NCBI GenBank assembly: GCA_023512835.1
Contig: CM042085.1
Coordinates: 37,588,324-37,652,323, forward strand
Direction: 5' to 3'
DNA from: Taxillus chinensis
Taxonomy: Eukaryota > Streptophyta > Magnoliopsida > Santalales > Loranthaceae
DNA: 64,000 nt
The stretch's first letter is position 1, and every line of letters starts with the position of its first letter. A model generated the notes under the pieces. That model was given only the letters and a program-made list of their open reading frames with translations. It did not search any database and was not told the DNA's origin. The translations under genes were made by a program, and so were the position numbers. Of this stretch, positions 1 through 64,000 are shown one piece after another.

Positions 1-356
1 GTTTATATATATATTGTAACACTTATACATTAAAAAAAAGTTAACTTAGTTGATCATTTGTGAGTTTGATATAAGTGTGTATGTACAAGAGCTCATTGAG
101 ATCATAGAGGCTTGTGTGTGAGTCTTTTATAAACAGAGTGTAAGAGAGTTGTAAGAGTAGATCGAAAAGCTTTACAAGCTTTAATCTACTTCTATTTTGT
201 TGTATTTATCGATTGATAATAAAACAAAATACTTCCCCTCTTGTTTATCTTCCGGATTGATTATATCTTTTAACCAGTTAAGTGTTGTGCCAAAGAGTAA
301 AAAAGGAGTTTCGAGAAGAGCCTATTCACCCCCCTCTAGGCTCCCACGGACCAACA
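1..356 (+). repeat. 5' LTR of Copia A (3' part only)
   Basis: This matches 37154-37513, the end of the 3' LTR, almost base for base: TATA-like run, the ATAAGTGTGTATGTACAAGA stretch, the A-rich AATAATAAAA region and the C-rich CACCCCCCTCTAGGCTCC end. It ends in CCAACA at 356 and is followed at once by the primer binding site. The U3 part lies before the window. Confidence 0.92.
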
Positions 357-358
357 AG

Positions 359-370
359 TGGTATCGAGCA
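359..370 (+). other. Primer binding site of Copia A
   Basis: TGGTATCGAGCA begins two bases after the LTR end. It is nearly the TGGTATCAGAGC motif complementary to the 3' end of initiator methionine tRNA, the usual primer of plant Copia elements; one A is missing. Confidence 0.85.
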
Positions 371-416
371 AGTTCTACCTACTTAAAGTAGAGATCTCAC
401 TCTTTCTCTCTCAATA

Positions 417-2714
417 ATGGTCAAAGAAAGCGGCATGCTATTCAACACTTGCCTTAACTCCAGGAGGTGCACAAGAGCCCCTCCCCAATCGAAGCGGCAG
501 GTGAAAATGTCGATCCACCTCAAGCTGCTGCTGCCCGTGCTCCTCAACTATGGAGTTCTGGTTTCACTCGACCAAACCGCCAAAATTCACACCTGAGCAT
601 TTTTCCCGGTGGAAAGCTCGCATGAAAATGTTCATGGTATGCCATGATCATCTCATGTGGCCGTGTCTTCATCGGGAGGTACGATTCCAATGACTATCGG
701 AGAACATAGAGTTAGAAGGCCAAAGACGGATGCTGAATTTACCAATGATGAAAGAGCCTGGCAGTGTGCTATCGAAAAGGATCGGCATATGTTACATCGT
801 CTTTGGACTCCGAACCTTTCACGGATGTCCAGGGGCTGCACAATAGCGAAAGTCTGTATAGGATAAGGCGACAATCCTCTATGAGGGAAGTCAATCCCAA
901 ATGCGGAACATCATCCGTGCTCTCAGGCGGGAACTTCAAGAGCTTTAATCACAAACCTGGTGAATCCCTCGAAAGCATCTATCGGAGATTCGACAAGCTC
1001 ATCCTTGAGCTAAAAACTATCAATGAGCACTACACTCAATCTCAAATCAATGAAAAGTTTTTTTGCTCCTTGCCGGATCACTACTACTCCAAGCGGCTCC
1101 GGATGCAAGCCGACAAGAAGCGCGGTATGTTCTCCTTGAAGAACTATACGGAGAGCTACGGACTCATGAGGTCGGGTTCAAATACTCTAACCGAGATGAA
1201 AAAATAGCTCGGAAAGAAAAGGGGGTAGCTTTCAAAGCTACGGAATGTCACGACATCTTTGCGAAATGATGATATGGAAGAGTCGAGAGAACTCGACTCT
1301 AATGCTAAAGAAGAAATAGCTCTTCCGATCAAATCCTTCGAGCAATTCCTACGGAAAAGTAGAAAAGGATTCGGAAGAGGCTCTTCATCATCATCCCAAA
1401 GGAAGGAGCGATCGAGTCGAGTTCCGAAGAATGCTACAATCGTGGGAAACCCGTCATTGGGCCAAGGATTGCAAATCCAAATAAAGGTCGGCCGATAAAA
1501 GTGACAAGGCTAAACCTTGACGCTCCACCTCATAGAGCATCAAGGACAAGAGGAAGGCATTTGTCACCAAGTACGTCGGTGGCTCGAGAAGAAGAGGAGG
1601 AATCCTTTGATGATGAGCCAACCCCAAAGCCGAACGTTTACCTTATGGCAAATCCGAGGTACCTTCTATCTCTAAGCTCATAAGTAAATTAGAATCTCTT
1701 ACTACTAAACGCGATCATGAAAAGAATGAGAGACTAATAATCACTCAAATGTACAAAGATATGGAAAGTCAGGCTAAACGTCTAGAATTCTCTATTGCAA
1801 GACTTGAAAAAGACATAGCTGACTTTAGGACTAAAGAGGTTTGGTATCACAATCTTAGAGCTGAAAATCATTTGTTAAATACCAACCTAACTGGCCTAAC
1901 TGTAAATCTTCAAAGACTCGAAAATGAACTGGAAAAGGAAAGAGAAATAAATCGTAAGTGGCTAAATTCGGAGGAAATAGCTTTTACGTTTAGGACTAAT
2001 CCGGACGACGTTCGAGTTAAACCTGGCCTTGACTCCGAACCATTAACCTCCACACAAGCTGCTGAGTGTCCTCCAGATTTCATTGCGAAAGTAACTAACC
2101 TATATCCTGTTAGTACATCTAAACCGTTAGATGGTTTCATTTCAGTCACCATAGTCTATGGTTGTGGAAGAGAGGATGTTACTACTGTTCCCGAAGTAGT
2201 AGCACCCGTACCTAACGATGAAGGGAAGACTGCTGCAGTTAAAGCCAAAACTGTAGCACCCAGAAAGAAAGGAAAGGCTAAAGCTAATGCATCTAGGACC
2301 AAGAGCGCGTCACCTAATCGCAAAGGATTAGGCCATAGGGATTAGTGTAGAAAACCTGTAAAATCTAAGAAGCCTGTATCCCCTATTTATGCTCCGCATC
2401 ATAGTGTCTGTTCCATATGTAGAGAAATAGGTCATTATCATTATGAATGTTGGAGTTTATCTGATGACTGCCTTTATAATCAAGTTCATATTAATAAAGA
2501 TCGGTTCATCAAAAAGGGTTTTTCGAGCAAATCTAAATCTAAATCTCAAAGGAGTAACTCTCCTAAGAAAACCCAAAGAAAAGAAGCAACTGAGACTAAC
2601 AAAGTTAAGACAACTTGGAAAGCTAAAGTTCCTAACAAAGTAAAATCCGGAACTGCTGACATGCTATTGTTTCTCCTAACCGCTTTGAAACAAGTTTGGG
2701 CACCAAAAGTGTAA
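417..2714 (+). pseudogene. Copia A gag, broken
   Basis: Gag forms the virus-like particle and binds the RNA. The start codon at 417 aligns with the clean gag start of Copia B at 11481. Recognisable parts are the UBN2/Copia gag region (about 600-1200; YRRFDKLILELKT near 985-1018), a basic and serine-rich part (about 1330-1500) with a ruined first zinc knuckle (CYNRGKP), a helical, probably coiled-coil stretch (1749-1960, LEKDIADF and LENELEKEREINR), a Lys/Ala/Pro-rich linker, and a second knuckle CSICREIGHYHYEC near 2410-2451 with C-x2-C-x4-H-x4-C spacing. It ends QVWAPKV-stop at 2714. Several frameshifts break the first half; the 1749-2345 part is open. The stop after QVWAPK is also present in Copia B. 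Confidence 0.8.
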
Positions 2715-2718
2715 ACTA

Positions 2719-4479
2719 TTGTCTTGCAGGGAGCATCTCTGGAATCCATTACCGGATCACTTGAAGTTAAAGATAAATCAAAGCAAGTGGATCCTCGATA
2801 GTAGATACTCCGGACATGTGACGGGTGATCGATCTCTGCTCGTTGAAGTTCTTGCACAAACGAGGCCCATCCGTATCATATGGCGACAACAACAAAGGTA
2901 AGATTGTGGAGTATGGCACTTTAACCAACGGCTTTATATCAATTACTAAAGTTGCACTAGTTGAAGGTTTGAAGCATAATCTGTTGAGTGTCAGTAATTT
3001 ATGTGACAAAGGATTTACTGTTTTCTTCATGTCCAACACCTGCAGTTAGGGAAAACTTATCCAGGAGATGTTAAGTTATCCGGATTAAGAGATGGGGACA
3101 TATACTCATTGGTCCGTATGCTTCCTCATTAAAGCATCGAGATAAAGAAAGTTGGCAATCGCACAAGCGTTGCGCACATTTAAATTTTAAGACTTTGTCC
3201 AAATTAGCGTCGCTTGACTTAGTCAGTGGTCTGCCTAAACATAAATTCTCCAGAGACTCTCTTTATCGTGAATGCTAACTCGGCAAGCAGACCAAGCATA
3301 ACTTTAAGAGCAAATCAATTAATTTAATAATTGCTCCGCTGTAACTTCTTCACATGGACCTCTGTGGTCCCATTTCTATTGCTTCTCTTACCGGTGTGAG
3401 ATATACCCTTGTGGTTATCAATGACTTCACTAGGTATACATGGGTCATGTTCTTGAAATCAAAGGATCAAGCTTTTGAACATCTAGTAGATCTCTTTAAT
3501 TGGATAGCAATTCACAAGGACTGAGCATTAAATGCATCAGGAGTGATCATGGTATGGAGTTCGACTTTTTCGATATGAGATCCTATTGTTCTGAATAGGG
3601 CATTCAGCATGACTTTTCTGTTCCCAGGACTCCACAACAAAATGGAGTTGTTGAGTATAAGAATAGCACGTTAATCGAAGATGGTAGATCAATGTTAGGA
3701 GGGGCAAAGCTTCCTCTTAGTCTATAGGCTGAAGCTATGTCCACTGCATGCTATGTTCAGAACAGAACTCTTATCAATAAGGTTACCATGAAAACACCCT
3801 ATGAGATGTGGAGAGGCGAGGGAAGGCTGTCAATCTCTAATTTCAAAGCGTTTGGGTGTTCTTGCTACGTGTTAAACAACGACAAAGAAGCCCGAAGTAA
3901 ATTTGAGCCAAAATCCAATGATGGGATCTTTGTCGGATATTCTTTACACAGCAAGGCTTATCGTATTTTCAACAGAAAACGTCTAACAGTTGAAGAATCT
4001 ATCTATGTTGATTTTGATGAATTTAAACTTAACTGGTCGAGTTTAGGATCTTCAAATTCAATTGCGCAGGATCATATAGACAACACGATTGATTATTCTC
4101 AGTTCAGACATGTTCTTGCCACAACTCCTGATGAACCACCTAGTACCGGTGAAGCAACAAGAAATGCTACGATGATGCTTCGAAGATTTGGACTCGGGAC
4201 TTGCTCTCAACTCTGGACAAATTGTTATAGATATTCATAACACCGAAGAACCTTCAAGTTCGTCCGGACCGTTAATACTAAAAGTTATAGTCTTTGAAGA
4301 ATCTCCAAGTTCTTCCGGACCTTCATCATACGGATACAACCGGCCTGGAAGAAGCTCAACTAGAAAATATACAAGATCTACCCGATCCGGAAGAGCTTCA
4401 AATAATCAACTACTCACCACCACTTGCACGGAACTACAAGGTGGACTCGGAACCACCCATCAAATCAAGTGATTGGTGA
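2719..4479 (+). pseudogene. Copia A protease and integrase, broken
   Basis: Protease begins at WILDSRYSGHVTGD (2787-2829). The active-site DSG is changed to DSR, and the neighbouring Cys to Tyr, both G-to-A changes when compared with Copia B (DSGCSGH). The integrase zinc-binding part lies near 3170-3300. The core runs from MDLCGPISIASL (3353) past RSDHGMEFDFFD (3538-3575) to TPQQNGVVEYKN (3630-3665), so D, D and E are still readable. Stops interrupt the core at 3596-3598 and 3725-3727. The C-terminal part (3737-4240) is open and contains the conserved Copia stretch FGCSCYVLNN and KFEPKSNDGIFVGYS. Beyond 4240 the frame shifts but the variable integrase-RT linker continues to about 4480. Confidence 0.82.
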
Positions 4480-4589
4480 CCCTGCTTGTTGGAGTAAGAA
4501 CGAGGGCAGCCACTTCCAATCGGTGTCTCTACTCGTGTTTTCTATCACGAGATAGAGCCAAAGGTGGTGGATAAAGCCCTTCGGGATTC

Positions 4590-4734
4590 AAAGCGATAGA
4601 CGCTATGCAAGAAGAGCTTAATCAGTTCAAGAGGAATGAAGTGTGGACTTTAGTACCAAGGCCGAGGTTACAACAAGTCATTGGAGCTAAATGGGTGTTT
4701 TGGAACAAATTAGATAATGATGGAATAGTAATCT
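4590..4734 (+). pseudogene. Copia A reverse transcriptase, N-terminal fragment
   Basis: [20 protein letters not shown] (about 4603-4662) and GAKWVFWNKLDNDGIVI are the start of the Copia RT domain. The frame is cut at 4734 by the solo LTR and resumes at 7019 after a repeat of aatct. Confidence 0.88.
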
Positions 4735-5486
4735 TGTAAAGACCCGTAGTTGGGTAGTGTTGAGAGATAGTCATTCTATGGGAATGCAACTATCTGGACG
4801 GTAGTGTAGTCGTCGATGTGAGCATTTTGACTGTAATTGGGCCCAATTCCGGGTCGGGGCCCCGAGTGGCCCAATTGTTGACTTTTCGGGAGTTAATTGT
4901 TGACTTTGTGTTTGAGCACTCAATTGGGTTGGAAAATATCTGGATAGTGATGTGCTCGTCATTTCAAGCATTTTGACTGTACTTGGGCTCAATTTAGAGT
5001 TCGTGACCTCAGGAGGTCAATTAATATTTTTGGGATTTATTAATGAAAGAAAATACGGAAATATAAATAGGGGGAAGGAGAGCTTCCACGTTACGTTTCT
5101 GCGTTTACGCATTGGACGACTTAGAGAGAGAGAGAAGAGAGAAGGAAGCTTGGAGCCTTCGATTTGGGACATTTTGAGCCCGTTCACGCATCAAGAATCA
5201 CTCCAGGTAGGTGTTCCATTGATTCTTCACCCTTTTCTTGCTGTTTTATTGGATTAACATGTAAGAATTTGATGAAATTATGCAAATTCGTGATGAACCC
5301 TAGAAATTGGGGAAAATGGAAATCGAGCATGAAACCTAGATGATTTAGGTTGTTTGGTAGCCTAATATGGCTAGATGATGTTAGAAACCCTTAATAGGGA
5401 TGAATTGTTGCATAAAAATGGAGATTTAACGAGTATAATTGGGTTTTGGGACGAATTGGGGAAGAATGCAGTCGGCAATTCGTGGT

Positions 5487-5698
5487 CGGGAGGCTCGCTC
5501 GAGGCAAGCTTCGAGCGGCCTCGAGCAAGTGTCTCGGCGATCTCGGCGAGGCTTCGAGCAAGGAGCGTCGAGCAGAATTTAGCCTCGAGCAGAGTGTCGA
5601 GCAGCATCGAGTAGGGAGCCTCGAGCCTAGAGCGTTGAGCAGCATCGAGCAGAGCGTCGAGCAAGGTGTCTCGAGCAGGCAGTTTCGAGCAGTTGGAC
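5487..5698 (+). repeat. TCGAGCA-rich degenerate tandem repeat inside the solo LTR
   Basis: Variants of TCGAGCA, GTCGAGCAG and CTCGAGC recur every 10-25 bases. The stretch is GC-rich compared with its surroundings. It could be a transcriptional element or simple slippage expansion; no second copy of this LTR is in the window. Confidence 0.75.
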
Positions 5699-5728
5699 AG
5701 TGCAGTTCCAGTGTGACTGGACTAGACC

Positions 5729-5794
5729 ATTTACATTGTAACCATTATGCCTAAGTATTATACTTAAGTATTATACTTAAGTTACAATGTAAAT
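5729..5794. repeat. Perfect 14-bp inverted repeat around TTAAGTATTATAC copies
   Basis: ATTTACATTGTAAC (5729-5742) and GTTACAATGTAAAT (5781-5794) are exact inverse complements. The 38-bp loop holds tandem, near-palindromic TTAAGTATTATAC units. The RNA or single-stranded DNA could form a hairpin. It may be a tiny MITE remnant, but no clear target duplication is seen. Confidence 0.7.
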
Positions 5795-7018
5795 AACGAA
5801 ATACCCCCCATTTGGATTCAAAGAAAAATACTAGAAAAATTAATTCCCACTCCTTCAAAATGTGAAAATTAGGATTTAGTGTAAAATCTCGGAAAAGCCC
5901 AAAAGTTCGTAGTGGTGACTTTTTGGAAAGTGGGGTTAGACATCTCAAAAAAATCCCCAAAAATCAGATTATCATAGTTATGATATGGACACCCAATGCC
6001 GGGACTTTTTATTGCAAGAAAATAGATGCTATGGGTATCTCCTTCCTTAGTCAAGGAATGAGGATCGACTTGTGAAAACTGGCTATAGTTCTAAAGGGAT
6101 TGTTGTACACCTTAAGACCATATTGGTGTTGGTATGATTGTTTTGTGGATTTGGGACTTAGGTTCCATGGCTTGTTGGGTTCTCACCGTGAAGCACAGAT
6201 GATGCTATGTGGTTAACGGGGCGGGCATATGCGTTGATGGCAGGCCGTGTGGCACGTGGCTGGGCATATTGCGGGTGGCCGTGGCGAGCATATTGCGCCG
6301 ATGGCAGGCCTGTGTGGCACTGTGTCCGGGCATATAGCGCTGTGGTAGGGCTGAGTGCCCTGAGCTGGGATCCTGTTGAGGATCATGTTGAGCCGTTGAG
6401 CTCGTGGAGCTAGGGCTGAGTGCCTTGAGCTGGGATCCCGTGGAGGATCGTGGACAAGTTGTCCTATATAGGCAGGCTGAGTCCTGATGTTTGTTTACAG
6501 GCTGAGTCCTGTTGATTGTGCACACTACACACGGTGCATGAGTACACAGAGCATGTAGTATAGACTTGTATGTCTGCATGATGTGGAGTATTGAGGTCAC
6601 CTACTGAGCTTGTCGCTCACCCCTACTTGTTGTTTACCTTTTTCAGGTGTGACCCGAGACTAGTGGAGGACTTTCTTCCAGGAGGACGCCCACTACTCTG
6701 ATGTATGATACAATACTGTATTCTGTATTGTGTATTGTATTATGTTTGTATCTCGGACATGGGTCCGTGGACAGTTATATTTGCATACTGTTTGTGATGT
6801 GATGTCTGTATGACTGTTTGACTTATTGTATGCATGATGATGTATGGGAAAGTACAGGATTACCCTTGATGTATGACTGTACAGGGTTGCATATTTGAGA
6901 CAGCACCCGTGGTGTAGTCTCTATTGGTGCTAGTCACGAACCCCTTGACCTTTCGGGTGCAGGCAAGGGGAAGTCATGTTCCTGGTTACGGGTTTTCTTG
7001 GAATTCGGGGGCGTGACA

Positions 7019-8381
7019 AATCTGGAACAAAGCATGACTAGTAGCCAAAGGATATCATCAAGAAGAAGCCATTGATTATGACAAAACAAAACCTTTGCTC
7101 TAGTAGCTAGACTTGAGGCGATCCGAATGTTCCTGGCGTATGCTTCATATGAAAACTTCACAGTTTATCAAATGGACATCAAGAGCGCTTTTTTTAATGG
7201 AGATCTTTAAGAGGAGGTTTATGTTGAACAACCTTCGTGCTTCGTTGAACACAAAGCTAAACATATGGTATATAAACTACGGAAAGCTTTGTACGGATTG
7301 AAGTAAGCTCCGAGAGCTTGGTATGACACACTGTTAGAATTCTTGCTCGAACATAATTTCGAAAAAGGGAAGATAGACATCACACTATTTCTACGAAAGG
7401 AGAAAGATAATTCTCTGATCGTACAAATCTACGTGGATGACATCATTTTCGGATCGTCCAATCTGAAGCCATGTGAAGAGTTTGCGAAGTTGATGACTGG
7501 CAAATTTGAAATGAGCATGAAGGGAGAATTAACGTACTTTCTTGGAATAGAGGTTAAACAAATGAAGGATGGAATCTTCATCAACCAAGAAAAAGACACA
7601 CGGGACTTAATCAAGAAGTTCGGAATGCAAAACTCAACTCTCGTGAAGACTCCCATGCCAGTCAGTGCAAAGTTAAATCCTGATACTGACGGAAAATCAG
7701 TAAATGTGACTGAATATAGAGGTATGATTGGATCATTGCTTTGTACCTTACTGAGCAAGTCACCCAGATATAATGTTTGCAACTTGCATTTGTGCAAGAT
7801 ATCAGGCGAATCCCAAAGAGTCACACATGCTTCATGTAAAACGGATATTGCGGTATCTCAAAGGGACAGTGAATTTGGGACTCTGGTATCCAAAGGAGTC
7901 CAACTTCTTTTTATCCGGATATTCTGGTGCTGATTTTGCCAAGTGTCGCATTAACAGGAAAAGCACTAGTGGTACTTGTTAGTTCCTTGGAAACAGACTC
8001 ATCTCATGGTTCAGTAAGAAGCATAATTCCATATTAACCTCTACTGCTGAGGCAGAATATATAGTCGTTGAAAGTTCTTTGCGCACAACTTCTCTGGATG
8101 CAAAGTCAACTTACGACTACGGCTTGAACATGACATCTGTTCCATTATACTACGACAACACCAGTGCGATTGCTATCAGCAACAACCCTGTTATGCACCC
8201 GAAAACAAAGCATATTGAAGTCAGGTATCACTTCATTCGAGATCATGTTCTCAAAAAGCACATATCACTTGAACATGTTGCTACGGATGATCAACTCGCA
8301 AACATACTCACCAAGCCCCTACCTGATGCACGATTCTCTGAACTTCTCTTAAAATTAGGTATGCTTGGCCTTACTACATAG
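7019..8381 (+). pseudogene. Copia A reverse transcriptase and RNase H, C-terminal part, broken
   Basis: This continues the RT begun at 4590. Seen in order: YQMDVKSAF-like region (about 7160-7200), LRKALYGLK-stop-APRAW (7280-7325; CAA to TAA at 7304 compared with Copia B), the catalytic QIYVDDIIFG at about 7422-7452, YFLGIEVKQMKDGIFINQ, then RNase H with KHIEVRYHFIRDHV and ADILTKPLPD-type LANILTKPLPDARFSELL at the end. The stop at 8379-8381 is the natural pol end, since Copia B stops at the matching place. The stretch 7343-7750 is one open frame; frameshifts lie near 7755 and 8080. Confidence 0.87.
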
Positions 8382-9944
8382 TTTCTTATTTATCTATCCA
8401 ACAGTACTTCTCTCAGAACATGCATCGCAATTCATGATGAACTCCAGGCACTTAGTGTATTTTATACTGATTATGCTTACTGATGATATGCATCATGTTT
8501 TTGATAATTTTCTCATATTTTCATATGGGAGGATGCTTGTGTTTCCTGACTGAAGTAGTTTAAGTTAGCTTAATTAACGTTATATGAGTACAACCTTCTT
8601 AGCATTTCATGACTCAAATTTTCATTTATCACCACATGTCCAATGTTGTTTCATATTGATTACATTATTAACATGTCTGGTTGAAGAAATGAAATGGGTT
8701 AGCTCGGAATACTGCTGGATAAAATCACAGTTGCAATCTGATCAGCTTCTGAAGTGTAGCTTCCTGAAGGATAGACAGCAATTTCTCATGATCTATATTA
8801 TCAAGCAGGAAATGTCTATCGAGAGGATTGGAAGATCTAAAGGGGGAGAAAATGCTTTATCAATTACTCAAGTAATACCCCCCTTATATGTCTCATGATC
8901 TCTTTCCTGGCTGTCTATCTGAGGGAGAGTTAATCACTAAGAGGATCGCACGATCTACGGGGGAGCAATAGCTCTATCTATTATTTCCGTAATAACCCCC
9001 TAATATGTCTCGGATGCTCTTCCCTCTAACTTCTCACTTCTGAATCTGACTGGACATGCATTGTTGAATCCGACTTGTGGCATCTTTGGATGTTTTTATT
9101 TCTTTAACTGTGCATCTTAATCGGATAATCAATTGATTGCAATTTGCATATGTCCTTCATTCCATTCTCCCTAATGAATCTTAATCTGAGTAACTCATAT
9201 ATAGTTAATTGATCTTAGCTGCGATGTTCAGCATGACGGTTTCGCTATGTTGACCAATGTGAACTTATGTGTTTCTTATCTGACATATGCTTTGATTTCA
9301 GTATAAATGATCATTCTCTTGTATGTATATGTCTCGCATTCATTTTCAATGCATAAGTTCTACTTTTTCATTAGTTCAGATTATGCTAATTTTCATTTCT
9401 ATTTACACCCGTACTAATCCCTACCTATAAAGCCTTGTGTTCTTTTTAGTTTATCTTTGTGCAGCTACAGGTTCAGATTCCTTTTGCATCTTTACCGGTA
9501 TATCTTGTCTGAAGTCTCGGATTTGAAGTGTTGTGGTACTTCATCTCTTTTCAACTTCAAGACAGCAAAGGAATCACTTTCTCTCTTACCGCAGTTTGTT
9601 TCTACGAACAAAGTCTGTTGGTCATCCGGATATTCTTCTACGGATTATCTTTCATCCGGATGATAGTCAGTTCAATTCCTCCGGACTCTTGGAACTCTCA
9701 AATCGTGATAAACAACGTCTTATTTTATATCGCATGTTTTTAAGGAGGAATAATGATGGTCTATTTAAATGCAAGTCTCGAGATAGGCAATCTTCCAGAA
9801 GAAGGCTTATAGCTGTCATAAATACTTGATTCTGCGGCCTCCACATCACTTTTAAATTCAGAGGTGCTCAAGTATCAAGATTAATGACATCAGCTTGTCA
9901 GGCATCGCTTAATCCCTAGATCCGCTGGCAACCATGGACTCGAT
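8382..9944 (+). other. Pol-to-ORF3 spacer of Copia A with polypurine modules
   Basis: No recognisable protein in about 1.56 kb. Two tandem modules are seen: GGGGGAGAAAATGC followed by TAATACCCCCC and ATGTCTCATGATC (about 8840-8905), then GGGGGAGCAATAGC, TAATAACCCCC and ATGTCTCGGATGC (about 8959-9016). The matching spacer of Copia B (27365-28980) has three or four such modules. TCCGGA motifs are frequent near 9630-9690. Multiple polypurine boxes near the 3' end are known for Sireviruses; a role here is inferred. Confidence 0.65.
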
Positions 9945-10061
9945 CTTATATATACTTGATTTTCACACATAGTGCAAGTTTACATTTCCAAATCCCTAAA
10001 TCCTCGTCGCTCTTTTAATCTCCAAGACCTACTTTCCTTTTCCCTCTCACTCTCAATCGCA
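9945..10061 (+). promoter_or_regulatory. Putative internal promoter and leader of Copia A ORF3
   Basis: CTTATATATACTT (9945-9957) is a TATA box, AATCCCTAAATCCT (9991-10004) resembles a telo-box, and a pyrimidine-rich leader runs to the ATG at 10062. The same three parts in the same order and spacing precede ORF3 of Copia B. Conservation between two copies is seen; promoter activity is inferred. Confidence 0.5.
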
Positions 10062-10114
10062 ATGGCGCCCAAGACATCTCTTTACTGGCGTTAATCCCTG
10101 AATCGGGTCGATTG
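10062..10114 (+). pseudogene. Copia A ORF3, first codons, cut by Copia B
   Basis: ATG at 10062 begins MAPKTSLYW, matching MASQALYGV of the Copia B ORF3. Copia B inserted at 10115; the frame resumes after the duplicated gattg at 33296-33300 with the LSPILRHGF/PPAWFWDLRPLLE region. Confidence 0.75.
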
Positions 10115-10429
10115 TGTTGGATCAAACCGAGAATTTGGATAATGCGGAACAAACCCTATGTAATTTGACTCGAGATGTTTCATGTTTACCATTAAGTCTG
10201 TGCAGATGAGTTAACTCTAAATCCGGACCTACTCATGTGAGGACAAAGCAAAGGACAGGATACATAATCCTGATCCGGATCATCATGAGTGTCGTCATTC
10301 ACTTGGTATATAACCAAGTCATCATCCGGAGTAAGGACCCTTCATGCTGATTAAACACTTGATAACACGACTAGGAACCCGCGTCTAACACTCAACTAGA
10401 TTATGTCAATTAATGCGGCGTAAGTTCCT

Positions 10430-10790
10430 GAGTCTACATCTTGCACGGAGTAAAAGAGACTTGTGAGAGAGAAAGAATCGAAGTTGCCACTCCAACCGGA
10501 CTAAGGAAAAGAAGACACGGACGAAGAAATCCGAGTCTGTCATTCGAGTGGAGTAAGGGCAACTGTTGCGGAGTAAGGACATCAAATGCGGAATAAGGAA
10601 TCCAAACCATTACTCATGTGGAGTAAAGAAGCGCTGATGCGGAGTAAGCTCTCTGAACCACTACTCATGCGGAGTAAGGAAGTGCTGACACAAAATAAGG
10701 ATTCTAGGACTTCATTCATATGGAGTAAGCAATCACTGATACGGAGTAAGGATCCGAGCTTCGTTCATGCGGAGTAAGGAACCTTGCAAC
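10430..10790 (+). repeat. CGGAGTAAG degenerate tandem array in the Copia B 5' LTR U3
   Basis: About a dozen variants of TGCGGAGTAAGGA occur with spacings of roughly 15-40 bases, some with G-to-A or C-to-A changes (CGGAATAAGG, CAAAATAAGG). The array sits 300-600 bp upstream of the TATA box, the usual place of U3 enhancers. The 3' LTR copy is 32290-32655 and a longer relative is in the Copia A LTR (36420-36870). Confidence 0.85.
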
Positions 10791-11086
10791 GGACCAAGAA
10801 GACGCCGCTTCATCTCTCCAAGCCGCAATTAATGCTAGCGACTCACTACGTCCCGATGTAAGACAAACTCATTGAATACCTAAATTGTCTGACACGTGGA
10901 ACACACGGAGATGTGGACGCAGTCTCAAATGCAATTGGAATCAAGCAAAGAATTCATTACAACTTATGCTTCCAATATTTTGAGCTCCACATCCGCAACA
11001 ATTAAAGCTTCAGCATTTTCCGATGAAGAACTTCAATGCACCACACTGCTTGGAAAATGCAGTTCCAAGATATATTTCTAGGATGT

Positions 11087-11100
11087 CTATATATACGCCT
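11087..11100 (+). promoter_or_regulatory. TATA box of the Copia B 5' LTR
   Basis: TCTATATATACGCC, repeated at 32958-32971 in the 3' LTR. It lies about 170 bp before the AATAAA signal, a normal U3/R layout. Confidence 0.7.
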
Positions 11101-11421
11101 GAAGCAATGTAAATAAGGATGCGCGTGCTTACTTGTACTTATACACTCATAAGCGTATATCTTGTAAAGAGCCAAACACAGAGATTCACTGCCAAGTGTG
11201 TGTAACTATAACACAGTGTTGTGCTGTAATCAGCTAAAACACTGTTTTGCTTTGTTGTAATTATCTTCAGATAATAAAGTAACATACTTCCACTACCTGG
11301 TTAATCTTCCGCACTGATTTTATCCATTTAACTAGAGTGAGTGTCTAAGCCATTAAGAGAGAATTTTTTTTTTTAAAGAGCCTATTCACCCCCCCCCTTT
11401 ATGCTCTCCGGGACCAACAAG

Positions 11422-11434
11422 TGGTATTAGAGCA
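11422..11434 (+). other. Primer binding site of Copia B
   Basis: TGGTATTAGAGCA starts three bases after the LTR end and differs by one base from the initiator-Met tRNA complement TGGTATCAGAGC. Confidence 0.9.
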
Positions 11435-11480
11435 AGTTCTACCTGCTCGTAGAGATCCCTCACTCCCTCTCAACTTAACA

Positions 11481-13544
11481 ATGGACGAAGAAAGCAGCAT
11501 GCTATTAAATACCCGCCTTAACTCCGGGGGAGCTCAAGAGCCCCTTCCCAACCGAAGCAGCAGTGAAAATGTTGATCCACCTCAACCTGCTGCTGTCGCT
11601 GCTCCTCAACCACGGAGTTCAGGCTACACTTTAAGCAAACCGCCAAAGTTCACACCAGAGCTTTTCTCCCAGTGGAAAGCTCGCATGAAGATGTTCATGA
11701 CCTGTCATGATCATCTAATGTGGCCTTGTCTTCATCAGGAGCTTCCCATTCCGATGACCATCGGAGAAAATGGGGTCAAGAGGCCAAAGACTGATGCTGA
11801 ACTCACTCACGATGAAAGAGCCTGGCAATACGCTAGTGAAAAGGCTCTAGCTTATGTTACATCGTCCTTGGATTCAGAGGCTTTCACGGACGTCCAGGGC
11901 TGCACGACAGCAAAAGCTGTGTGGGACAAATTGACTATTCTATATGAAGGAAGTCGGTCCCGGATGCGAACGTCATTTGCGCTCTCGGACGAGAACTTTG
12001 AGAGCTTGAACCACAAACCTGGCGAATCCCTGGAGAGCATCTATCGGCGATTCGGCAAGCTCATCCTGGAATTGAAAACGTCAACGAGCACTACACTCAA
12101 TTCCAAATAAATGACAAGTTCTTTCGTTCCTTGCCGGATCGCTATTACTCCAAGCGCTCCAGATGCAATCCAAAGACAATCGCGGTATGCTCCCCTTGAA
12201 GAGCTATGTGGAGAGCTACGGACTCATGAGGTCAGATTCAAATACACTGACCGAGATGAGAAGATAGCTCTGAAAGAAAAGGGGGTAGCTCTTAAGGCTA
12301 CGGTTGGACCAAGCATGCTGACGGAGGATGATACGGAAGAGTAAGACAACTCTGACTCGGACATGGAAGAAGAAATAGCACTCCTGGTGAAATCCTTCAC
12401 ACGATTTATGCGGAAAGCGAGAAAAGGATTCATAAGAGGTTCTTCCTCATCCTCAAGAAGGAAGGAACGGTCGGAGTCGACATCCCAAGACTGCTACAAT
12501 TACGGGAAACCTGGTCATTGGGCCAAGGACTGTAGATCCAAACCCAAGATGGCCGACAAGGATGACAAGGTTAAACCCCGATGCTCCATCTCAGACAACA
12601 GCAAAATGAAGAGGAAGGCGTTCGTTTCAAAATACAACAGTGGCTCGGAAGAAGAAGAGGAATCTTCAGACGACGAACCTACGGAAAAGGCGAACGTCTG
12701 CCTCATGGCCAACGCTGAGGTACCTTCTATCTCTGAGCTCTAGAATAAACTAGAATCTCTTACTAAGGAACGTGATGATGAAAAGAATGAGAGATTAATA
12801 ATTACTCAAATGTATCAAAATATGAGTGGTCAGACTAAACGCCTAGAACTTACTGTTTCTAAACTTGAAAAGGACATAGCTGACTACCGAAGTAGGGAGG
12901 TTTGGTATCATGACCTAAGAGCTGAGAATCACCTACTGAATACCAACCTCACAGGCATGAATGTAAATCTTAAAAGACTCGAGATTGAACTTGAGAAGGA
13001 AAAGGAAATAAATCGTAAATGACTAAAATTCGGAGAAATAGCCTCTACATTTAGAACTGATCCTGACAATATCCGAGTCAAACCTGGCCTAGGATCCGAA
13101 TCCACTTCCACTGCTCCAGCTACTGAGTGCCCTCCAGACTACACTCCAAAACTAACCAACCTATATCCTGTTAGTACATCTAAACCGTTGGATGGTTTTG
13201 TTTCAGGTGGCACCATAGTTTATGATTGTGGAACAGAGGCTGTTACTGCTAATCCCGAAGTAGTAGCACCCGTACCAAACGATGACGAGAAGGCTGCTGC
13301 AGTTAAAGCCAAAACTGCAGCACCCATAAACAAAGGAAAGGCTAAGGCTGACGCATCCAGGGCCAAGAGCGTGTCACCCGTTCGCAAAGCATTAGGCCAT
13401 AGGGAACAGAGTAGAAAACCTGTAAAACCTAAGAAACCTGTATCCCCTGTTGTAACTCCTCATCACAGTGTCTGTTCGATATGTCGTGAAATAGGTCATT
13501 ATCACTATGAGTGTTGGAGTCTATCTGATGACTGGTTATGTAAT
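11481..13544 (+). pseudogene. Copia B gag, first part (cut by a solo LTR)
   Basis: ATG at 11481 gives MDEESSMLLNTRLNSGG. The open frame to 12110 holds the Copia gag domain (FSQWKARMKMFMTCHDHL at about 11670, then YRRFGKLILELKT near 12040). It is shifted at about 12080-12110 and again near 12345. The first zinc knuckle near 12493-12534 reads CYNYGKPGHWAKDC, with Tyr for the second Cys. A helical stretch (12810-13022, LEKDIADYRS, LEIELEKEKEINR) ends at a TGG-to-TGA stop at 13020-13022. Then come a Lys/Ala/Pro-rich linker and an intact second knuckle, CSICREIGHYHYEC, near 13471-13512. The solo LTR interrupts after 13544; gag resumes at about 15053 and ends QVWAPKM-stop at 15291. Confidence 0.85.
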
Positions 13545-15049
13545 TGATAACGTGTATTTTATGCTGTTATTCTAGTGTTTATTTAGGATGTTTAAGAGCA
13601 TGATTAGAGCCTTATTACTTCATATATCATATATATTTGCTCTAACCCCTAGGAAGATGCTATTTGCAAATACATGCGTTTTTAAGCTGTTTTGGCAGAT
13701 TTTGGAGCTCACTTTTGACATAGTAGATGGCCTCAAACAATTGGCGTGCAAGATCAAAAGTTGCTTAGAATGATGTCCTCTACCTATCACAGAAATTTCA
13801 GAGCATTTGGAGCTGCACGTGAATTCACCCATTTCACGTACAAGCATATTTTTGCTTCTCGGGCCTCTACAGGATGCAAGGAAGCCTGGGGGAGAAGTTT
13901 GAGCTGATTTGGAGCTGCACGTGAATTCACCATATCACGTGCAAATTGACGTGCAGAGATATTTTTGGACCGATCCTATCGTTTTTCCATGCTGATCATT
14001 TGTTTCTGAAGGCCCGTGTCCAAATTGTGGATAGAAGATAGAGATTTTAATGTTTGGAGTGTCACTTATCAAAACTATGTCGTTTTGATAGATGGGCTAG
14101 GGTACACACCTCGAGGCCCATCCAAACTCTATAAATACAGCCTCCACGCCCCATGCAACCCATCCTAGACCCCCTACACGTTTTTAGAGAGAGCGAGAGG
14201 CTCCACGACTTGGAGGTTGCTCCTTGACCTAGGAGAGCAGCCGTCGCAGCCGTCACAGCAGCCGTCGCGGATTTTGGAGCTTGGATTTGAAGCTTTGCTG
14301 TGCGCGTGGTTAAGAAGAAGATGTTTAGCTTTTCTGCTATGGTTTTGCTTGTAATCATGCGTGAATAGTTCTTATAATCTAGGGGAGCAATGTAGCCCCC
14401 TTGTTGCTTTCTTTGTGTTTATGAATATTGGGTTTGGATGATTGAGTTTTGCATGTTTTATGAATCTGTTCTTAAATTCTATCTTTGGATGTACACCTTG
14501 GTATTCTTAGCCCTAGTCTGGGGCAGATTGAGATTCATAACGTATTTGTAATTGGTGTGATCATTATCCTTTTGCAAGTATGATTTATTGGCTTTGCATG
14601 TTTGTGTGTTTAGATGACCATTCTGGCATACAACTCTTAAAAGGACCTCAATGACCATTTGTTGTCCTTGGCTTATGTTTAGCATGTTTTCAATCAGACA
14701 ACCCTAATACCATGAACCAGTAGAGATAACATAGGGAGGTGAAATTGTGATCCTAGATGCCTTTAATCCTTGAATCTTAATCCTAAAATCAATTTGCTTT
14801 CTTTGTTTATTCAGAAAACCAAATAAAAATTAGATCTTTAGTTATAAAAAGAATTCGTTTTTGCCAAGACATTGTTTTAAGCAAGATTAATTTGGTGATT
14901 TGAGTTAAAGCTAGATAACTTGGTAATCTCTGTGGGATCAACCCCTTTCTTGTCGCTATTATATTTAGCATTAGTTAAGGGAATTATTATCTTGAAGAGA
15001 GATTTAACGACATTAGCTAGCTCTTTTAGAGAGGCTAAAAATCTGCTCA
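13545..15049 (+). mobile_element. Solo LTR, TGATAACGTG family, forward copy
   Basis: Starts TGATAACGTGTATTTTATGC, the same start (as reverse complement) as the element at 38875-40392, and has a similar length of about 1.5 kb. It interrupts gag: the Copia A gag reads through the matching place. The left flank is gtaat and the right flank ggaat (15053-15057), an imperfect duplication, so the right end may be 15049 (CTCA) or 15052. Inside are CACGTG motifs (13815-13935), ATCAAAACTATGTCGTTTTG at about 14066-14085, CTATAAATACAG as TATA box near 14130, and CTCTGTGGGATCAACCCC near the 3' end. No gene is visible in it. Confidence 0.8.
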
Positions 15050-15052
15050 CAA

Positions 15053-15291
15053 GGAATCACTCTTGAATCAATAAAAATCCGGTTATCAAAAAGGGTTCTT
15101 CTCGGAAAGCTAAATCTAAAACTCCTTGGAGTATTTCACCTAAGAAAACCCAAGTTGAAGAAGCAACTAAGACGGAAAAAGCTAAGTCAACTTGGAGAGT
15201 TAAAGTTCCTAGCAACATAAAATCCAGAATAGTTGACACTTGTTGTTGCTTCTCTAATCGCCCAAAACAAGTTTGGGCACCAAAAATGTAA
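15053..15291 (+). pseudogene. Copia B gag, C-terminal remainder
   Basis: After the solo LTR the basic gag tail continues (SRKAKSKTPWSISPKKTQ region, about 15100-15150) and ends with QVWAPKM and TAA at 15289-15291, the same place as the gag stop in Copia A. Confidence 0.75.
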
Positions 15292-16541
15292 TCTGTTGTC
15301 TTGCGGAGCATTTATGGAATTCACCGACATCTAACTTGAAGTCAAAGATCAATCAAAGCAAGTGGATACTCGATAGCGGATGCTCCGGACATATGACGGG
15401 TGATAAGTCTCTGCTCGTGGATGTTCTTGTGGTCTTGAGAAACAATTCTTCGACCCCTGTATGCTTCCTCACTACAGCATCACATGAAGATAGTTGGCTA
15501 TGGCACAAGCGTTGCGCACATTTAAATTTTAAGACCTTGTCTAAATTAGTGTGGCTTGATTTGGTCACTGGTTTGCCTAAACACAAATACTCCAGAGACA
15601 CTTTCATCAAGAATGCCAACTTGGCAAACGGACCAAACATAGTTTTAAGAGCAAATCGGTTAATTTAATAAGTTGCTCCTTTATAACTTCTTCACATGGA
15701 CCTATATGGTCCCATTTCTGTTTCTTCACTTGCTGGTGCGAGATACACCCTAGTAGTTATCGATGACTTCACCAGATACACATGGGTGTTGTTCCTGAAA
15801 TCTAAGGATCAAACCTTTGAACACCTTGTCGATCTCTTCAACTGGATAAGCAATTCACAAGGACTGAGCATTAAATGCATTAGGAGTGATCATGGTATAG
15901 AATTTGATTTCTCATAAATGAGGTCATATTGTTCTGAACAGGGCATTCAGCACGACTTCTCTGCGCCCAGAACTCCACAACAAAATGGGGTAGCTGAGCG
16001 TAAGAATCGCACTTTAGTCGAGGCTGGCAGATCAATGTTAGCAGGGGCAAAGCTTCCTCTCAGTCTATGGGCTGAAGCGGTGTCTACTGCCTGCTATGTT
16101 CAGAACAGAACTCTTATAAATAAATTTACCATGAAAACACCTTATGAGATGTAGAAGGGCAAAGCCTTCTATTTCACACTTCAAAACTTTTGGGTGTACT
16201 TGCTACGTCTTGAACAATGGAAAAGAATCCCGGAATAAATTTGAACCTAAATCGATGATGGGATATTTGTTGGATACTCATTACATAGCAAGGCTTATCG
16301 GATTTTCAATAGAAAACTTTTCAAAGTTGAAGAATCTATCCATGTGACTTTTGATGAAGCTAACACAGATTGGTCGAAAGTTGGTTCTTCAAGTTCTAAT
16401 GTACAGGATCAAGACGACAACATTGACTACTCAAAGTTTATGAATGTTCTGTCACTTCTCTTGACCAACCATGTGGCACCAATGAAGAACGAAGAAATGA
16501 TGCGAGATGATGCTACGGATGAATCGGACTCCAGGACTTCC
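15292..16541 (+). pseudogene. Copia B protease and integrase, deleted and broken
   Basis: The protease motif WILDSGCSGHMTGDKSLL (about 15361-15415) is intact with DSG. Compared with Copia A about 290 bp are missing right after it, so most of protease and the start of integrase are lost and the frame jumps to the GAG pre-integrase part (WLWHKRCAHLNFKTLSKL near 15500-15550). The integrase core begins MDLYGPISVSSLAGARY at 15696; IRSDHGIEFDF and PQQNGVAERKNRTL supply D, D and E. Stops lie at 15915-15917 and 16152-16154 (TGG to TAG). The Tekay element splits it at 16542, with cttcc duplicated; the sequence resumes at 25499. Confidence 0.87.
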
Positions 16542-18258
16542 TGTAAGGACCCGTACCTTGAGTTAGTCGGTTTGCCTCCTGAGTAGAGTTTTTCTAGATT
16601 TTGACCTAGTAGTTGGACTCCAATGAATTCACGTGCAAAAGGAAAGATGCTTAGAATGATGTCCTCTATCTACCACGAAGTTTCGGACCAAATGGACATG
16701 TATGTGAGGTGCACGTGATATGGGTCCAATTCACGTGCAAGTGTAATTGTCTTCCAAATGATGCAAGGAGGCTAGGGGTGAAGTTTGAGAGCATTTGGAG
16801 TTCATATGGAGTTGCACGTGAATTGGGAATTCACGTGCAAATTGGCGTGCGGCCATATTTTTGCATAGTTCCCTTGGTTTTGACATTCTAAGGAACTTTC
16901 TCCAAAGGACCATGTTGAAATTCTGAATATTTTGGTGTGTATGGATGTGGAAAGGTGGTAACTTGTGTGATCAAAACTACGTCGTTTTGATCCTGGGATT
17001 CACTTAATCAAAACTACGTCGTTTTGATGTGAATGGTGTCTATATAAGGAGGGCTTGAGTTTGAGTTAGGGTTCTTGTGTTCCTTTGCTGCACTGGCTTG
17101 CTGAGAGAGAGAGAGCTAGAGAGAGAGAGAGAGGGAAGGGGAGTTCTTTGGTTCTTTGCCGGAGCATCTTGCGTGGGGAGGACGGCGTTTGGCGCGGGAG
17201 CAAGGAAGATCCGCTTTAAGGTAGGGGTTCTGTTCTTCCCAAACCCTCCTGTCCTAGGGTCCTAGGGCGGTTACGGGGCGTATCTCTGTTTATATATATA
17301 TATGTAAATTCATATAGGTGTGATCTCCTATATGAATGTTGGCCTTCAGTGGCATTTTGGTGTGGTTCTGTGATCTATATGCTATATGTTTGATGAAAAG
17401 CCTGTGTGAATATAGTTATGTGTATATGCCTGCCAAGTGTTTGAAATTATGCCTGTGAGGCTGTGCATGTTATGTGTTTGTGGAAATGCCTGTGTGGTGG
17501 GTTTGTGAGCTTGTGGATATATGCATGCTAAGTGTTCGAGGTTATTCTGTGTGACTAAGCATACTTAGTGTTTGATGTTATGCCTGTATGGCCATGTGTC
17601 TTGCGTGTTTGCTTGTACACCCGGTGGCCGTGGAAGCCGGGACTGTTTTGTGGAACCCGGTGGTTGTGGAAGCCCGGGGCTGTTTTGTGGAACCCGGTGG
17701 TGTGGAAGCCCGGGACTGTTTTGTGGAAACCCGGTGGGCGTGGAAGCCCGGGACCTTCTTGAAACCCGGTGGTCGTGGAAGCCCGGGAGTGTTTATGTAC
17801 TAGCTCATGCATGATTGTGTTTCTTTGTTATAGCTGTAACTATACCTGGTGGGATAATTGTATCACGACACGGCACTTGTACACAAGGCATGTAGATGTT
17901 AGGTGCATGGGATGGGTTGGGGAGACATGATCCCTCTTGAGTTGTGGTTGCTCACCCCTCCTACCATGTTGTTTTCTTTTCGGGAACCTACGGGCGTTAG
18001 GTGGGACCCCAAGGTGGAAGACCTTATTTATTTAATTTGTTTATGTTATTTTTATTATGAGAATCGATGTAACCCCAGGTGGGGAAAGGATTTTGTTGTA
18101 ATAAACTGGATTGGATTGCTTTTAATGAATATTACTTTCTTGAATGTTGTGGATGTTTAAAATGTTAAATTCTTGTTTTGTATCCTACCCCTTTGCCCTC
18201 CGTGTGGGTAAAGGGAGTCACGTACCGGTTTCCTCGGGTTGGAAATCCGGGCGTGACA
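16542..18258 (+). repeat. 5' LTR of the Tekay element
   Basis: Contains CACGTG-rich U3 (16628-16860) with the hairpin at 16812-16840, two TCAAAACTACGTCGTTTTGA boxes (16971-16990 and 17008-17027), a TATA box CTATATAAGG near 17041-17050, a GA-repeat leader (17101-17137) and a 37-bp minisatellite (17623-17795). Confidence 0.96.
17623..17795 (+). repeat. 37-bp minisatellite in the Tekay 5' LTR
   Basis: About five tandem units of the type ACCCGGTGGTTGTGGAAGCC plus CGGGGCTGTTTTGTGGA. The 3' LTR has the matching array at 24842-25022. Overlapping ORFs in all frames here are translations of the repeat, not genes. Confidence 0.88.
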
Positions 18259-18261
18259 ATA

Positions 18262-18276
18262 TGGTATCGAGCATGG
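18262..18276 (+). other. Primer binding site of the Tekay element
   Basis: TGGTATCGAGCATGG lies four bases after the LTR end and resembles the initiator-Met tRNA complement. The next 390 bases to the gag start are an untranslated leader with no gene seen. Confidence 0.85.
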
Positions 18277-18666
18277 TCTAGTTGGCCTAGGGTAGTGGGC
18301 GGACTTGGTTATCTTGAGTCCTTTGGAGGAGCCTGGAGGGACATGCCTGATCAACATGGTCCTCTTTGAGCCTCCAAGGTGTACTTGGGGTAGTCCGGTC
18401 TTGTAGTAGGATTTGCATGCATTGGCATTAGGGCACTAGTTGCATTTCTTTGTGAATGTATGCTAAACTGTGGATAAAATCATATGATTAAGTGAAATGT
18501 GCAACTCGATTTGTTTGGCAATGTGTCTTGAATCGTGCAATGTGATTGATGCAATGTATGTGTGTAACATCACGTGATAGTGGAATTGATCGGTGGGGGT
18601 AGAGGTAGTGACGCGATAGATTATAAAATTGTTTTGACGTTGTGCTTCTTACTTCGTGTAGTAAGA

Positions 18667-19830
18667 ATGCCGCCGAGGAGAGTGACACGTGCGTCCGGGC
18701 GATGGTCGATGAGTCATCTGCCCATGAGGGTCCGGGTGCGGGACCATCCGTTGGAGGGCATGCGTTATTCTTGCACAGCTGCAAGAAGGCATCCCGGCCG
18801 GAGGTACGAGAGCTACGGGAGGGACTCCGGCAGGACGTTCGGGAGGAGGTGCGCCGTGAGATGGCGGCACAGCGGGTGGTGCCACCACCACCACCACCCA
18901 TACGAGAGCTGCCTCGTGAGCGTGAGAGTTCGCCGGGTGGTGTACCGACCCGTGCGAGAGGATGACGTGGTGACACGGTTCCGAAAGGAACAACCTCCGC
19001 GATTTAAGGGGGGAGAAGATCCTGTGGTAGGCGAGCGGTGGTTGAGGCGGATTGAGCACGTGTTCTCCTTTCTCCTGCCCCGGGAGGAGGATAAGGTGCG
19101 GCGGCAATCGGCACTGGAGGGGGACGCTTTGGAGTGGTGGACGAGTGTTGCAGGGGAGCCGTGCGGTGCAACTCATGTTTTGGGAGGAGTTCTTGCAACT
19201 CTTCCAAGATGAGTTCTTCCCAGAATCGGTGAGATGGCAAAAGAGGGAAGAATTTGGCAGCTTGAGCGAGGATCCAAGACGGTACCTGAATATGAGCGGG
19301 AGTTCCGGAGATTGAGTAGGTTTGCTCCTGAGACCGTGGTAAGGGGAGGACCTGAAGGCCCACAAGTTCACCTTGGGTCTCGGGCCAGCCCTTAGGGAGA
19401 GGGTGGCGATTCTACGCTTGAGGACCTATCTTGAGGCCTGTGGAGACGGCCCGTATAGTCGAGAGGGAACTGGATGATGGGAGGCAGGCCCATCAGGGGC
19501 GCCAGGTTGCGAGTGGGCCTGATCGAGATGCAGGGTCCAAGAGGCTCAAGACGGAGGAGAGGGATAGCAGTTCCTTCCGCGGCGAGGGGACAGACATTGG
19601 CGAACCCAGGGAGGTCTAGCTTTGGCGGTGGCGCACGAGGCGGTCCAGCGAGGGGGTCTCCCCGGCGGTTGTTACTCGCTGTGGGGAGCAAGGCCACTTG
19701 AGGAAGGAGTGTCCAAAGAGGGACCCGGAAATGCCATAGATGTGGACGAGAGGGCCATCCGAGCCGGGTTTGCCAGGGTGCAGCCAGGGGGAGTTGGAGG
19801 CATGACATCCGGCCACAAGGAGTGATGCCG
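18667..19830 (+). pseudogene. Tekay element gag, frameshifted
   Basis: ATG at 18667 begins MPPRRVTRASG, a common chromovirus gag start. After a shift near 18700 the gag core is readable as RFRKEQPPRFKGGEDPVVGE (about 18978-19037), then ALEGDALEWW and, in another frame, FWEEFLQLFQDEFFPESVR (19170-19230). A Cys-knuckle near 19667-19715 reads TRCGEQGHLRKEC with its first Cys thrown out of frame by a small insertion. At least five frameshifts are present, so no protein of normal length can be made. Confidence 0.8.
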
Positions 19831-19862
19831 GTTTCGTGCTCCGGTGAGAGACCAGCTCGTCG

Positions 19863-21660
19863 GTGGCAGCCCGGCCAAGCGGGATCCGGTCGGACCCGAC
19901 CTCGGGGGAGGCCGGAGCGGCAGCGACCGAGGCCGGAGGCAACCTTAGCGGGAAGCGTCCGGTGAGTGAGCCGACAAGTGGCACGGGCCAAGGAAGGGTG
20001 TTTGCGCTAGAGGCGACGTACCAGGAGGAGGCTGAGCTACCACCCCCACCAGCTGAGGGTGGAGCAGGACCATCGGTGGTTAGAGGTACCCTCTTGATCT
20101 CCCGTACCTTAGCTTCTGTACTTTTCGATACGGGTGCATCGTGTTCGTTTGTTGCTGAGCTTGTCATAGACGGCTTGGGGTTAGCCTGTGTGGAGGCCGC
20201 GAGGCCCCTAGTTGTAGAGTCTCCGGTAGGAGGCATGATTGAGGTCCGGCGAGTTTGCCGTGGACGTGTGCTAACCATAGGAGAGGTGGAGGCTGCGTTT
20301 TGACTTGCATGTGATGCCTTTGAGGGCGTTTGACCTGATCTTGGGTATGGACCGGCTTATGGCTTTCCAGGCCAAGATAGATTGTTATCGGCGGCGTGTG
20401 TCCTTTGTGACACCTGCGGGGACCTCTTGCACCCTGCGGGGGGAGTGGGATTGTGAGGCGAGTCGGGCTGGGCCAGGTGTTGGACCGGTGGGGTGCCATT
20501 ACCCACAGGTTGGCAGCCCTGACCTTTGCCTGAGGAGGGTAAGGTGGAAAAGAGGGTGTGGCCCGTGTTGTGGACCAATTTCAGGATGTTTTTCTGAGCG
20601 GTTGAGGAGTTTGCCACCTAAGAGGAGTGTGGAGTTCACCATCGAGTTGGTGCCGGGGACAGGTCCAATTTCCCAAGTAGCGTATCGTATGGGGCCAGCC
20701 CGAGCCGAGGGAGCTTCGAGAGGCAAATTGAGGAGTTGGTGGGCCAGGGGTATATCGGACCAAGTACCTCACCTTGGGGTGCTCCGGTGCTCTTTGCTAA
20801 GAAGGCCGATGGCACGCCTCGTCTCTGCATCGACTACGGGAAGGCGAATTCGGTGGCGTGAAGAACAAGTACCCGTTGCCTCGGATAGATGACCTGTTTG
20901 ACCAATTGAGTGGGGCCCGGTGGTTTTCCAAGATAGATTTACGGTCGGGGTATCACCAGCTCGGGGTTAGGGAGGAGGACATCCCTAAGACGGCTTTCGG
21001 TGCGGTATGGGCATTATGAGTGGGTAGTGATGCCTTTCGGGCTCACTAATGCGCCAGGCGGTGTTCATGCATTTGATGAACCAAGTCTTTGCCCCATACT
21101 TAGACTCGTTCGTGGTGGTGTTTATCGACGACATCTTGGTGTATTCCAAGACCGAGAGGGAGCACGTGGAGCACTTGGCAACAAGTGTTGCAAACCTTGA
21201 GGGACCAGCAATTGTTTGCTAAGTTTAGCAAGTGTGAGTTTTGGCTGCAGGAGGTTCACTTTCTTGGCCATGTGGTGTCACTGAGGGGGTTAGGGTGGAC
21301 CCGGCCAAGATTGAGGCCGTGGCATCGTGGGCAAGGCCAACCAACGTTTTTGAGATCCGTAGTTTTCTTGGCTTGGCGGGGTACTATCGTCGTTTTGTAG
21401 AGGGGTTCTCCCGTTTGGCGGCGCCTATGACAGCGTTGACTCGGAAGGGCGTGAAGTTTGAGTGGACGGACAAGTGCCGGCCGGCGTTTGAGACTCTCAA
21501 AACCCGTTTGACCACACCTGTGTTGAGGTTGCCTAGGGAGGATATTCCGTATGAGGTGTCTTGTGATGCGTCCAGGGGTTGGTTTGGGGTGTGTGCTTAT
21601 GCGGGGGCACAGTGTGGTAGCTTATGGGTCGAGGCAGGTGAAGCCTCATGAGCGAATTAT
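19863..21660 (+). pseudogene. Tekay element protease and reverse transcriptase, broken
   Basis: Protease is seen as VLFDTGASCSFVAELVIDGL (about 20120-20180), with the DTGA active site, and RAFDLILGMDRL near 20320. RT follows with [20 protein letters not shown] (20630-20690), [13 protein letters not shown] (about 20925-20965), [18 protein letters not shown] (21000-21053) and the catalytic FIDDILVYS (about 21120-21150). The connection and the start of RNase H ([19 protein letters not shown], about 21361-21420; [10 protein letters not shown] at 21560) are in one open frame 21241-21651. Frameshifts lie near 20305, 20700, 20850, 21055 and 21240. Confidence 0.88.
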
Positions 21661-23488
21661 CCTACTCATGACCTTGAGTTAGGCTGCTATCATCTTCGCC
21701 CGAAGAGTTGGCAGCACTACCTCTTGGGGGGAAAAGTTTGTGGTGTTCTCGGATCACAAGAGCCTTCGAGACATCTTTACTCGGAAGGACTTGAATTTGA
21801 GGCAAAGGAGATGGGTGGAGTATTTGCGGACCTTTGATTTTACTCTTGCCTATACCCCGGGCAAGGGTAATGTTGTGGCTGATGCATTGAGCGAAAAAGG
21901 GAAAAGCTGAGGTGGCCGTGAGGGAGTGGAAGGCGATGGAGCAATTGGCGACGTTGCGGCTGCGGCTTGTTGTTCGTGATGGTGGGACGGTCCTGCGTCC
22001 TTTGGTGGTAGTGCCTGAGTTGTACCGGCGCGTCCGGGAGGAACAGCTGGGTGACATTGAGTGTGAGGTTCTCCGTGCCCGTATTGAGGCTGGGGAGCTA
22101 TCCGGGGGACTGGACGGAGGGTCCTGAGCATGAGTTGTCATTTCGGGGGCGGTTGGTAGTAGCTTCTTCCCTCGGGGATGAGGTGATGAGGGAGTTTCAC
22201 CAATCTAGGGTTCTTGTGCATCCAGGGGGTACGAAGATGTACCATGCGCTTCGCAGACATTTTTGGTGGCCTGGGATGAAACGCGATGTGGCTGCCTTTG
22301 TTTCGCGGTGCCTCACGTGTCGGCAGGTGAAGGGCTGAGCATCGGCGGCCGGCGGGGCATGTTACGGCCCTTGCCCATAGCGGAGTGGAAGTGGGACCAT
22401 ATCGCGATGGACTTTGTGGTCGGTCTTCCACCCACCACCTGGGAGGAAGGACATGATTTGGGTGATTGTGGATCGACTCACAAAGTCGGCCCATTTTCTT
22501 GCTTTGTTCGCGAGCGGGACTCCATTGGGACTTTGAGTCATTGTACATGAACGAGATTGTGAGACCGCATGGGGTACCATCATCGGTTGTCTCCGACCGG
22601 GATTCGAGGTTCGCTTCCCGTTTCGGGGCCGGTTTGCGGGAGGCTATGGGAACCAAGCTTCACTTGAGTACAGCCTTTCACCCTGAGACGGACGGTCGGG
22701 CGAGCGGACGAATCCAGACCATGGAGGACATGTTACGGGCCTGTGTGTTAGATTTCGGGGGTTCGTGGGCAACTCACCTTCCTTTGGTGGAGTTTGCCTA
22801 CAACAACGCCTATCAGGCATCCATTGGGATGGCTCCTTTTGAGGCGTTGTACGGACGGCCGTGTCGATCACCCTTGTGTTGGGCCGAGGTAGGAGAGGCA
22901 GCCCTCTTGGGGCCACGGTTGGTTCAAGAGGCTACGAGAAGGTCAAGTTGATTCGTCGGCGTTTGTTGTCGGCTCGAGTCGGCGAGAAATCTTATGCGGA
23001 TCAGCGGCGGCGACCTTTGGAGTTTTCTCGTTGGTGATCATGTGTTCCTTCGTGTCTCTCCACGCCGTGGACATCGACGGTTTGGGCGAGGTTCCAAGCT
23101 ATCTCCGCGGTTTATTGGCCCTTTTGAGATTCCGGATCGTGTAGGACCTGTAGCCTACCGGTTAGCGTTACCACCGCGGGTGAGTCGAGTGCACAACGTG
23201 TTTCACGTGTCCCGGTTGAGGAAGTATCACCCTGACCCCACTCATGTGATTGATTGGGGGACGTTGGACATTGAGGATGACATGTCCGTCATTGAGGCCC
23301 CTATCCGTCTCCTAGATCGGCAAGAGAAACTTTTGCGTGGTCGTGCTATTCCTTTGGTTCGCGTGCTGTGGCAGCACCGTGGCATTGAGGAGGAGACATG
23401 GGAACGGGAGTCCGTGATGCGGGAGCAGCACCCAGACTTGTTCGAGGGAGGTGGCTGTTGGCCAAGGGATAGTGATGTTTCCTTGTGA
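21661..23488 (+). pseudogene. Tekay element RNase H end, integrase and chromodomain
   Basis: RNase H ends with FSDHKSLRDIFTRKDLNLRQ (21747-21805) and YTPGKGNVVADALS (21851-21891). The integrase zinc domain HQSRVLVHPGGTKMYHALRR (about 22200-22259) and CLTCRQVKG gives H, H, C, C. The core has DFVVGLPP, VVSDRDSRFAS (about 22590) and, near 22690-22715, a small indel that moves the catalytic Glu out of frame. The open frame 22994-23488 covers the integrase C-terminus ([20 protein letters not shown]) and the chromodomain (VLWQHRGIEEETWERE). Chromodomains bind modified histone tails and steer insertion to heterochromatin. Confidence 0.9.
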
Positions 23489-23756
23489 TGTGTTTTCTTG
23501 TATTAGTTGATGTATTTGTATTGTCTTTTAAAGACATGTGTTCTTATTTGTGATGTGCTTTGAAATGTGTATTCGTGCCATGTGGACATGTGTTACGTGC
23601 ATTATTGTGGTTATGGATTATGGTGGTACTTGTTATGTCTTTGTTGTCTTGTGTGTGGTGTATGATCCATTTGGGTGTGGTGGCTTGCCGGGTGGCAAAT
23701 GGGTAGTTTGTGGTTGTTTTCCTCGTATGTCATTTCTTTTCGAGGACGAAAAGTCT
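23489..23756 (+). other. 3' untranslated spacer of the Tekay element
   Basis: No gene is seen. The end (about 23738-23757) reads TTTTCGAGGACGAAAAGTC, a conserved lead-in to the polypurine tract that also occurs before the polypurine tract of Gypsy D. Confidence 0.6.
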
Positions 23757-23769
23757 TAAGGGGAGAGGA
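23757..23769 (+). other. Polypurine tract of the Tekay element
   Basis: TAAGGGGAGAGGA directly abuts the TGTAAGGACC start of the 3' LTR; it primes plus-strand DNA. Confidence 0.9.
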
Positions 23770-25493
23770 TGTAAGGACCCGTACCTTGAGTTAGTCGGTT
23801 TTGCCTCCTGAGTAGAGTTTTTCTAGATTTTGACCTAGTAGTTGGACTCCAATGAATTCACGTGCAAAAGGAAAGATGCTTAGAATGATGTCCTCTATCT
23901 ACCACGAAGTTTCGGACCAAATGGACATGTATGTGAGGTGCACGTGATATGGGTCCAATTCACGTGCAAGTGTAATTGTCTTCCAAATGATGCAAGGAGG
24001 CTAGGGGTGAAGTTTGAGAGCATTTGGAGTTCATATGGAGTTGCACGTGAATTGGGAATTCACGTGCAAATTGGCGTGCGACCATATTTTTGCATGGTTC
24101 CCTTGGTTTTGACATTCTAAGGAACTTTCTCCAAAGGACCATGTTGAAATTCTGAATATTTTGGTGTGTATGGATGTGGAAAGGTGGTAACTTGTGTGAT
24201 CAAAACTACGTCGTTTTGATCCTGGGATTCACTTAATCAAAACTACGTCGTTTTGATGTGAATGGTGTCTATATAAGGAGGGCTTGAGTTTGAGTTAGGG
24301 TTCTTGTGTTCCTTTGCTTGCAGTGCTTTGCGAGAGAGAGAGAGAGCTAGAGAGAGAGAGGGAAGGGGAGTTCGTGGTTGCTTGCCGGAGCATCTTGCGT
24401 GGGGAGGACGGCGTTTGGCGCGGGAGCAAGGAAGATCTGCTTTAAGGTAGGGGTTCTGTTCTTCCCAAACCCTCCTGTCCTAGGGTCCTAGGGCAGATTC
24501 TGGGCTGTATCTGTTTATATATATATATGTAAATTCATATAGGTGTGATCTCCTATATGAATGTTGGCCTTCAGTGGCATTTTGGTGTGGTTCTGTGATC
24601 TATATGCTATATGTTTGATGAAAAGCCTGTGTGAATATAGTTATGTGTATATGCCGCCAAGTGTTTGAAATTATGCCTGTGAGGCCGTGCATGTTATGTG
24701 TTTGTGGAAATGCCTGTGTGGGTGGGTTTGTGAGCTTGTGGATATATGCATGCTAAGTGTTCGAGGTTATTCTGTGTGACTAAGCATACTTAGTGTTTGA
24801 TGTTATGCCTGTATGGCCATGTGTCTTGCGTGTTTGCTTGTACACCCGGTGGGTGTGGAAGCCCGGGACTGTTTTGTGGAACCCGGTGGGTTGTGGAAGC
24901 CCGGGGCTGTTTTGTGGAACCCGGTGGCTGTGGAAGCCCGGGATCTGTTTTGTGGAAACCCGGTGGGCGTGGAAGCCAGGGACTGTTCTTGAAACCCGGT
25001 GGGCTGTGGAAGCCGGGAGTGTTTATGTACTAGCTCATGCATGATTTGTGTTTCTTTGTTATAGCTTGTAACTATACCTGGTGGGATAATTGTATCACGA
25101 CACGGCACTTGTACACAAGGCATGTAGATGTTAGGTGCATGGGATGGGTTGGGGAGACATGATCCCTCCTGAATGTGGTTGCTCACCCCTCCTACCATGT
25201 TGTTTTCTTTTCGGGAACCTACGGGCGTTAGGTGGGACCCCAAGGTGGAAGACCTTATTTATTTAATTTGTTTATGTTATTTTTATTATGAGAATCGATG
25301 TAACCCCAAATGGGGAAAGGATTTTGTTGTAATAAACCTGGATTGGATTGCTTTTAATGAATATTACTTTCTTGAATGTTGTGGATGTTTAAAATGTTAA
25401 ATTCTTGTTTTGTATCCTACCCCTTTGCCCTCCGTGTGGGTAAAAGGGGAGTCACGTACCGGTTTCCTCGGGTTGGAAATCCGGGGCGTGACA
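23770..25493 (+). repeat. 3' LTR of the Tekay element
   Basis: Near-identical to 16542-18258, 7 bp longer mainly through small indels in the GA repeat and minisatellite. Ends GGGGCGTGACA, then cttcc. Confidence 0.96.
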
Positions 25494-25498
25494 CTTCC

Positions 25499-27364
25499 AC
25501 ATAACTCCGGATATATTCCTTCGGATATTCAAAATATCGGAGTACCTTCCAGTCCATCCGGACCAGTTGATACGGAAATAAACAGTAATGGAGAACCTCA
25601 AAATACTCCAGAACCTGTTAATTTGAATAACGCTGGCCCGGAAGAAGCTCAATCAGTGGACGACCAAGGGCCACCTAATCTGACAGAGCTTCAAATCATT
25701 GAGTATTCACCACCACTTGCGCAAAACTATAGGTGGACTCAAAGCCACCCTCAAGAACAAGTGATTGGTAATCCTACTGTTGGTGTTAGAACAAGAGCAT
25801 CTACCTGCCTCTACTTTTGCTTTTTGTTGAAGATAGAGCCAAAAGTGGTGGAATAAGCTCTTGAAGATTCAAATTGGATAGACGCCATGCAAGAAGAGTT
25901 AAATCAGTTCAAAAGGAATGATGTGTGGACTCTTGTACCAAGGCCAAAGTCTCAACAAGTCATTGGAGTTAAATGGGTGTTCCGGAACAAACTTGATATG
26001 GACGGAATCATAATCCGGAACAAAGCCCGACTGGTAGCCAAGGGTTATCGTCAAGAAGAAGGAATAGACTATGACGAAACTTTTGCTCCGATGCCTGACT
26101 TGAGGCAATCGAATGTTCTTGGCATACGCTTCATACGAAAACTTTAAAGTTTATCAAATGGATGTGAAGAGTGCATTTCTAAATGGAGATCTTCAAGAGG
26201 AGGTATATGTTGAACAACCTCCAGGCTTCATTGAACCAAAGGCTGGACATCTGGTCTACAAACTAAGGAAAGCCTTGTATGGATTGAAGCAAGCTCTAAG
26301 AGCCTGGTATGACACACTTTCGGAATTCTTACTCGCTCACAACTTCCAAAAAGGAAGATTGACACCACGCTATTCTTACGGAAAGAGAAGACACATACTC
26401 GATCGTACGGATCTACGTGGATGATATCATTTTCGGATCAACTAATCCGAAACTTTGTGATGAGTTCGCCAAGTTGATGATTGGAAAGTTTGAGATGAGT
26501 ATGATGAGAGAACCGTCCTACTTCCTTGGGATCAAGGTCAAACAACTAAAGGAAGGGATCTTCATCAACCAAGCTAAGTACACTCGTGACTTAATCAAGA
26601 AGTTTGGTATGGAAGGTTCATCTCCTGTCAAAACTCCAATGCCGGTCGGTGCCAAGTTAGACCCAGGATGTTGATGGCAAATCGGTGAATGTGACTGAGT
26701 ACGAGAGGGATGATTGGATCCTTGTTGTATCTTACGGCAAGTCGCCCGGACATAATGTTTGCAACTTGCATCTGCCCAAGATATCAAACGAATCCCAAAG
26801 AGTCACATATGCTTAATGTAAAACGGATATTAAGGTATCTCAAAGGGACGATGAATTTGGGACTCCTGGTACCCAAAAGAGTCCAACTTCGCCTTATCCG
26901 GATATTCGATGCTGATTTTTCCGGGTGTCGCATAGACAGGGAAAAGCACCAGTGGTACATGCCAATTCCTTGGAAATAGATTGATCTCTTGGTTCGGTAG
27001 AACGAGAATTCCGTATCAACCTCTCTGCTTGAAGCGGAATATATAGTCGCGGGAGTTGCTGCGCCGAGGCTTCTCCTGGATGCAAAGTCAACTTCCTGAC
27101 TACGGCTTCAACATGACATCTGTTCCACTCTACCGTGACAACACCAAGTTCTATTGCTATCGTTAATAATCCCGTCATGCATCCAAAGAAAAAACATATT
27201 GAGGTCGGGCATCATTTCATTCGCGATCATGTTCTTAAAAAGCACATATCCCTAGAACATGTTGCTCCGAAGATCAACTGGCGGATATACTTACAAAGCC
27301 CCTACCTGATGTAAGATTTTCTGAACTTCTTCTTAAATTAGGTATGCTTGACTTTTCTGCATAG
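25499..27364 (+). pseudogene. Copia B integrase tail, reverse transcriptase and RNase H
   Basis: After the Tekay insertion the variable integrase-RT linker runs to about 25850. RT then reads [20 protein letters not shown] (25887-25946), [32 protein letters not shown] (about 26020-26079), YQMDVKSAFLNGDLQEEVYV (26152-26211), LYGLKQALRAWYD, and IYVDDIIFGS (about 26408-26437) as the catalytic motif. Shifts lie near 26100, 26350, 26670 and 26890. RNase H retains TASRPDIMFATCIC (about 26730-26775) and ends LPDVRFSELLLKLGML with TAG at 27362-27364, the same pol end as Copia A. Confidence 0.9.
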
Positions 27365-28980
27365 CTTCTCACCTGTTATCCATCAGTAGTTATTTTCACA
27401 ACATGCATTGTTGTACTTCATGGTTAGTGATAGATACTGAACTTCATGTTTAACTATCTTACTTTAGTCGTGTAAATGTTACGATGTTTCTCACTAAGTT
27501 CATAATGGGAGGATGCTTGCTTATCCCGGGCCGACAGTGAATCAAGCAAACATAATTAAATTTAAATGACACAAATCCTATTCTGATGTCATGAATTCAA
27601 CTCCATCATCCATCACATGTCTTATAATTTCATGACTAACTGAAATATCTAAGATGCATGGTTGAGGAATGATTTGGGATAGCTCGGACTGGAAGTGGAA
27701 ATTCACTGTCTGCTGATCAGCTGCTTGAGTGGAGTAAATGAAGGATAGGCAGCAGTTTCTCTCGTTTCATCATAAAACAGGAAACGTCTTAACAAGTTCT
27801 AAAAGTCCTCAGGGGAGAAATTGCTCTCTCTATTATCTAGTAATACCCCCGGATTCATGTTTCATGACCTCTTTCCTGGGTGTCTATCTGAGGGGAGTCA
27901 TCCTCGAGAAGATCGCATCAAAATGATTCGCTGATCTCGGGGGGAGAGAATACTTCATTGAATCTTAAGTAAGGCCCCCTGTTTCAGCAAAAGGCATGAC
28001 TACAGGGCGAGAGAATGCTTATTATTAAGTAATGCCTCTCTGATATGTCTCGGATGTTCCTCCTTATAACACTCACTCATAAAGCTGATTGGATTTGCAC
28101 TGTTGAATCGGAATTGCGAATTGCTTGGCTGTTATCTTCCTCTTCCTAGCATTTTAGGCATGACAGTCGGTTGTAACATCATACATCATGTGCTCTTCCT
28201 TCCATTTTCACTCATACATTCTCTGATGGATGAAGTCATATAAATCAAATTGATCTTTGCTCTCATTTTCAGTATGAAAGATTGGCTATGTTGACCTATT
28301 GGATTTATGTGTTAATTATCCCACACATACATTGATTTCAGTATGATAGCTTTAACTTCTTATGCATAAGTTCTGTTTCTTCTTAGTACGGATTGTGTGT
28401 TATACTCTTATATTGTTTATCCGGACTAACCCGAACCTGACGAGACTTGCTCTTCAAAGCATCTATTTGTTAAGTCACGGGTTTAGATTCTCTTTGCATT
28501 TCATTGCTCTATTTTATCACATGTCTCGGATTTCGAGGTGTCGTGGTACTTCATACTCCCTCGACATCAAGACCGCGAAGGAATCATCTCTTTTCAACAC
28601 CGTTATTATCGATACGATTAGTCGGTCTCATCCGAATGATCTTTATATGGATTATCCTGCTCCAGGATGAAAGTCGGTTTATTTCCTCCTGACTCTTGGA
28701 ATTCTCAATTCGCGATAAACCAAGTAATTCTCTTACATCGCTTATTTTTGAGGAGGGATAATGATGGTTCATTTAATGCACGCATCGAGCCCGATACTTA
28801 TCTTTTCAAAAATCCGGAAGTATGCCTACAAATTGTCATCTTTGAATGGTTAGCACAGCTGCCACGTCATAAGTCTATTCGACGGCGCTAATCCATCACT
28901 TCTAATGACATAAGGAAGTCGAGTGGCTAACTATTCATTTCGCTTAAACTCGAGACCCACTCGCTTCCACGGAAAGGATC
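27365..28980 (+). other. Pol-to-ORF3 spacer of Copia B with polypurine modules
   Basis: No recognisable gene in 1.6 kb. Three to four tandem modules of about 90-100 bp (about 27805-28055) contain GGGGAGAAATTGC, GGGGGGAGAGAATAC and GGCGAGAGAATGC, each followed after 15-25 bases by AGTAATACCCCC, AAGTAAGGCCCCC or AGTAATGCCTC and often ATGTCTCGG. The purine and pyrimidine boxes could pair. The TCCGGA-type motifs and the stretch before the TATA box also match the Copia A spacer. Confidence 0.65.
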
Positions 28981-29103
28981 CTATTTATACCGCACTATCG
29001 GCGTCGGCCGAGGTTATCACTACCAACTCTCAAAACCCTAAACCCTCGCCGCACCTATTCCGGCAAAGCTCTTCTCTCCTTCTCCCTTACTCTTTCACTC
29101 TCA
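28981..29103 (+). promoter_or_regulatory. Putative internal promoter and leader of Copia B ORF3
   Basis: CTATTTATACC (28981-28991) is a TATA box; AAAACCCTAAACCCT (29032-29046) is a telo-box, a motif common in promoters of plant translation and cell-cycle genes; a pyrimidine-rich leader (CTCTTCTCTCCTTCTCCC) leads to the ATG at 29104. The layout matches 9945-10061 in Copia A. Function is inferred. Confidence 0.55.
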
Positions 29104-31829
29104 ATGGCATCCCAAGCTCTCTATGGTGTTGTTCCTAGCCATCTTGTCGATTGGTCCGGAATCTCTGATCCTCCAGCATGGCTCCATGAGGTTCGCCAGC
29201 TACTCGAGCATAGCAACCTTTTCGCGTTTGTTTCTTCCCCGGCCGATCTTCTAGTGTCGGATGTCCTGGCCTTCCATCATCACTCCACCTCCACTGAGGA
29301 GTTTATCCTTTCTGTGGTTCGAGGGGAAACTATCAAGATCACACCTCAGGTGATCCGGGATGTTTTCAACCTTCCGCCCGGCGATGACATCCGACCAAAC
29401 GCTGCTGCCATGGCCGCTTCCATGGGGTGTCCTAATAAGGTGAAGGAGTACAAAATGAAGTCTTTCCATGGTCCTCACCGCTTATGGCCACCATACTCAT
29501 CCGGTGTCTTTTGGATCGCTCCACGGCTCTCGACTCGGTTCCGTACGATCTCCTACTGGCGATGTATGCGGTTTTTGAGTCACTGCCACTTGACTGGGGC
29601 AACTTTCTCTTCTGGGTGTTGTGGAATGGGAAATGGAACTCGTCTTTTGGACGGATTCTGTCCCAAATCTTCCGGCATCTTCACCCCGCGCACTTCCAGG
29701 GTGAACCGGTGATTCCCTTCCCGGCGTCCTACTACTTCCGCCATCTTCTGCCGACGGGACCCTCACCGTTCGCCGCCCTCCGGTCTCCCGTGCCCTTGCT
29801 GTCGCTTCAGAACAGCAAGCGAGTTTTGTTGGTGAACCTGTTGCCAGCTCGGGCCATGAAGTTAGTTCTGCTCTCTGGTCAGTTCACTCCCGTATCCGGT
29901 CTGTTGCTGCTCGGCACTCTCCCTTGATTCGGCGCCACGGGCGTTCGGGCTGACCTGTCTACTGCTGCAAGGCCCTCTCAGCCGCCCTTCCATGAGGTTA
30001 CCACATCCGCCTCTCTTGCTGATGTCCCTGCCTCTCTTCCTGCCGTTGTTCTTTCTTCTTGCTCCTAATCTTTGTTCGATGCTCCCGCACCCATCTCTCC
30101 GGTCCAGGCGGGCCGTTCTGCTATTCTTCCGGACCTTCCATCTTCTCTCTGGAAGCCTCTCCCGCTCACTCTCCGGCCCTCCGGGACTATCTCGACCATC
30201 TCTCCACCGACATACTAAATGACTGGCGGGCTGCGCTTTCGGCCTCGCCATTACTCCGACATCCCCAGAACCTACCCTCCGGGTGTTTTATGCTCAACAC
30301 ACCCAGACCCCGGAGGAAATGCTTACTTGGAACTCCTACCACGGCTTTGTGATGCCGTCGCTCCTCAAGGTCGCACCTCCTGCTCGTCGCCTCTTCCGGT
30401 CATGCCCATGACGCACGGACACCTGCCCTGCCGAGGCTGGCCCCTCTTATCCTGCGGATATCCCTATCATTGACCTCTCCGGTCAAAGTGGATCTGCCGC
30501 ACCTCCTCCTCTGTTGTTCTTCTTTGTCTAACCACCGTCCTCTCCTGCTTGCCGCCGACTCGCCCTGCCCACACCTGCCCCTCTTCATGCGGGCGAGTCT
30601 TCGAAAGCTCCCGCCTTTGGTCTTGGGCGCGCCGCTTTTGCCACGATTTTATCTGAGGCTGCTTTCTCCGCCCAACTCGATCGCCTTGCTGAGGACAGTC
30701 GTCTTCAGACCCAGGCCCTTTCCGACCATGTCCGGGCCATGGGTGCCAAGCTTCTTTCTGCCTTCTCCTCTACCTCTCTCTCCATGGATCAGAAGCTAGA
30801 GTGGCTTGCCGCGTCTTTCTCTGACTTGTCCACCTCCATTGCGGACTTAACGCAAGTCATGGCCAGTCCCTCCTGCACTCGCCGATCTGCCAAACCGGGG
30901 GAGAAATCATCTGATCCTTCCCCTCTTTCCACTCTTGGCGTTGCCTCTCGCAAACGGTCCGCACCGCTCTTCCTCCGGGCCTTCCAGTGCCTAAACGCAG
31001 CCGTTTCTCCACTGGCCAGACCAGCTCTCCCACTCCTGCTATTCCATCTGGTGCCATCTCCTTCCTCCCATCATACGCGGAATTGCATCCGGATGATATG
31101 ATGGGAGCATTCTTGCTGCGGCCAAGGCCTATGCCTTCTCCACTGCCAAGCGCCGATGTGTGTCTGCCTCGTCCCCCTTCGAACCTCAAGACATCCAGAC
31201 CATACTGTCTGAGGAGGGACAATTTTTCACTGACGACATCGACAACTATGCTCTGGTGGTAAAGATGGAGTTGAGGCTATTCCCCTCTTTACTTGAGGAA
31301 GGCCTTGATTTTGATGTTCTTCCTTCTTTGGGTTGAAAACCGGTTTCTGCTTGTGGACGTTATTCTATCTTACATCAATGGTACAGGAGAGAACAGCCGA
31401 CCATGGACCTCTATGTCCATCGTTTTCATCCCCTTCTGGGTCGACTCCCCACATTTCATGCTGACTGTTTTCCTGATCAAAGAGAAGAAAATCTTGCTTC
31501 TAGATTCTCATCAGGTTGTTAACCGCCCGATTAGAAAGAATCAGGTGAGGAGTCTCGTTCGAACCTTGTCAGATGCAATCAGACAGAGTTCTCTCTATGA
31601 AGACTTGAATCTACCGCCTCTTGGTCAGGATGAAGTACTCATGGGGACGATCTGGAACAAGAAGAATGTGCCCCAGCAACCCGATGGAAATAGTTGTGGA
31701 GCCTTTGTCTGCTACTTCTTGAAATCTGTTATCTCCTTCGATGATGACTGGAAAAATATCATCGAGTTCTCCAAGAAGCAGAACAATGGCACTATGAGAG
31801 CATGCGACAAGGATGATCTTCAAATATAG
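29104..31829 (+). pseudogene. Copia B ORF3: plant-transposon-domain-like N-terminus fused to a Ulp1-like (C48) protease, frameshifted
   Basis: ATG at 29104 gives MASQALYGVVPSHLVDW, supported by the matching start in Copia A. The N-terminal part (29104 to about 29930, one shift near 29480) reads PPAWLHEVRQLLEHSNL, SVVRGETIKITPQVIRDVF and LDSVPYDLLLAMYAVFESLP. This resembles the putative plant transposon protein domain of many plant mobile-element proteins, from the pattern VRG-x-hydrophobic-x-hydrophobic; that assignment is moderate. A Pro/Ala/Ser-rich linker (about 29950-30640) is shifted several times. A helical region (about 30700-30870, MDQKLEWLAASFSDLSTSI) follows, then the C48 domain (31115-31829). 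The position before the 3' LTR is where some Sireviruses carry an env-like gene, but no signal peptide or membrane segment in the intact frame supports an envelope. In an intact relative it could process or deconjugate SUMO-like proteins. Confidence 0.75.
31293..31829 (+). other. Ulp1-like peptidase C48 domain, intact catalytic set (within Copia B ORF3)
   Basis: This 178-codon open frame has PHFMLTVFLI (His54), ILLLDSHQ (Asp71) and VPQQPDGNSCGAFVCYFLK (Gln129, Cys135), counting from the first Met-aligned codon at 31293. His-to-Asp is 17 residues and Gln-to-Cys is 6, both equal to yeast Ulp1 (His514, Asp531, Gln574, Cys580); Asp-to-Cys is 64, longer than Ulp1. Ulp1 has HW where this has HF. 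The Copia A copy has the same His-17-Asp spacing. The domain begins upstream of the first Met, around 31115, in another frame (ILSEEGQFFTDDIDNYAL), so the real start is not here. Confidence 0.82.
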
Positions 31830-31981
31830 TAAGCCGTATGTACCATAATTTATATCTCGTACTAAGGCTTAATGTATTTCTGTTGTAACCGAGTGGAAGC
31901 TGTTCTCTTTAATCCTTACCTCCGTGTTATTTCTTGCTACCTTACCGGATCAGATTACAAAGGGTTTGGCATATCCATATT
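31830..31981 (+). other. Short 3' spacer of Copia B
   Basis: No gene. The end (ATCAGATTACAAAGGGTTTG, GGCATATCCATA) is almost identical to the matching place in Copia A (about 36074-36104), showing conservation just before the polypurine tract. Confidence 0.6.
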
Positions 31982-31989
31982 GGGGGAGA
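31982..31989 (+). other. Polypurine tract of Copia B
   Basis: GGGGGAGA followed by C and the TGTTGG start of the 3' LTR; Copia A has the identical tract. Confidence 0.88.
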
Positions 31990-31990
31990 C

Positions 31991-33295
31991 TGTTGGATCA
32001 AACCGAGAATTTGGATAATGCAGAACAAACCCTATGTAATTTGACTCGAGATGTTTCATGTTTACCATTAAGTCTGTGCAGATGAGTTAACTCTAAATCC
32101 GGACCTACTCATGTGAGGACAAAGCAAAGGACAGGATACATAATCCTGATCCGGATCATCATGAGTGTCGTCATTCACTTCGTATATAACCAAGTCATCA
32201 TCCGGAGTAAGGACCCTTCATGCTGATTAAACACTTGATAAAACGACTAGGAACCCGCATCTAACACTCAACTAGATTATGTCAATTAATGCGGAGTAAG
32301 TTCCTGAGTCTACATCTTGTACGGAGTAAAAGAGACTTGTGAGAGAGAAAGAATCGAAGTTGCCACTCCACCGGACTAAGGAAAAGAAGACACGAACGAA
32401 GAAATCCGAGTCTGTCATTCGAGCGGAGTAAGGGCAACTATTGTGGAGTAAGGACATCAAATGCGGAATAAGGAATCCAAACCATTACTCATGCGGAGTA
32501 AGGAAGCGCCGATGCGGAGTAAGCTCTCGAACCACTACTCATGCGGAGTAAGGAAGCGCCGACACGGAATATGGATTCCAGGACTTCATTCATACGGAGT
32601 AAGCAATCAACGATACGGAGTAAGGATCCGAGCTTCGTTCATGCGGACTAAGGAACCTTGCAATGGACCAAGAAGACGGCGCTTCATCTCTCCAAGCCGC
32701 AATTAATGCTAGCGACTCGCTACGTCCCGATGTAAGACAAACTCATTGAATACCTAAATTGTCGACACGTGGAACACACGGAGATGTGGACACAGTCTCA
32801 AATGCAATTGGAATCAAGCAAAGAATTCATTACAACTTATGCTTCCAATATTTCAAGCTCCACATCCGCAGCAGTTAAAGCTTTAGCATTTTCCGATGAA
32901 GAACTTCAATGCACCACACTGCTCGGAAAATGCAGTTCCAAGATAGATTTCTAGGATGTCTATATATACACCTGAAGTAATGTAAATAAGGATGTGTGTG
33001 CTTACTTGTACTTATACACTCATAAGCGTATATCTTGTAAAGAGCCAAACACAAAGATTCACTGCCAAGTGTGTGTAACTATAACGAGTGTTGTGTTGTA
33101 ATCGGCTAAAACGTTGTTTCGCTTTGTTGTAATTATCTTCGAGATAATAAAGCAACATACTTCCACTACCTGGTTAATCTTCCGCACTGATTTTATCCGT
33201 TTAACCAGAGTGAGTGTCTAAGGCATTAAGAGAGAGAAAGAATTTTTAAAGAGCCTATTCACCCCCCCCCCCCTTTAGGCTCTCCGGGACCAACA
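31991..33295 (+). repeat. 3' LTR of Copia B
   Basis: 1305 bp, same length as the 5' LTR and differing by scattered single changes. Carries the CGGAGTAAG array (32290-32655), TATA box near 32958, AATAAA near 33147 and ends GGGACCAACA. Confidence 0.96.
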
Positions 33296-35954
33296 GATTG
33301 ACCCACTATCTCCAATCCTCCGGCATGGTTTTGGGACCTACGCCCACTCCTGGAAGCCTCCCACATTCTGAACCTGGTCTCAAATCCTATCAATCTCCTT
33401 ATCAACGACATTCCGAGTTCTACCAGGCGGGTCCGCCGCACCACCGATTCCATCCTCTCCAACGTCCGGGGTGAATCCATAGTCATCACCCCCAACGTCC
33501 TCCGTGCCACTCTCAATCTACCCCCCTAGTGAACCTCGGCGCCCCCTGCCGAGAATCGATGGCGGCTTCCATGGGCTACATATATAAGGGGAAGGAATAC
33601 AAGGTGAAGTCCTTCCAAGGTTGCTACCGGTGTATGGCAACCATTACGAGCCGGTGTCTCGGCTCGCACAACCGCTCTGGACTCCGTTCCGTATGACCTC
33701 CTCTTGGCCATGTACGAGTCTTTGAGGGTCTCCCGATGGACTGGGGGACATTCTTGTTCCAATTCTTGAAGAACGGCCCCAAGAACCAATCTTTCGGGCG
33801 GATTCTCGGCATCGTATTCGAGCATCTCGCGTCTGTCCCATTTCAACGGACATGGCACTATCCCTTTCCCCCAAGCTTACTATCTCCGCTATCTTACGCC
33901 TAATGGGAACATGACGGCATGCCGGCCTTCTCTCGCTCTCCGCCTCCTTCCCGCCTTGAAACAAAGGGAAGTTCGGTTGGTGACCCAGCCGACGACCATG
34001 CCCCCGAAGTCGGCTCCTGCTCACTAGTCCTCTCGGATTCGGTCCGTAGTTGCACCCTCCATCACCTGAGCCTCCCAGCACAGCGTTCGCGCTGATCCAT
34101 CCGAGGTTGCAAGGGCCTCTCAGCTAAGTCCTCATCCGGCTGATTCTCCAGCGCCTTCTGCCGCTAATGCCCCCGCACCCAACTCACCCGTTGTTGCTGC
34201 CGTTGTTGATGCTGCCGTTGCTACGGAGGTGGCTGATGCCCCGAAATCTCCTTCGGAAGCTCCCTTGCCTCCCTTTCCTCAACCTCGAGATTACCTTGAC
34301 CATTTCTTCGCCAACACGTTAACGGACCTATGGTTCCGTTTTAGCCTAGCCTGTACCGCCACCATCCCTCACAACGACCTCCGGGTGTACTATACTCGCC
34401 ACACACACTCCTTGGAGGACATGATCATCTAGAACTTGGATCATGGCTTCCTTACGCCAGCCTCCATTCTGGATGTTCCATTCTCTGTTACCTCTGAACC
34501 CGCCCATGACGCACGGGTTCCTTCTCCTGCTGAGGCCCGGCCCACTTCTGCTGCTGACATCCCCATTGTTAACCTCTCCGGTCAAAGTGGTTCTCCTGCT
34601 CCGGATGCCTCCACCGCTCTGGATATCCCATCTGCTGCTGCCGTGATGCTCCCTCTACTCCTCCCCGACTCCTCTATCCAGCGCACACCGCACCTATTCT
34701 TACGGGGGAGTCCTCCAAAGCCCCGAGTTGGCGCTTGGACGTGCCTCATTTGGCACGGTTCACTCCGATGTTGTGCTTTCCGCTCAGATGGACCGCCACA
34801 CCTAAGCCTAGATCGCCCAAATTTCCGCCATCGCCGCCAAGGTTGATGCTCTAGGCGCCCAACTCCTCTCCGCCCTGACCGATTCCTCAACTTCCATTGA
34901 GTAGAAGATGGATCTCATCGCCTCGTCTGTCCATTCACTGTCTACATCTTTCGCGGACTTGGCGCACACGATGGCTCGTCCTCCTCTTGCTCCTTGGCGA
35001 TCTGCCAAATCAGGGGAGAAAGTGTCATCTGATCCTCATTTACCTTCCTCAGCTCATGCTGAAAAGTGGCCCACATTTACATCTTCACTGCTTCCGGGAG
35101 TTACTATTCCCAAATGCAGCCGTTTCTCTCAGCCCAACTCCTCCAGTGGAGCTCCTCCTTCCACCTCTCGATCAACGGCTGATACCTTCCTCCCATCATA
35201 CGCGGATCGTGATCCACTTGATGCGAGATGGAAGTGTTTTTCTTGAAATGACTAAGTATTCCGCGTCCAATGCCGAGCGAAGATGTCTTTCTAACTTATA
35301 CCCCTTCTCTCCTAAAGATATTCTGACTCTATGTTCTGAGAAGGGCCTTTTCACCACAGAAGACATAGAAAACTTCTCTCGGGCAGTTAAGGTGGAGATG
35401 AGGTTGTTTCCATCTATTTACAAGGAGGAACACTTGTTTGACATCTTGCCTTGTTGGTCTGAAGGTTATCTTCCAGATATAGCCTTCATTCGGACCTTCA
35501 TCGACGGAACTACTGAGGACAGCAAACCTTGGAAAAATCAGTCAACTGTCCTCATTCCATACCGGATTTTGATGCCGCACTTCATGCTGGTTGCTTTCAT
35601 GATTCACTCCAAGCAGTTGATCTTGATTGATTCTCATAAGGTTATGGATAACAACATTAGAAAGAATCAATGGGAACCTCTGCATCTTCGACTGACCGAA
35701 GCAATAAAGTAATCCGGACTCTATGAAGAAATGGACATGACTCCCTTGGCTCCAAATGAAAAGCTAAAGGTTGCGGTCCGAAACAAGAAACAAGTGCCAC
35801 AATAGCCTGATGGAGATAGCTGCAGAGCTTTTGTTTGCTTCTTCATCAAATCGCTTATAAAGGTGGATAAAAGCTGGAACAGCATCCGCAATTATACAAT
35901 GGAGCGGACAATAGAGCTTAGAGAGAAGGCGATGACGATGATCTTCAAGTATAG
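33296..35954 (+). pseudogene. Copia A ORF3, main part, with decayed Ulp1-like protease
   Basis: This continues the ORF begun at 10062. PPAWFWDLRPLLEASHI (about 33320-33370) matches the N-terminal domain of Copia B ORF3. Next come the PPMDWGTFLF-like part (about 33730-33760), an Ala/Pro/Ser-rich linker better preserved than in Copia B (34100-34300; open 34229-34432, 34436-34846) with RDYLDHFFANTLTDL, and a helical part (MDLIASSVHSLSTSFADLAH, 34908-34967). The protease is open in 35240-35712 with IENFSRAVKVEMRLFPS, PHFMLVAF (His) and LILIDSHK (Asp). A stop at 35710-35712 follows; then VPQ-stop-PDGDSCRAFVC keeps the Cys while the Gln codon before it is TAG (35803-35805). The frame ends DDLQV-TAG at 35954, like DDLQI in Copia B. 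Confidence 0.78.
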
Positions 35955-36107
35955 TAAGCCTTATGTACCTTAGTGTAAAATTTGTATAAAGGCTGAATTG
36001 TACTATGTTGTTGTTTAATGAAAATAAAAGTTATTTCTATCATGTATACTATCTTTGTGCTTCGCTTACCAAATCAGATTACAAAGGGTTTTGGCATATC
36101 CATAATT

Positions 36108-36115
36108 GGGGGAGA
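36108..36115 (+). other. Polypurine tract of Copia A
   Basis: GGGGGAGA, one base before the TGTTGCATCAAGCCC start of the 3' LTR. Confidence 0.85.
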
Positions 36116-36116
36116 T

Positions 36117-37513
36117 TGTTGCATCAAGCCCAGAATTTGGATGATGCGGATAAAATCCTATGTAATTTGATCTGAGACTTTGATTGTTTTATCTTAAGTT
36201 GTTGCAAAAGATATGATCTTAACCCAGACCTACACTCGTGAGAGCAAAGCTAAGGACAAGATATATAATCCTGATCCGAACAAGAGTGAGTGTCGTCAAA
36301 CACTTGGTAAATAACCAAGTCTCTACTTTATACAGAATAAGGATCATTCGTGTAGACTAATCACTTAAACCTATGGAGTAAGGAAACTGCGCCTAACACC
36401 TTAAACGGACTAAGTCAAATAGATGCGGAGTAAGAATCCTAGTCTATAAGTAGCACAGAGTAAGAGATAGTCTTTGCAGAGTTAAAAAGCTAAGTCTTCC
36501 CCTCAAGTGGATTAAGGAAACTAGACACAGAATAAGGATCCGAGTCTTTCATAGATGTAGAGTAAGGAAGTACTTGTACGGAATAAGGACCCGAGTCCTT
36601 TGTTCGTACGGAGTAAGGAAACTAGATGCGGAGTAAGGAATCCGAACCAATTACTCATGCGGAGTAAGGATGTGCTGATACGAAGTAAGCCATCCGGTCC
36701 TTTCAACTCATGCGGAGTAAGGAAGTGCTGATACGGAGTAAGCTCTCCAGACTTCTCGTTCATACGGAGTAAGGAAGCGCGGACACAGAAACCAAACTGA
36801 CATGGAGTAAGCAACAAATGTTACGGAGTAAGGATCCGAGCCTCATTAACACGGAGTAAGGAACTTAACGTCGGATTAAGTGGATGTTGCTTCAACTTAT
36901 TTCTTTGCATTCAACGTCACCAGCTTGTTGTGTCCTGATGTAAGACAAACTCATCGATAATCTAAAGCATCTTACACATAGATTGCACGGATATGTGGAC
37001 ACAACTTTAACTGCATTTGGGAACTCACAAGACACTTATGTTTTATAAAACCAAGACCTTGAGCTCCACATCCGCAGCATTCAAGGCAGAGAGAATTCCG
37101 AGGAACAATTAATGCTACACATAGTCTAAAAGAACAAGTTTCAAGATTGTCTCTCAAGGATGTTTCTATATATATTGTAACACTTGTACATTAAAAAAAA
37201 TTGACATAGTTAATCGTTCGTGAGTTTGATATAAGTGTGTATGTACAAGAGCTAATTGAGATCATAGAGGCTAGTGTGTGAGTCTTTTGTAAACGAGTGT
37301 AAGAGAGTTGTAAGAGTAGATCGAAAAGATTTACAAGCTTTAATCGCTTCTATTTTGTTGTATTTATCGGTTAATAATAAAAAAAATACTTCCACTACTT
37401 GGTTATCTTCGCATTGATTATATCTTTTAACCGGTTAAGTGTTGTGTCAAAGAGTAATAAAAGAGTTTCGAGAAGAGCCAATTCACCCCCCTCTAGGCTC
37501 CCAGGGACCAACA
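36117..37513 (+). repeat. 3' LTR of Copia A
   Basis: 1397 bp from TGTTGCATCAAGCCC to GGGACCAACA. Its last 360 bp match the window start. Layout is as in Copia B, but the U3 has diverged. TATA box TTCTATATATATTG lies near 37164-37178. Confidence 0.92.
36420..36870 (+). repeat. CGGAGTAAG tandem array in the Copia A 3' LTR
   Basis: About 15 variants of ACGGAGTAAGGA or TGCGGAGTAAGGA at 20-40-bp spacing, more than the dozen in Copia B. The repeat unit is shared although the flanking U3 has diverged. Confidence 0.85.
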
Positions 37514-37870
37514 TTAGCATATGACGTTGCTTCTACCCACTTGGTGAAATAATTAATGGCCACTAAGATGAAGCGGTGTCCATTGGAGGCTTTCGGAGAT
37601 ATTGGTTCGATAACGTTGATACCCCAAAGCGAGAAAGGCCATGGCGAAACCACCATGTGCAGCTTGGATGAAGGTGCTTGGATCTTATCACCATAAATTT
37701 GAAAATTGAGGCATTTGCGTACATATTCAATAATCTTTTTCCATGGTTACCCAATAATAGCCCATTCGTATAATTTGTCTTATTAATGCATGTCCATTTG
37801 CATGTGAACCGCATTCTCCATGCACTTCTTTCATTATCTGTTTCTACTCTTCTTTTGCCACACACCGCAA
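37514..37870 (-). pseudogene. Tat integrase, N-terminal fragment cut by Copia A
   Basis: Reading right to left the zinc-binding part (HGECGSHANGH, then YVRKCLNF, where the second Cys is Phe) is followed by WGINVIEPI, where the first catalytic Asp is Asn (G-to-A change), and FILVAINYFTKWVEATSYA. The frame is cut exactly at 37513/37514 by the end of Copia A. Several frameshifts are present. Confidence 0.82.
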
Positions 37871-38869
37871 TAACACCATGTCATCATTTCACTTATATAA
37901 AATGGGACCATCAAGGTAGTAATTAGATGCCGACCTTCGGATATTCTTTTATCAGACTCAGAGGCCTTTACTAGGTATTCTTGCTTGAGCAGATACTGTC
38001 TGATGTTATCAAACCAGGGCTTTTCTTCAGTATTTCCTTCAATGGCCATGCAATGTGCAGGAGTTTCTTGTATGCGAATATCGAAAGACTGTACTTCCAA
38101 CTTTGTGTCTAGCCGAAGAAGGGAGGCTAAGGTTGCCAGCGCGTCAGGAATCTGATTGTATTCCTTGGGCATATGCTCAAATGTGATATCTTCAAATTGC
38201 TCAGCTAATTCTGCAACATACTTCCGGTATGGGATTAATTTGTGGTTCTGAGTCTCCCATTCTCCCCTTACTTGAAAAATGATAAGCTCAGAATCACCGA
38301 ATACATGTAATTTTTTGATTCCTTTGCTAATAGCTTCTTGACGTCCCATCACATAGGCATCATATTTCGCTACATTGTTGGTGCAAGGGAAGGTTAACTT
38401 TGCCGCCATTGGGTAATGTTCACCATTTGGGGATATCAGGATGGCCCCAACACCATGTCCTAAGAGATTGGAGGCTCCATCAAACCACATCGTCCATATG
38501 TCTGATACTTCAGCGGAAATGATGTTGATGTGCTCATCTGGAAAGCCAATAGTCATGGGCTCATAGTCTTCTAGCGCTCTGTCTTCCAAGTAATCAACTA
38601 TTGCACTTCCTTTTATGGTTTTTTGAGGCACGTAGATGATATCATACTTCGACAGGATTAGCTGCCATTTGGCGATTCTTCCAGAAATGGATGGTTTTTT
38701 TAAAAGATACTTGAGCGGATCATGCCTCGAAATCAGCCATATTGTATGATAAAAAGTGTACTGCCTCAATCTTCTTGTTATCCACATAAGGGCACAACAT
38801 GTCTTTTCCAACGGTGTATAATTCGTTTCATTGATGGTGAACTTCTTGCTGAGGTAATAAATGGCCTAC
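37871..38869 (-). pseudogene. Tat RNase H end and second (archaeal-type) RNase H
   Basis: From 38869 leftwards: AIYYLSKKFTINETNYTPLE closes the Gypsy RNase H, then LISRHDPLKYLLKKPSISGR (tether). A second RNase H domain follows: WTMWFDGASNLLGHGVGAIL (about 38490-38431), NNVAKYDAYVMG, LHVFGDSELIIFQVRGEW and PDALATLASL near 38135. The open frame 38811-37834 is 325 codons. Dual RNase H is characteristic of Tat elements. Active-site Asp (WFDGA), Glu position (here Asp in KYDAY) and Asp (GDS) are seen. Confidence 0.88.
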
Positions 38870-38874
38870 TCCTT

Positions 38875-40392
38875 TGACCCGCATAAATTATGTCTGAAGG
38901 TTTTGCAGCAAGTGCACTGGTCAAGTAATAAAATGGAGTATTAAGACTCCGGTTGTCGAACCCACAGGGAGGTAGCTAATGCTATTAAGCAGCAAGCACT
39001 AAGCTAACAAGTTGTTTTTATGTCTGGACAATTGATTTTTGTTGGACAAATAATGTGAACGAAAAGTGATTAAATCAGAAAGTTGGCAAGCTATTGGTAC
39101 AGCAATTTCAGTGATTAAGGATCTAGGGTCACAATGTTTACCACCCAATCGATTGTAATAGTCTGGTTATGGCTCTTGTTCTTGATTGATGTTCTAGTTC
39201 ACGTTCATGTTGATTATCTCCTACCTATCTTACATTTGGTCCATGCTAAGATAGATTTAAGGCTTTTATCCCATTTGGTCCATGTGAATAAAAGTGATCA
39301 AGGTAGACAAACAATCTAATAGTTGCAGACTTGGTCCATCATGCAATATTAAATCTAATTCACTAGTGTTCCACCCTAGACAAGGGCTAAGATTACCTAA
39401 TTATGCATAAACTAGGCATTTCCATTCAAGCAAGTGAATTAAACAAGAACTGAATTCTATTTTATTGAACAACCATAACCAAACTAACTACAATTTATTG
39501 GGGGCTACATTGCTCCCCTAGACTAACAAGACTACTCCATAATCGTGGCAAAAACAATAACAATCACAGGAAAGAACATGATTACAAGTATCAGGACAAT
39601 AAAGGAAGACCCCAAGATGAACCAGGACTCCGGCCTCCAAAGACTTCGGGTCTGTGCCCAAACTCACTCCTTGCCAAGGACAATCTGATCTTTTAGCAAT
39701 GGCTATAGCTCTTTTCAGAACTCAGATCAGATTCTCCCACTCAAGATGATTTACAATGCCTCCAAAGACCCCTATTTATAGGTTTTAGCGGGCCAAATTA
39801 GGGTTACAAAAGGTGTGCCCTAATTATAAATGTGGTCGCAGCCAAAACGACGTCGTTTTGGTTAGTGACACTAATCGACGTTCTAGGCGAAGTAAAACTC
39901 AAACTACACCAAAAATGACCCCAGTTCTTTAGAGGAAAATGATTAAAAAAACAAAATACATCATTTGGAGCGCAAAAATGCTTGCACGTGAGAATGCACG
40001 TGAGAAGACCCTTTTCACGTGCAGCTCCAATTTGACTCAAATTTGCTCCAAAGCTTCCTCCTGAGTTGTAGAAGGCATCCATGCAATAAAATCCTTGCAC
40101 GTGAGAATGCACGTGAGAAGGCTTTTCACGTGCACCTTGATTTTGCCTTCATTTTGCTTCCATCTTCTTCCTATAGCTTCCTTGTGAGTTGATGGAGTGA
40201 TCTAGCCAAAGTGTGTGGGAAAAGGTTGCTCCAAAACCTGCCAAAAACACTCAAAAAGTACCACTATACACCAAACAGGGTCTTCCTAGGGGTTAGAGCA
40301 AATATGTCGAAAATAACATGCAAATAGGTACAAAACATACGCTAAAACACCCTATATAAGGCATAGAATAACGGCATAAATGCACGTTATCA
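38875..40392 (-). mobile_element. Solo LTR, TGATAACGTG family, reverse copy
   Basis: 1518 bp, reading on the minus strand from TGATAACGTGCATTTATGCC to TTATGCGGGTCA, flanked by the perfect duplication tcctt (38870-38874 and 40393-40397). The Tat RNase H frame resumes across it. It is the same family as 13545 to about 15049. It contains the palindrome AAAACGACGTCGTTTT (39844-39859), clustered CACGTG sites (about 39985-40130) and, near its 3' end, CCCTGTGGGTTCGACAACCG. No gene is seen. Confidence 0.92.
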
Positions 40393-40397
40393 TCCTT

Positions 40398-41690
40398 CTT
40401 GCCTGTAGAATCATGTTGCCCCAAGACACAACTATTTTGAGGACTCCTGAGCAGTCAAGTATAGGATCAAAGGTCTATCTGGTACTGGTGAGACCAAAAT
40501 AGGTAGATTAGACAAATATTGCTTGATCCTGTCAAAGGCTTCTTGACACTTATCATTCCAAATTTCAGGGTTATCCTTCCGTAACGTCTTGAAAATGGGT
40601 TCACATGTGGCCATCAATTGTGAAATGAATCGAGCAATGTAATTCAACCGCACGAGGAATCCTCTGACCTCCTTGATAGTTCGTGGTGGGGGCATCTCTT
40701 GGATAGGTCGAACTTTATTTGGATCAATTTCCACTCCTTTTTGGCTCACAACGAAACCTAATAGTTTTCTCGACTCGGCTCTGAAAGTGCATTTCTCGGG
40801 GTTCAATTTGAGATGATATTTCTGTAGCCTATTGAAAAGCTTGCGGAGTACTTCGATATGATCTTCAGTGCTCCATGATTTGGCTATCATGTCATCCACA
40901 TATCTTCGACTTCTTGATGCATCATATCATGGAATAGCCTGATATTCCATGATATGTTGCCCCTGCATTCTTCAGACCAAAAGGCATCATGTTATAATAG
41001 AATGTGCCCCAAAGTGTCGTAAATGTGGTCCTCTCATTGTGTTCGGGGGCCATGTGAATCTGATTATAGCCTGAGAATCCATCCATGAATGAGAACAGAG
41101 CGTGTTTTGCTGTATTATCCACTAGGGTATCAATATGAGGAAGCGGGAAGTTATCTTTTGGACTGGCCCAGTTCAGATCTCTATAATTGACACACATGCG
41201 GACTTTGCCTCCTTTCTTCAGTACCGATACAACATTGGCCACCCATTCTGGATAGTGGGAGACACTTAGGTAACCTGCGTCCCATTGCTTTTTGGCTTCT
41301 TCTTTAATCTTCAGTAGCATCTCCGGTCTCATTCTTCGCAATTTCTGCTGTCTTTAGCTTGCACTTTGGCTTCACCGGTACGTGATGTTGCACAATATCT
41401 GTGTCTAATCCCCACATATCCCGATATGACCACGCAAAAACATCTATGTAGCTTCTTAATAGCTCAATTAATTGTTTCTTGATGTCGGCAGCGATGAAGG
41501 ACCCCACCCTCAATTCTCTTGGTTCGGCTGTCGTCCCCAAATTCACTATTTCTACTGGATCTTCACTTGGAATGGATAAACGATCGTCCCTTTCCAATAG
41601 GCGTATGATCTCTCCTGGTAGTTTGGGTGTCTCCTCTACCTCATTCTCATCAGCTTCAAACACTAGCCGCTCCCAATTTGGACTTTGGTC
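40398..41690 (-). pseudogene. Tat reverse transcriptase
   Basis: Leftwards from 41690: RELRVGSFIAADIKKQLIEL and YIDVFAWSYRDMWGLDTDIV (linker typical of Tat), a shift near 41330, then LKKGGKVRMCVNYRDLNWAS (about 41215-41155), FSFMDGFSGYNQIHMAPEHN, YNMMPFGLKNAGATY, and the catalytic YVDDMIAK (about 40905-40880). FTHE thumb region (LNPEKCTFRAESRKLLGFVV) and IWNDKCQEAFDRIKQYL follow, and LYLTAQESS starts RNase H at about 40440. Shifts lie near 41330, 40925 and 40432. Confidence 0.9.
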
Positions 41691-41931
41691 AAACCTTAGG
41701 CATCTCGTTTCACTTTCGCATACTATGTTTTCATTGACAACCGTGATACCTTCTTATAAGAGAATTACAAGTTGGTAACCGAATATGATATGCATATGTC
41801 ATGAATGAAAAGCACCATGAGAGATTTTAAAAAAAGTACATTTTATTAAAAAGTTTTAATAAAAACAAATGTCCGCTTCAAAAGACATTAAAATAGAATA
41901 CATTAAATCTCAGTGACCCCCTAAGCATTAC
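41691..41931 (-). other. Intron-like non-coding gap between Tat G-patch segment and RT
   Basis: Coding similarity stops on the minus strand after PLNNCTSLDLPIM at 41931, where ATG-TAATGC contains a GT donor-like site, and resumes near 41690. The gap is AT-rich and full of stops. Ogre elements have a spliced intron at this place; splice sites here are guesses (acceptor-like CTTATAAG near 41752). Confidence 0.45.
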
Positions 41932-42338
41932 ATTATGGGGAGGTCCAGGCTGGTGCAATTGTTCAATGGTTGGTTGGGATCCTCTCACGCCACCAGAACC
42001 ATCTCGCTCGGTGCATGCTCGTCTGTGTCCAATGCAGCTACAGTCCCCGTCTTGGGCTCAGGTTGGCTCTTGTGGATAACCCCTCCAATCCGGAATGTAA
42101 CATTTAAGGGGGGAAAGCTCCTCTTTCCCTCTTGTGTTGGCCTTTTCTGCAACTTTGTCATTCTGATTTCCCTCTTTTTGGCAGCTTCCCTCTGTCTGTC
42201 AGCTCTTGTAGACACGTAGCCTAACCCAAACTTCTCGGTATTTTCTCGGATGGTTAATGGTTTCTGGATTTCTTGAGCCTTTGGGCCTAATCCTTGCCCT
42301 GGTTTGTACCCCTGTTTGATCATGGTGGCTACAACCAT
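41932..42338 (-). pseudogene. Tat G-patch segment of the polyprotein
   Basis: MIKQGYKPGQGLGPKAQEIQ (about 42321-42262) followed by KFGLGY is a G-patch, a glycine-rich RNA-binding motif that follows protease in some retroelements and betaretroviruses. The segment continues with a basic stretch (KLQKRPTQEGKRSFPP) and, after a shift near 41990, EDPNQPLNNCTSLDLPIM. It is separated from protease by one TGA (CGA to TGA). Confidence 0.82.
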
Positions 42339-43031
42339 TCATGCAGCCTTCGAGAGATAATGGTTTGGGGCAGAAGTGATATTCACCATCTCAAATGCCC
42401 GATAAGAGCATTCTGGAACATCCTTATTGTGTTCAATATAGGGGACTGATGCCATCTTGGTGATGAGGAAACTTGTCTCTCCAGAGATGCAAATGAGTTG
42501 GTCTCCCATTGCAAATTTCATCTTTCGGTGGAGGCTTGACGGCACTGCTCCTGCCATGTGGATCCAAGGTCTTCCCAACAAACAGCTATAGTAGGGCGTA
42601 ATGTCCATCACCTGAAATTCCACTGTAAAAGTCGCTGGCCCAATTATGAGTGGAATGTCCAGAGTTCCCACCACATCACGTTTTCCTCCATCAAATGCCC
42701 GTACCTTTATTATATAGGGACACATATAGGATGTGTCAATTGGTAGTTGCAGAATATGTAAGGGCATAATGTTCAAGGCAGAGCCGTTGTCGATAAGTAC
42801 TTGAGCTATGGTGTGCTCCTTACATTTGACTGTGATGTGCAGAGCTTTTATATGTCCCTTTCCTTCATGGGGCAGCTCGTCATCTCCAAAGTTGATGACG
42901 TTGTTCATAATGAGGTTACTAGTGAGTCCATCCACATTCGTCATTGGGATGGTTGGAGGAACATAGGCTTGGCTCAAAACCTTTATTAATGCTTCCCGGT
43001 GAGGTTGAGAATCCATCATTAATGAGAGCAA
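42339..43031 (-). pseudogene. Tat aspartic protease
   Basis: Open for 230 codons. VLIDNGSALNIMPLHIL (about 42798-42748) is the active-site region, with DNGS as commonly seen in Tat elements instead of DTGS. VVGTLDIPLIIGPATFTVEF and YSCLLGRPWIHMAGAVPSSL (flap and second half) follow. Natural substrate would be the Gag-Pol polyprotein. Confidence 0.88.
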
Positions 43032-44838
43032 TGAGATGCGAGCCGGCTGTCAACTTAGCTGATCCATAATGTTATACTCGCTCTGTTTCATGAGTTTTAG
43101 AAATTCTATGGTCTCTTCTTCAGTGACCGGTGCTCCTTTCTTTGTTGCCTCCAGTGTTGGCCCAATGTCGGGTTCTGCAGCTTTTTCTTTCCTTGCTTTG
43201 TCAGCCATATCAAGGGCATATGCCCGATCGCTCCTAGTTTTCTTTTCTGCTGTGGTGGCTCCTTGGACTACTTCACAGCTATAGTTCCATAGGACTGCTT
43301 TATCCATCTTGTAAGGGAAAGGGGTAGGAACTCATATGGTGAGCGGTGTAATTCCATGAGGCGATTCGGGATTTCTGTTTTGCCTTCTTGTCGGCACAAG
43401 ATTTGCATCATGTATAGTGAGAGGCCGGATTCCATGTGGTATTTCTGGAGTCTTAATGTTCAAGACAAGGGGTGTTGGCACCCATGATGGTTTATATGAC
43501 ATGTCTCCTTAGATGATGTGGCTTTGATTGTCCGTCTCTTCTCTTGAAACCTCGATCATCCTTTGGTTCATGAGTTTTTGCACCACCTCAGAAAACTCAC
43601 TACATTCTTCGATGTCATGTCCCCGCGACATCTTGTGGTATGGGCATTGTTTTTCCATATTTCCCCCTTCTCTGGTTCTGATGTGTCTTTGGCTTGTACA
43701 TATCCATGTTCTTGTAGCAATTGAAATAAATACGCCTTCTTCATATGTATTTGTGAAGCCTTCTCCAATCGTCCTTCAGTCTTGATACTAGCCACATTAT
43801 TGGAGCGTTCTGGGAAAGGATTGCTATTCACATTTGGCGTCCCCGTCATGGTGGAAAAATCCAACCAATTTGCATCTTTCAAAGCTTGGACTTTCCTTTT
43901 GAATGCTATGCAATTTTCAATATCATGTCCTGCTCTACCAACATGATACTCGCATCGGGCATCTGATTTATACCAAGCTGGGGGAGGAGACCTTATTTCT
44001 CCCAAGGGTGTAGGGAGTACCAGCCTTGCTTCTAGAAGCTTGGGGTATACTTCAGCATATGTCATTGGAATCGGGTCAAACTCTTGTCGTGGCTGAGGAG
44101 GAACTTGATTCGCTCCTGCATGTTGAGTCTGGGCCTTTGGTTGCCTTTGTCCTTGGAATGCGGGTTTAGGTCCTTCCAGAGTTGATGCCCTTGATTGCTC
44201 TTGGTATGGTGCTCTCGGTTGAAATGGGTTTTGTGCCATTGGATATGGAAATCGAACCCCTCCTTGTGGTAAATAGGGAGCGAATTGGGGAGCAGGAGCA
44301 GGTGCGGCATAGCGGCCTACCGGTGATCCTCTGTAGTACCCTGGTGCTTGGTAGAAGGTCGGTTGTCGAGTGTGATTGGTATACCAGGTTGGTCTCACTT
44401 TCCTTCTTCTTTGCCGGTGGTTGAAACCTTTTTGATACCTCGGCTGCATCACCCTTCAGCTTTCCTCCTTTAATGCCACTTTCAACACGTTCACCGGATG
44501 CGACCAAGTCTGCAAAGTCTCTGGAGACATTGCCGATCAATTTCTCATAATATACACCTTTAAGTGTGTTAATAAAAAGAGTAGTGAGTTCTCTTTTCGT
44601 AAGGGGAGGTTGGACCTCCACAGCCGTCTCTCTCCATCTCGTGCATAATCCTTGAAGCTTTCGTCGGACCCCTTTTCCAAGGACTTGTAGGGTTAGTCGA
44701 TCCGAGACTAGCTCGGTGACATGTTTGTACTTGAGCCAAGAAGGATGTGGACGATTCTTTCCAAATCTTGATACGGTTACCATCCAATTGAAAGTACCAG
44801 CGGAGGGATGCCCTAGTTAGGTATTCCTAGAAACAATG
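43032..44838 (-). pseudogene. Tat gag, C-terminal two thirds
   Basis: Leftwards from the Copia C insertion: LTRASLRWYFQLDGNRIKIW (about 44820-44760), TKRELTTLFINTLKGVYYEK and a shift near 44450. A Pro/Gln-rich part follows, then CEYHVGRAGHDIENCIAFKR (about 43960-43900), the Cys/His knuckle of Tat gags, with WLDFSTMTGTPNV after it. The 294-codon frame 44452-43568 is open. Towards 43050, TRSDRAYALDMADKARKE and VTEEETIEFLKLMKQSEYNI link gag to protease. Confidence 0.85.
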
Positions 44839-44843
44839 CATAA

Positions 44844-45042
44844 TAATGATGCGCGGCGCACGACACCTGTCTGACAAAGATCGGCTGATCCTCTTTCCTC
44901 TTCTAGTGTCATCCCATTTTAGTATGTAATTAATGTATTTATTGTGTTGCCATTTGGAGGCAATTGCTTGTACATTATAAGCCGTGTTTAGGCATAATAA
45001 TAGACAGAACAAAAACGGGTAAAAGGTCCCGTGCATTTTACA
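44844..45042 (+). repeat. 5' LTR of Copia C
   Basis: 199 bp, TA...CA. The same TAATGATGCGC start follows the polypurine tract in the 3' LTR, so the LTR truly begins TA rather than TG. Confidence 0.9.
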
Positions 45043-45055
45043 TGGTATCGAGCCG
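45043..45055 (+). other. Primer binding site of Copia C
   Basis: TGGTATCGAGCCG begins directly after the LTR; compare TGGTATCAGAGC for initiator-Met tRNA. Confidence 0.85.
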
Positions 45056-45065
45056 AACGTGCACC

Positions 45066-46268
45066 ATGGCCGCACGTGAAGAAGGAGAGATGAAAGGTGT
45101 GAACAAAATCGCAACGGCTATCTCTCCTTACTGTTTGAATTCTAATGATAATCCTAGGAATGTTATTACCCAAGTCCAGTTGAAGGGTGCAAATTATGAA
45201 GAATGGGCGCGAGCAATGCGTATGTCCTTGCGTGCTAAGAAGAAATATGGGTTCGTTGCGGGCACAATACCACAACCCGGTGCGAACTCGGCAGATCTTG
45301 AAGAATGGTGGACTGTGAATTCAATGTTGGTGTCATGGATACTCAATACCATCGAACCAACATTGCGCTCCACCATTACATATATGGAGTTGGCAAAAGA
45401 CCTTCGGGACGACATCAAGGAAAGATTTGCCGTTGGGAATGGTCCACGCATACAACAGCTTCATGCAGAATTGGCCAATTGTCGTTAGAAAGGTCTTCCC
45501 ATCGTGACGTACTATGGAAAATTGAAGCAAGTTTGGGAGGAACTTGCTAACTATGATCAGCAACCCACATGTCAATGTGGGGCTTGCACATGCAATCTGA
45601 ATATTGCGTTCGACAAAAAATGCGAGGAGAGCAAGGTGCATCAATTTCTGATGGGTCTTGATGATGATGTCTATGGGACGGTCAGGTCGAATATTCTTAG
45701 CACTGAGCCACTTCCCACTCTTAATTGAGCATATGCCGTGGTAGTCCAAGAGGAGCGTGTGCGGCAAATCACACGAACCACAGAAGTCGGAAGGGAAGTC
45801 ATGGCCCTGGTGGTGCAGAACACTGTTGGCGGGCGCCGGACAAATAATGACGGAAAACAATCCTTAATTTGCTCTTTGTGTCAACGAAGAGGACATGATG
45901 ACCAACACTGCTTCCAATCCATTGGGTACCCTGATTGGTGGGGTGATCGGCCTCGGTCTGACATTCGTCGGGGTGGTGGTCGTGGAACACCAGGGCGGGC
46001 GCTTAGGCGTGGACGTGGGCGTGGAGTGGTTCCACGTGCACATGTTGCGCAACAAGTGCCTACGGAACAGGTGCCTACGGAGCAATCCCCATCTGAAGCC
46101 ATTGTTGACGTCGCAGCCGGGAGCGGGTTTAGCAAAGAGCAGTGGAGGACGCTTCTGACTTTGATGCAACCGTCCAAATCCACCAGTGCCGCGGAACGCT
46201 TGTCTGGTAAGGCCCTTCCTAGCCCTGCTTCTTCCTGGATAATTGATACTGGTGCTTCGCAGACATGA
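45066..46268 (+). pseudogene. Copia C gag and protease start, broken by stops
   Basis: ATG at 45066 gives MAAREEGEMKGVNKIATAIS. QLKGANYEEWARAMRMSLRA (about 45180-45239) is the UBN2-type Copia gag domain. Stops lie at 45486-45488 and 45726-45728. A zinc knuckle CSLCQRRGHDDQHC (about 45870-45911) is intact with C-x2-C-x4-H-x4-C. Gly/Arg-rich RGGGRGTPGRALRRGRGRG follows. Protease starts SWIIDTGASQT (about 46234-46266), with DTGA intact, and is cut by a stop. Confidence 0.87.
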
Positions 46269-46374
46269 CCTGTGATCTCACCTCCTTACATGAGGTAAAC
46301 GGCCCTAACAGGCTGCGCCCGTAGGGTTACCGGATGGGAGACGTGTTGAGGCACAGCAAACAGGGACAATTTTC

Positions 46375-49300
46375 TTGAATGACAAAATTCGTTTGGATAA
46401 CGTACTTTTTATCCCCACTTTGAGCTGTAATCTGATTTCGGTAGCCCAGTTACTGACAGATATGGATTGTGATATTCAATTCAGTGCTAACGCATGTGTT
46501 ATTCAGGACCGCACTTCGAAGATGGTGATTGGTGCGGGTAAGCAGCGTAATGGGCTGTACTATTTTGAGAGATGGGGCGTGGGAGCAGCATATGCTATGA
46601 CAGGACCCTAACGTCGGACATATGGCACCAACGGTTGGGTCATCCTTCTCACAACGTAGTTAACAGTTTGTCTCCTGTTTTGGGTCGTTCTATGTCTCCA
46701 GGACCTATTAATAAAATTTGTGATATTTGTGTTCGCGCAAAGCAAACTCGTGATTCCTTTGTTTTGAGTGAAACCATTGCTGCAGAAAGGTTTTCTTTAA
46801 TACATTGTGATTTATGGGGACCTTATAGAACTGTTGCGTTATCTGGTGCTTCTTATTTTCTGACTATTGTAGATGATTACACACGCACTGTCTGGTTGTA
46901 TCTTCTTCACACTAAATCCGAGGTCGGCCGTGTTTTGCGTAATTTTCTTGCGTTCATGGAGCGCCAATTTCATACAAAGGTGCACGTTGTGCGGACCGAT
47001 AATGGCACAGAATTTACCTGTTTAACATCCTATTTTCTTGACCAAGGGATTATGCACCAGACTTCGTGCCGAGCTACACCGCAACAAAATGGCAAGGTTG
47101 AACGTAAACATCGTCATATTCTCAACGTTGCTCGTGCCTTACGCTTTCAGGCGAACTTGCCGATTGAGTTCTGGGGCGAATGTGTTTTGACTGCTGGGTA
47201 TCTTATTAACCGCACTCCCTCCAGTGTTTTGGGTCACAAAACCCCATACAAACTATTGTTCGGTAAACCTCATACTTATACTCATTTACGTGTTTTTGGG
47301 TGCCTATGTTATGGTAAAAACATCAACCGGGACCGGGACAAGTTCTCCAGTCGCTCCCAACGGTGCATCTTTGTGGGTTACCCCTATGGTAAAAAAGGGA
47401 TGGACACTGTATGATCTCAATACTCGGGACATTTTTGTCTCCCGTGATGTGGTTTTTAACGAAGATGAATTTCCGTTTCTCAATTCCTGTACAGGGAGTC
47501 TTGGAGCACCAGCAGACCTTCCTGCTCTCGCCCCAGGGAGTCTTTGTGACCCGCTATTCGTCTCCACAGACGGTGCGTCCCGTGCAGACGATGCTCCGCC
47601 GCCCCTCGCTGACTCAGCTGTACCCCCGCTCGTTGACGCAATAGTGGCACCCGTGCCTGGCGCCGTCCCCGATGCCTCTGCCGTTCCTAGCGACGTCGAC
47701 CCGCCAGAGCCAGACGAGGGCATCGCGGCATCAGCGGGTGACATCAATCGGGCGGGTGCACAGCTCCCCCTTCTGTCGCCAGGACCTCTTGACGGCGCAC
47801 CGATCCCCACCAGTACAGCATCCGACGCCCCGCTGGGTCGTGGTCTTCGGACCAAACAACCGCCGAGTAAACTGCGTGACTATGTCGTCCACACAATCCA
47901 GCCAGTTCCCTCCAATTCCACAGGGACGAGGTATCCCCTGGCTCAGTATGTTACCTCTGACCGGTTTTCCTCCTGTCATCGTGCCTTCTTAGCTGCCGTT
48001 GCTTCTGGGCACGAGCCCCGATCTTATCGTGAAGCTATGGCAAATCCATGTTGGCAAGAGGTGATGCGCAAAGAGCTGGATGCGCTTGACCTCAACGGCA
48101 CGTGGACAGTCACTGATTTGCCACCTGGCAAGACGGCCCTCGGCAGCAAATGGGTTTACAAGATCAAATATCACTCTGATGGCACGATCGAGCGATATAA
48201 GGCGCACCTGGTGATTTAGGGCAATCATCAGGTAGAGGGGATCGATTACCATGAGACATTCGCTCATGTGGCCAAAATGGTTAGTGTTCGCTGTTTTCTG
48301 GCTGTGGCAGCCGCACGCCACTGGGCTGTTCACCAGATGGATGTCCACAATGCGTTCTTACACGGCGATCTCAATGAAGAGGTGTACATGCGCATGCCGC
48401 CTGGTTTCCAGTCTTCCAAACCCGGCCAGGTTTGTCGACTTCACAAGTCCCTGTATGGTCTCCGTCAAGCGCCCCGATGTTGGTTCGTGAAGCTAGTTTC
48501 CGCTCTCACTCGGTATGGCTTCACTCAATCTCGATCCGATTATTCACTCTTTACGCTGCGACGGGGGCGCATTCACCTTCATGTCCTTGTTTATGTTGAT
48601 GACCTCATCATCTCTGGGAATGACAGTCGCGCTATTCATCTGTTCAAGACATATCTCGGTACTTGCTTTCATATGAAGGATCTTGGAGAGTTAAAATATT
48701 TTTTAGGTGTGGAAGTTGCACGCAACGCTGCGGGATTTTCTTATCCCAACGCAAATATGTTCTGGATCTTCTCTCTGAAGTTGGTTTGCTCGGCGCCAAA
48801 CCCGCTCCCTTTCCTGTGGTTCCGAACCATAGTCCGCAGCAGCGCATGGTTCCTTGTTGACGGATCCTGACCGATATCGCCGCCTTGTTGGGCATTTGAT
48901 TTATTTGACATTCACCAAACCGGAGCTCTCTTATTGTGTGCACATCTTGGCACAATTTATGCAGCACCCCGTCTCGAGCATTGGGCGGCCGCCCTCCGCG
49001 TCGTCCGCTACCTCAAGGCTGCCCCCGGGCAGGGGATCCTCCTTCGCTCCACTTCGGATCTTCGTCTTACGGCCTTTTGCGACTCTGACTGGGCAAGTTG
49101 CCCTCTTACCCGTCGGTCTCTCACGGGTTATTTTATTCTTCTTGGCCGCTCACCCGTTTCATGGAAAACGAAGAAGCAGCACACGGTTTCCCGTTCTTCT
49201 GCCGAAGCTGAGTATCGCTCTCTCGCCACCACTAGTTGCGAGCTGAAATGGTTGAAGGGGTTACTTCTTGACCTAGGTGTACCACACCCTTCGCCCATTC

Positions 49301-49545
49301 CACTTTACGGTGATAGCCGATCTGCATTGCACATCGCTGCCAATCCTGTTTTTCATGAACGCACCAAACATATTGAGGTTGATTGTCATTTCGTTCGTGA
49401 TGAAATTCAACGTGGTACCATCCGGCCGACTTATGTGCGCACCGATTTCCAACTCGCCGACCTCTTTACCAAGGCTCCTGGGAAGCGTCAATTCGATTTC
49501 CTTCTTCGTAAGTTGGGCATTTACGATCCCCATGCTCCAACTTGA
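46375..49545 (+). pseudogene. Copia C integrase, reverse transcriptase and RNase H
   Basis: Integrase is well kept (46572-47414): WHQRLGHPSHNV and CDICVRAKQ (HHCC), HCDLWGPYRTV (D), VRTDNGTEFTCL (D) and QQNGKVERKHRH (E). A shift near 47400 leads to a Pro/Ala-rich linker and RT (47930-48870): GSKWVYKIKYHSDGTIERYK, a stop at 48217-48219, MDVHNAFLHGDLNEEVYMRM, LYGLRQAPRCWF and VYVDDLIISG (about 48589-48618). RNase H (48870-49545) has TAFCDSDWASCPLTRRSLTG, SRSSAEAEYRSLATT, HIEVDCHFVRDEI and DLFTKAPGKRQF. The stop at 49543-49545 is the natural end. Confidence 0.92.
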
Positions 49546-49552
49546 GGGGGGG
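49544..49552 (+). other. Polypurine tract of Copia C
   Basis: GAGGGGGGG overlaps the pol stop codon and abuts the 3' LTR start TAATGATG. Confidence 0.88.
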
Positions 49553-49756
49553 TAATGATGCGCAGCGCACGACACCCTGTACAAAGACGGATCGGCGGCT
49601 GATCCTCTTTCCTCTTCTAGTGTTATCCCATTTTAGTATGTAATTAATGTATTTATTGTGTTGCCATTTGGAGGCAATTGCTTGTACATTATAAGCCGTG
49701 TTTAGGCATAATAATAGACAGAACAAAAACGGGTAAAAGGTCCCGTGCATTTTACA
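49553..49756 (+). repeat. 3' LTR of Copia C
   Basis: 204 bp, similar to the 5' LTR with small indels in the first 50 bases; ends CATTTTACA, then cataa. Confidence 0.92.
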
Positions 49757-49761
49757 CATAA

Positions 49762-50330
49762 GGAGCTTGTCTTCGCCTGCATAAGCTGCCATCTTTTGAC
49801 AATACATGGAAAGGTGTGTCCTCGAACACCGGGTCCCGTTAAACTTCTAAAACTCTGGCATTTTCAATTTCGGAGGTAGCACCACTCCAGGGACTAAACA
49901 TAAGTCTTGTGGGCTAGTCATGCCATAGCTGTCGATGCCTTCTATGACTTTCAATCTTTCCTCTAGACGTCTCAGAGCAGGAGACTCAATGTTTTCCTTA
50001 GGAGCTGGGGATCCCACTTCTTCCATCACGTTGTCTGATATTGGCATAGTGAAATGAGTTTGATTTGGGGTTGGAGGTTATGCCACAGCAGGATGATGTG
50101 TTGGTGCCTGGTGAGCAGTTGGGCGGTTGAACGGCCTCCTACCCCGACTCTTGATGGGGATTTGTAATTCCCCTTGTCGGGATTCTTTCTCTTTCTTCTA
50201 TCAGCTTGGTGAGCATGTCCATCATCAAAGCCATTTGCCCCTACAAGGCTTGTTGTGACTATTCTAAACCCATAAGTCTATTCTCTCGCTTCGTCTGCCA
50301 TCGGTTGTGATACCTGATTGCGTCAGGATC
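49762..50330 (-). pseudogene. Tat gag, N-terminal part
   Basis: Leftwards it reads MPISDNVMEEVGSPAPKENI (50047 onward), LRRLEERLKVIEG (helical), GVVLPPKLKMPEF, then after a TAA stop KFNGTRCSRTHLSMYCQKMA and AYAGEDKLLM, reaching the Copia C insertion. The last phrase joins directly to HCFQEYLTRASLRW across the insertion. Sequence from 50048 to about 50330 is a Pro/Gln-rich N-terminus with shifts; the true start is not clear. Confidence 0.8.
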
Positions 50331-50680
50331 TGAGATTGTAAAAGTGTGCAATCTTGGAGAACAGCTGCTACCCACCTGGATACAAGGTAATGTTTATTTG
50401 ATTTTTTAATAATTTTTTTGTTTTATATGCATGTATGCATGAATGAATATGCAAAAGGTTAGATAAACAATAACTTTATTGCAAACATTTTCAAACAAAC
50501 ACACAGTACAATATGAAATGCCATGTAAATGAGAGATATGGCTATATAATCTTAAACCAATTTCTAGTCATCTCCTAAGTAGCACGGCGCCTCCTCCTCT
50601 CTGGGGTGGTCACTCACCCGCTTCCTCCCTTTGCTTTAATATGGTTTTGAACTGTTTTTCCCTTAGCTGCAACCACTACA
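50331..50680 (-). other. Spacer between Tat ORF1 and gag
   Basis: AT-rich; I see no gene, repeat or RNA in it. ORF1 must end near its right edge. Confidence 0.5.
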
Positions 50681-51582
50681 GAGCTCCTTCTAGAGATGCT
50701 TCCAGCATTTGGATCTGTTGCCTGAGATTCTGATTCTCCTGGAGGATGGCTCTCATGTCCGTTGTTAACTGTGGCTTATGTTGTGCCCTCCAAGATATGT
50801 ATGCCGGATAAACACCAGGTTTTGGACTGTTGGGTTAGTGTTTGTGTGGGATGGACCATGCCTGATACATCTTTTTACCTTTTTCTGTGAGCATGGTTCT
50901 ATCATAAGTGAAGTCACAATCTTCCATGCCGAATAGCACAGGGATAATCCGATGATGCCCAACTTGTCTTCCACCTTGCAAGAGTGCATATGTAGTTCCT
51001 CCCCAATGACCTAAGAGGGGAACCCAATTGTAGTCCCCGCAGCTATATGTCATGGAGACCACCGGCATCCAAGCAGGTAATGTCAACTTCTGTGAGGTTC
51101 TCTAACTTCTTCCTCCAGTCTTCAAAGCCTTTAGGTAGACTCCACTTGCTAAGCAAAATATCCAATAGTGTCGTGGCCGGCACTCGGTAAACAACATGGA
51201 AACGAGGAACAATACAATAGGAAATGACCCTGCAGCCAAGTGCATAGGAGAGGTAGGCATCCCATGAACTACCCCGAGCTGTACTCCTTAGATAAGTAAG
51301 AGAGTGAATGGTTTCAGCCAATATAGCAGGAGTGGGATCACATCCTTTGAGCACTTGCTAGACCAAATCCACAATTGCTCCATCGATGTGGGCCGGTATC
51401 CTCGGGAAAATGACTATCTTGTATATAGCTAATGTAAGCAAGTTGTGTACCCCTGCTTCTGTTGCGATCTGTATCATTTCTTTGATTGTTTCCCATGGAA
51501 GATACTCTCGCCCACCATACATTGTGGCCGCTGGTGAGTCCCATACTGGCTTTCCCATTATTTCAGCAAAGGCCCTTCGACA
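50681..51582 (-). pseudogene. Tat ORF1, C-terminal two thirds (DUF7745-like)
   Basis: Leftwards: GKPVWDSPAATMYGGREYLP, GVHNLLTLAIYKIVIFPRIP and AHIDGAIVDLV, a TAG stop at 51360, then LKGCDPTPAILAETIHSLTY and LSYALGCRVISYCIVPRFHV; after a shift, YNWVPLLGHWGGTTYALLQG and a C-terminal helical tail (QENQNLRQQIQMLEASLEG). The AIY-x-hydrophobic-IFP and PAILAET signatures match the ORF1 protein found upstream of gag in Tat/Ogre elements and annotated as DUF7745; its function is unknown. Gypsy D splits it at 51582. Confidence 0.75.
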
Positions 51583-51587
51583 TGATT

Positions 51588-53708
51588 TGTCACGCCCCTA
51601 AATTCCGACCGACAGAATCAGGAACGCAACTTCCCCATGCCCACTCCAGGGGTCAAGGGGTTGGTGACTATTTCAACCATGTACAATACTACAACGGGGG
51701 TAGCATTGTACTTAATAATAATCCAATGTAACATACAAGTCACTAATAAATATATCTGCAAATAATATTACTAAAGTGCAGCCAATCAAGTTTGTACAAC
51801 TGTCACGGACCCTTGTCCGGAAATTAATAGAAAATAAACAAAGTCTATAGGAGAAATCCTACACAAAGATTTCCCGACCCGCTCCACTGTGGCTCTAAAA
51901 GCTACTCCCTACAACCTGTAGGAATAGAAATAAAGTAGGGTGAGCACGAATGCCCAGTAGGTGATCTCCAACTCCACTACCCCGTACATAAGATTCCTAG
52001 ATCTATATGACCAGTGTATGCATGTGCTGGTGTAGTGCCATGGTCTAACACATTTAGATTAAGTCTGGTCACAATGAAATTTCATTAAATCACAAATAAG
52101 ATATCACATCACATTTAATGCTATTAGGGGTCGCACCAATTGCCTGACCATCCACAGAATTCCCGCAACCAACTTCAGGAATTTAAATGACTACCAACAG
52201 CCATATGTGGGACCTGCGGTGTCCCTAATGACCACCCACCACATAGGGGACCTGGGTTAACCAGCCACATAGGGGACCTACGGCCTCTTGCCGGCCCTAT
52301 GTGGGAGCACGGTTAATCTAACCAATTTGATCACAAAACCCATTATTAGTTAACAACATTACCAATAATTAACATTTAGTGCGACAATCACAACCATCTA
52401 GAGCACTTATCCAATAATAACTCAAATGATTAAATACATAAATACATACATAAATACCCAATTCCACCAAACAATTAATAATCTAAGCAATAAATTTATT
52501 AACACCAAGCTATAATTAACACCCTACTTAATCAAACTACAACCAAACTCGAATGCCACTCATTTATGAATCCACTATAAGGAAGCACACCCATTTATTA
52601 TTATTATTATCATGAATATGATCATTATTTCTATCGTTTAATTTAATTAATTTTTATTTTATTTTATTTTTATTTAGAGCCGAGGCAGACTGGCCCAATG
52701 GGGCCGGCCCATGCCACACCAGCCAGTTAAGGCTGGTGATGATCGGCAGGGCGGCAAGACGCTGCCGCCCCTGCCTCCTTCTACGCAACTGCCTGGTGTG
52801 CAGAGAAGCACCACGGGACGGCGCTGACGGCGCGCCCCTTTTCCTCCCTCTCTCTCGTACAGCATGCGGAGACGATCCACGGGACGGCTCGGACGCCACC
52901 GCCCCTGCCCCTTTTTTTTCTTCTTTCACGCGTCGCTCGACTTTGACCCACGGCGGCACTGATGTCGTCCACCCTTTGCATCCTGGCGCGCGCCATGATC
53001 TGCGGTGACCCAGTCGCGCGGAAGGGAAGCCTCTGCTACCGCATGGAAGGGAAGCCTCTACTGCCGCATAGAAGGGACCTGCTACTGCGCTAAGGTCCTG
53101 GCGACCGGACGAACGACCTGTAAAGGCTAAGATATTAATAATAATAATATGTTGATCCTTAAGGAAAACAAACGATGATAGTGGTACTGTAACCATAGTT
53201 CGAACATGGAGAGGGTAAGCATACAAACTCATAGTGACGAACACAAGAAGATATGAGTCTACATTATCTCTAACAGTAATCATGATACAGAATGACGAAA
53301 GGTAGAACCACCTACCTGGAAGATTCGAAGGATCAGAAGAAGAAGACAATGGCTTCACCCCTATTTTTTTTCCCTGCCAGGCTCTGCGCACGCACAAAAT
53401 AATCGTGTGGTTTCACCCTGTCCACCCCTTTTATACTAAAATTAAATAATAATAGTAATAATTATAATTATAATAATAATGATGATGGCCTTTATAATTA
53501 TTATAACCATAAAAGTTCAATTACTTATAAAAGAAATTATGTTAATAATATTAACACCATAATAATAGTAAAAATCTTAAAATATTAAATAAATAATAAT
53601 AATAATAACGCAAAACGTTAATGCTAAGATCACGCTGCCGAAAAGATATTCCCCCCTCTGATCGGGGCTAACCTCAATCACACAAATACACATGTATGGG
53701 TCTTTACA
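51588..53708 (-). repeat. 3' LTR of Gypsy D (left copy)
   Basis: 2121 bp, 26 bp longer than the other LTR, chiefly because GGAAGGGAAGCCTCT is present twice near 53030-53065. Contains AT-rich TAATAATAAT runs (53440-53600), and a long open frame on the minus strand that is frameshifted in the other LTR and looks like no known protein. Confidence 0.95.
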
Positions 53709-53721
53709 TCCTCCCCACCTT
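53709..53721 (-). other. Polypurine tract of Gypsy D (used copy)
   Basis: Minus-strand AAGGTGGGGAGGA abuts the TGTAAAGACCC start of the 3' LTR. A second copy of the same block lies at about 53953-53967, just after the pol stop. Confidence 0.88.
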
Positions 53722-53952
53722 AGGACTTTTCGTCCCCGAAAAGACAAGCTATCTCTAACGAGGTAACACTTCACTTGCAGGCTAAGATAATCATACACCA
53801 CCTAGCTATAACTCAAGCATAATAAACTAAACAACACCAACAAACAAAATAATCAATAACATCAAATCGCATGCAACAAAAAAATATTAACAACCATAAG
53901 CACAACAACAAAACAACAAGGTTAACTACCTCAATGCATGATGAAGATCTTG
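53722..53952 (-). other. Spacer between two polypurine blocks of Gypsy D
   Basis: 231 bp of AT-rich sequence without a gene. Confidence 0.5.
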
Positions 53953-53966
53953 ACATCCTCCCCACC

Positions 53967-55097
53967 TTAGGACTGTTCATCCTCGAACAACTCGGGGTGA
54001 AGAGCACGCATCTGACTCTCCCGCTCCCAGTCTGCTCCTCCAAATTACAATGGCGCCACAAAACTCGGACCAACGGAATCATCTTGCCTCGCAAGACCTG
54101 CTCCCGCCGGTCTAAAATCTGAACTGGTGCCTCTACAACGGAACCATCATCTCGCTAGCTCTATTTCACGCCAATCAAGCATATGGGAAGGATCCGGGTA
54201 ATATTTCCGCGATTGGGAGACATGGAAAACATCATGAACACGAGCCAACTCGGGTGGTAACTCCAATCGATAGGCAACTGGTCCCATAGCTGCTATGATA
54301 GGAAAAGGACCCACAAATCGAGGTGAGAGTTTGGAACCTCGCCCAAACCGTCTGTGCCCCCGCCATGGCGAAACTCGCAAGAAGACGCGATCCCCTACGA
54401 CGAACTGAAGTGGTCACCGCTGTCTGTCAGCATATGATTTCTGTCGACTCTGGGTTGTCAACATCTGTTGCCGGATCACTTGAACCAAGTCTATAGTCTC
54501 CTGTACCATATCGGGACCTAAAACAACTGCCTCTCCTGCCTGGGCCCAACACAAAGGGGAGCGACACGGTCGCCCATACAATGCCTCATATGGCGCCATC
54601 CCTATCGTAGCCTGATAGCTATTGTTGTAGGAGAACTCCACCAAGGGAAGGTGAGCCTCCCAACAACCTCCAAAATCCAATACACAAGCACGAAGCATAT
54701 CCTCGAGAATCTGAATAGTGCGCTCTGACTGGCCATCTGTCTGAGGGTGGTAAGATGTACTCAAGTTCACTCGGGTGCCCAATGCACGCTGTAACTGCCC
54801 CCAGAACTGCAAAGTGAACCGTGCATCCCTATCAGAAACGATCGACAATGGTACACCATGCAATCGTACTATCACATCGACATAACGTTGTCCCAAGGTC
54901 CGGACCGGATCGGTCTCGCGAATCGAAATAAAGTGGGCAGATTTCGTCAAACGGTCTACAACAACCCAAATAATATCATGACCTCTAGAACGAGGAAGCT
55001 CTGTGACGAAGTCCATAGTCACATGATCCCACTTCCACTCCGGCACATGTAACGACTGCAACTCACCGGTAGACCGCAAATGCTCGGCCTTGACTTG
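53967..55097 (-). pseudogene. Gypsy D integrase core and chromodomain
   Basis: The 221-codon frame 55079-54414 holds WKWDHVTMDFVTELPRSRGH (Asp), VSDRDARFTLQFW (Asp) and TDGQSERTIQILEDM (Glu), so all three DDE residues are intact, then PLVEFSYNNSYQATIGMAPY. After shifts: [20 protein letters not shown] (54370 region), then the chromodomain (MIPLVRVLWRHCNLEEQ), with a one-base deletion before WERES. The natural stop TAA is at 53969-53967, next to the first polypurine block. Confidence 0.9.
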
Positions 55098-55949
55098 CTA
55101 GCATGTCAAGCACCGTCGAACAAACTCCGCAATAGCCTTCTTAAGGCCCGTCCACCAGAACTGTTGCCGAACAGCATGATACATCTTCGTTCCCCCAGGA
55201 TGAACAGCCAAACGAGAGTGATGAAATTCCCATAAAACTGCCTCCCGAAGAGGAGATGGAACAATCGACCGATCTCGATAGCGCAACACATGGTCAGAAT
55301 CCTCTTTCCAATCCGTGGAAAGTATAGCAGTCTGAATCTGATCCTGGAGGACCTCACACTCCACATCCCCCAACTGGCCCTCAATAACTTGACGTCGTAA
55401 CTCAGGCACTGCTATAACCGCACTTAGCATACCCCGCACTACTCCCTGCACTGGTTGTAACCTCAGAGCAGCTAGTTGCCCCATCATCCCCCATTCCTTG
55501 ATAGCACAGAGAGCCACTATGGCCTGGCTCTTCTGGCTCAAGGCATCAGCTACTACATTCCCCTTCCCAGGCGTATACTGAAGATCAAACTGGAACTGCT
55601 GCATATACTCCACCCAACGCCTCTGTCGGAGATTCAAATCCCGCTGAGAAAATATGTACTACAAACTCTTGTGGTCAGTATATACCACAAACTTCTCCCC
55701 TAGAAGTTAGTGCTGCCAGCTCTTTGATGCAAAGATCACTGCAGCTAGCTCTAAATCGTGCGTAGGGTAGTTCTTCTCATGGGTCCTCAACTGACGGGAA
55801 CCATAAGCAATTACCCATCCTTCCTACATGAGCACACAACCCAACCTAACATTAGAGGCATCACAATAGATCTCATAGGGTACACCCTCCTGTGGTAGGA
55901 CCAGGATGGGTGCTGAAGTCAATCCGGCCTTCACTGGCCGAAAGCCTCC
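55098..55949 (-). pseudogene. Gypsy D RNase H and integrase zinc domain
   Basis: After a shift at about 55950 and in-frame stops near 55660 and 55825 the RNase H ends NLRQRRWVEYMQQFQFDLQY and TPGKGNVVADALSQKSQ (about 55637-55530). The zinc domain is FHHSRLAVHPGGTKMYHAVR and FVRRCLTC (55240-55100), with H, H, C, C all present; a TAG follows the last Cys. Confidence 0.87.
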
Positions 55950-57350
55950 TCACAAGCATCCGACCAGGTCAAACCGCACCCCCTTTCGGGTCAAGCCCGT
56001 CATCGATGCAGTTAAACAGGAAAAGTCTTTGACAAACCTCTTGTAATAACCCGCCAACCCTAGAAAACTTTGAATCTCAAAGACATTCGTTGGGCACTTC
56101 CATGACATCACTGCCTCAATCTTGCCAGGATCCACAGTGATACCCTCCGATGACACCATGTGCCCTAAAAATTTCACCCGCTGCAGCCAAAAATCATACT
56201 TCGTGAATTTTGCGTATAGTCTATGGTCCCTCAACGTCTGCAACACCACATGTAAATGATCCTCATGCTCGCTCTTTGTCCATGAATAAATCAAGATATC
56301 ATCTATAAAGACCACCACAAACTGATCAAGATAGGGTGTAAAGATCTGATTCATCAACCCCATGAACACCGCTGGGGCATTTGTGAGCCCGAAGGGCATC
56401 ACTAGCCACTTATAATGGCCATATCTGCAACTGAAGGCTGTCTTCGGGATATCTGACTCCCACACACGCAATTGATGGTATCCAGATCTCAAATCAATCT
56501 TGGAAAACCAACGGGCACCCGTGAACTGGTCAAACAAATCATCGATCCTCGGTAGTGGGTATGTGTTCTTCACTGTCACCTGGTTCAACCGTCGATAGTC
56601 AATACATAACCGAAGCGAACCATCTGCCTTTTTGGCGAATAACACCGGAGCACTCCAAGGCGAACTACTCCGTCTAATAAAACCACGCGCTAAAAGATCA
56701 TCAATCTGCCTCTTGAGCTCTCGAAGCTCAACTGGTGCCATCCTGTAAGCTGCCAATCTGATAGGTGTTGTCCCGAGTAACAACTCTATCGAGAAGTCCA
56801 CCTCTCTCTCTGGCGGTAATTTAACCAAGTCCTCAGGAAACACGTCAGGAAACTGATCCACCACCTTGGGTAACACCACCTTACTCTCCTGCTGGGGGTC
56901 AACTAGACTCAGACTGGCTAATTGATGGGTTACATCACCCCATTCTTGCCTCAAAGGCCCTAATTTGCATGCATCATCAGACCATTCACCCACAAAAGTG
57001 CCTCGAGTGCCCTCAAGTGTGAGGAAGGTCACTCGTCGCCTATAACATTCAATCACTGCCTCCACACGAGTCAACCAGTCCATACCCAAAATCACATCAA
57101 AGGCATCAAAGTGTATCACAAATAGGTTACAGCGGAGGTCAACACCTCCGAGAGTAACCTCGCATCCCGAACAGACACTATCAATTACCACTAGGCCCCC
57201 CACTAGTGTATCAACCACAAGGGGCCGATCAACGGTGGTACAATCCAACTCCAACCCCTCTACGGTGGGGTGTCCAATGAACGCGTGTGTAGCACCAGTA
57301 TCAATCAAAACAGTACAAATAGTGCATGAAACCAAAATCGTACCTCTCAC
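55950..57350 (-). CDS. Gypsy D protease and reverse transcriptase, long open segment of pol
   Basis: 466 codons stay open. Protease: [15 protein letters not shown] (DTGA) and [95 protein letters not shown] and the catalytic [10 protein letters not shown]; then [20 protein letters not shown] and [16 protein letters not shown]. All key residues are in place. It is part of a longer Gag-Pol frame that begins at 58687 and is broken on both sides, so it is not a functional gene. The Met at 57350 is internal. Confidence 0.9.
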
Positions 57351-57365
57351 CGCACTGGCCCCGAC

Positions 57366-58687
57366 TCACCTGGTCAACCGGTGGAACTTCCGCCTCTCCG
57401 TCGGTGATAGCATAGTTCCTCCCCTTCGCACACCGCCGCCGGGCTTGACTCGTCGTAGCTCGATCATTCTGTCCCTTCGAGCCTGGGCCTCCCGCCGAGG
57501 CTGCCGTGTGAAGCAGTCATCCCCGTACCGACTGCCCCGATCGAGCTGGTCTCGGTATGGAGCCCCGCTCCTCTGGCCCTGGTCACGAGGTCGCTGTGGC
57601 CCCACAACACTGGCTGAACTGGCAGAAGGACACTCTCCTATCCTGTGTCCCAGTCCCCCACATCAAAAGCACTTGAGTGGGTTGCCACTCTTCCGCCTAC
57701 AATCCACCTCCTTGTGTCCCCGAAGTCCACAAGATCGACATGTCCCCAAAAAATGTGAGGTAGAACTGCTGCCTGAGTTCCCTGAATGTGAAAATTTGGG
57801 CACCGGCCTCTTGTCCCCCTGTCCCTCATATTGCTCCTCTCTTGGCCTCTTTTGGCTAGGCCTCGATGAGCTCCCTGGTCTCTGAGTCCTGATTTGGTTT
57901 AAGTCCTGCTCTCCAATTAGTGCCTTGTTGACCGCGTCACTGTACATGGTCAACTCCATCATGTTCAATCCTCTCCTGAGTGATGGTCTCAGCCCATCTA
58001 TGAAATCCTGGGTCTTATTAGCCTCAACCCTCCATGACTCTGGGCCAAATCTCCCTAGCTCAGTGAAAGTAGTGACATACTCTGTCACAGTCCGACTGCC
58101 CTGCTCCAGTGTGTAGTACTCCCGTCGCCTCATCTTCTGCACAGAGCGAGCGAAATACTCTGTGTAGAAGAGCTCCACGAAGTCCTCCCATGCCATCGGG
58201 CTCTCGTGAACATGCTTCACAGGTCCCCACCACCTGCAGGCCCCACCTACTAGGAAATGTGTGGCTAAGCGGACCTTAGCCTCTTCGGGCACCTGGATCA
58301 GCTTGAAGATGTCTTCTGTCCATTTGACCCATTCCTCGGCCTCATCGGGTCTCATATTCGCCTCAAACTTCGTCGGTTTCTGCTTCAGGAACCAACTCAC
58401 CCAGTCGATCGGTACTGCGGGCGGGACTGCCGTGACCTGTGGCTGGCTCACCTCTAAAACCTCCTGCTGAGGCTGTTGCTGCTTCCTCAGTTCCTTCTGC
58501 ATCACCTCTCTAGCCACATCCCTCATGGTGCCTTGCATGGCACCTTGAATCTGGCTCAAAATCTGTGCCCCAATCTGAGCAGCAATCTCCGAACCCAAGG
58601 CAGTCTTGGAGAACTCTGCTCTCCTTGTGATTCAGACTGAATGGATAGCTCCTCTGCTGGACCTTGAGCCCTAGTCTTGGGTGCCAT
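57366..58687 (-). pseudogene. Gypsy D gag
   Basis: ATG at 58687 (minus) begins MAPKTRAQGPAEELSIQ; a frameshift near 58610 leads to the open 311-codon frame 58598-57663. The gag core reads WVSWFLKQKPTKFEANMRPD, EAEEWVKWTEDIFKLIQ, ACRWWGPVKHVHESPMAWED and TEYFARSVQKMRRREYYTLE. Two zinc knuckles follow: CRSCGLRGHKEVDC and CF-stop-CGGLGHRIGEC, the stop (TGA) at 57663 falling inside the second. The N-terminal 70 residues are Gln/Lys-rich and helical. Confidence 0.88.
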
Positions 58688-59167
58688 TCTGCACCAACAC
58701 ATATCAATAATATCTATTAACTATTGCGCACTAGTCAAACAACCAATTTAATTGAACCAATAGGCAGAACCAAGTCCACCACACAAATAATGAGGTTTCT
58801 AAACCCCTTATTCTATTCACCAAATTATGTGATTAAGCACTTAGACTTCCTAAGTTTGAACTAGTATAATAGCATTTTCAATTAAGCACATTTAATCACC
58901 AAAGAAAAATAAACCACAAATAACCAATAGTATAATCAATACAAGCACATCATTATAACAAGATTAACGATGATTTATGGTGCCTAGATATGCACACGAT
59001 CCACGAAAGATGTATGCACCCAACCCAAATGCTTCCTAGGATGATCTGATGAACCCTTAGTCAACCCAAAACACGTATAAGGACTGCGTTGATCAGGCGC
59101 CCTCCATATAGTCTTCCAAGCTACTAAGTGTCTATCAACCACCCCTTACTAACCTAGGTCCACTAAA
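58688..59167 (-). other. Untranslated leader of Gypsy D
   Basis: 480 bp between the primer site and gag. AT-rich; no gene or structured RNA recognised. Confidence 0.6.
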
Positions 59168-59184
59168 CCATGCTCTGATACCAA
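59168..59184 (-). other. Primer binding site of Gypsy D
   Basis: Minus-strand TTGGTATCAGAGCATGG contains a perfect TGGTATCAGAGC, the initiator-Met tRNA complement, two bases after the LTR end. Confidence 0.93.
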
Positions 59185-59186
59185 CT

Positions 59187-61281
59187 TGTCACGCCCCTAA
59201 ATTCCAACCGACAGAATCAGGAACGCAACTTCCCCACGCCCACTGCACGGGTCGAGGGGTTGGTGACTGTTTCAACTCTGTACAATACTACAACGGGGGT
59301 AGCATTATACTTAATAATAATCCAATGCAACATACAAGTCATTAATAAATATATCTGCAAATAATATTACTAAAGTGCAGCCAATCAAGTTTGTACAACT
59401 GTCACGGACCCTTGTCCGGAAATTAATAGAAAATAAACAAAGTCTATAGGAGAAATCCTACACGAAGATTTCCCGACCCGCTCCGATGTGGCTCTAAAAG
59501 CTACTCCCTACAACCTGTAGGAATAGAAATAAAGTAGGGTGAGCACGAATGCCCAGTAGGTGATCTCCAACTCCACTACCCCGTACATAAGATTCCTAGA
59601 TCTATATGACCGGTGTATGCATGTGCTGGTGTAGTGCCATGGTCTAACACGTTTAGATTAAGTCTGGTCACAATGAAATTTCATTAAATCACAAATAAGA
59701 TATCACATCACACTTAATCCTATTAGGGGTCGCACCAATTGCCTGACCATCCACAGAATTCCCGCTACCAACTTCAGGAATTCAAATCACTACCAACAGC
59801 CATATGTGGGACCTGCGGAGTCCCTAATGACCACCCGCCACATAGGGGACCTGGGTTAACCAGCCACATAGGGGACCTACGGCCTCTTGCCGGCCTATAT
59901 GGGACCCACAGTTAATCCAACCAATTTGATCACAAAACCCATTATTAATTAACAACATTACCAATAATTAACATTCAGTGCGACAATCACAACCATCTAG
60001 AGCACTTATCCAACAATAACTTAAATGATTAAATACATAGATACATACATAAATACCCAATTCCACCAAACAATTAATAATCTAAGCAATATATTTATTA
60101 ACACCAAGCTGTAATTAACACCCTACTTAATCAAACTACAACCAAACTCGAATGCCACTCATTTATGAATCCACTATTAGGAAGCACACCCATTTATTAT
60201 TATTATTCTCATGAATATGATCATTATTTCTATCGTTTGATTTAATTAATTTTTTTATTTTTTTTATTTTTATTTAGAGCCGAGGCAGACCGGCCCAATG
60301 GGGCCGGCCCATGCCACACCAGCCTGTTAAGGCTGGTGATATCGACAGGGTGGCAAGACGTTGCCGCCCCTGCCTCGTTCTACGCAACTGCCCTGGTGCG
60401 CGGAGAAGCACCACGGGACGGCGCTGATGTCGCGCCCCTTTTCCTCCCTCTCTCTCGTACAGCATGCGGGGACGATCCACGGGACGGTGCGGACGCCACC
60501 GCCCCTGCCCCTTTTTTTCTTCTTCTTTCACATGTCGCCCGACTTTGACCCACAGCGGCACTGATGTCGTCCTCCCTTTGCATCCTGGCACGCGCCATGA
60601 TCTGCGGTGACCCAGTCGCGCAGAAGGGAAGCCTCTACTGCCGCGTAGAAGGGACCTGCTACTGCGCTAAGGTCCTGGCGACCGGACGAACGACCTGTAA
60701 AGGCTAAGATATTAATAATAATAATATGTTGATCCTTAAGGAAAACAAACGATGATAGTGGTACTGTAACCATAGTTCGAACATGGAGAGGGTAAGCAGA
60801 CAAACTCATAGTGACGAACACAAGAAGATATGAGTCTACATTATCTCTAATAGTAATCATGATACAGAATGACGAAAGGTAGAACCACCTACCTGGAAGA
60901 TTCGAAGGATCAGAAGAAGAAGATAATGGCTTCACCCCTATTTTTTTTCCCTGCCAGGCTCTGCGCACGCACAAAATAATCGTAGGGTTTCACCCTGTCC
61001 ACCCCTTTTATACTAAAATTAAATAATAATAGTAATAATTATAATTATAATAATAATAATGATGGCCTTTATAATTATTATAACCATAATAATTCAATTA
61101 CTTATAAAAAAATTATGTTAATAATATTAACACCATAATAATAGTAAAAATCTTAAAATATTAAATAAATAATAATAATAACGCAAAACGTTAATGCTAA
61201 GATCACGCTTCCGAAAAGATATTCCCCCCTCTAATCGGGGCTAACCTCAATCACACAGTCACACAGGTATGGGTCTTTACA
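59187..61281 (-). repeat. 5' LTR of Gypsy D (right copy)
   Basis: 2095 bp, same ends and content as 51588-53708. Confidence 0.95.
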
Positions 61282-61286
61282 TGATC

Positions 61287-61702
61287 TTCTGGGCTCCGGT
61301 AAATAAATCTTCATTTTCTACGGGGATATCCATTAGCCTTTGGTATTCTTCTATGGTCGGAACAAGATCTACGCCGTTGAAGTCAAAACATCGCCGTCGA
61401 GGCTCCCAGAGAAATATCTTTACCCCAAGTATATCCTTATCGGCTAGTAGCTCGGTCACATGGAGCAAATTCCCAAATTGCTATATATAGATGCTTTTCC
61501 TTTCGTCTGACCACTGGCTCCATATCGTCTGTACCTCCTTAGTGTAGTCCAACTAATCTTCTATGATGACATGTTCTGCCTTGTGGGCATCTCCTGGTGG
61601 AGAATCTCCAAGGCAAAGTTGGATGTCCTCAGATGCTTGGGCCACCACTACGACAACCTCTTTATCCTGAAGGCCTTTTAGGAGATGACTGAAAGTTGTC
61701 AT
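61287..61702 (-). pseudogene. Tat ORF1, N-terminal part
   Basis: ATG at 61702 (minus) gives MTTFSHLLKGLQDKEVVVVV. Stops follow near 61550 and 61485. LLADKDILGVKIFLWEPRRR and CFDFNGVDLVPTIEEYQRLM are the typical N-terminal phrases of the Tat ORF1 (DUF7745-like) protein. The sequence continues at 51582 on the far side of Gypsy D. Confidence 0.78.
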
Positions 61703-62700
61703 GCCTATATGAATGTCGTGTTATGATGATGATAGGTTAGGATGGCAGTTAAAACAAATATCAAGGTAAATAGGCAGGATAAAAGAATAAACCAATAATA
61801 ATATGCGCAGGGGATGACTTAAGGACTACCCTACAAAACAAAGGTTAGCGTGGCAAGGAATGAGCAAACAATATGTGGGTCAATGCCCCTGATGGGCTTC
61901 TATGGCTACACTTATCTTATTCGTTGGTTCCCAAACTTCCTCTGTAGAGGGCTCCGTACACTATGGGATTTACGGGAGGGGGGTCTTAAAAGGACGAGTC
62001 TTAAAAGAACCTCAAGCTTGAGTGAGGAGTCCAAGAGTCCAAGGCCCCATTGCGGATAATGATCAACACGCTAGGGACCATACTAAACCTCGCTAACCTA
62101 GATTGTGATAAACCCGGGTATAGGGTTATGCATGGATACAACAAGTAGGGAAAGCAGTAAATCACAACTATCATGTCATGTTTTTGTAATAACGAATATC
62201 ATGGCAATTAAAGCATATAAATGAATCAAAATTACAGCTGCAAAAAGAAACAAAATGACAGTTATTATGGCAGTTAAAGTAACTACACAACAGTTTGGGA
62301 ATACCCGTATTTGCCTAAATAGATGTTTTGGAGAATTTCGCGTAGTCACTTTTCCGGGTAGTTTGACCAGGGGCATTGACCGTCTTTTGGCAAGTTTGAC
62401 TTTTTCCAATGAAAGTTGTTTTGGTCATAACTTCTTCGTTTTTCAACAGAATTGGGCTCAGTAAAGTGCATTATTCTCTGAATTTCATCCTCTATCCCCT
62501 GGTATTGGTCTTGGGGTACTTCAGGGACTTGTAGCAAAGGTCATCCATTTTGGGCTTTCCCGTTCGTGTAAGTGTATCCATTTGTGCAAATTTATGGACC
62601 TGTTCAACAAGGTATATGGCATGGGCAGAATGGTATATATAAAAACATGGGGTTAGTATGTCCAACCCGAACAAAATGGAGTCCAACAACAACTACCACC
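61703..62700 (-). other. Probable Tat 5' leader region
   Basis: No protein is recognised. A 12-bp inverted repeat with one mismatch (AGGTTAGCGTGG at 61842-61853; CCTCGCTAACCT at 62088-62099) encloses about 230 bp. On the minus strand TTTGTTTTGTAG near 61830-61840 looks like a splice acceptor. Placement in the leader or 5' LTR of the Tat element is inferred from its position upstream of ORF1. Confidence 0.4.
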
Positions 62701-64000
62701 CCATATTACCTAAAAAAATTTGCATAGATCAATAAAATAAGATTTTTTACGAGTTGAGTTGGAAAGAAAAAAGTTGAAGACGAAATTGAAAGGGATTAAA
62801 AGAATTAGTAATGCAATTGATTTATGGATGTCTGGTTATCAAATTTAGTACATGGTTTTGAAAGGTCATTATATTGGGAAAGATTGGAAGCTATATAAAA
62901 TAGTTGAATTTCATTGATGTTCCTCCCCCTCATTCAAGGATAACAATTATTGGTGTTATTTTTAAGTGTTTTCTAGAATGCGATATTGAAAATAAAGTGT
63001 GCACAATGATAGTTAATAATGCTAGATATAATAATGTGTGTGTGTGTGTATATGTGTGTGTGAGAATTCAATAAAAGGAAGTCTTCTTTTTTATACAACA
63101 CATTTTTGGACCCGATTTCATCTAGTTTGGATATACAATCATAGTCAGCAAATGAAGCCAAAACTTGAGGATCGCTTTTATGAAACTTTATAATGCCCTA
63201 GAACTAGTATCAAATTATAGAGGAGGAAAATAAAAATACCTCTTCAAAAAAAAACATAAACAAGAAAAACTCTCAGAGACTAAAATTAGGTATCAAATTT
63301 TGAATGTTATGGAGGTGTGAGAGTACTTCTTCTTTTCCCACACATAACTAACTCTTGAACGTTTTCTTTGAAACCATAGATCATTCTTAGGTGGCCAATT
63401 GCACCTCCAAATCACGATTGGTGGCGACTCCTCATTTTGTTTTATGTTTTATTATTAGTTTAATCATATATGTTTTTGTTTATGAGTCATCATTGAAGGA
63501 TAACTCAGTAACTATGCTATCTCATTGAGTACCAAAAAACTAATAATAAGCTCAGACAAAAACAAATAATGACACACATGATTTGGATGGAGAGTTGTTT
63601 CATGTTCCTTTTTGTGCAAATGTTCTCAATATTATAGTACAATATGGTCTTTCTGATATCATTGAAAATATTTGAGAAAGTGTTAGATTTATTGGAGCTT
63701 TGAAGGCACACCTTAATAGCTTTAAAAAAATAAAAACTCAATTGAAATTGTCATCCAAAACATTTGTGCTAGATTGTTATACTTAATGGATTGCAATATT
63801 TGCCATGTTGCTAGAATTTCATGTTGTTTCTTGAGATTCAAAGATAAATATATTGATTATTACTATTTACCAAGTGATGAGGATTGGGAAAGCCGAGGAA
63901 GTATGTAGTTTTTTGGCTTTCTTTCATGAGATAATAAAGTTAATATCAAGCATGTAAACTTAATTTCTTTATTTTTTATTATATTTAATTATGATATTAT
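62701..64000. other. AT-rich region without recognised gene
   Basis: Only short ORFs (up to 74 codons) without familiar motifs. It may be more of the Tat 5' LTR or flanking DNA. On the minus strand GAGGAGTCGCCACCAATCG (about 63433-63415) resembles a phrase I associate with leaders of Tat-type elements; this is weak. Confidence 0.4.
63035..63062 (+). repeat. TG-dinucleotide microsatellite
   Basis: Two TG runs separated by TATA. Confidence 0.85.

What the first reader, a model, noticed from the sequence alone, without database searches (positions are those of the whole stretch)
29104..31829. A Copia retrotransposon family carries a Ulp1-like SUMO-protease domain in an extra ORF
Seen: downstream of RNase H and before the 3' LTR, Copia B has an ORF whose C-terminus has PHFMLTVF, ILLLDSH and QQPDGNSCGAFVC, with His-17-Asp and Gln-6-Cys spacing. 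Copia A, a separate insertion of a relative, has the same ORF (10062-10114 plus 33296-35954), so it belongs to the family and is not a chance capture in one copy. Known: Ulp1/C48 proteases mature and remove SUMO; plant Mutator-like elements and some other DNA transposons have captured such domains. I know of no well-described Copia family with one. Inference: the element may protect its Gag, integrase or host chromatin targets from SUMO-linked silencing, or process its own polyprotein.
Basis: partly seen in the sequence, partly recalled or inferred. Interest (0 to 1): 0.9.

Follow-up and report, generated by a model that had tools for sequence, protein, structure and literature searches.

The report
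Copia retrotransposon with Ulp1-like protease gene
A plant jumping-gene family with many copies carries an extra gene that ends in a protease of the kind that strips SUMO-like tags off proteins, and natural selection has kept that gene working, so a puzzling 'extra gene' of plant retrotransposons now has a testable enzymatic role.

Summary
Window 31293-31829 matches Pfam Peptidase_C48 (E=1.4e-10) with His-17-Asp and Gln-6-Cys spacing; Copia A carries a relative of the same ORF. Both window copies are broken. In the window's own 521 Mb genome 150 of 150 scored candidates matched the B domain at 82-99% identity, the window included. ORF3 is open over 911 codons in two fetched copies. It has a weak Transposase_32-like N-terminus, a low-complexity middle and a C-terminal C48 domain. 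Purifying selection: between-subfamily dN/dS is 0.09-0.15 (N-terminus), 0.26-0.42 (middle), 0.18-0.31 (C48); RT/RNase H 0.04-0.08. In 29 loci picked by non-coding DNA, C48 variants seen once give omega 1.00, shared ones 0.46-0.47. Best reading: the 3' extra gene of a SIRE-like Copia family encodes a cysteine isopeptidase for SUMO or another ubiquitin-like tag, plausibly against silencing. Substrate and activity are untested; Phe replaces the Trp expected after the catalytic His. I saw no LTR precedent in partial literature listings; MULE, CACTA, Ginger and non-LTR precedents exist.

The parts
10115..11419 (+). 5' LTR of Copia B
   Evidence: self-BLAST 95.0% to 31991-33295; K2P 0.0454
31991..33295 (+). 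3' LTR of Copia B, with repeated CGGARTAAG units
10110..10114 (+). target-site duplication GATTG (left copy)
   Evidence: right copy 33296-33300
33296..33300 (+). target-site duplication GATTG (right copy)
25493..27360 (+). reverse transcriptase / RNase H region of Copia B (broken); right of the nested Gypsy-type element 16542-25493
   Evidence: RVT_2 E=1.3e-16 and 3.1e-12; 25493-31976 is about 93% identical to L039, L040 and L042
28982..28989 (+). candidate TATA box of ORF3 (TATTTATA), 122 bp before the ATG
   Evidence: TATA-like string at -115 to -123 in 9 of 9 copies whose ATG was located, three subfamilies; such strings are common in the linker
29104..31848 (+). ORF3 relic of Copia B, broken by frameshifts and stops
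   Evidence: counterpart open for 911 codons in L039 and L041
29104..29480 (+). Transposase_32-like N-terminal region of ORF3 (end approximate)
   Evidence: no family in the window copy; open copies E=0.035 to 8.4e-5, all under the cut-off; not seen in the L078 piece
31374..31739 (+). Peptidase_C48 match in ORF3 of Copia B
   Evidence: Pfam E=1.4e-10
31452..31454 (+). catalytic His codon
   Evidence: position 54 of the 31293 ORF; kept in 26 of 28 readable loci
31503..31505 (+). catalytic Asp codon
   Evidence: position 71 of the 31293 ORF; 28 of 28 readable
31677..31679 (+). oxyanion-hole Gln codon
   Evidence: sequence; 23 of 27 readable
31695..31697 (+). catalytic Cys codon
   Evidence: sequence; 26 of 28 readable
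31981..31990 (+). polypurine tract TGGGGGAG and AC before the 3' LTR
   Evidence: a GGGGGAG tract just before the LTR in 26 of 30 loci
10062..10114 (+). first part of the ORF3 relic of Copia A, up to the Copia B insertion
   Evidence: ATG located
33301..35973 (+). rest of the ORF3 relic of Copia A (broken)
   Evidence: aligned to B; C48 piece 47% identical to L039 and 73% to L075
36117..37513 (+). 3' LTR of Copia A; the end of its 5' LTR is at window 1-356
   Evidence: K2P 0.094 over 352 bp

Best explanation
This is the 3' extra gene (the place of the 'env-like' gene) of a SIRE-like Ty1/copia family with many copies. It encodes a protein of about 900 residues: a Transposase_32-like N-terminal domain, a Ser/Pro/Ala-rich middle with conserved basic patches, and a C-terminal C48 (Ulp1-like) cysteine protease with a conserved His-Asp-Gln-Cys set. 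Shown: the architecture, its place between RNase H and the PPT/3' LTR in the copies examined, its occurrence in three subfamilies, open frames in some copies, and purifying selection. Inferred: the protein may be made from its own promoter just upstream of the ATG. The N-terminus and middle bring the protease to element RNA, Gag/integrase or element chromatin, where it removes SUMO or another ubiquitin-like tag. That would weaken SUMO-dependent silencing or free element proteins for nuclear entry and integration.
For: C48 over the curated cut-off in the window and in four B-type ORFs and, weakly and only over its end, in one C-type ORF (L075, 4.9e-5). 150 of 150 scored candidates match the B domain and 150 of 150 the A piece, the window included in both. 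Of 29 loci picked by the non-coding ORF3-LTR spacer, 29 have ORF3 sequence upstream (four only a short or shortened part); 20 of 27 readable keep all four residues. dN/dS between subfamilies 0.18-0.31 for C48 and 0.09-0.15 for the N-terminus. Within a subfamily, singletons are neutral (omega 1.00) but shared variants are constrained (0.46-0.47; singletons versus shared, Fisher p=0.003). RT/RNase H sequence directly upstream in 4 of 5 long stretches: L039, L040, L042, L073. For the silencing step: SUMO1/SUMO2 act in silencing of transposons in Arabidopsis (PMC6084981, introduction read); in yeast, tethering of Ulp1 at nuclear pores limits Ty1 transcription (PMC8585004, abstract read); Ulp1-bearing VANC (KIU) genes sit in anti-silencing VANDAL elements (PMC13317346, passages read).
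Against: No activity, expression or localisation data. Phe instead of Trp after the catalytic His (28 of 28; Leu in L040). No Pfam C48 hit for the stop-free A piece or for L074, whose frame ends just before the Cys. Best PDB sequence hits are only marginal (Ulp1 1euv E=0.051), and the structure prediction failed. The SIM-like motif is weak: a match occurs in 84 of 2000 shuffles, and Thr replaces a core residue in 15 of 24 readable loci. In the Ty1 study Ulp1 at the pore helps to repress Ty1, so the direction of a SUMO effect is not given. L041, which lacks pol, keeps ORF3 open, so an open ORF3 alone does not show that its copy is active.
Confidence: 0.45

Rival explanations
1. The C48 domain is a second protease of the element itself: it processes Gag-Pol or ORF3, or matures the particle, without any link to SUMO.
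For: Clan CE includes viral polyprotein or structural proteases (recalled, e.g. adenain). Phe after the catalytic His and the marginal PDB hits point away from close SUMO-specific enzymes. ORF3 is kept open with a gag piece in L041, where pol is missing.
Against: The Gag-Pol aspartic protease of copia elements normally does this work (recalled; not tested in this family). ORF3 has its own ATG and lies about 1.7 kb beyond pol.
Confidence: 0.2
2. The protease acts on a ubiquitin-like modifier other than SUMO (NEDD8 or ubiquitin), for example to stabilise element proteins.
For: The plant ULP family has a deNEDDylating relative, DEN1 (PMC6117577, passages read); PDB near-hits include ChlaDub1; Phe for Trp after His.
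Against: The best PDB sequence hit, though marginal, is the SUMO protease Ulp1, and a weak SIM-like motif is present.
Confidence: 0.2
3. ORF3 is a structural or cell-to-cell (env-like) protein in which the C48 fold is a binding module and catalysis is incidental.
For: It occupies the place of the env-like gene; the N-terminus is Transposase_32-like, as in an Athila extra ORF (PMC11728184, passages read).
Against: His, Asp, Gln and Cys are kept in 26/28, 28/28, 23/27 and 26/28 readable loci although many copies are decaying.
Confidence: 0.1
4. Passive passenger: a captured gene fragment carried along neutrally.
For: Singletons within a subfamily are neutral (omega 1.00); the middle region shows omega 0.81-1.07 for shared variants.
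Against: Shared variants in C48 are constrained, and between-subfamily dN/dS is far under 1 in all three parts; open frames over 911 codons.
Confidence: 0.04

Closest known systems
SIRE/Maximus lineage (Sirevirus) of Ty1/copia with eORF-3'F (env-like)
   Same: copia RT; LTRs of 1.3 kb; long linker; sense ORF between pol and 3' LTR; CGG...CCG repeated motifs in the LTR; PPT 10 bp before the LTR
   Different: PPT reads TGGGGGAG, not AGGGGGAG; multiple identical PPTs not seen; ORF3 carries C48. Neumann 2019 (PMC6317226, passages) finds 19 groups of SIRE eORFs with little or no mutual similarity and names no C48 domain in the passages I saw; its supplementary file was not readable here
KIU (Kaonashi) genes of VANDAL/MULE DNA transposons
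   Same: transposon-borne Ulp1 domain spread over many copies; anti-silencing context (PMC13317346, PMC6117577, passages)
   Different: DNA transposon; VANC partner
Utopia and NeSL non-LTR retrotransposons with an Ulp1-like domain
   Same: a retrotransposon that encodes its own Ulp1-like cysteine protease (PMC4640811, passages)
   Different: nematode non-LTR elements; domain at the N-terminus
Ginger1 and CACTA elements with Peptidase_C48
   Same: C48 domain at the C-terminus of the transposase (Ginger1) or in ORF2 (CACTA) (PMC2836005, PMC8978399, passages)
   Different: DNA transposons
Athila extra ORF with Transposase_32 (PF20167)
   Same: the same weak N-terminal domain in an extra ORF (PMC11728184, passages)
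   Different: Gypsy element; no C48 mentioned in the passages read

Membership tests
Peptidase_C48 (Pfam PF02902) | whole-protein score over the curated cut-off (20.7 bits) | tested here: met
   41.9 bits in the window B piece; 33.8 to 49.3 bits in four B-type ORFs; 23.7 in L075; no hit for L074 or for the window A piece
Peptidase_C48 (Pfam PF02902) | catalytic His, Asp, Gln, Cys in order | tested here: met
   all four in 20 of 27 readable loci picked by non-coding DNA; also in C-type L075 and L076
Peptidase_C48 (Pfam PF02902) | Ulp1 fold in a structure model | tested here: inconclusive
   AlphaFold2 on the window piece with 2 rows: pLDDT 45.7, pTM 0.38; no fold search made on it
SUMO-specific Ulp1/SENP enzymes | Trp right after the catalytic His (recalled) | tested here: not met
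   Phe in 28 of 28 readable loci, Leu in L040; L003, another C48 group of this genome, has HW
SUMO-specific Ulp1/SENP enzymes | cleavage of SUMO | not testable with these tools
   needs enzyme assays
Ty1/copia superfamily | RVT_2 reverse transcriptase and copia gag | tested here: met
   RVT_2 in window and L040 (5.4e-74); Retrotran_gag_2 in L041 (1.8e-21)
Sirevirus (SIRE) | PPT AGGGGGAG 10 bp before the 3' LTR, then AT/TG (PMC2829016, sections 6 and 7 read) | tested here: inconclusive
   TGGGGGAG at the right distance; AC/TG in B, AT/TG in A
[quoted passage not shown]
   only GGGGAG variants in the linkers (B: 27812, 27892, 27941; A: 8843, 8960), none identical to the terminal one; so not filed as a Sirevirus
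Sirevirus (SIRE) | CGG...CCG repeated motif in the upper half of the LTR | tested here: met
   7, 9 and 10 CGGARTAAG units in three LTRs, of which 1, 3 and 3 close with CCG
Sirevirus (SIRE) | RT phylogeny within the SIRE clade | not tested
   no reference retroelement sequences on hand
KIU/VANDAL | borne by a MULE DNA transposon | tested here: not met
   flanked by copia pol and LTRs

The most novel reading that the evidence does not exclude
The 'env-like' gene of this SIRE-like lineage is a dedicated anti-silencing enzyme: a deSUMOylase (or other de-tagging protease) with its own internal promoter, targeted by a Transposase_32-like domain to the element's RNA or chromatin. This would be an LTR-retrotransposon counterpart of the KIU/VANC anti-silencing genes, and a function for a class of extra ORFs that has had none.
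Probability: 0.28. Interest if true: 0.85.

Novelty: new variant of a known kind. Interest (0 to 1): 0.62.

Why it matters
The roles of the extra ORFs of plant LTR retrotransposons are reported as controversial or unknown (PMC7264820, first of three parts read; PMC6317226, passages). Here one of them carries a recognisable catalytic domain under selection, with open copies in hand, so the role becomes testable by ordinary enzyme assays. It also adds an LTR lineage to MULE, CACTA, Ginger and non-LTR elements that took up Ulp1-like domains. Repeated capture across unrelated transposons suggests that SUMO or ubiquitin-like tags are a general point of conflict between hosts and transposons.

Tried and rejected
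Neutral passenger: contradicted. Chance motif: contradicted by Pfam and by the genome-wide family. The first selection test (30 loci picked by C48 protein similarity, window included) was biased towards conserved C48, so it was repeated on loci picked by non-coding DNA. The unmasked form of that repeat gave C48 omega 1.36/0.84/0.42; stretches of rows without BLAST homology were then masked, giving 1.00/0.47/0.46. In the class of variants in 3 or more copies alone, C48 versus middle is not significant (p=0.064); for 2 or more it is p=0.030. TATA-like strings are not rare in the linker (5.46 per shuffled linker), so the internal promoter rests on position across subfamilies only.

Literature: all 10 searches used. 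Nine bore on precedent, and most list only part of their hits: 5 of 5 papers; 20 of 47; 10 of 10; 20 of 782; 20 of 411; 15 of 89; 20 of 45; 15 of 2196; 20 of 2940. One search was on SUMO and silencing. I saw titles and starts of abstracts, and opened 14 papers in part. In what I saw, none reported an LTR retrotransposon with an Ulp1/C48 ORF; subscription journals and supplements were out of reach.
Full report
Setting. Copia B has LTRs at 10115-11419 and 31991-33295 (95.0% identical; K2P 0.0454) and a GATTG target duplication. It is inserted in the third ORF of Copia A, whose 3' LTR is 36117-37513. A Gypsy-type element (LTRs 16542-18258 and 23770-25493, 97.1%; Tf2-1-like integrase SH3 domain, E=4.4e-27) is nested in Copia B. 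With assumed rates of 1.3e-8 or 7e-9 per site and year, B inserted roughly 1.8 or 3.2 million years ago; a 352-bp piece of the A LTRs gives 3.6 or 6.7.

The observation. The stretch 31293-31829 matches Pfam Peptidase_C48 with E=1.4e-10. The nearest PDB sequences are mostly clan CE enzymes but only marginal (Ulp1 1euv E=0.23 for the single sequence, 0.051 for a profile). The window copies are relics: ORF3 of B and of A run through several frames with stops. The stop-free piece of A gave no Pfam family.

The family. A search of the window's own genome with the B domain scored 150 of 7559 first-look candidates; 150 of 150 matched at 82-99% identity, on contigs C1 to C9, the window copy included. 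With the A piece, 150 of 7046 were scored; 150 of 150 matched at 70-100%. A third group lies at 70-72% identity to A, and 30 of its 34 listed rows have no stop in the matched stretch. These counts are lower bounds, and the candidate numbers are not copy numbers. In the 30 loci cut out (29 besides the window), ORF3 is followed by LTR sequence in 30 of 30, with a GGGGGAG tract just before it in 26 of 30. Five stretches longer than 6 kb were taken. L039, L040, L042 and L073 have copia RT/RNase H sequence just upstream. L041 has LTR and an open gag piece of 291 codons joined directly to the linker, so pol is missing, while ORF3 is open over 911 codons. ORF3 is also open over 911 codons in L039 and, over most of its length, in L040 and L075.

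Architecture. The N-terminus matches Transposase_32 weakly: E=0.035, 0.0013, 0.0045 in three B-type ORFs, 0.00058, 8.4e-5 and 0.0015 in three C-type ORFs, all under the cut-off and at about the same place; not seen in the L078 piece or in the window copy. A passage in PMC11728184 reports the same domain in an Athila extra ORF. The middle is rich in Ser, Pro and Ala, with conserved basic patches. A motif like a SUMO-interacting motif, IP(I/V)(I/V)(D/N)LSGQSG, is matched in 10 of 12 pieces. Four of the 12 had been picked by that motif, so the fair count is 7 of 8. Chance gives a match in 84 of 2000 shuffles, and in the loci picked by non-coding DNA a core position is Thr in 15 of 24 readable rows; this is weak. 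The C-terminus is the C48 domain with conserved His, Asp, Gln and Cys. C48 is found by Pfam in four B-type ORFs and, over its end only, in L075 (4.9e-5); L074, whose frame ends just before the Cys, gave no hit. The residue after His is Phe in 28 of 28 readable rows and Leu in L040, not Trp as in Ulp1/SENP (recalled) and as in another C48 group of this genome (L003).

Selection. Three tests. (1) Window A against B: third-position share of differences 0.46 in ORF3 (611 codons), 0.51 and 0.40 in two pol-side stretches, 0.39 in the linker and 0.37 in the LTR. The second pol-side stretch is no better than the controls, so this test alone is soft. (2) 29 loci chosen by the non-coding spacer between ORF3 and LTR (40 of 1419 candidates scored and matched; 30 cut out, one of them the window). 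29 of 29 have ORF3 sequence upstream, but in L049, L059, L060 and L067 the homology is cut short and in a few others gapped. After masking, C48 variants seen once are neutral (52 synonymous, 126 nonsynonymous; omega 1.00). Those in two copies give 24 and 27 (0.47), those in three or more 25 and 28 (0.46); stop-creating changes (8, 3, 5) are counted apart. The middle gives 1.12, 0.81, 1.07. Singletons against shared: p=0.003 in C48, p=0.32 in the middle; C48 against middle for variants in three or more copies: p=0.064. This is what active copies under constraint plus dead copies under none would give. (3) Between subfamilies, on stop-free frames: B (L039, L041) against C (L074, L075, L076) gives dN/dS 0.19-0.23 for C48, 0.09-0.15 for the N-terminus and 0.26-0.42 for the middle; the window A piece gives 0.18 against L075 and 0.31 against L039 for C48; RT and RNase H (L040, L042 against L073) give 0.04-0.08. 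dS is high (1.0-3.1 in ORF3), so the ratios are rough. dS is also higher in ORF3 than in RT/RNase H (0.7-0.9), which may mean saturation, another mutation rate or recombination between lineages.

A possible own promoter. In 9 of 9 copies whose ATG was located, from three subfamilies, a TATA-like string lies 115-123 bp before the ORF3 ATG, followed in 9 of 9 by a CCCTAAA-containing, pyrimidine-rich leader. TATA-like strings are common in this AT-rich linker (5.46 per shuffled linker) and the copies share ancestry, so this is a candidate. It is of interest because PMC2829016 (passages of its section on the envelope gene) says that an internal promoter for the Sirevirus ENV gene was hypothesised but not conclusively identified.

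How it most likely works. The protein is probably a cysteine isopeptidase that the element makes beside Gag-Pol. The most economical target is the SUMO system of host silencing or of the element's own proteins. In Arabidopsis SUMO1 and SUMO2 act in the silencing of transposons (PMC6084981, introduction). In yeast, tethering of Ulp1 to nuclear pores restricts Ty1, itself a Copia element (PMC8585004, abstract). Ulp1-bearing KIU genes occur in VANDAL elements that escape silencing (PMC13317346, passages). None of this shows the activity of ORF3; specificity for NEDD8 or ubiquitin, or processing of element polyprotein, remains open, and the Phe after His is a reason for caution. The AlphaFold attempt on two window pieces gave a poor model (pLDDT 45.7), most likely for lack of an alignment; I did not search folds with it.

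Known or new. SIRE elements carry 3' extra ORFs in 74% of cases, in 19 groups with little or no mutual similarity (PMC6317226, passages), so an extra ORF here is ordinary. Ulp1-like domains in transposons are known from MULEs, CACTA, Ginger and non-LTR Utopia/NeSL elements (PMC13317346, PMC6117577, PMC8978399, PMC2836005, PMC4640811, passages). The combination with a Copia LTR element did not appear in the papers listed by nine full-text searches that bore on it (only part of the hits was listed, see Tried and rejected). Annotation tables, supplements and subscription journals were out of reach. The element resembles SIRE in LTR length, linker, repeated LTR motif and extra ORF, but its PPT differs by one base and the multiple-PPT hallmark was not met, so I call it SIRE-like and do not file it as a Sirevirus.

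Noticed in passing
L041 (own genome C7:56697400-56704300): A copy in which LTR and a gag piece run straight into the linker (window 12932 joined to 27920, about 8 bases shared at the joint): pol is gone, a gag piece and ORF3 are open. Whether this is a multicopy non-autonomous form could not be tested.
   Followed up: partly
window 28982-28989 and counterparts in A, B and C copies: TATA-like box and CCCTAAA-containing leader before the ORF3 ATG, conserved in place in 9 of 9 copies; candidate internal promoter.
   Followed up: partly
L003, L004 (own genome C2:27.77-27.79 Mb): A second, distant C48 group (28% identical to the Copia B piece), open frames of 453 and 427 codons, two copies with the same score about 19 kb apart in opposite orientation; element type unknown.
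   Followed up: no
ORF3 of L039/L041 against L074-L076; RT/RNase H of L040/L042 against L073: Synonymous divergence between subfamilies is higher in ORF3 (1.0-3.1) than in RT/RNase H (0.7-0.9), which could mean exchange of ORF3 between lineages.
   Followed up: no
window 16542-25493: Gypsy-type element nested in Copia B (LTRs 97.1% identical), related in part (71-73%) to the element between 51587 and 61282 on the other strand.
   Followed up: partly
window 44844-45042 and 49553-49756: A further short direct-repeat pair (94%) 4.7 kb apart, possibly a small LTR element.
   Followed up: no
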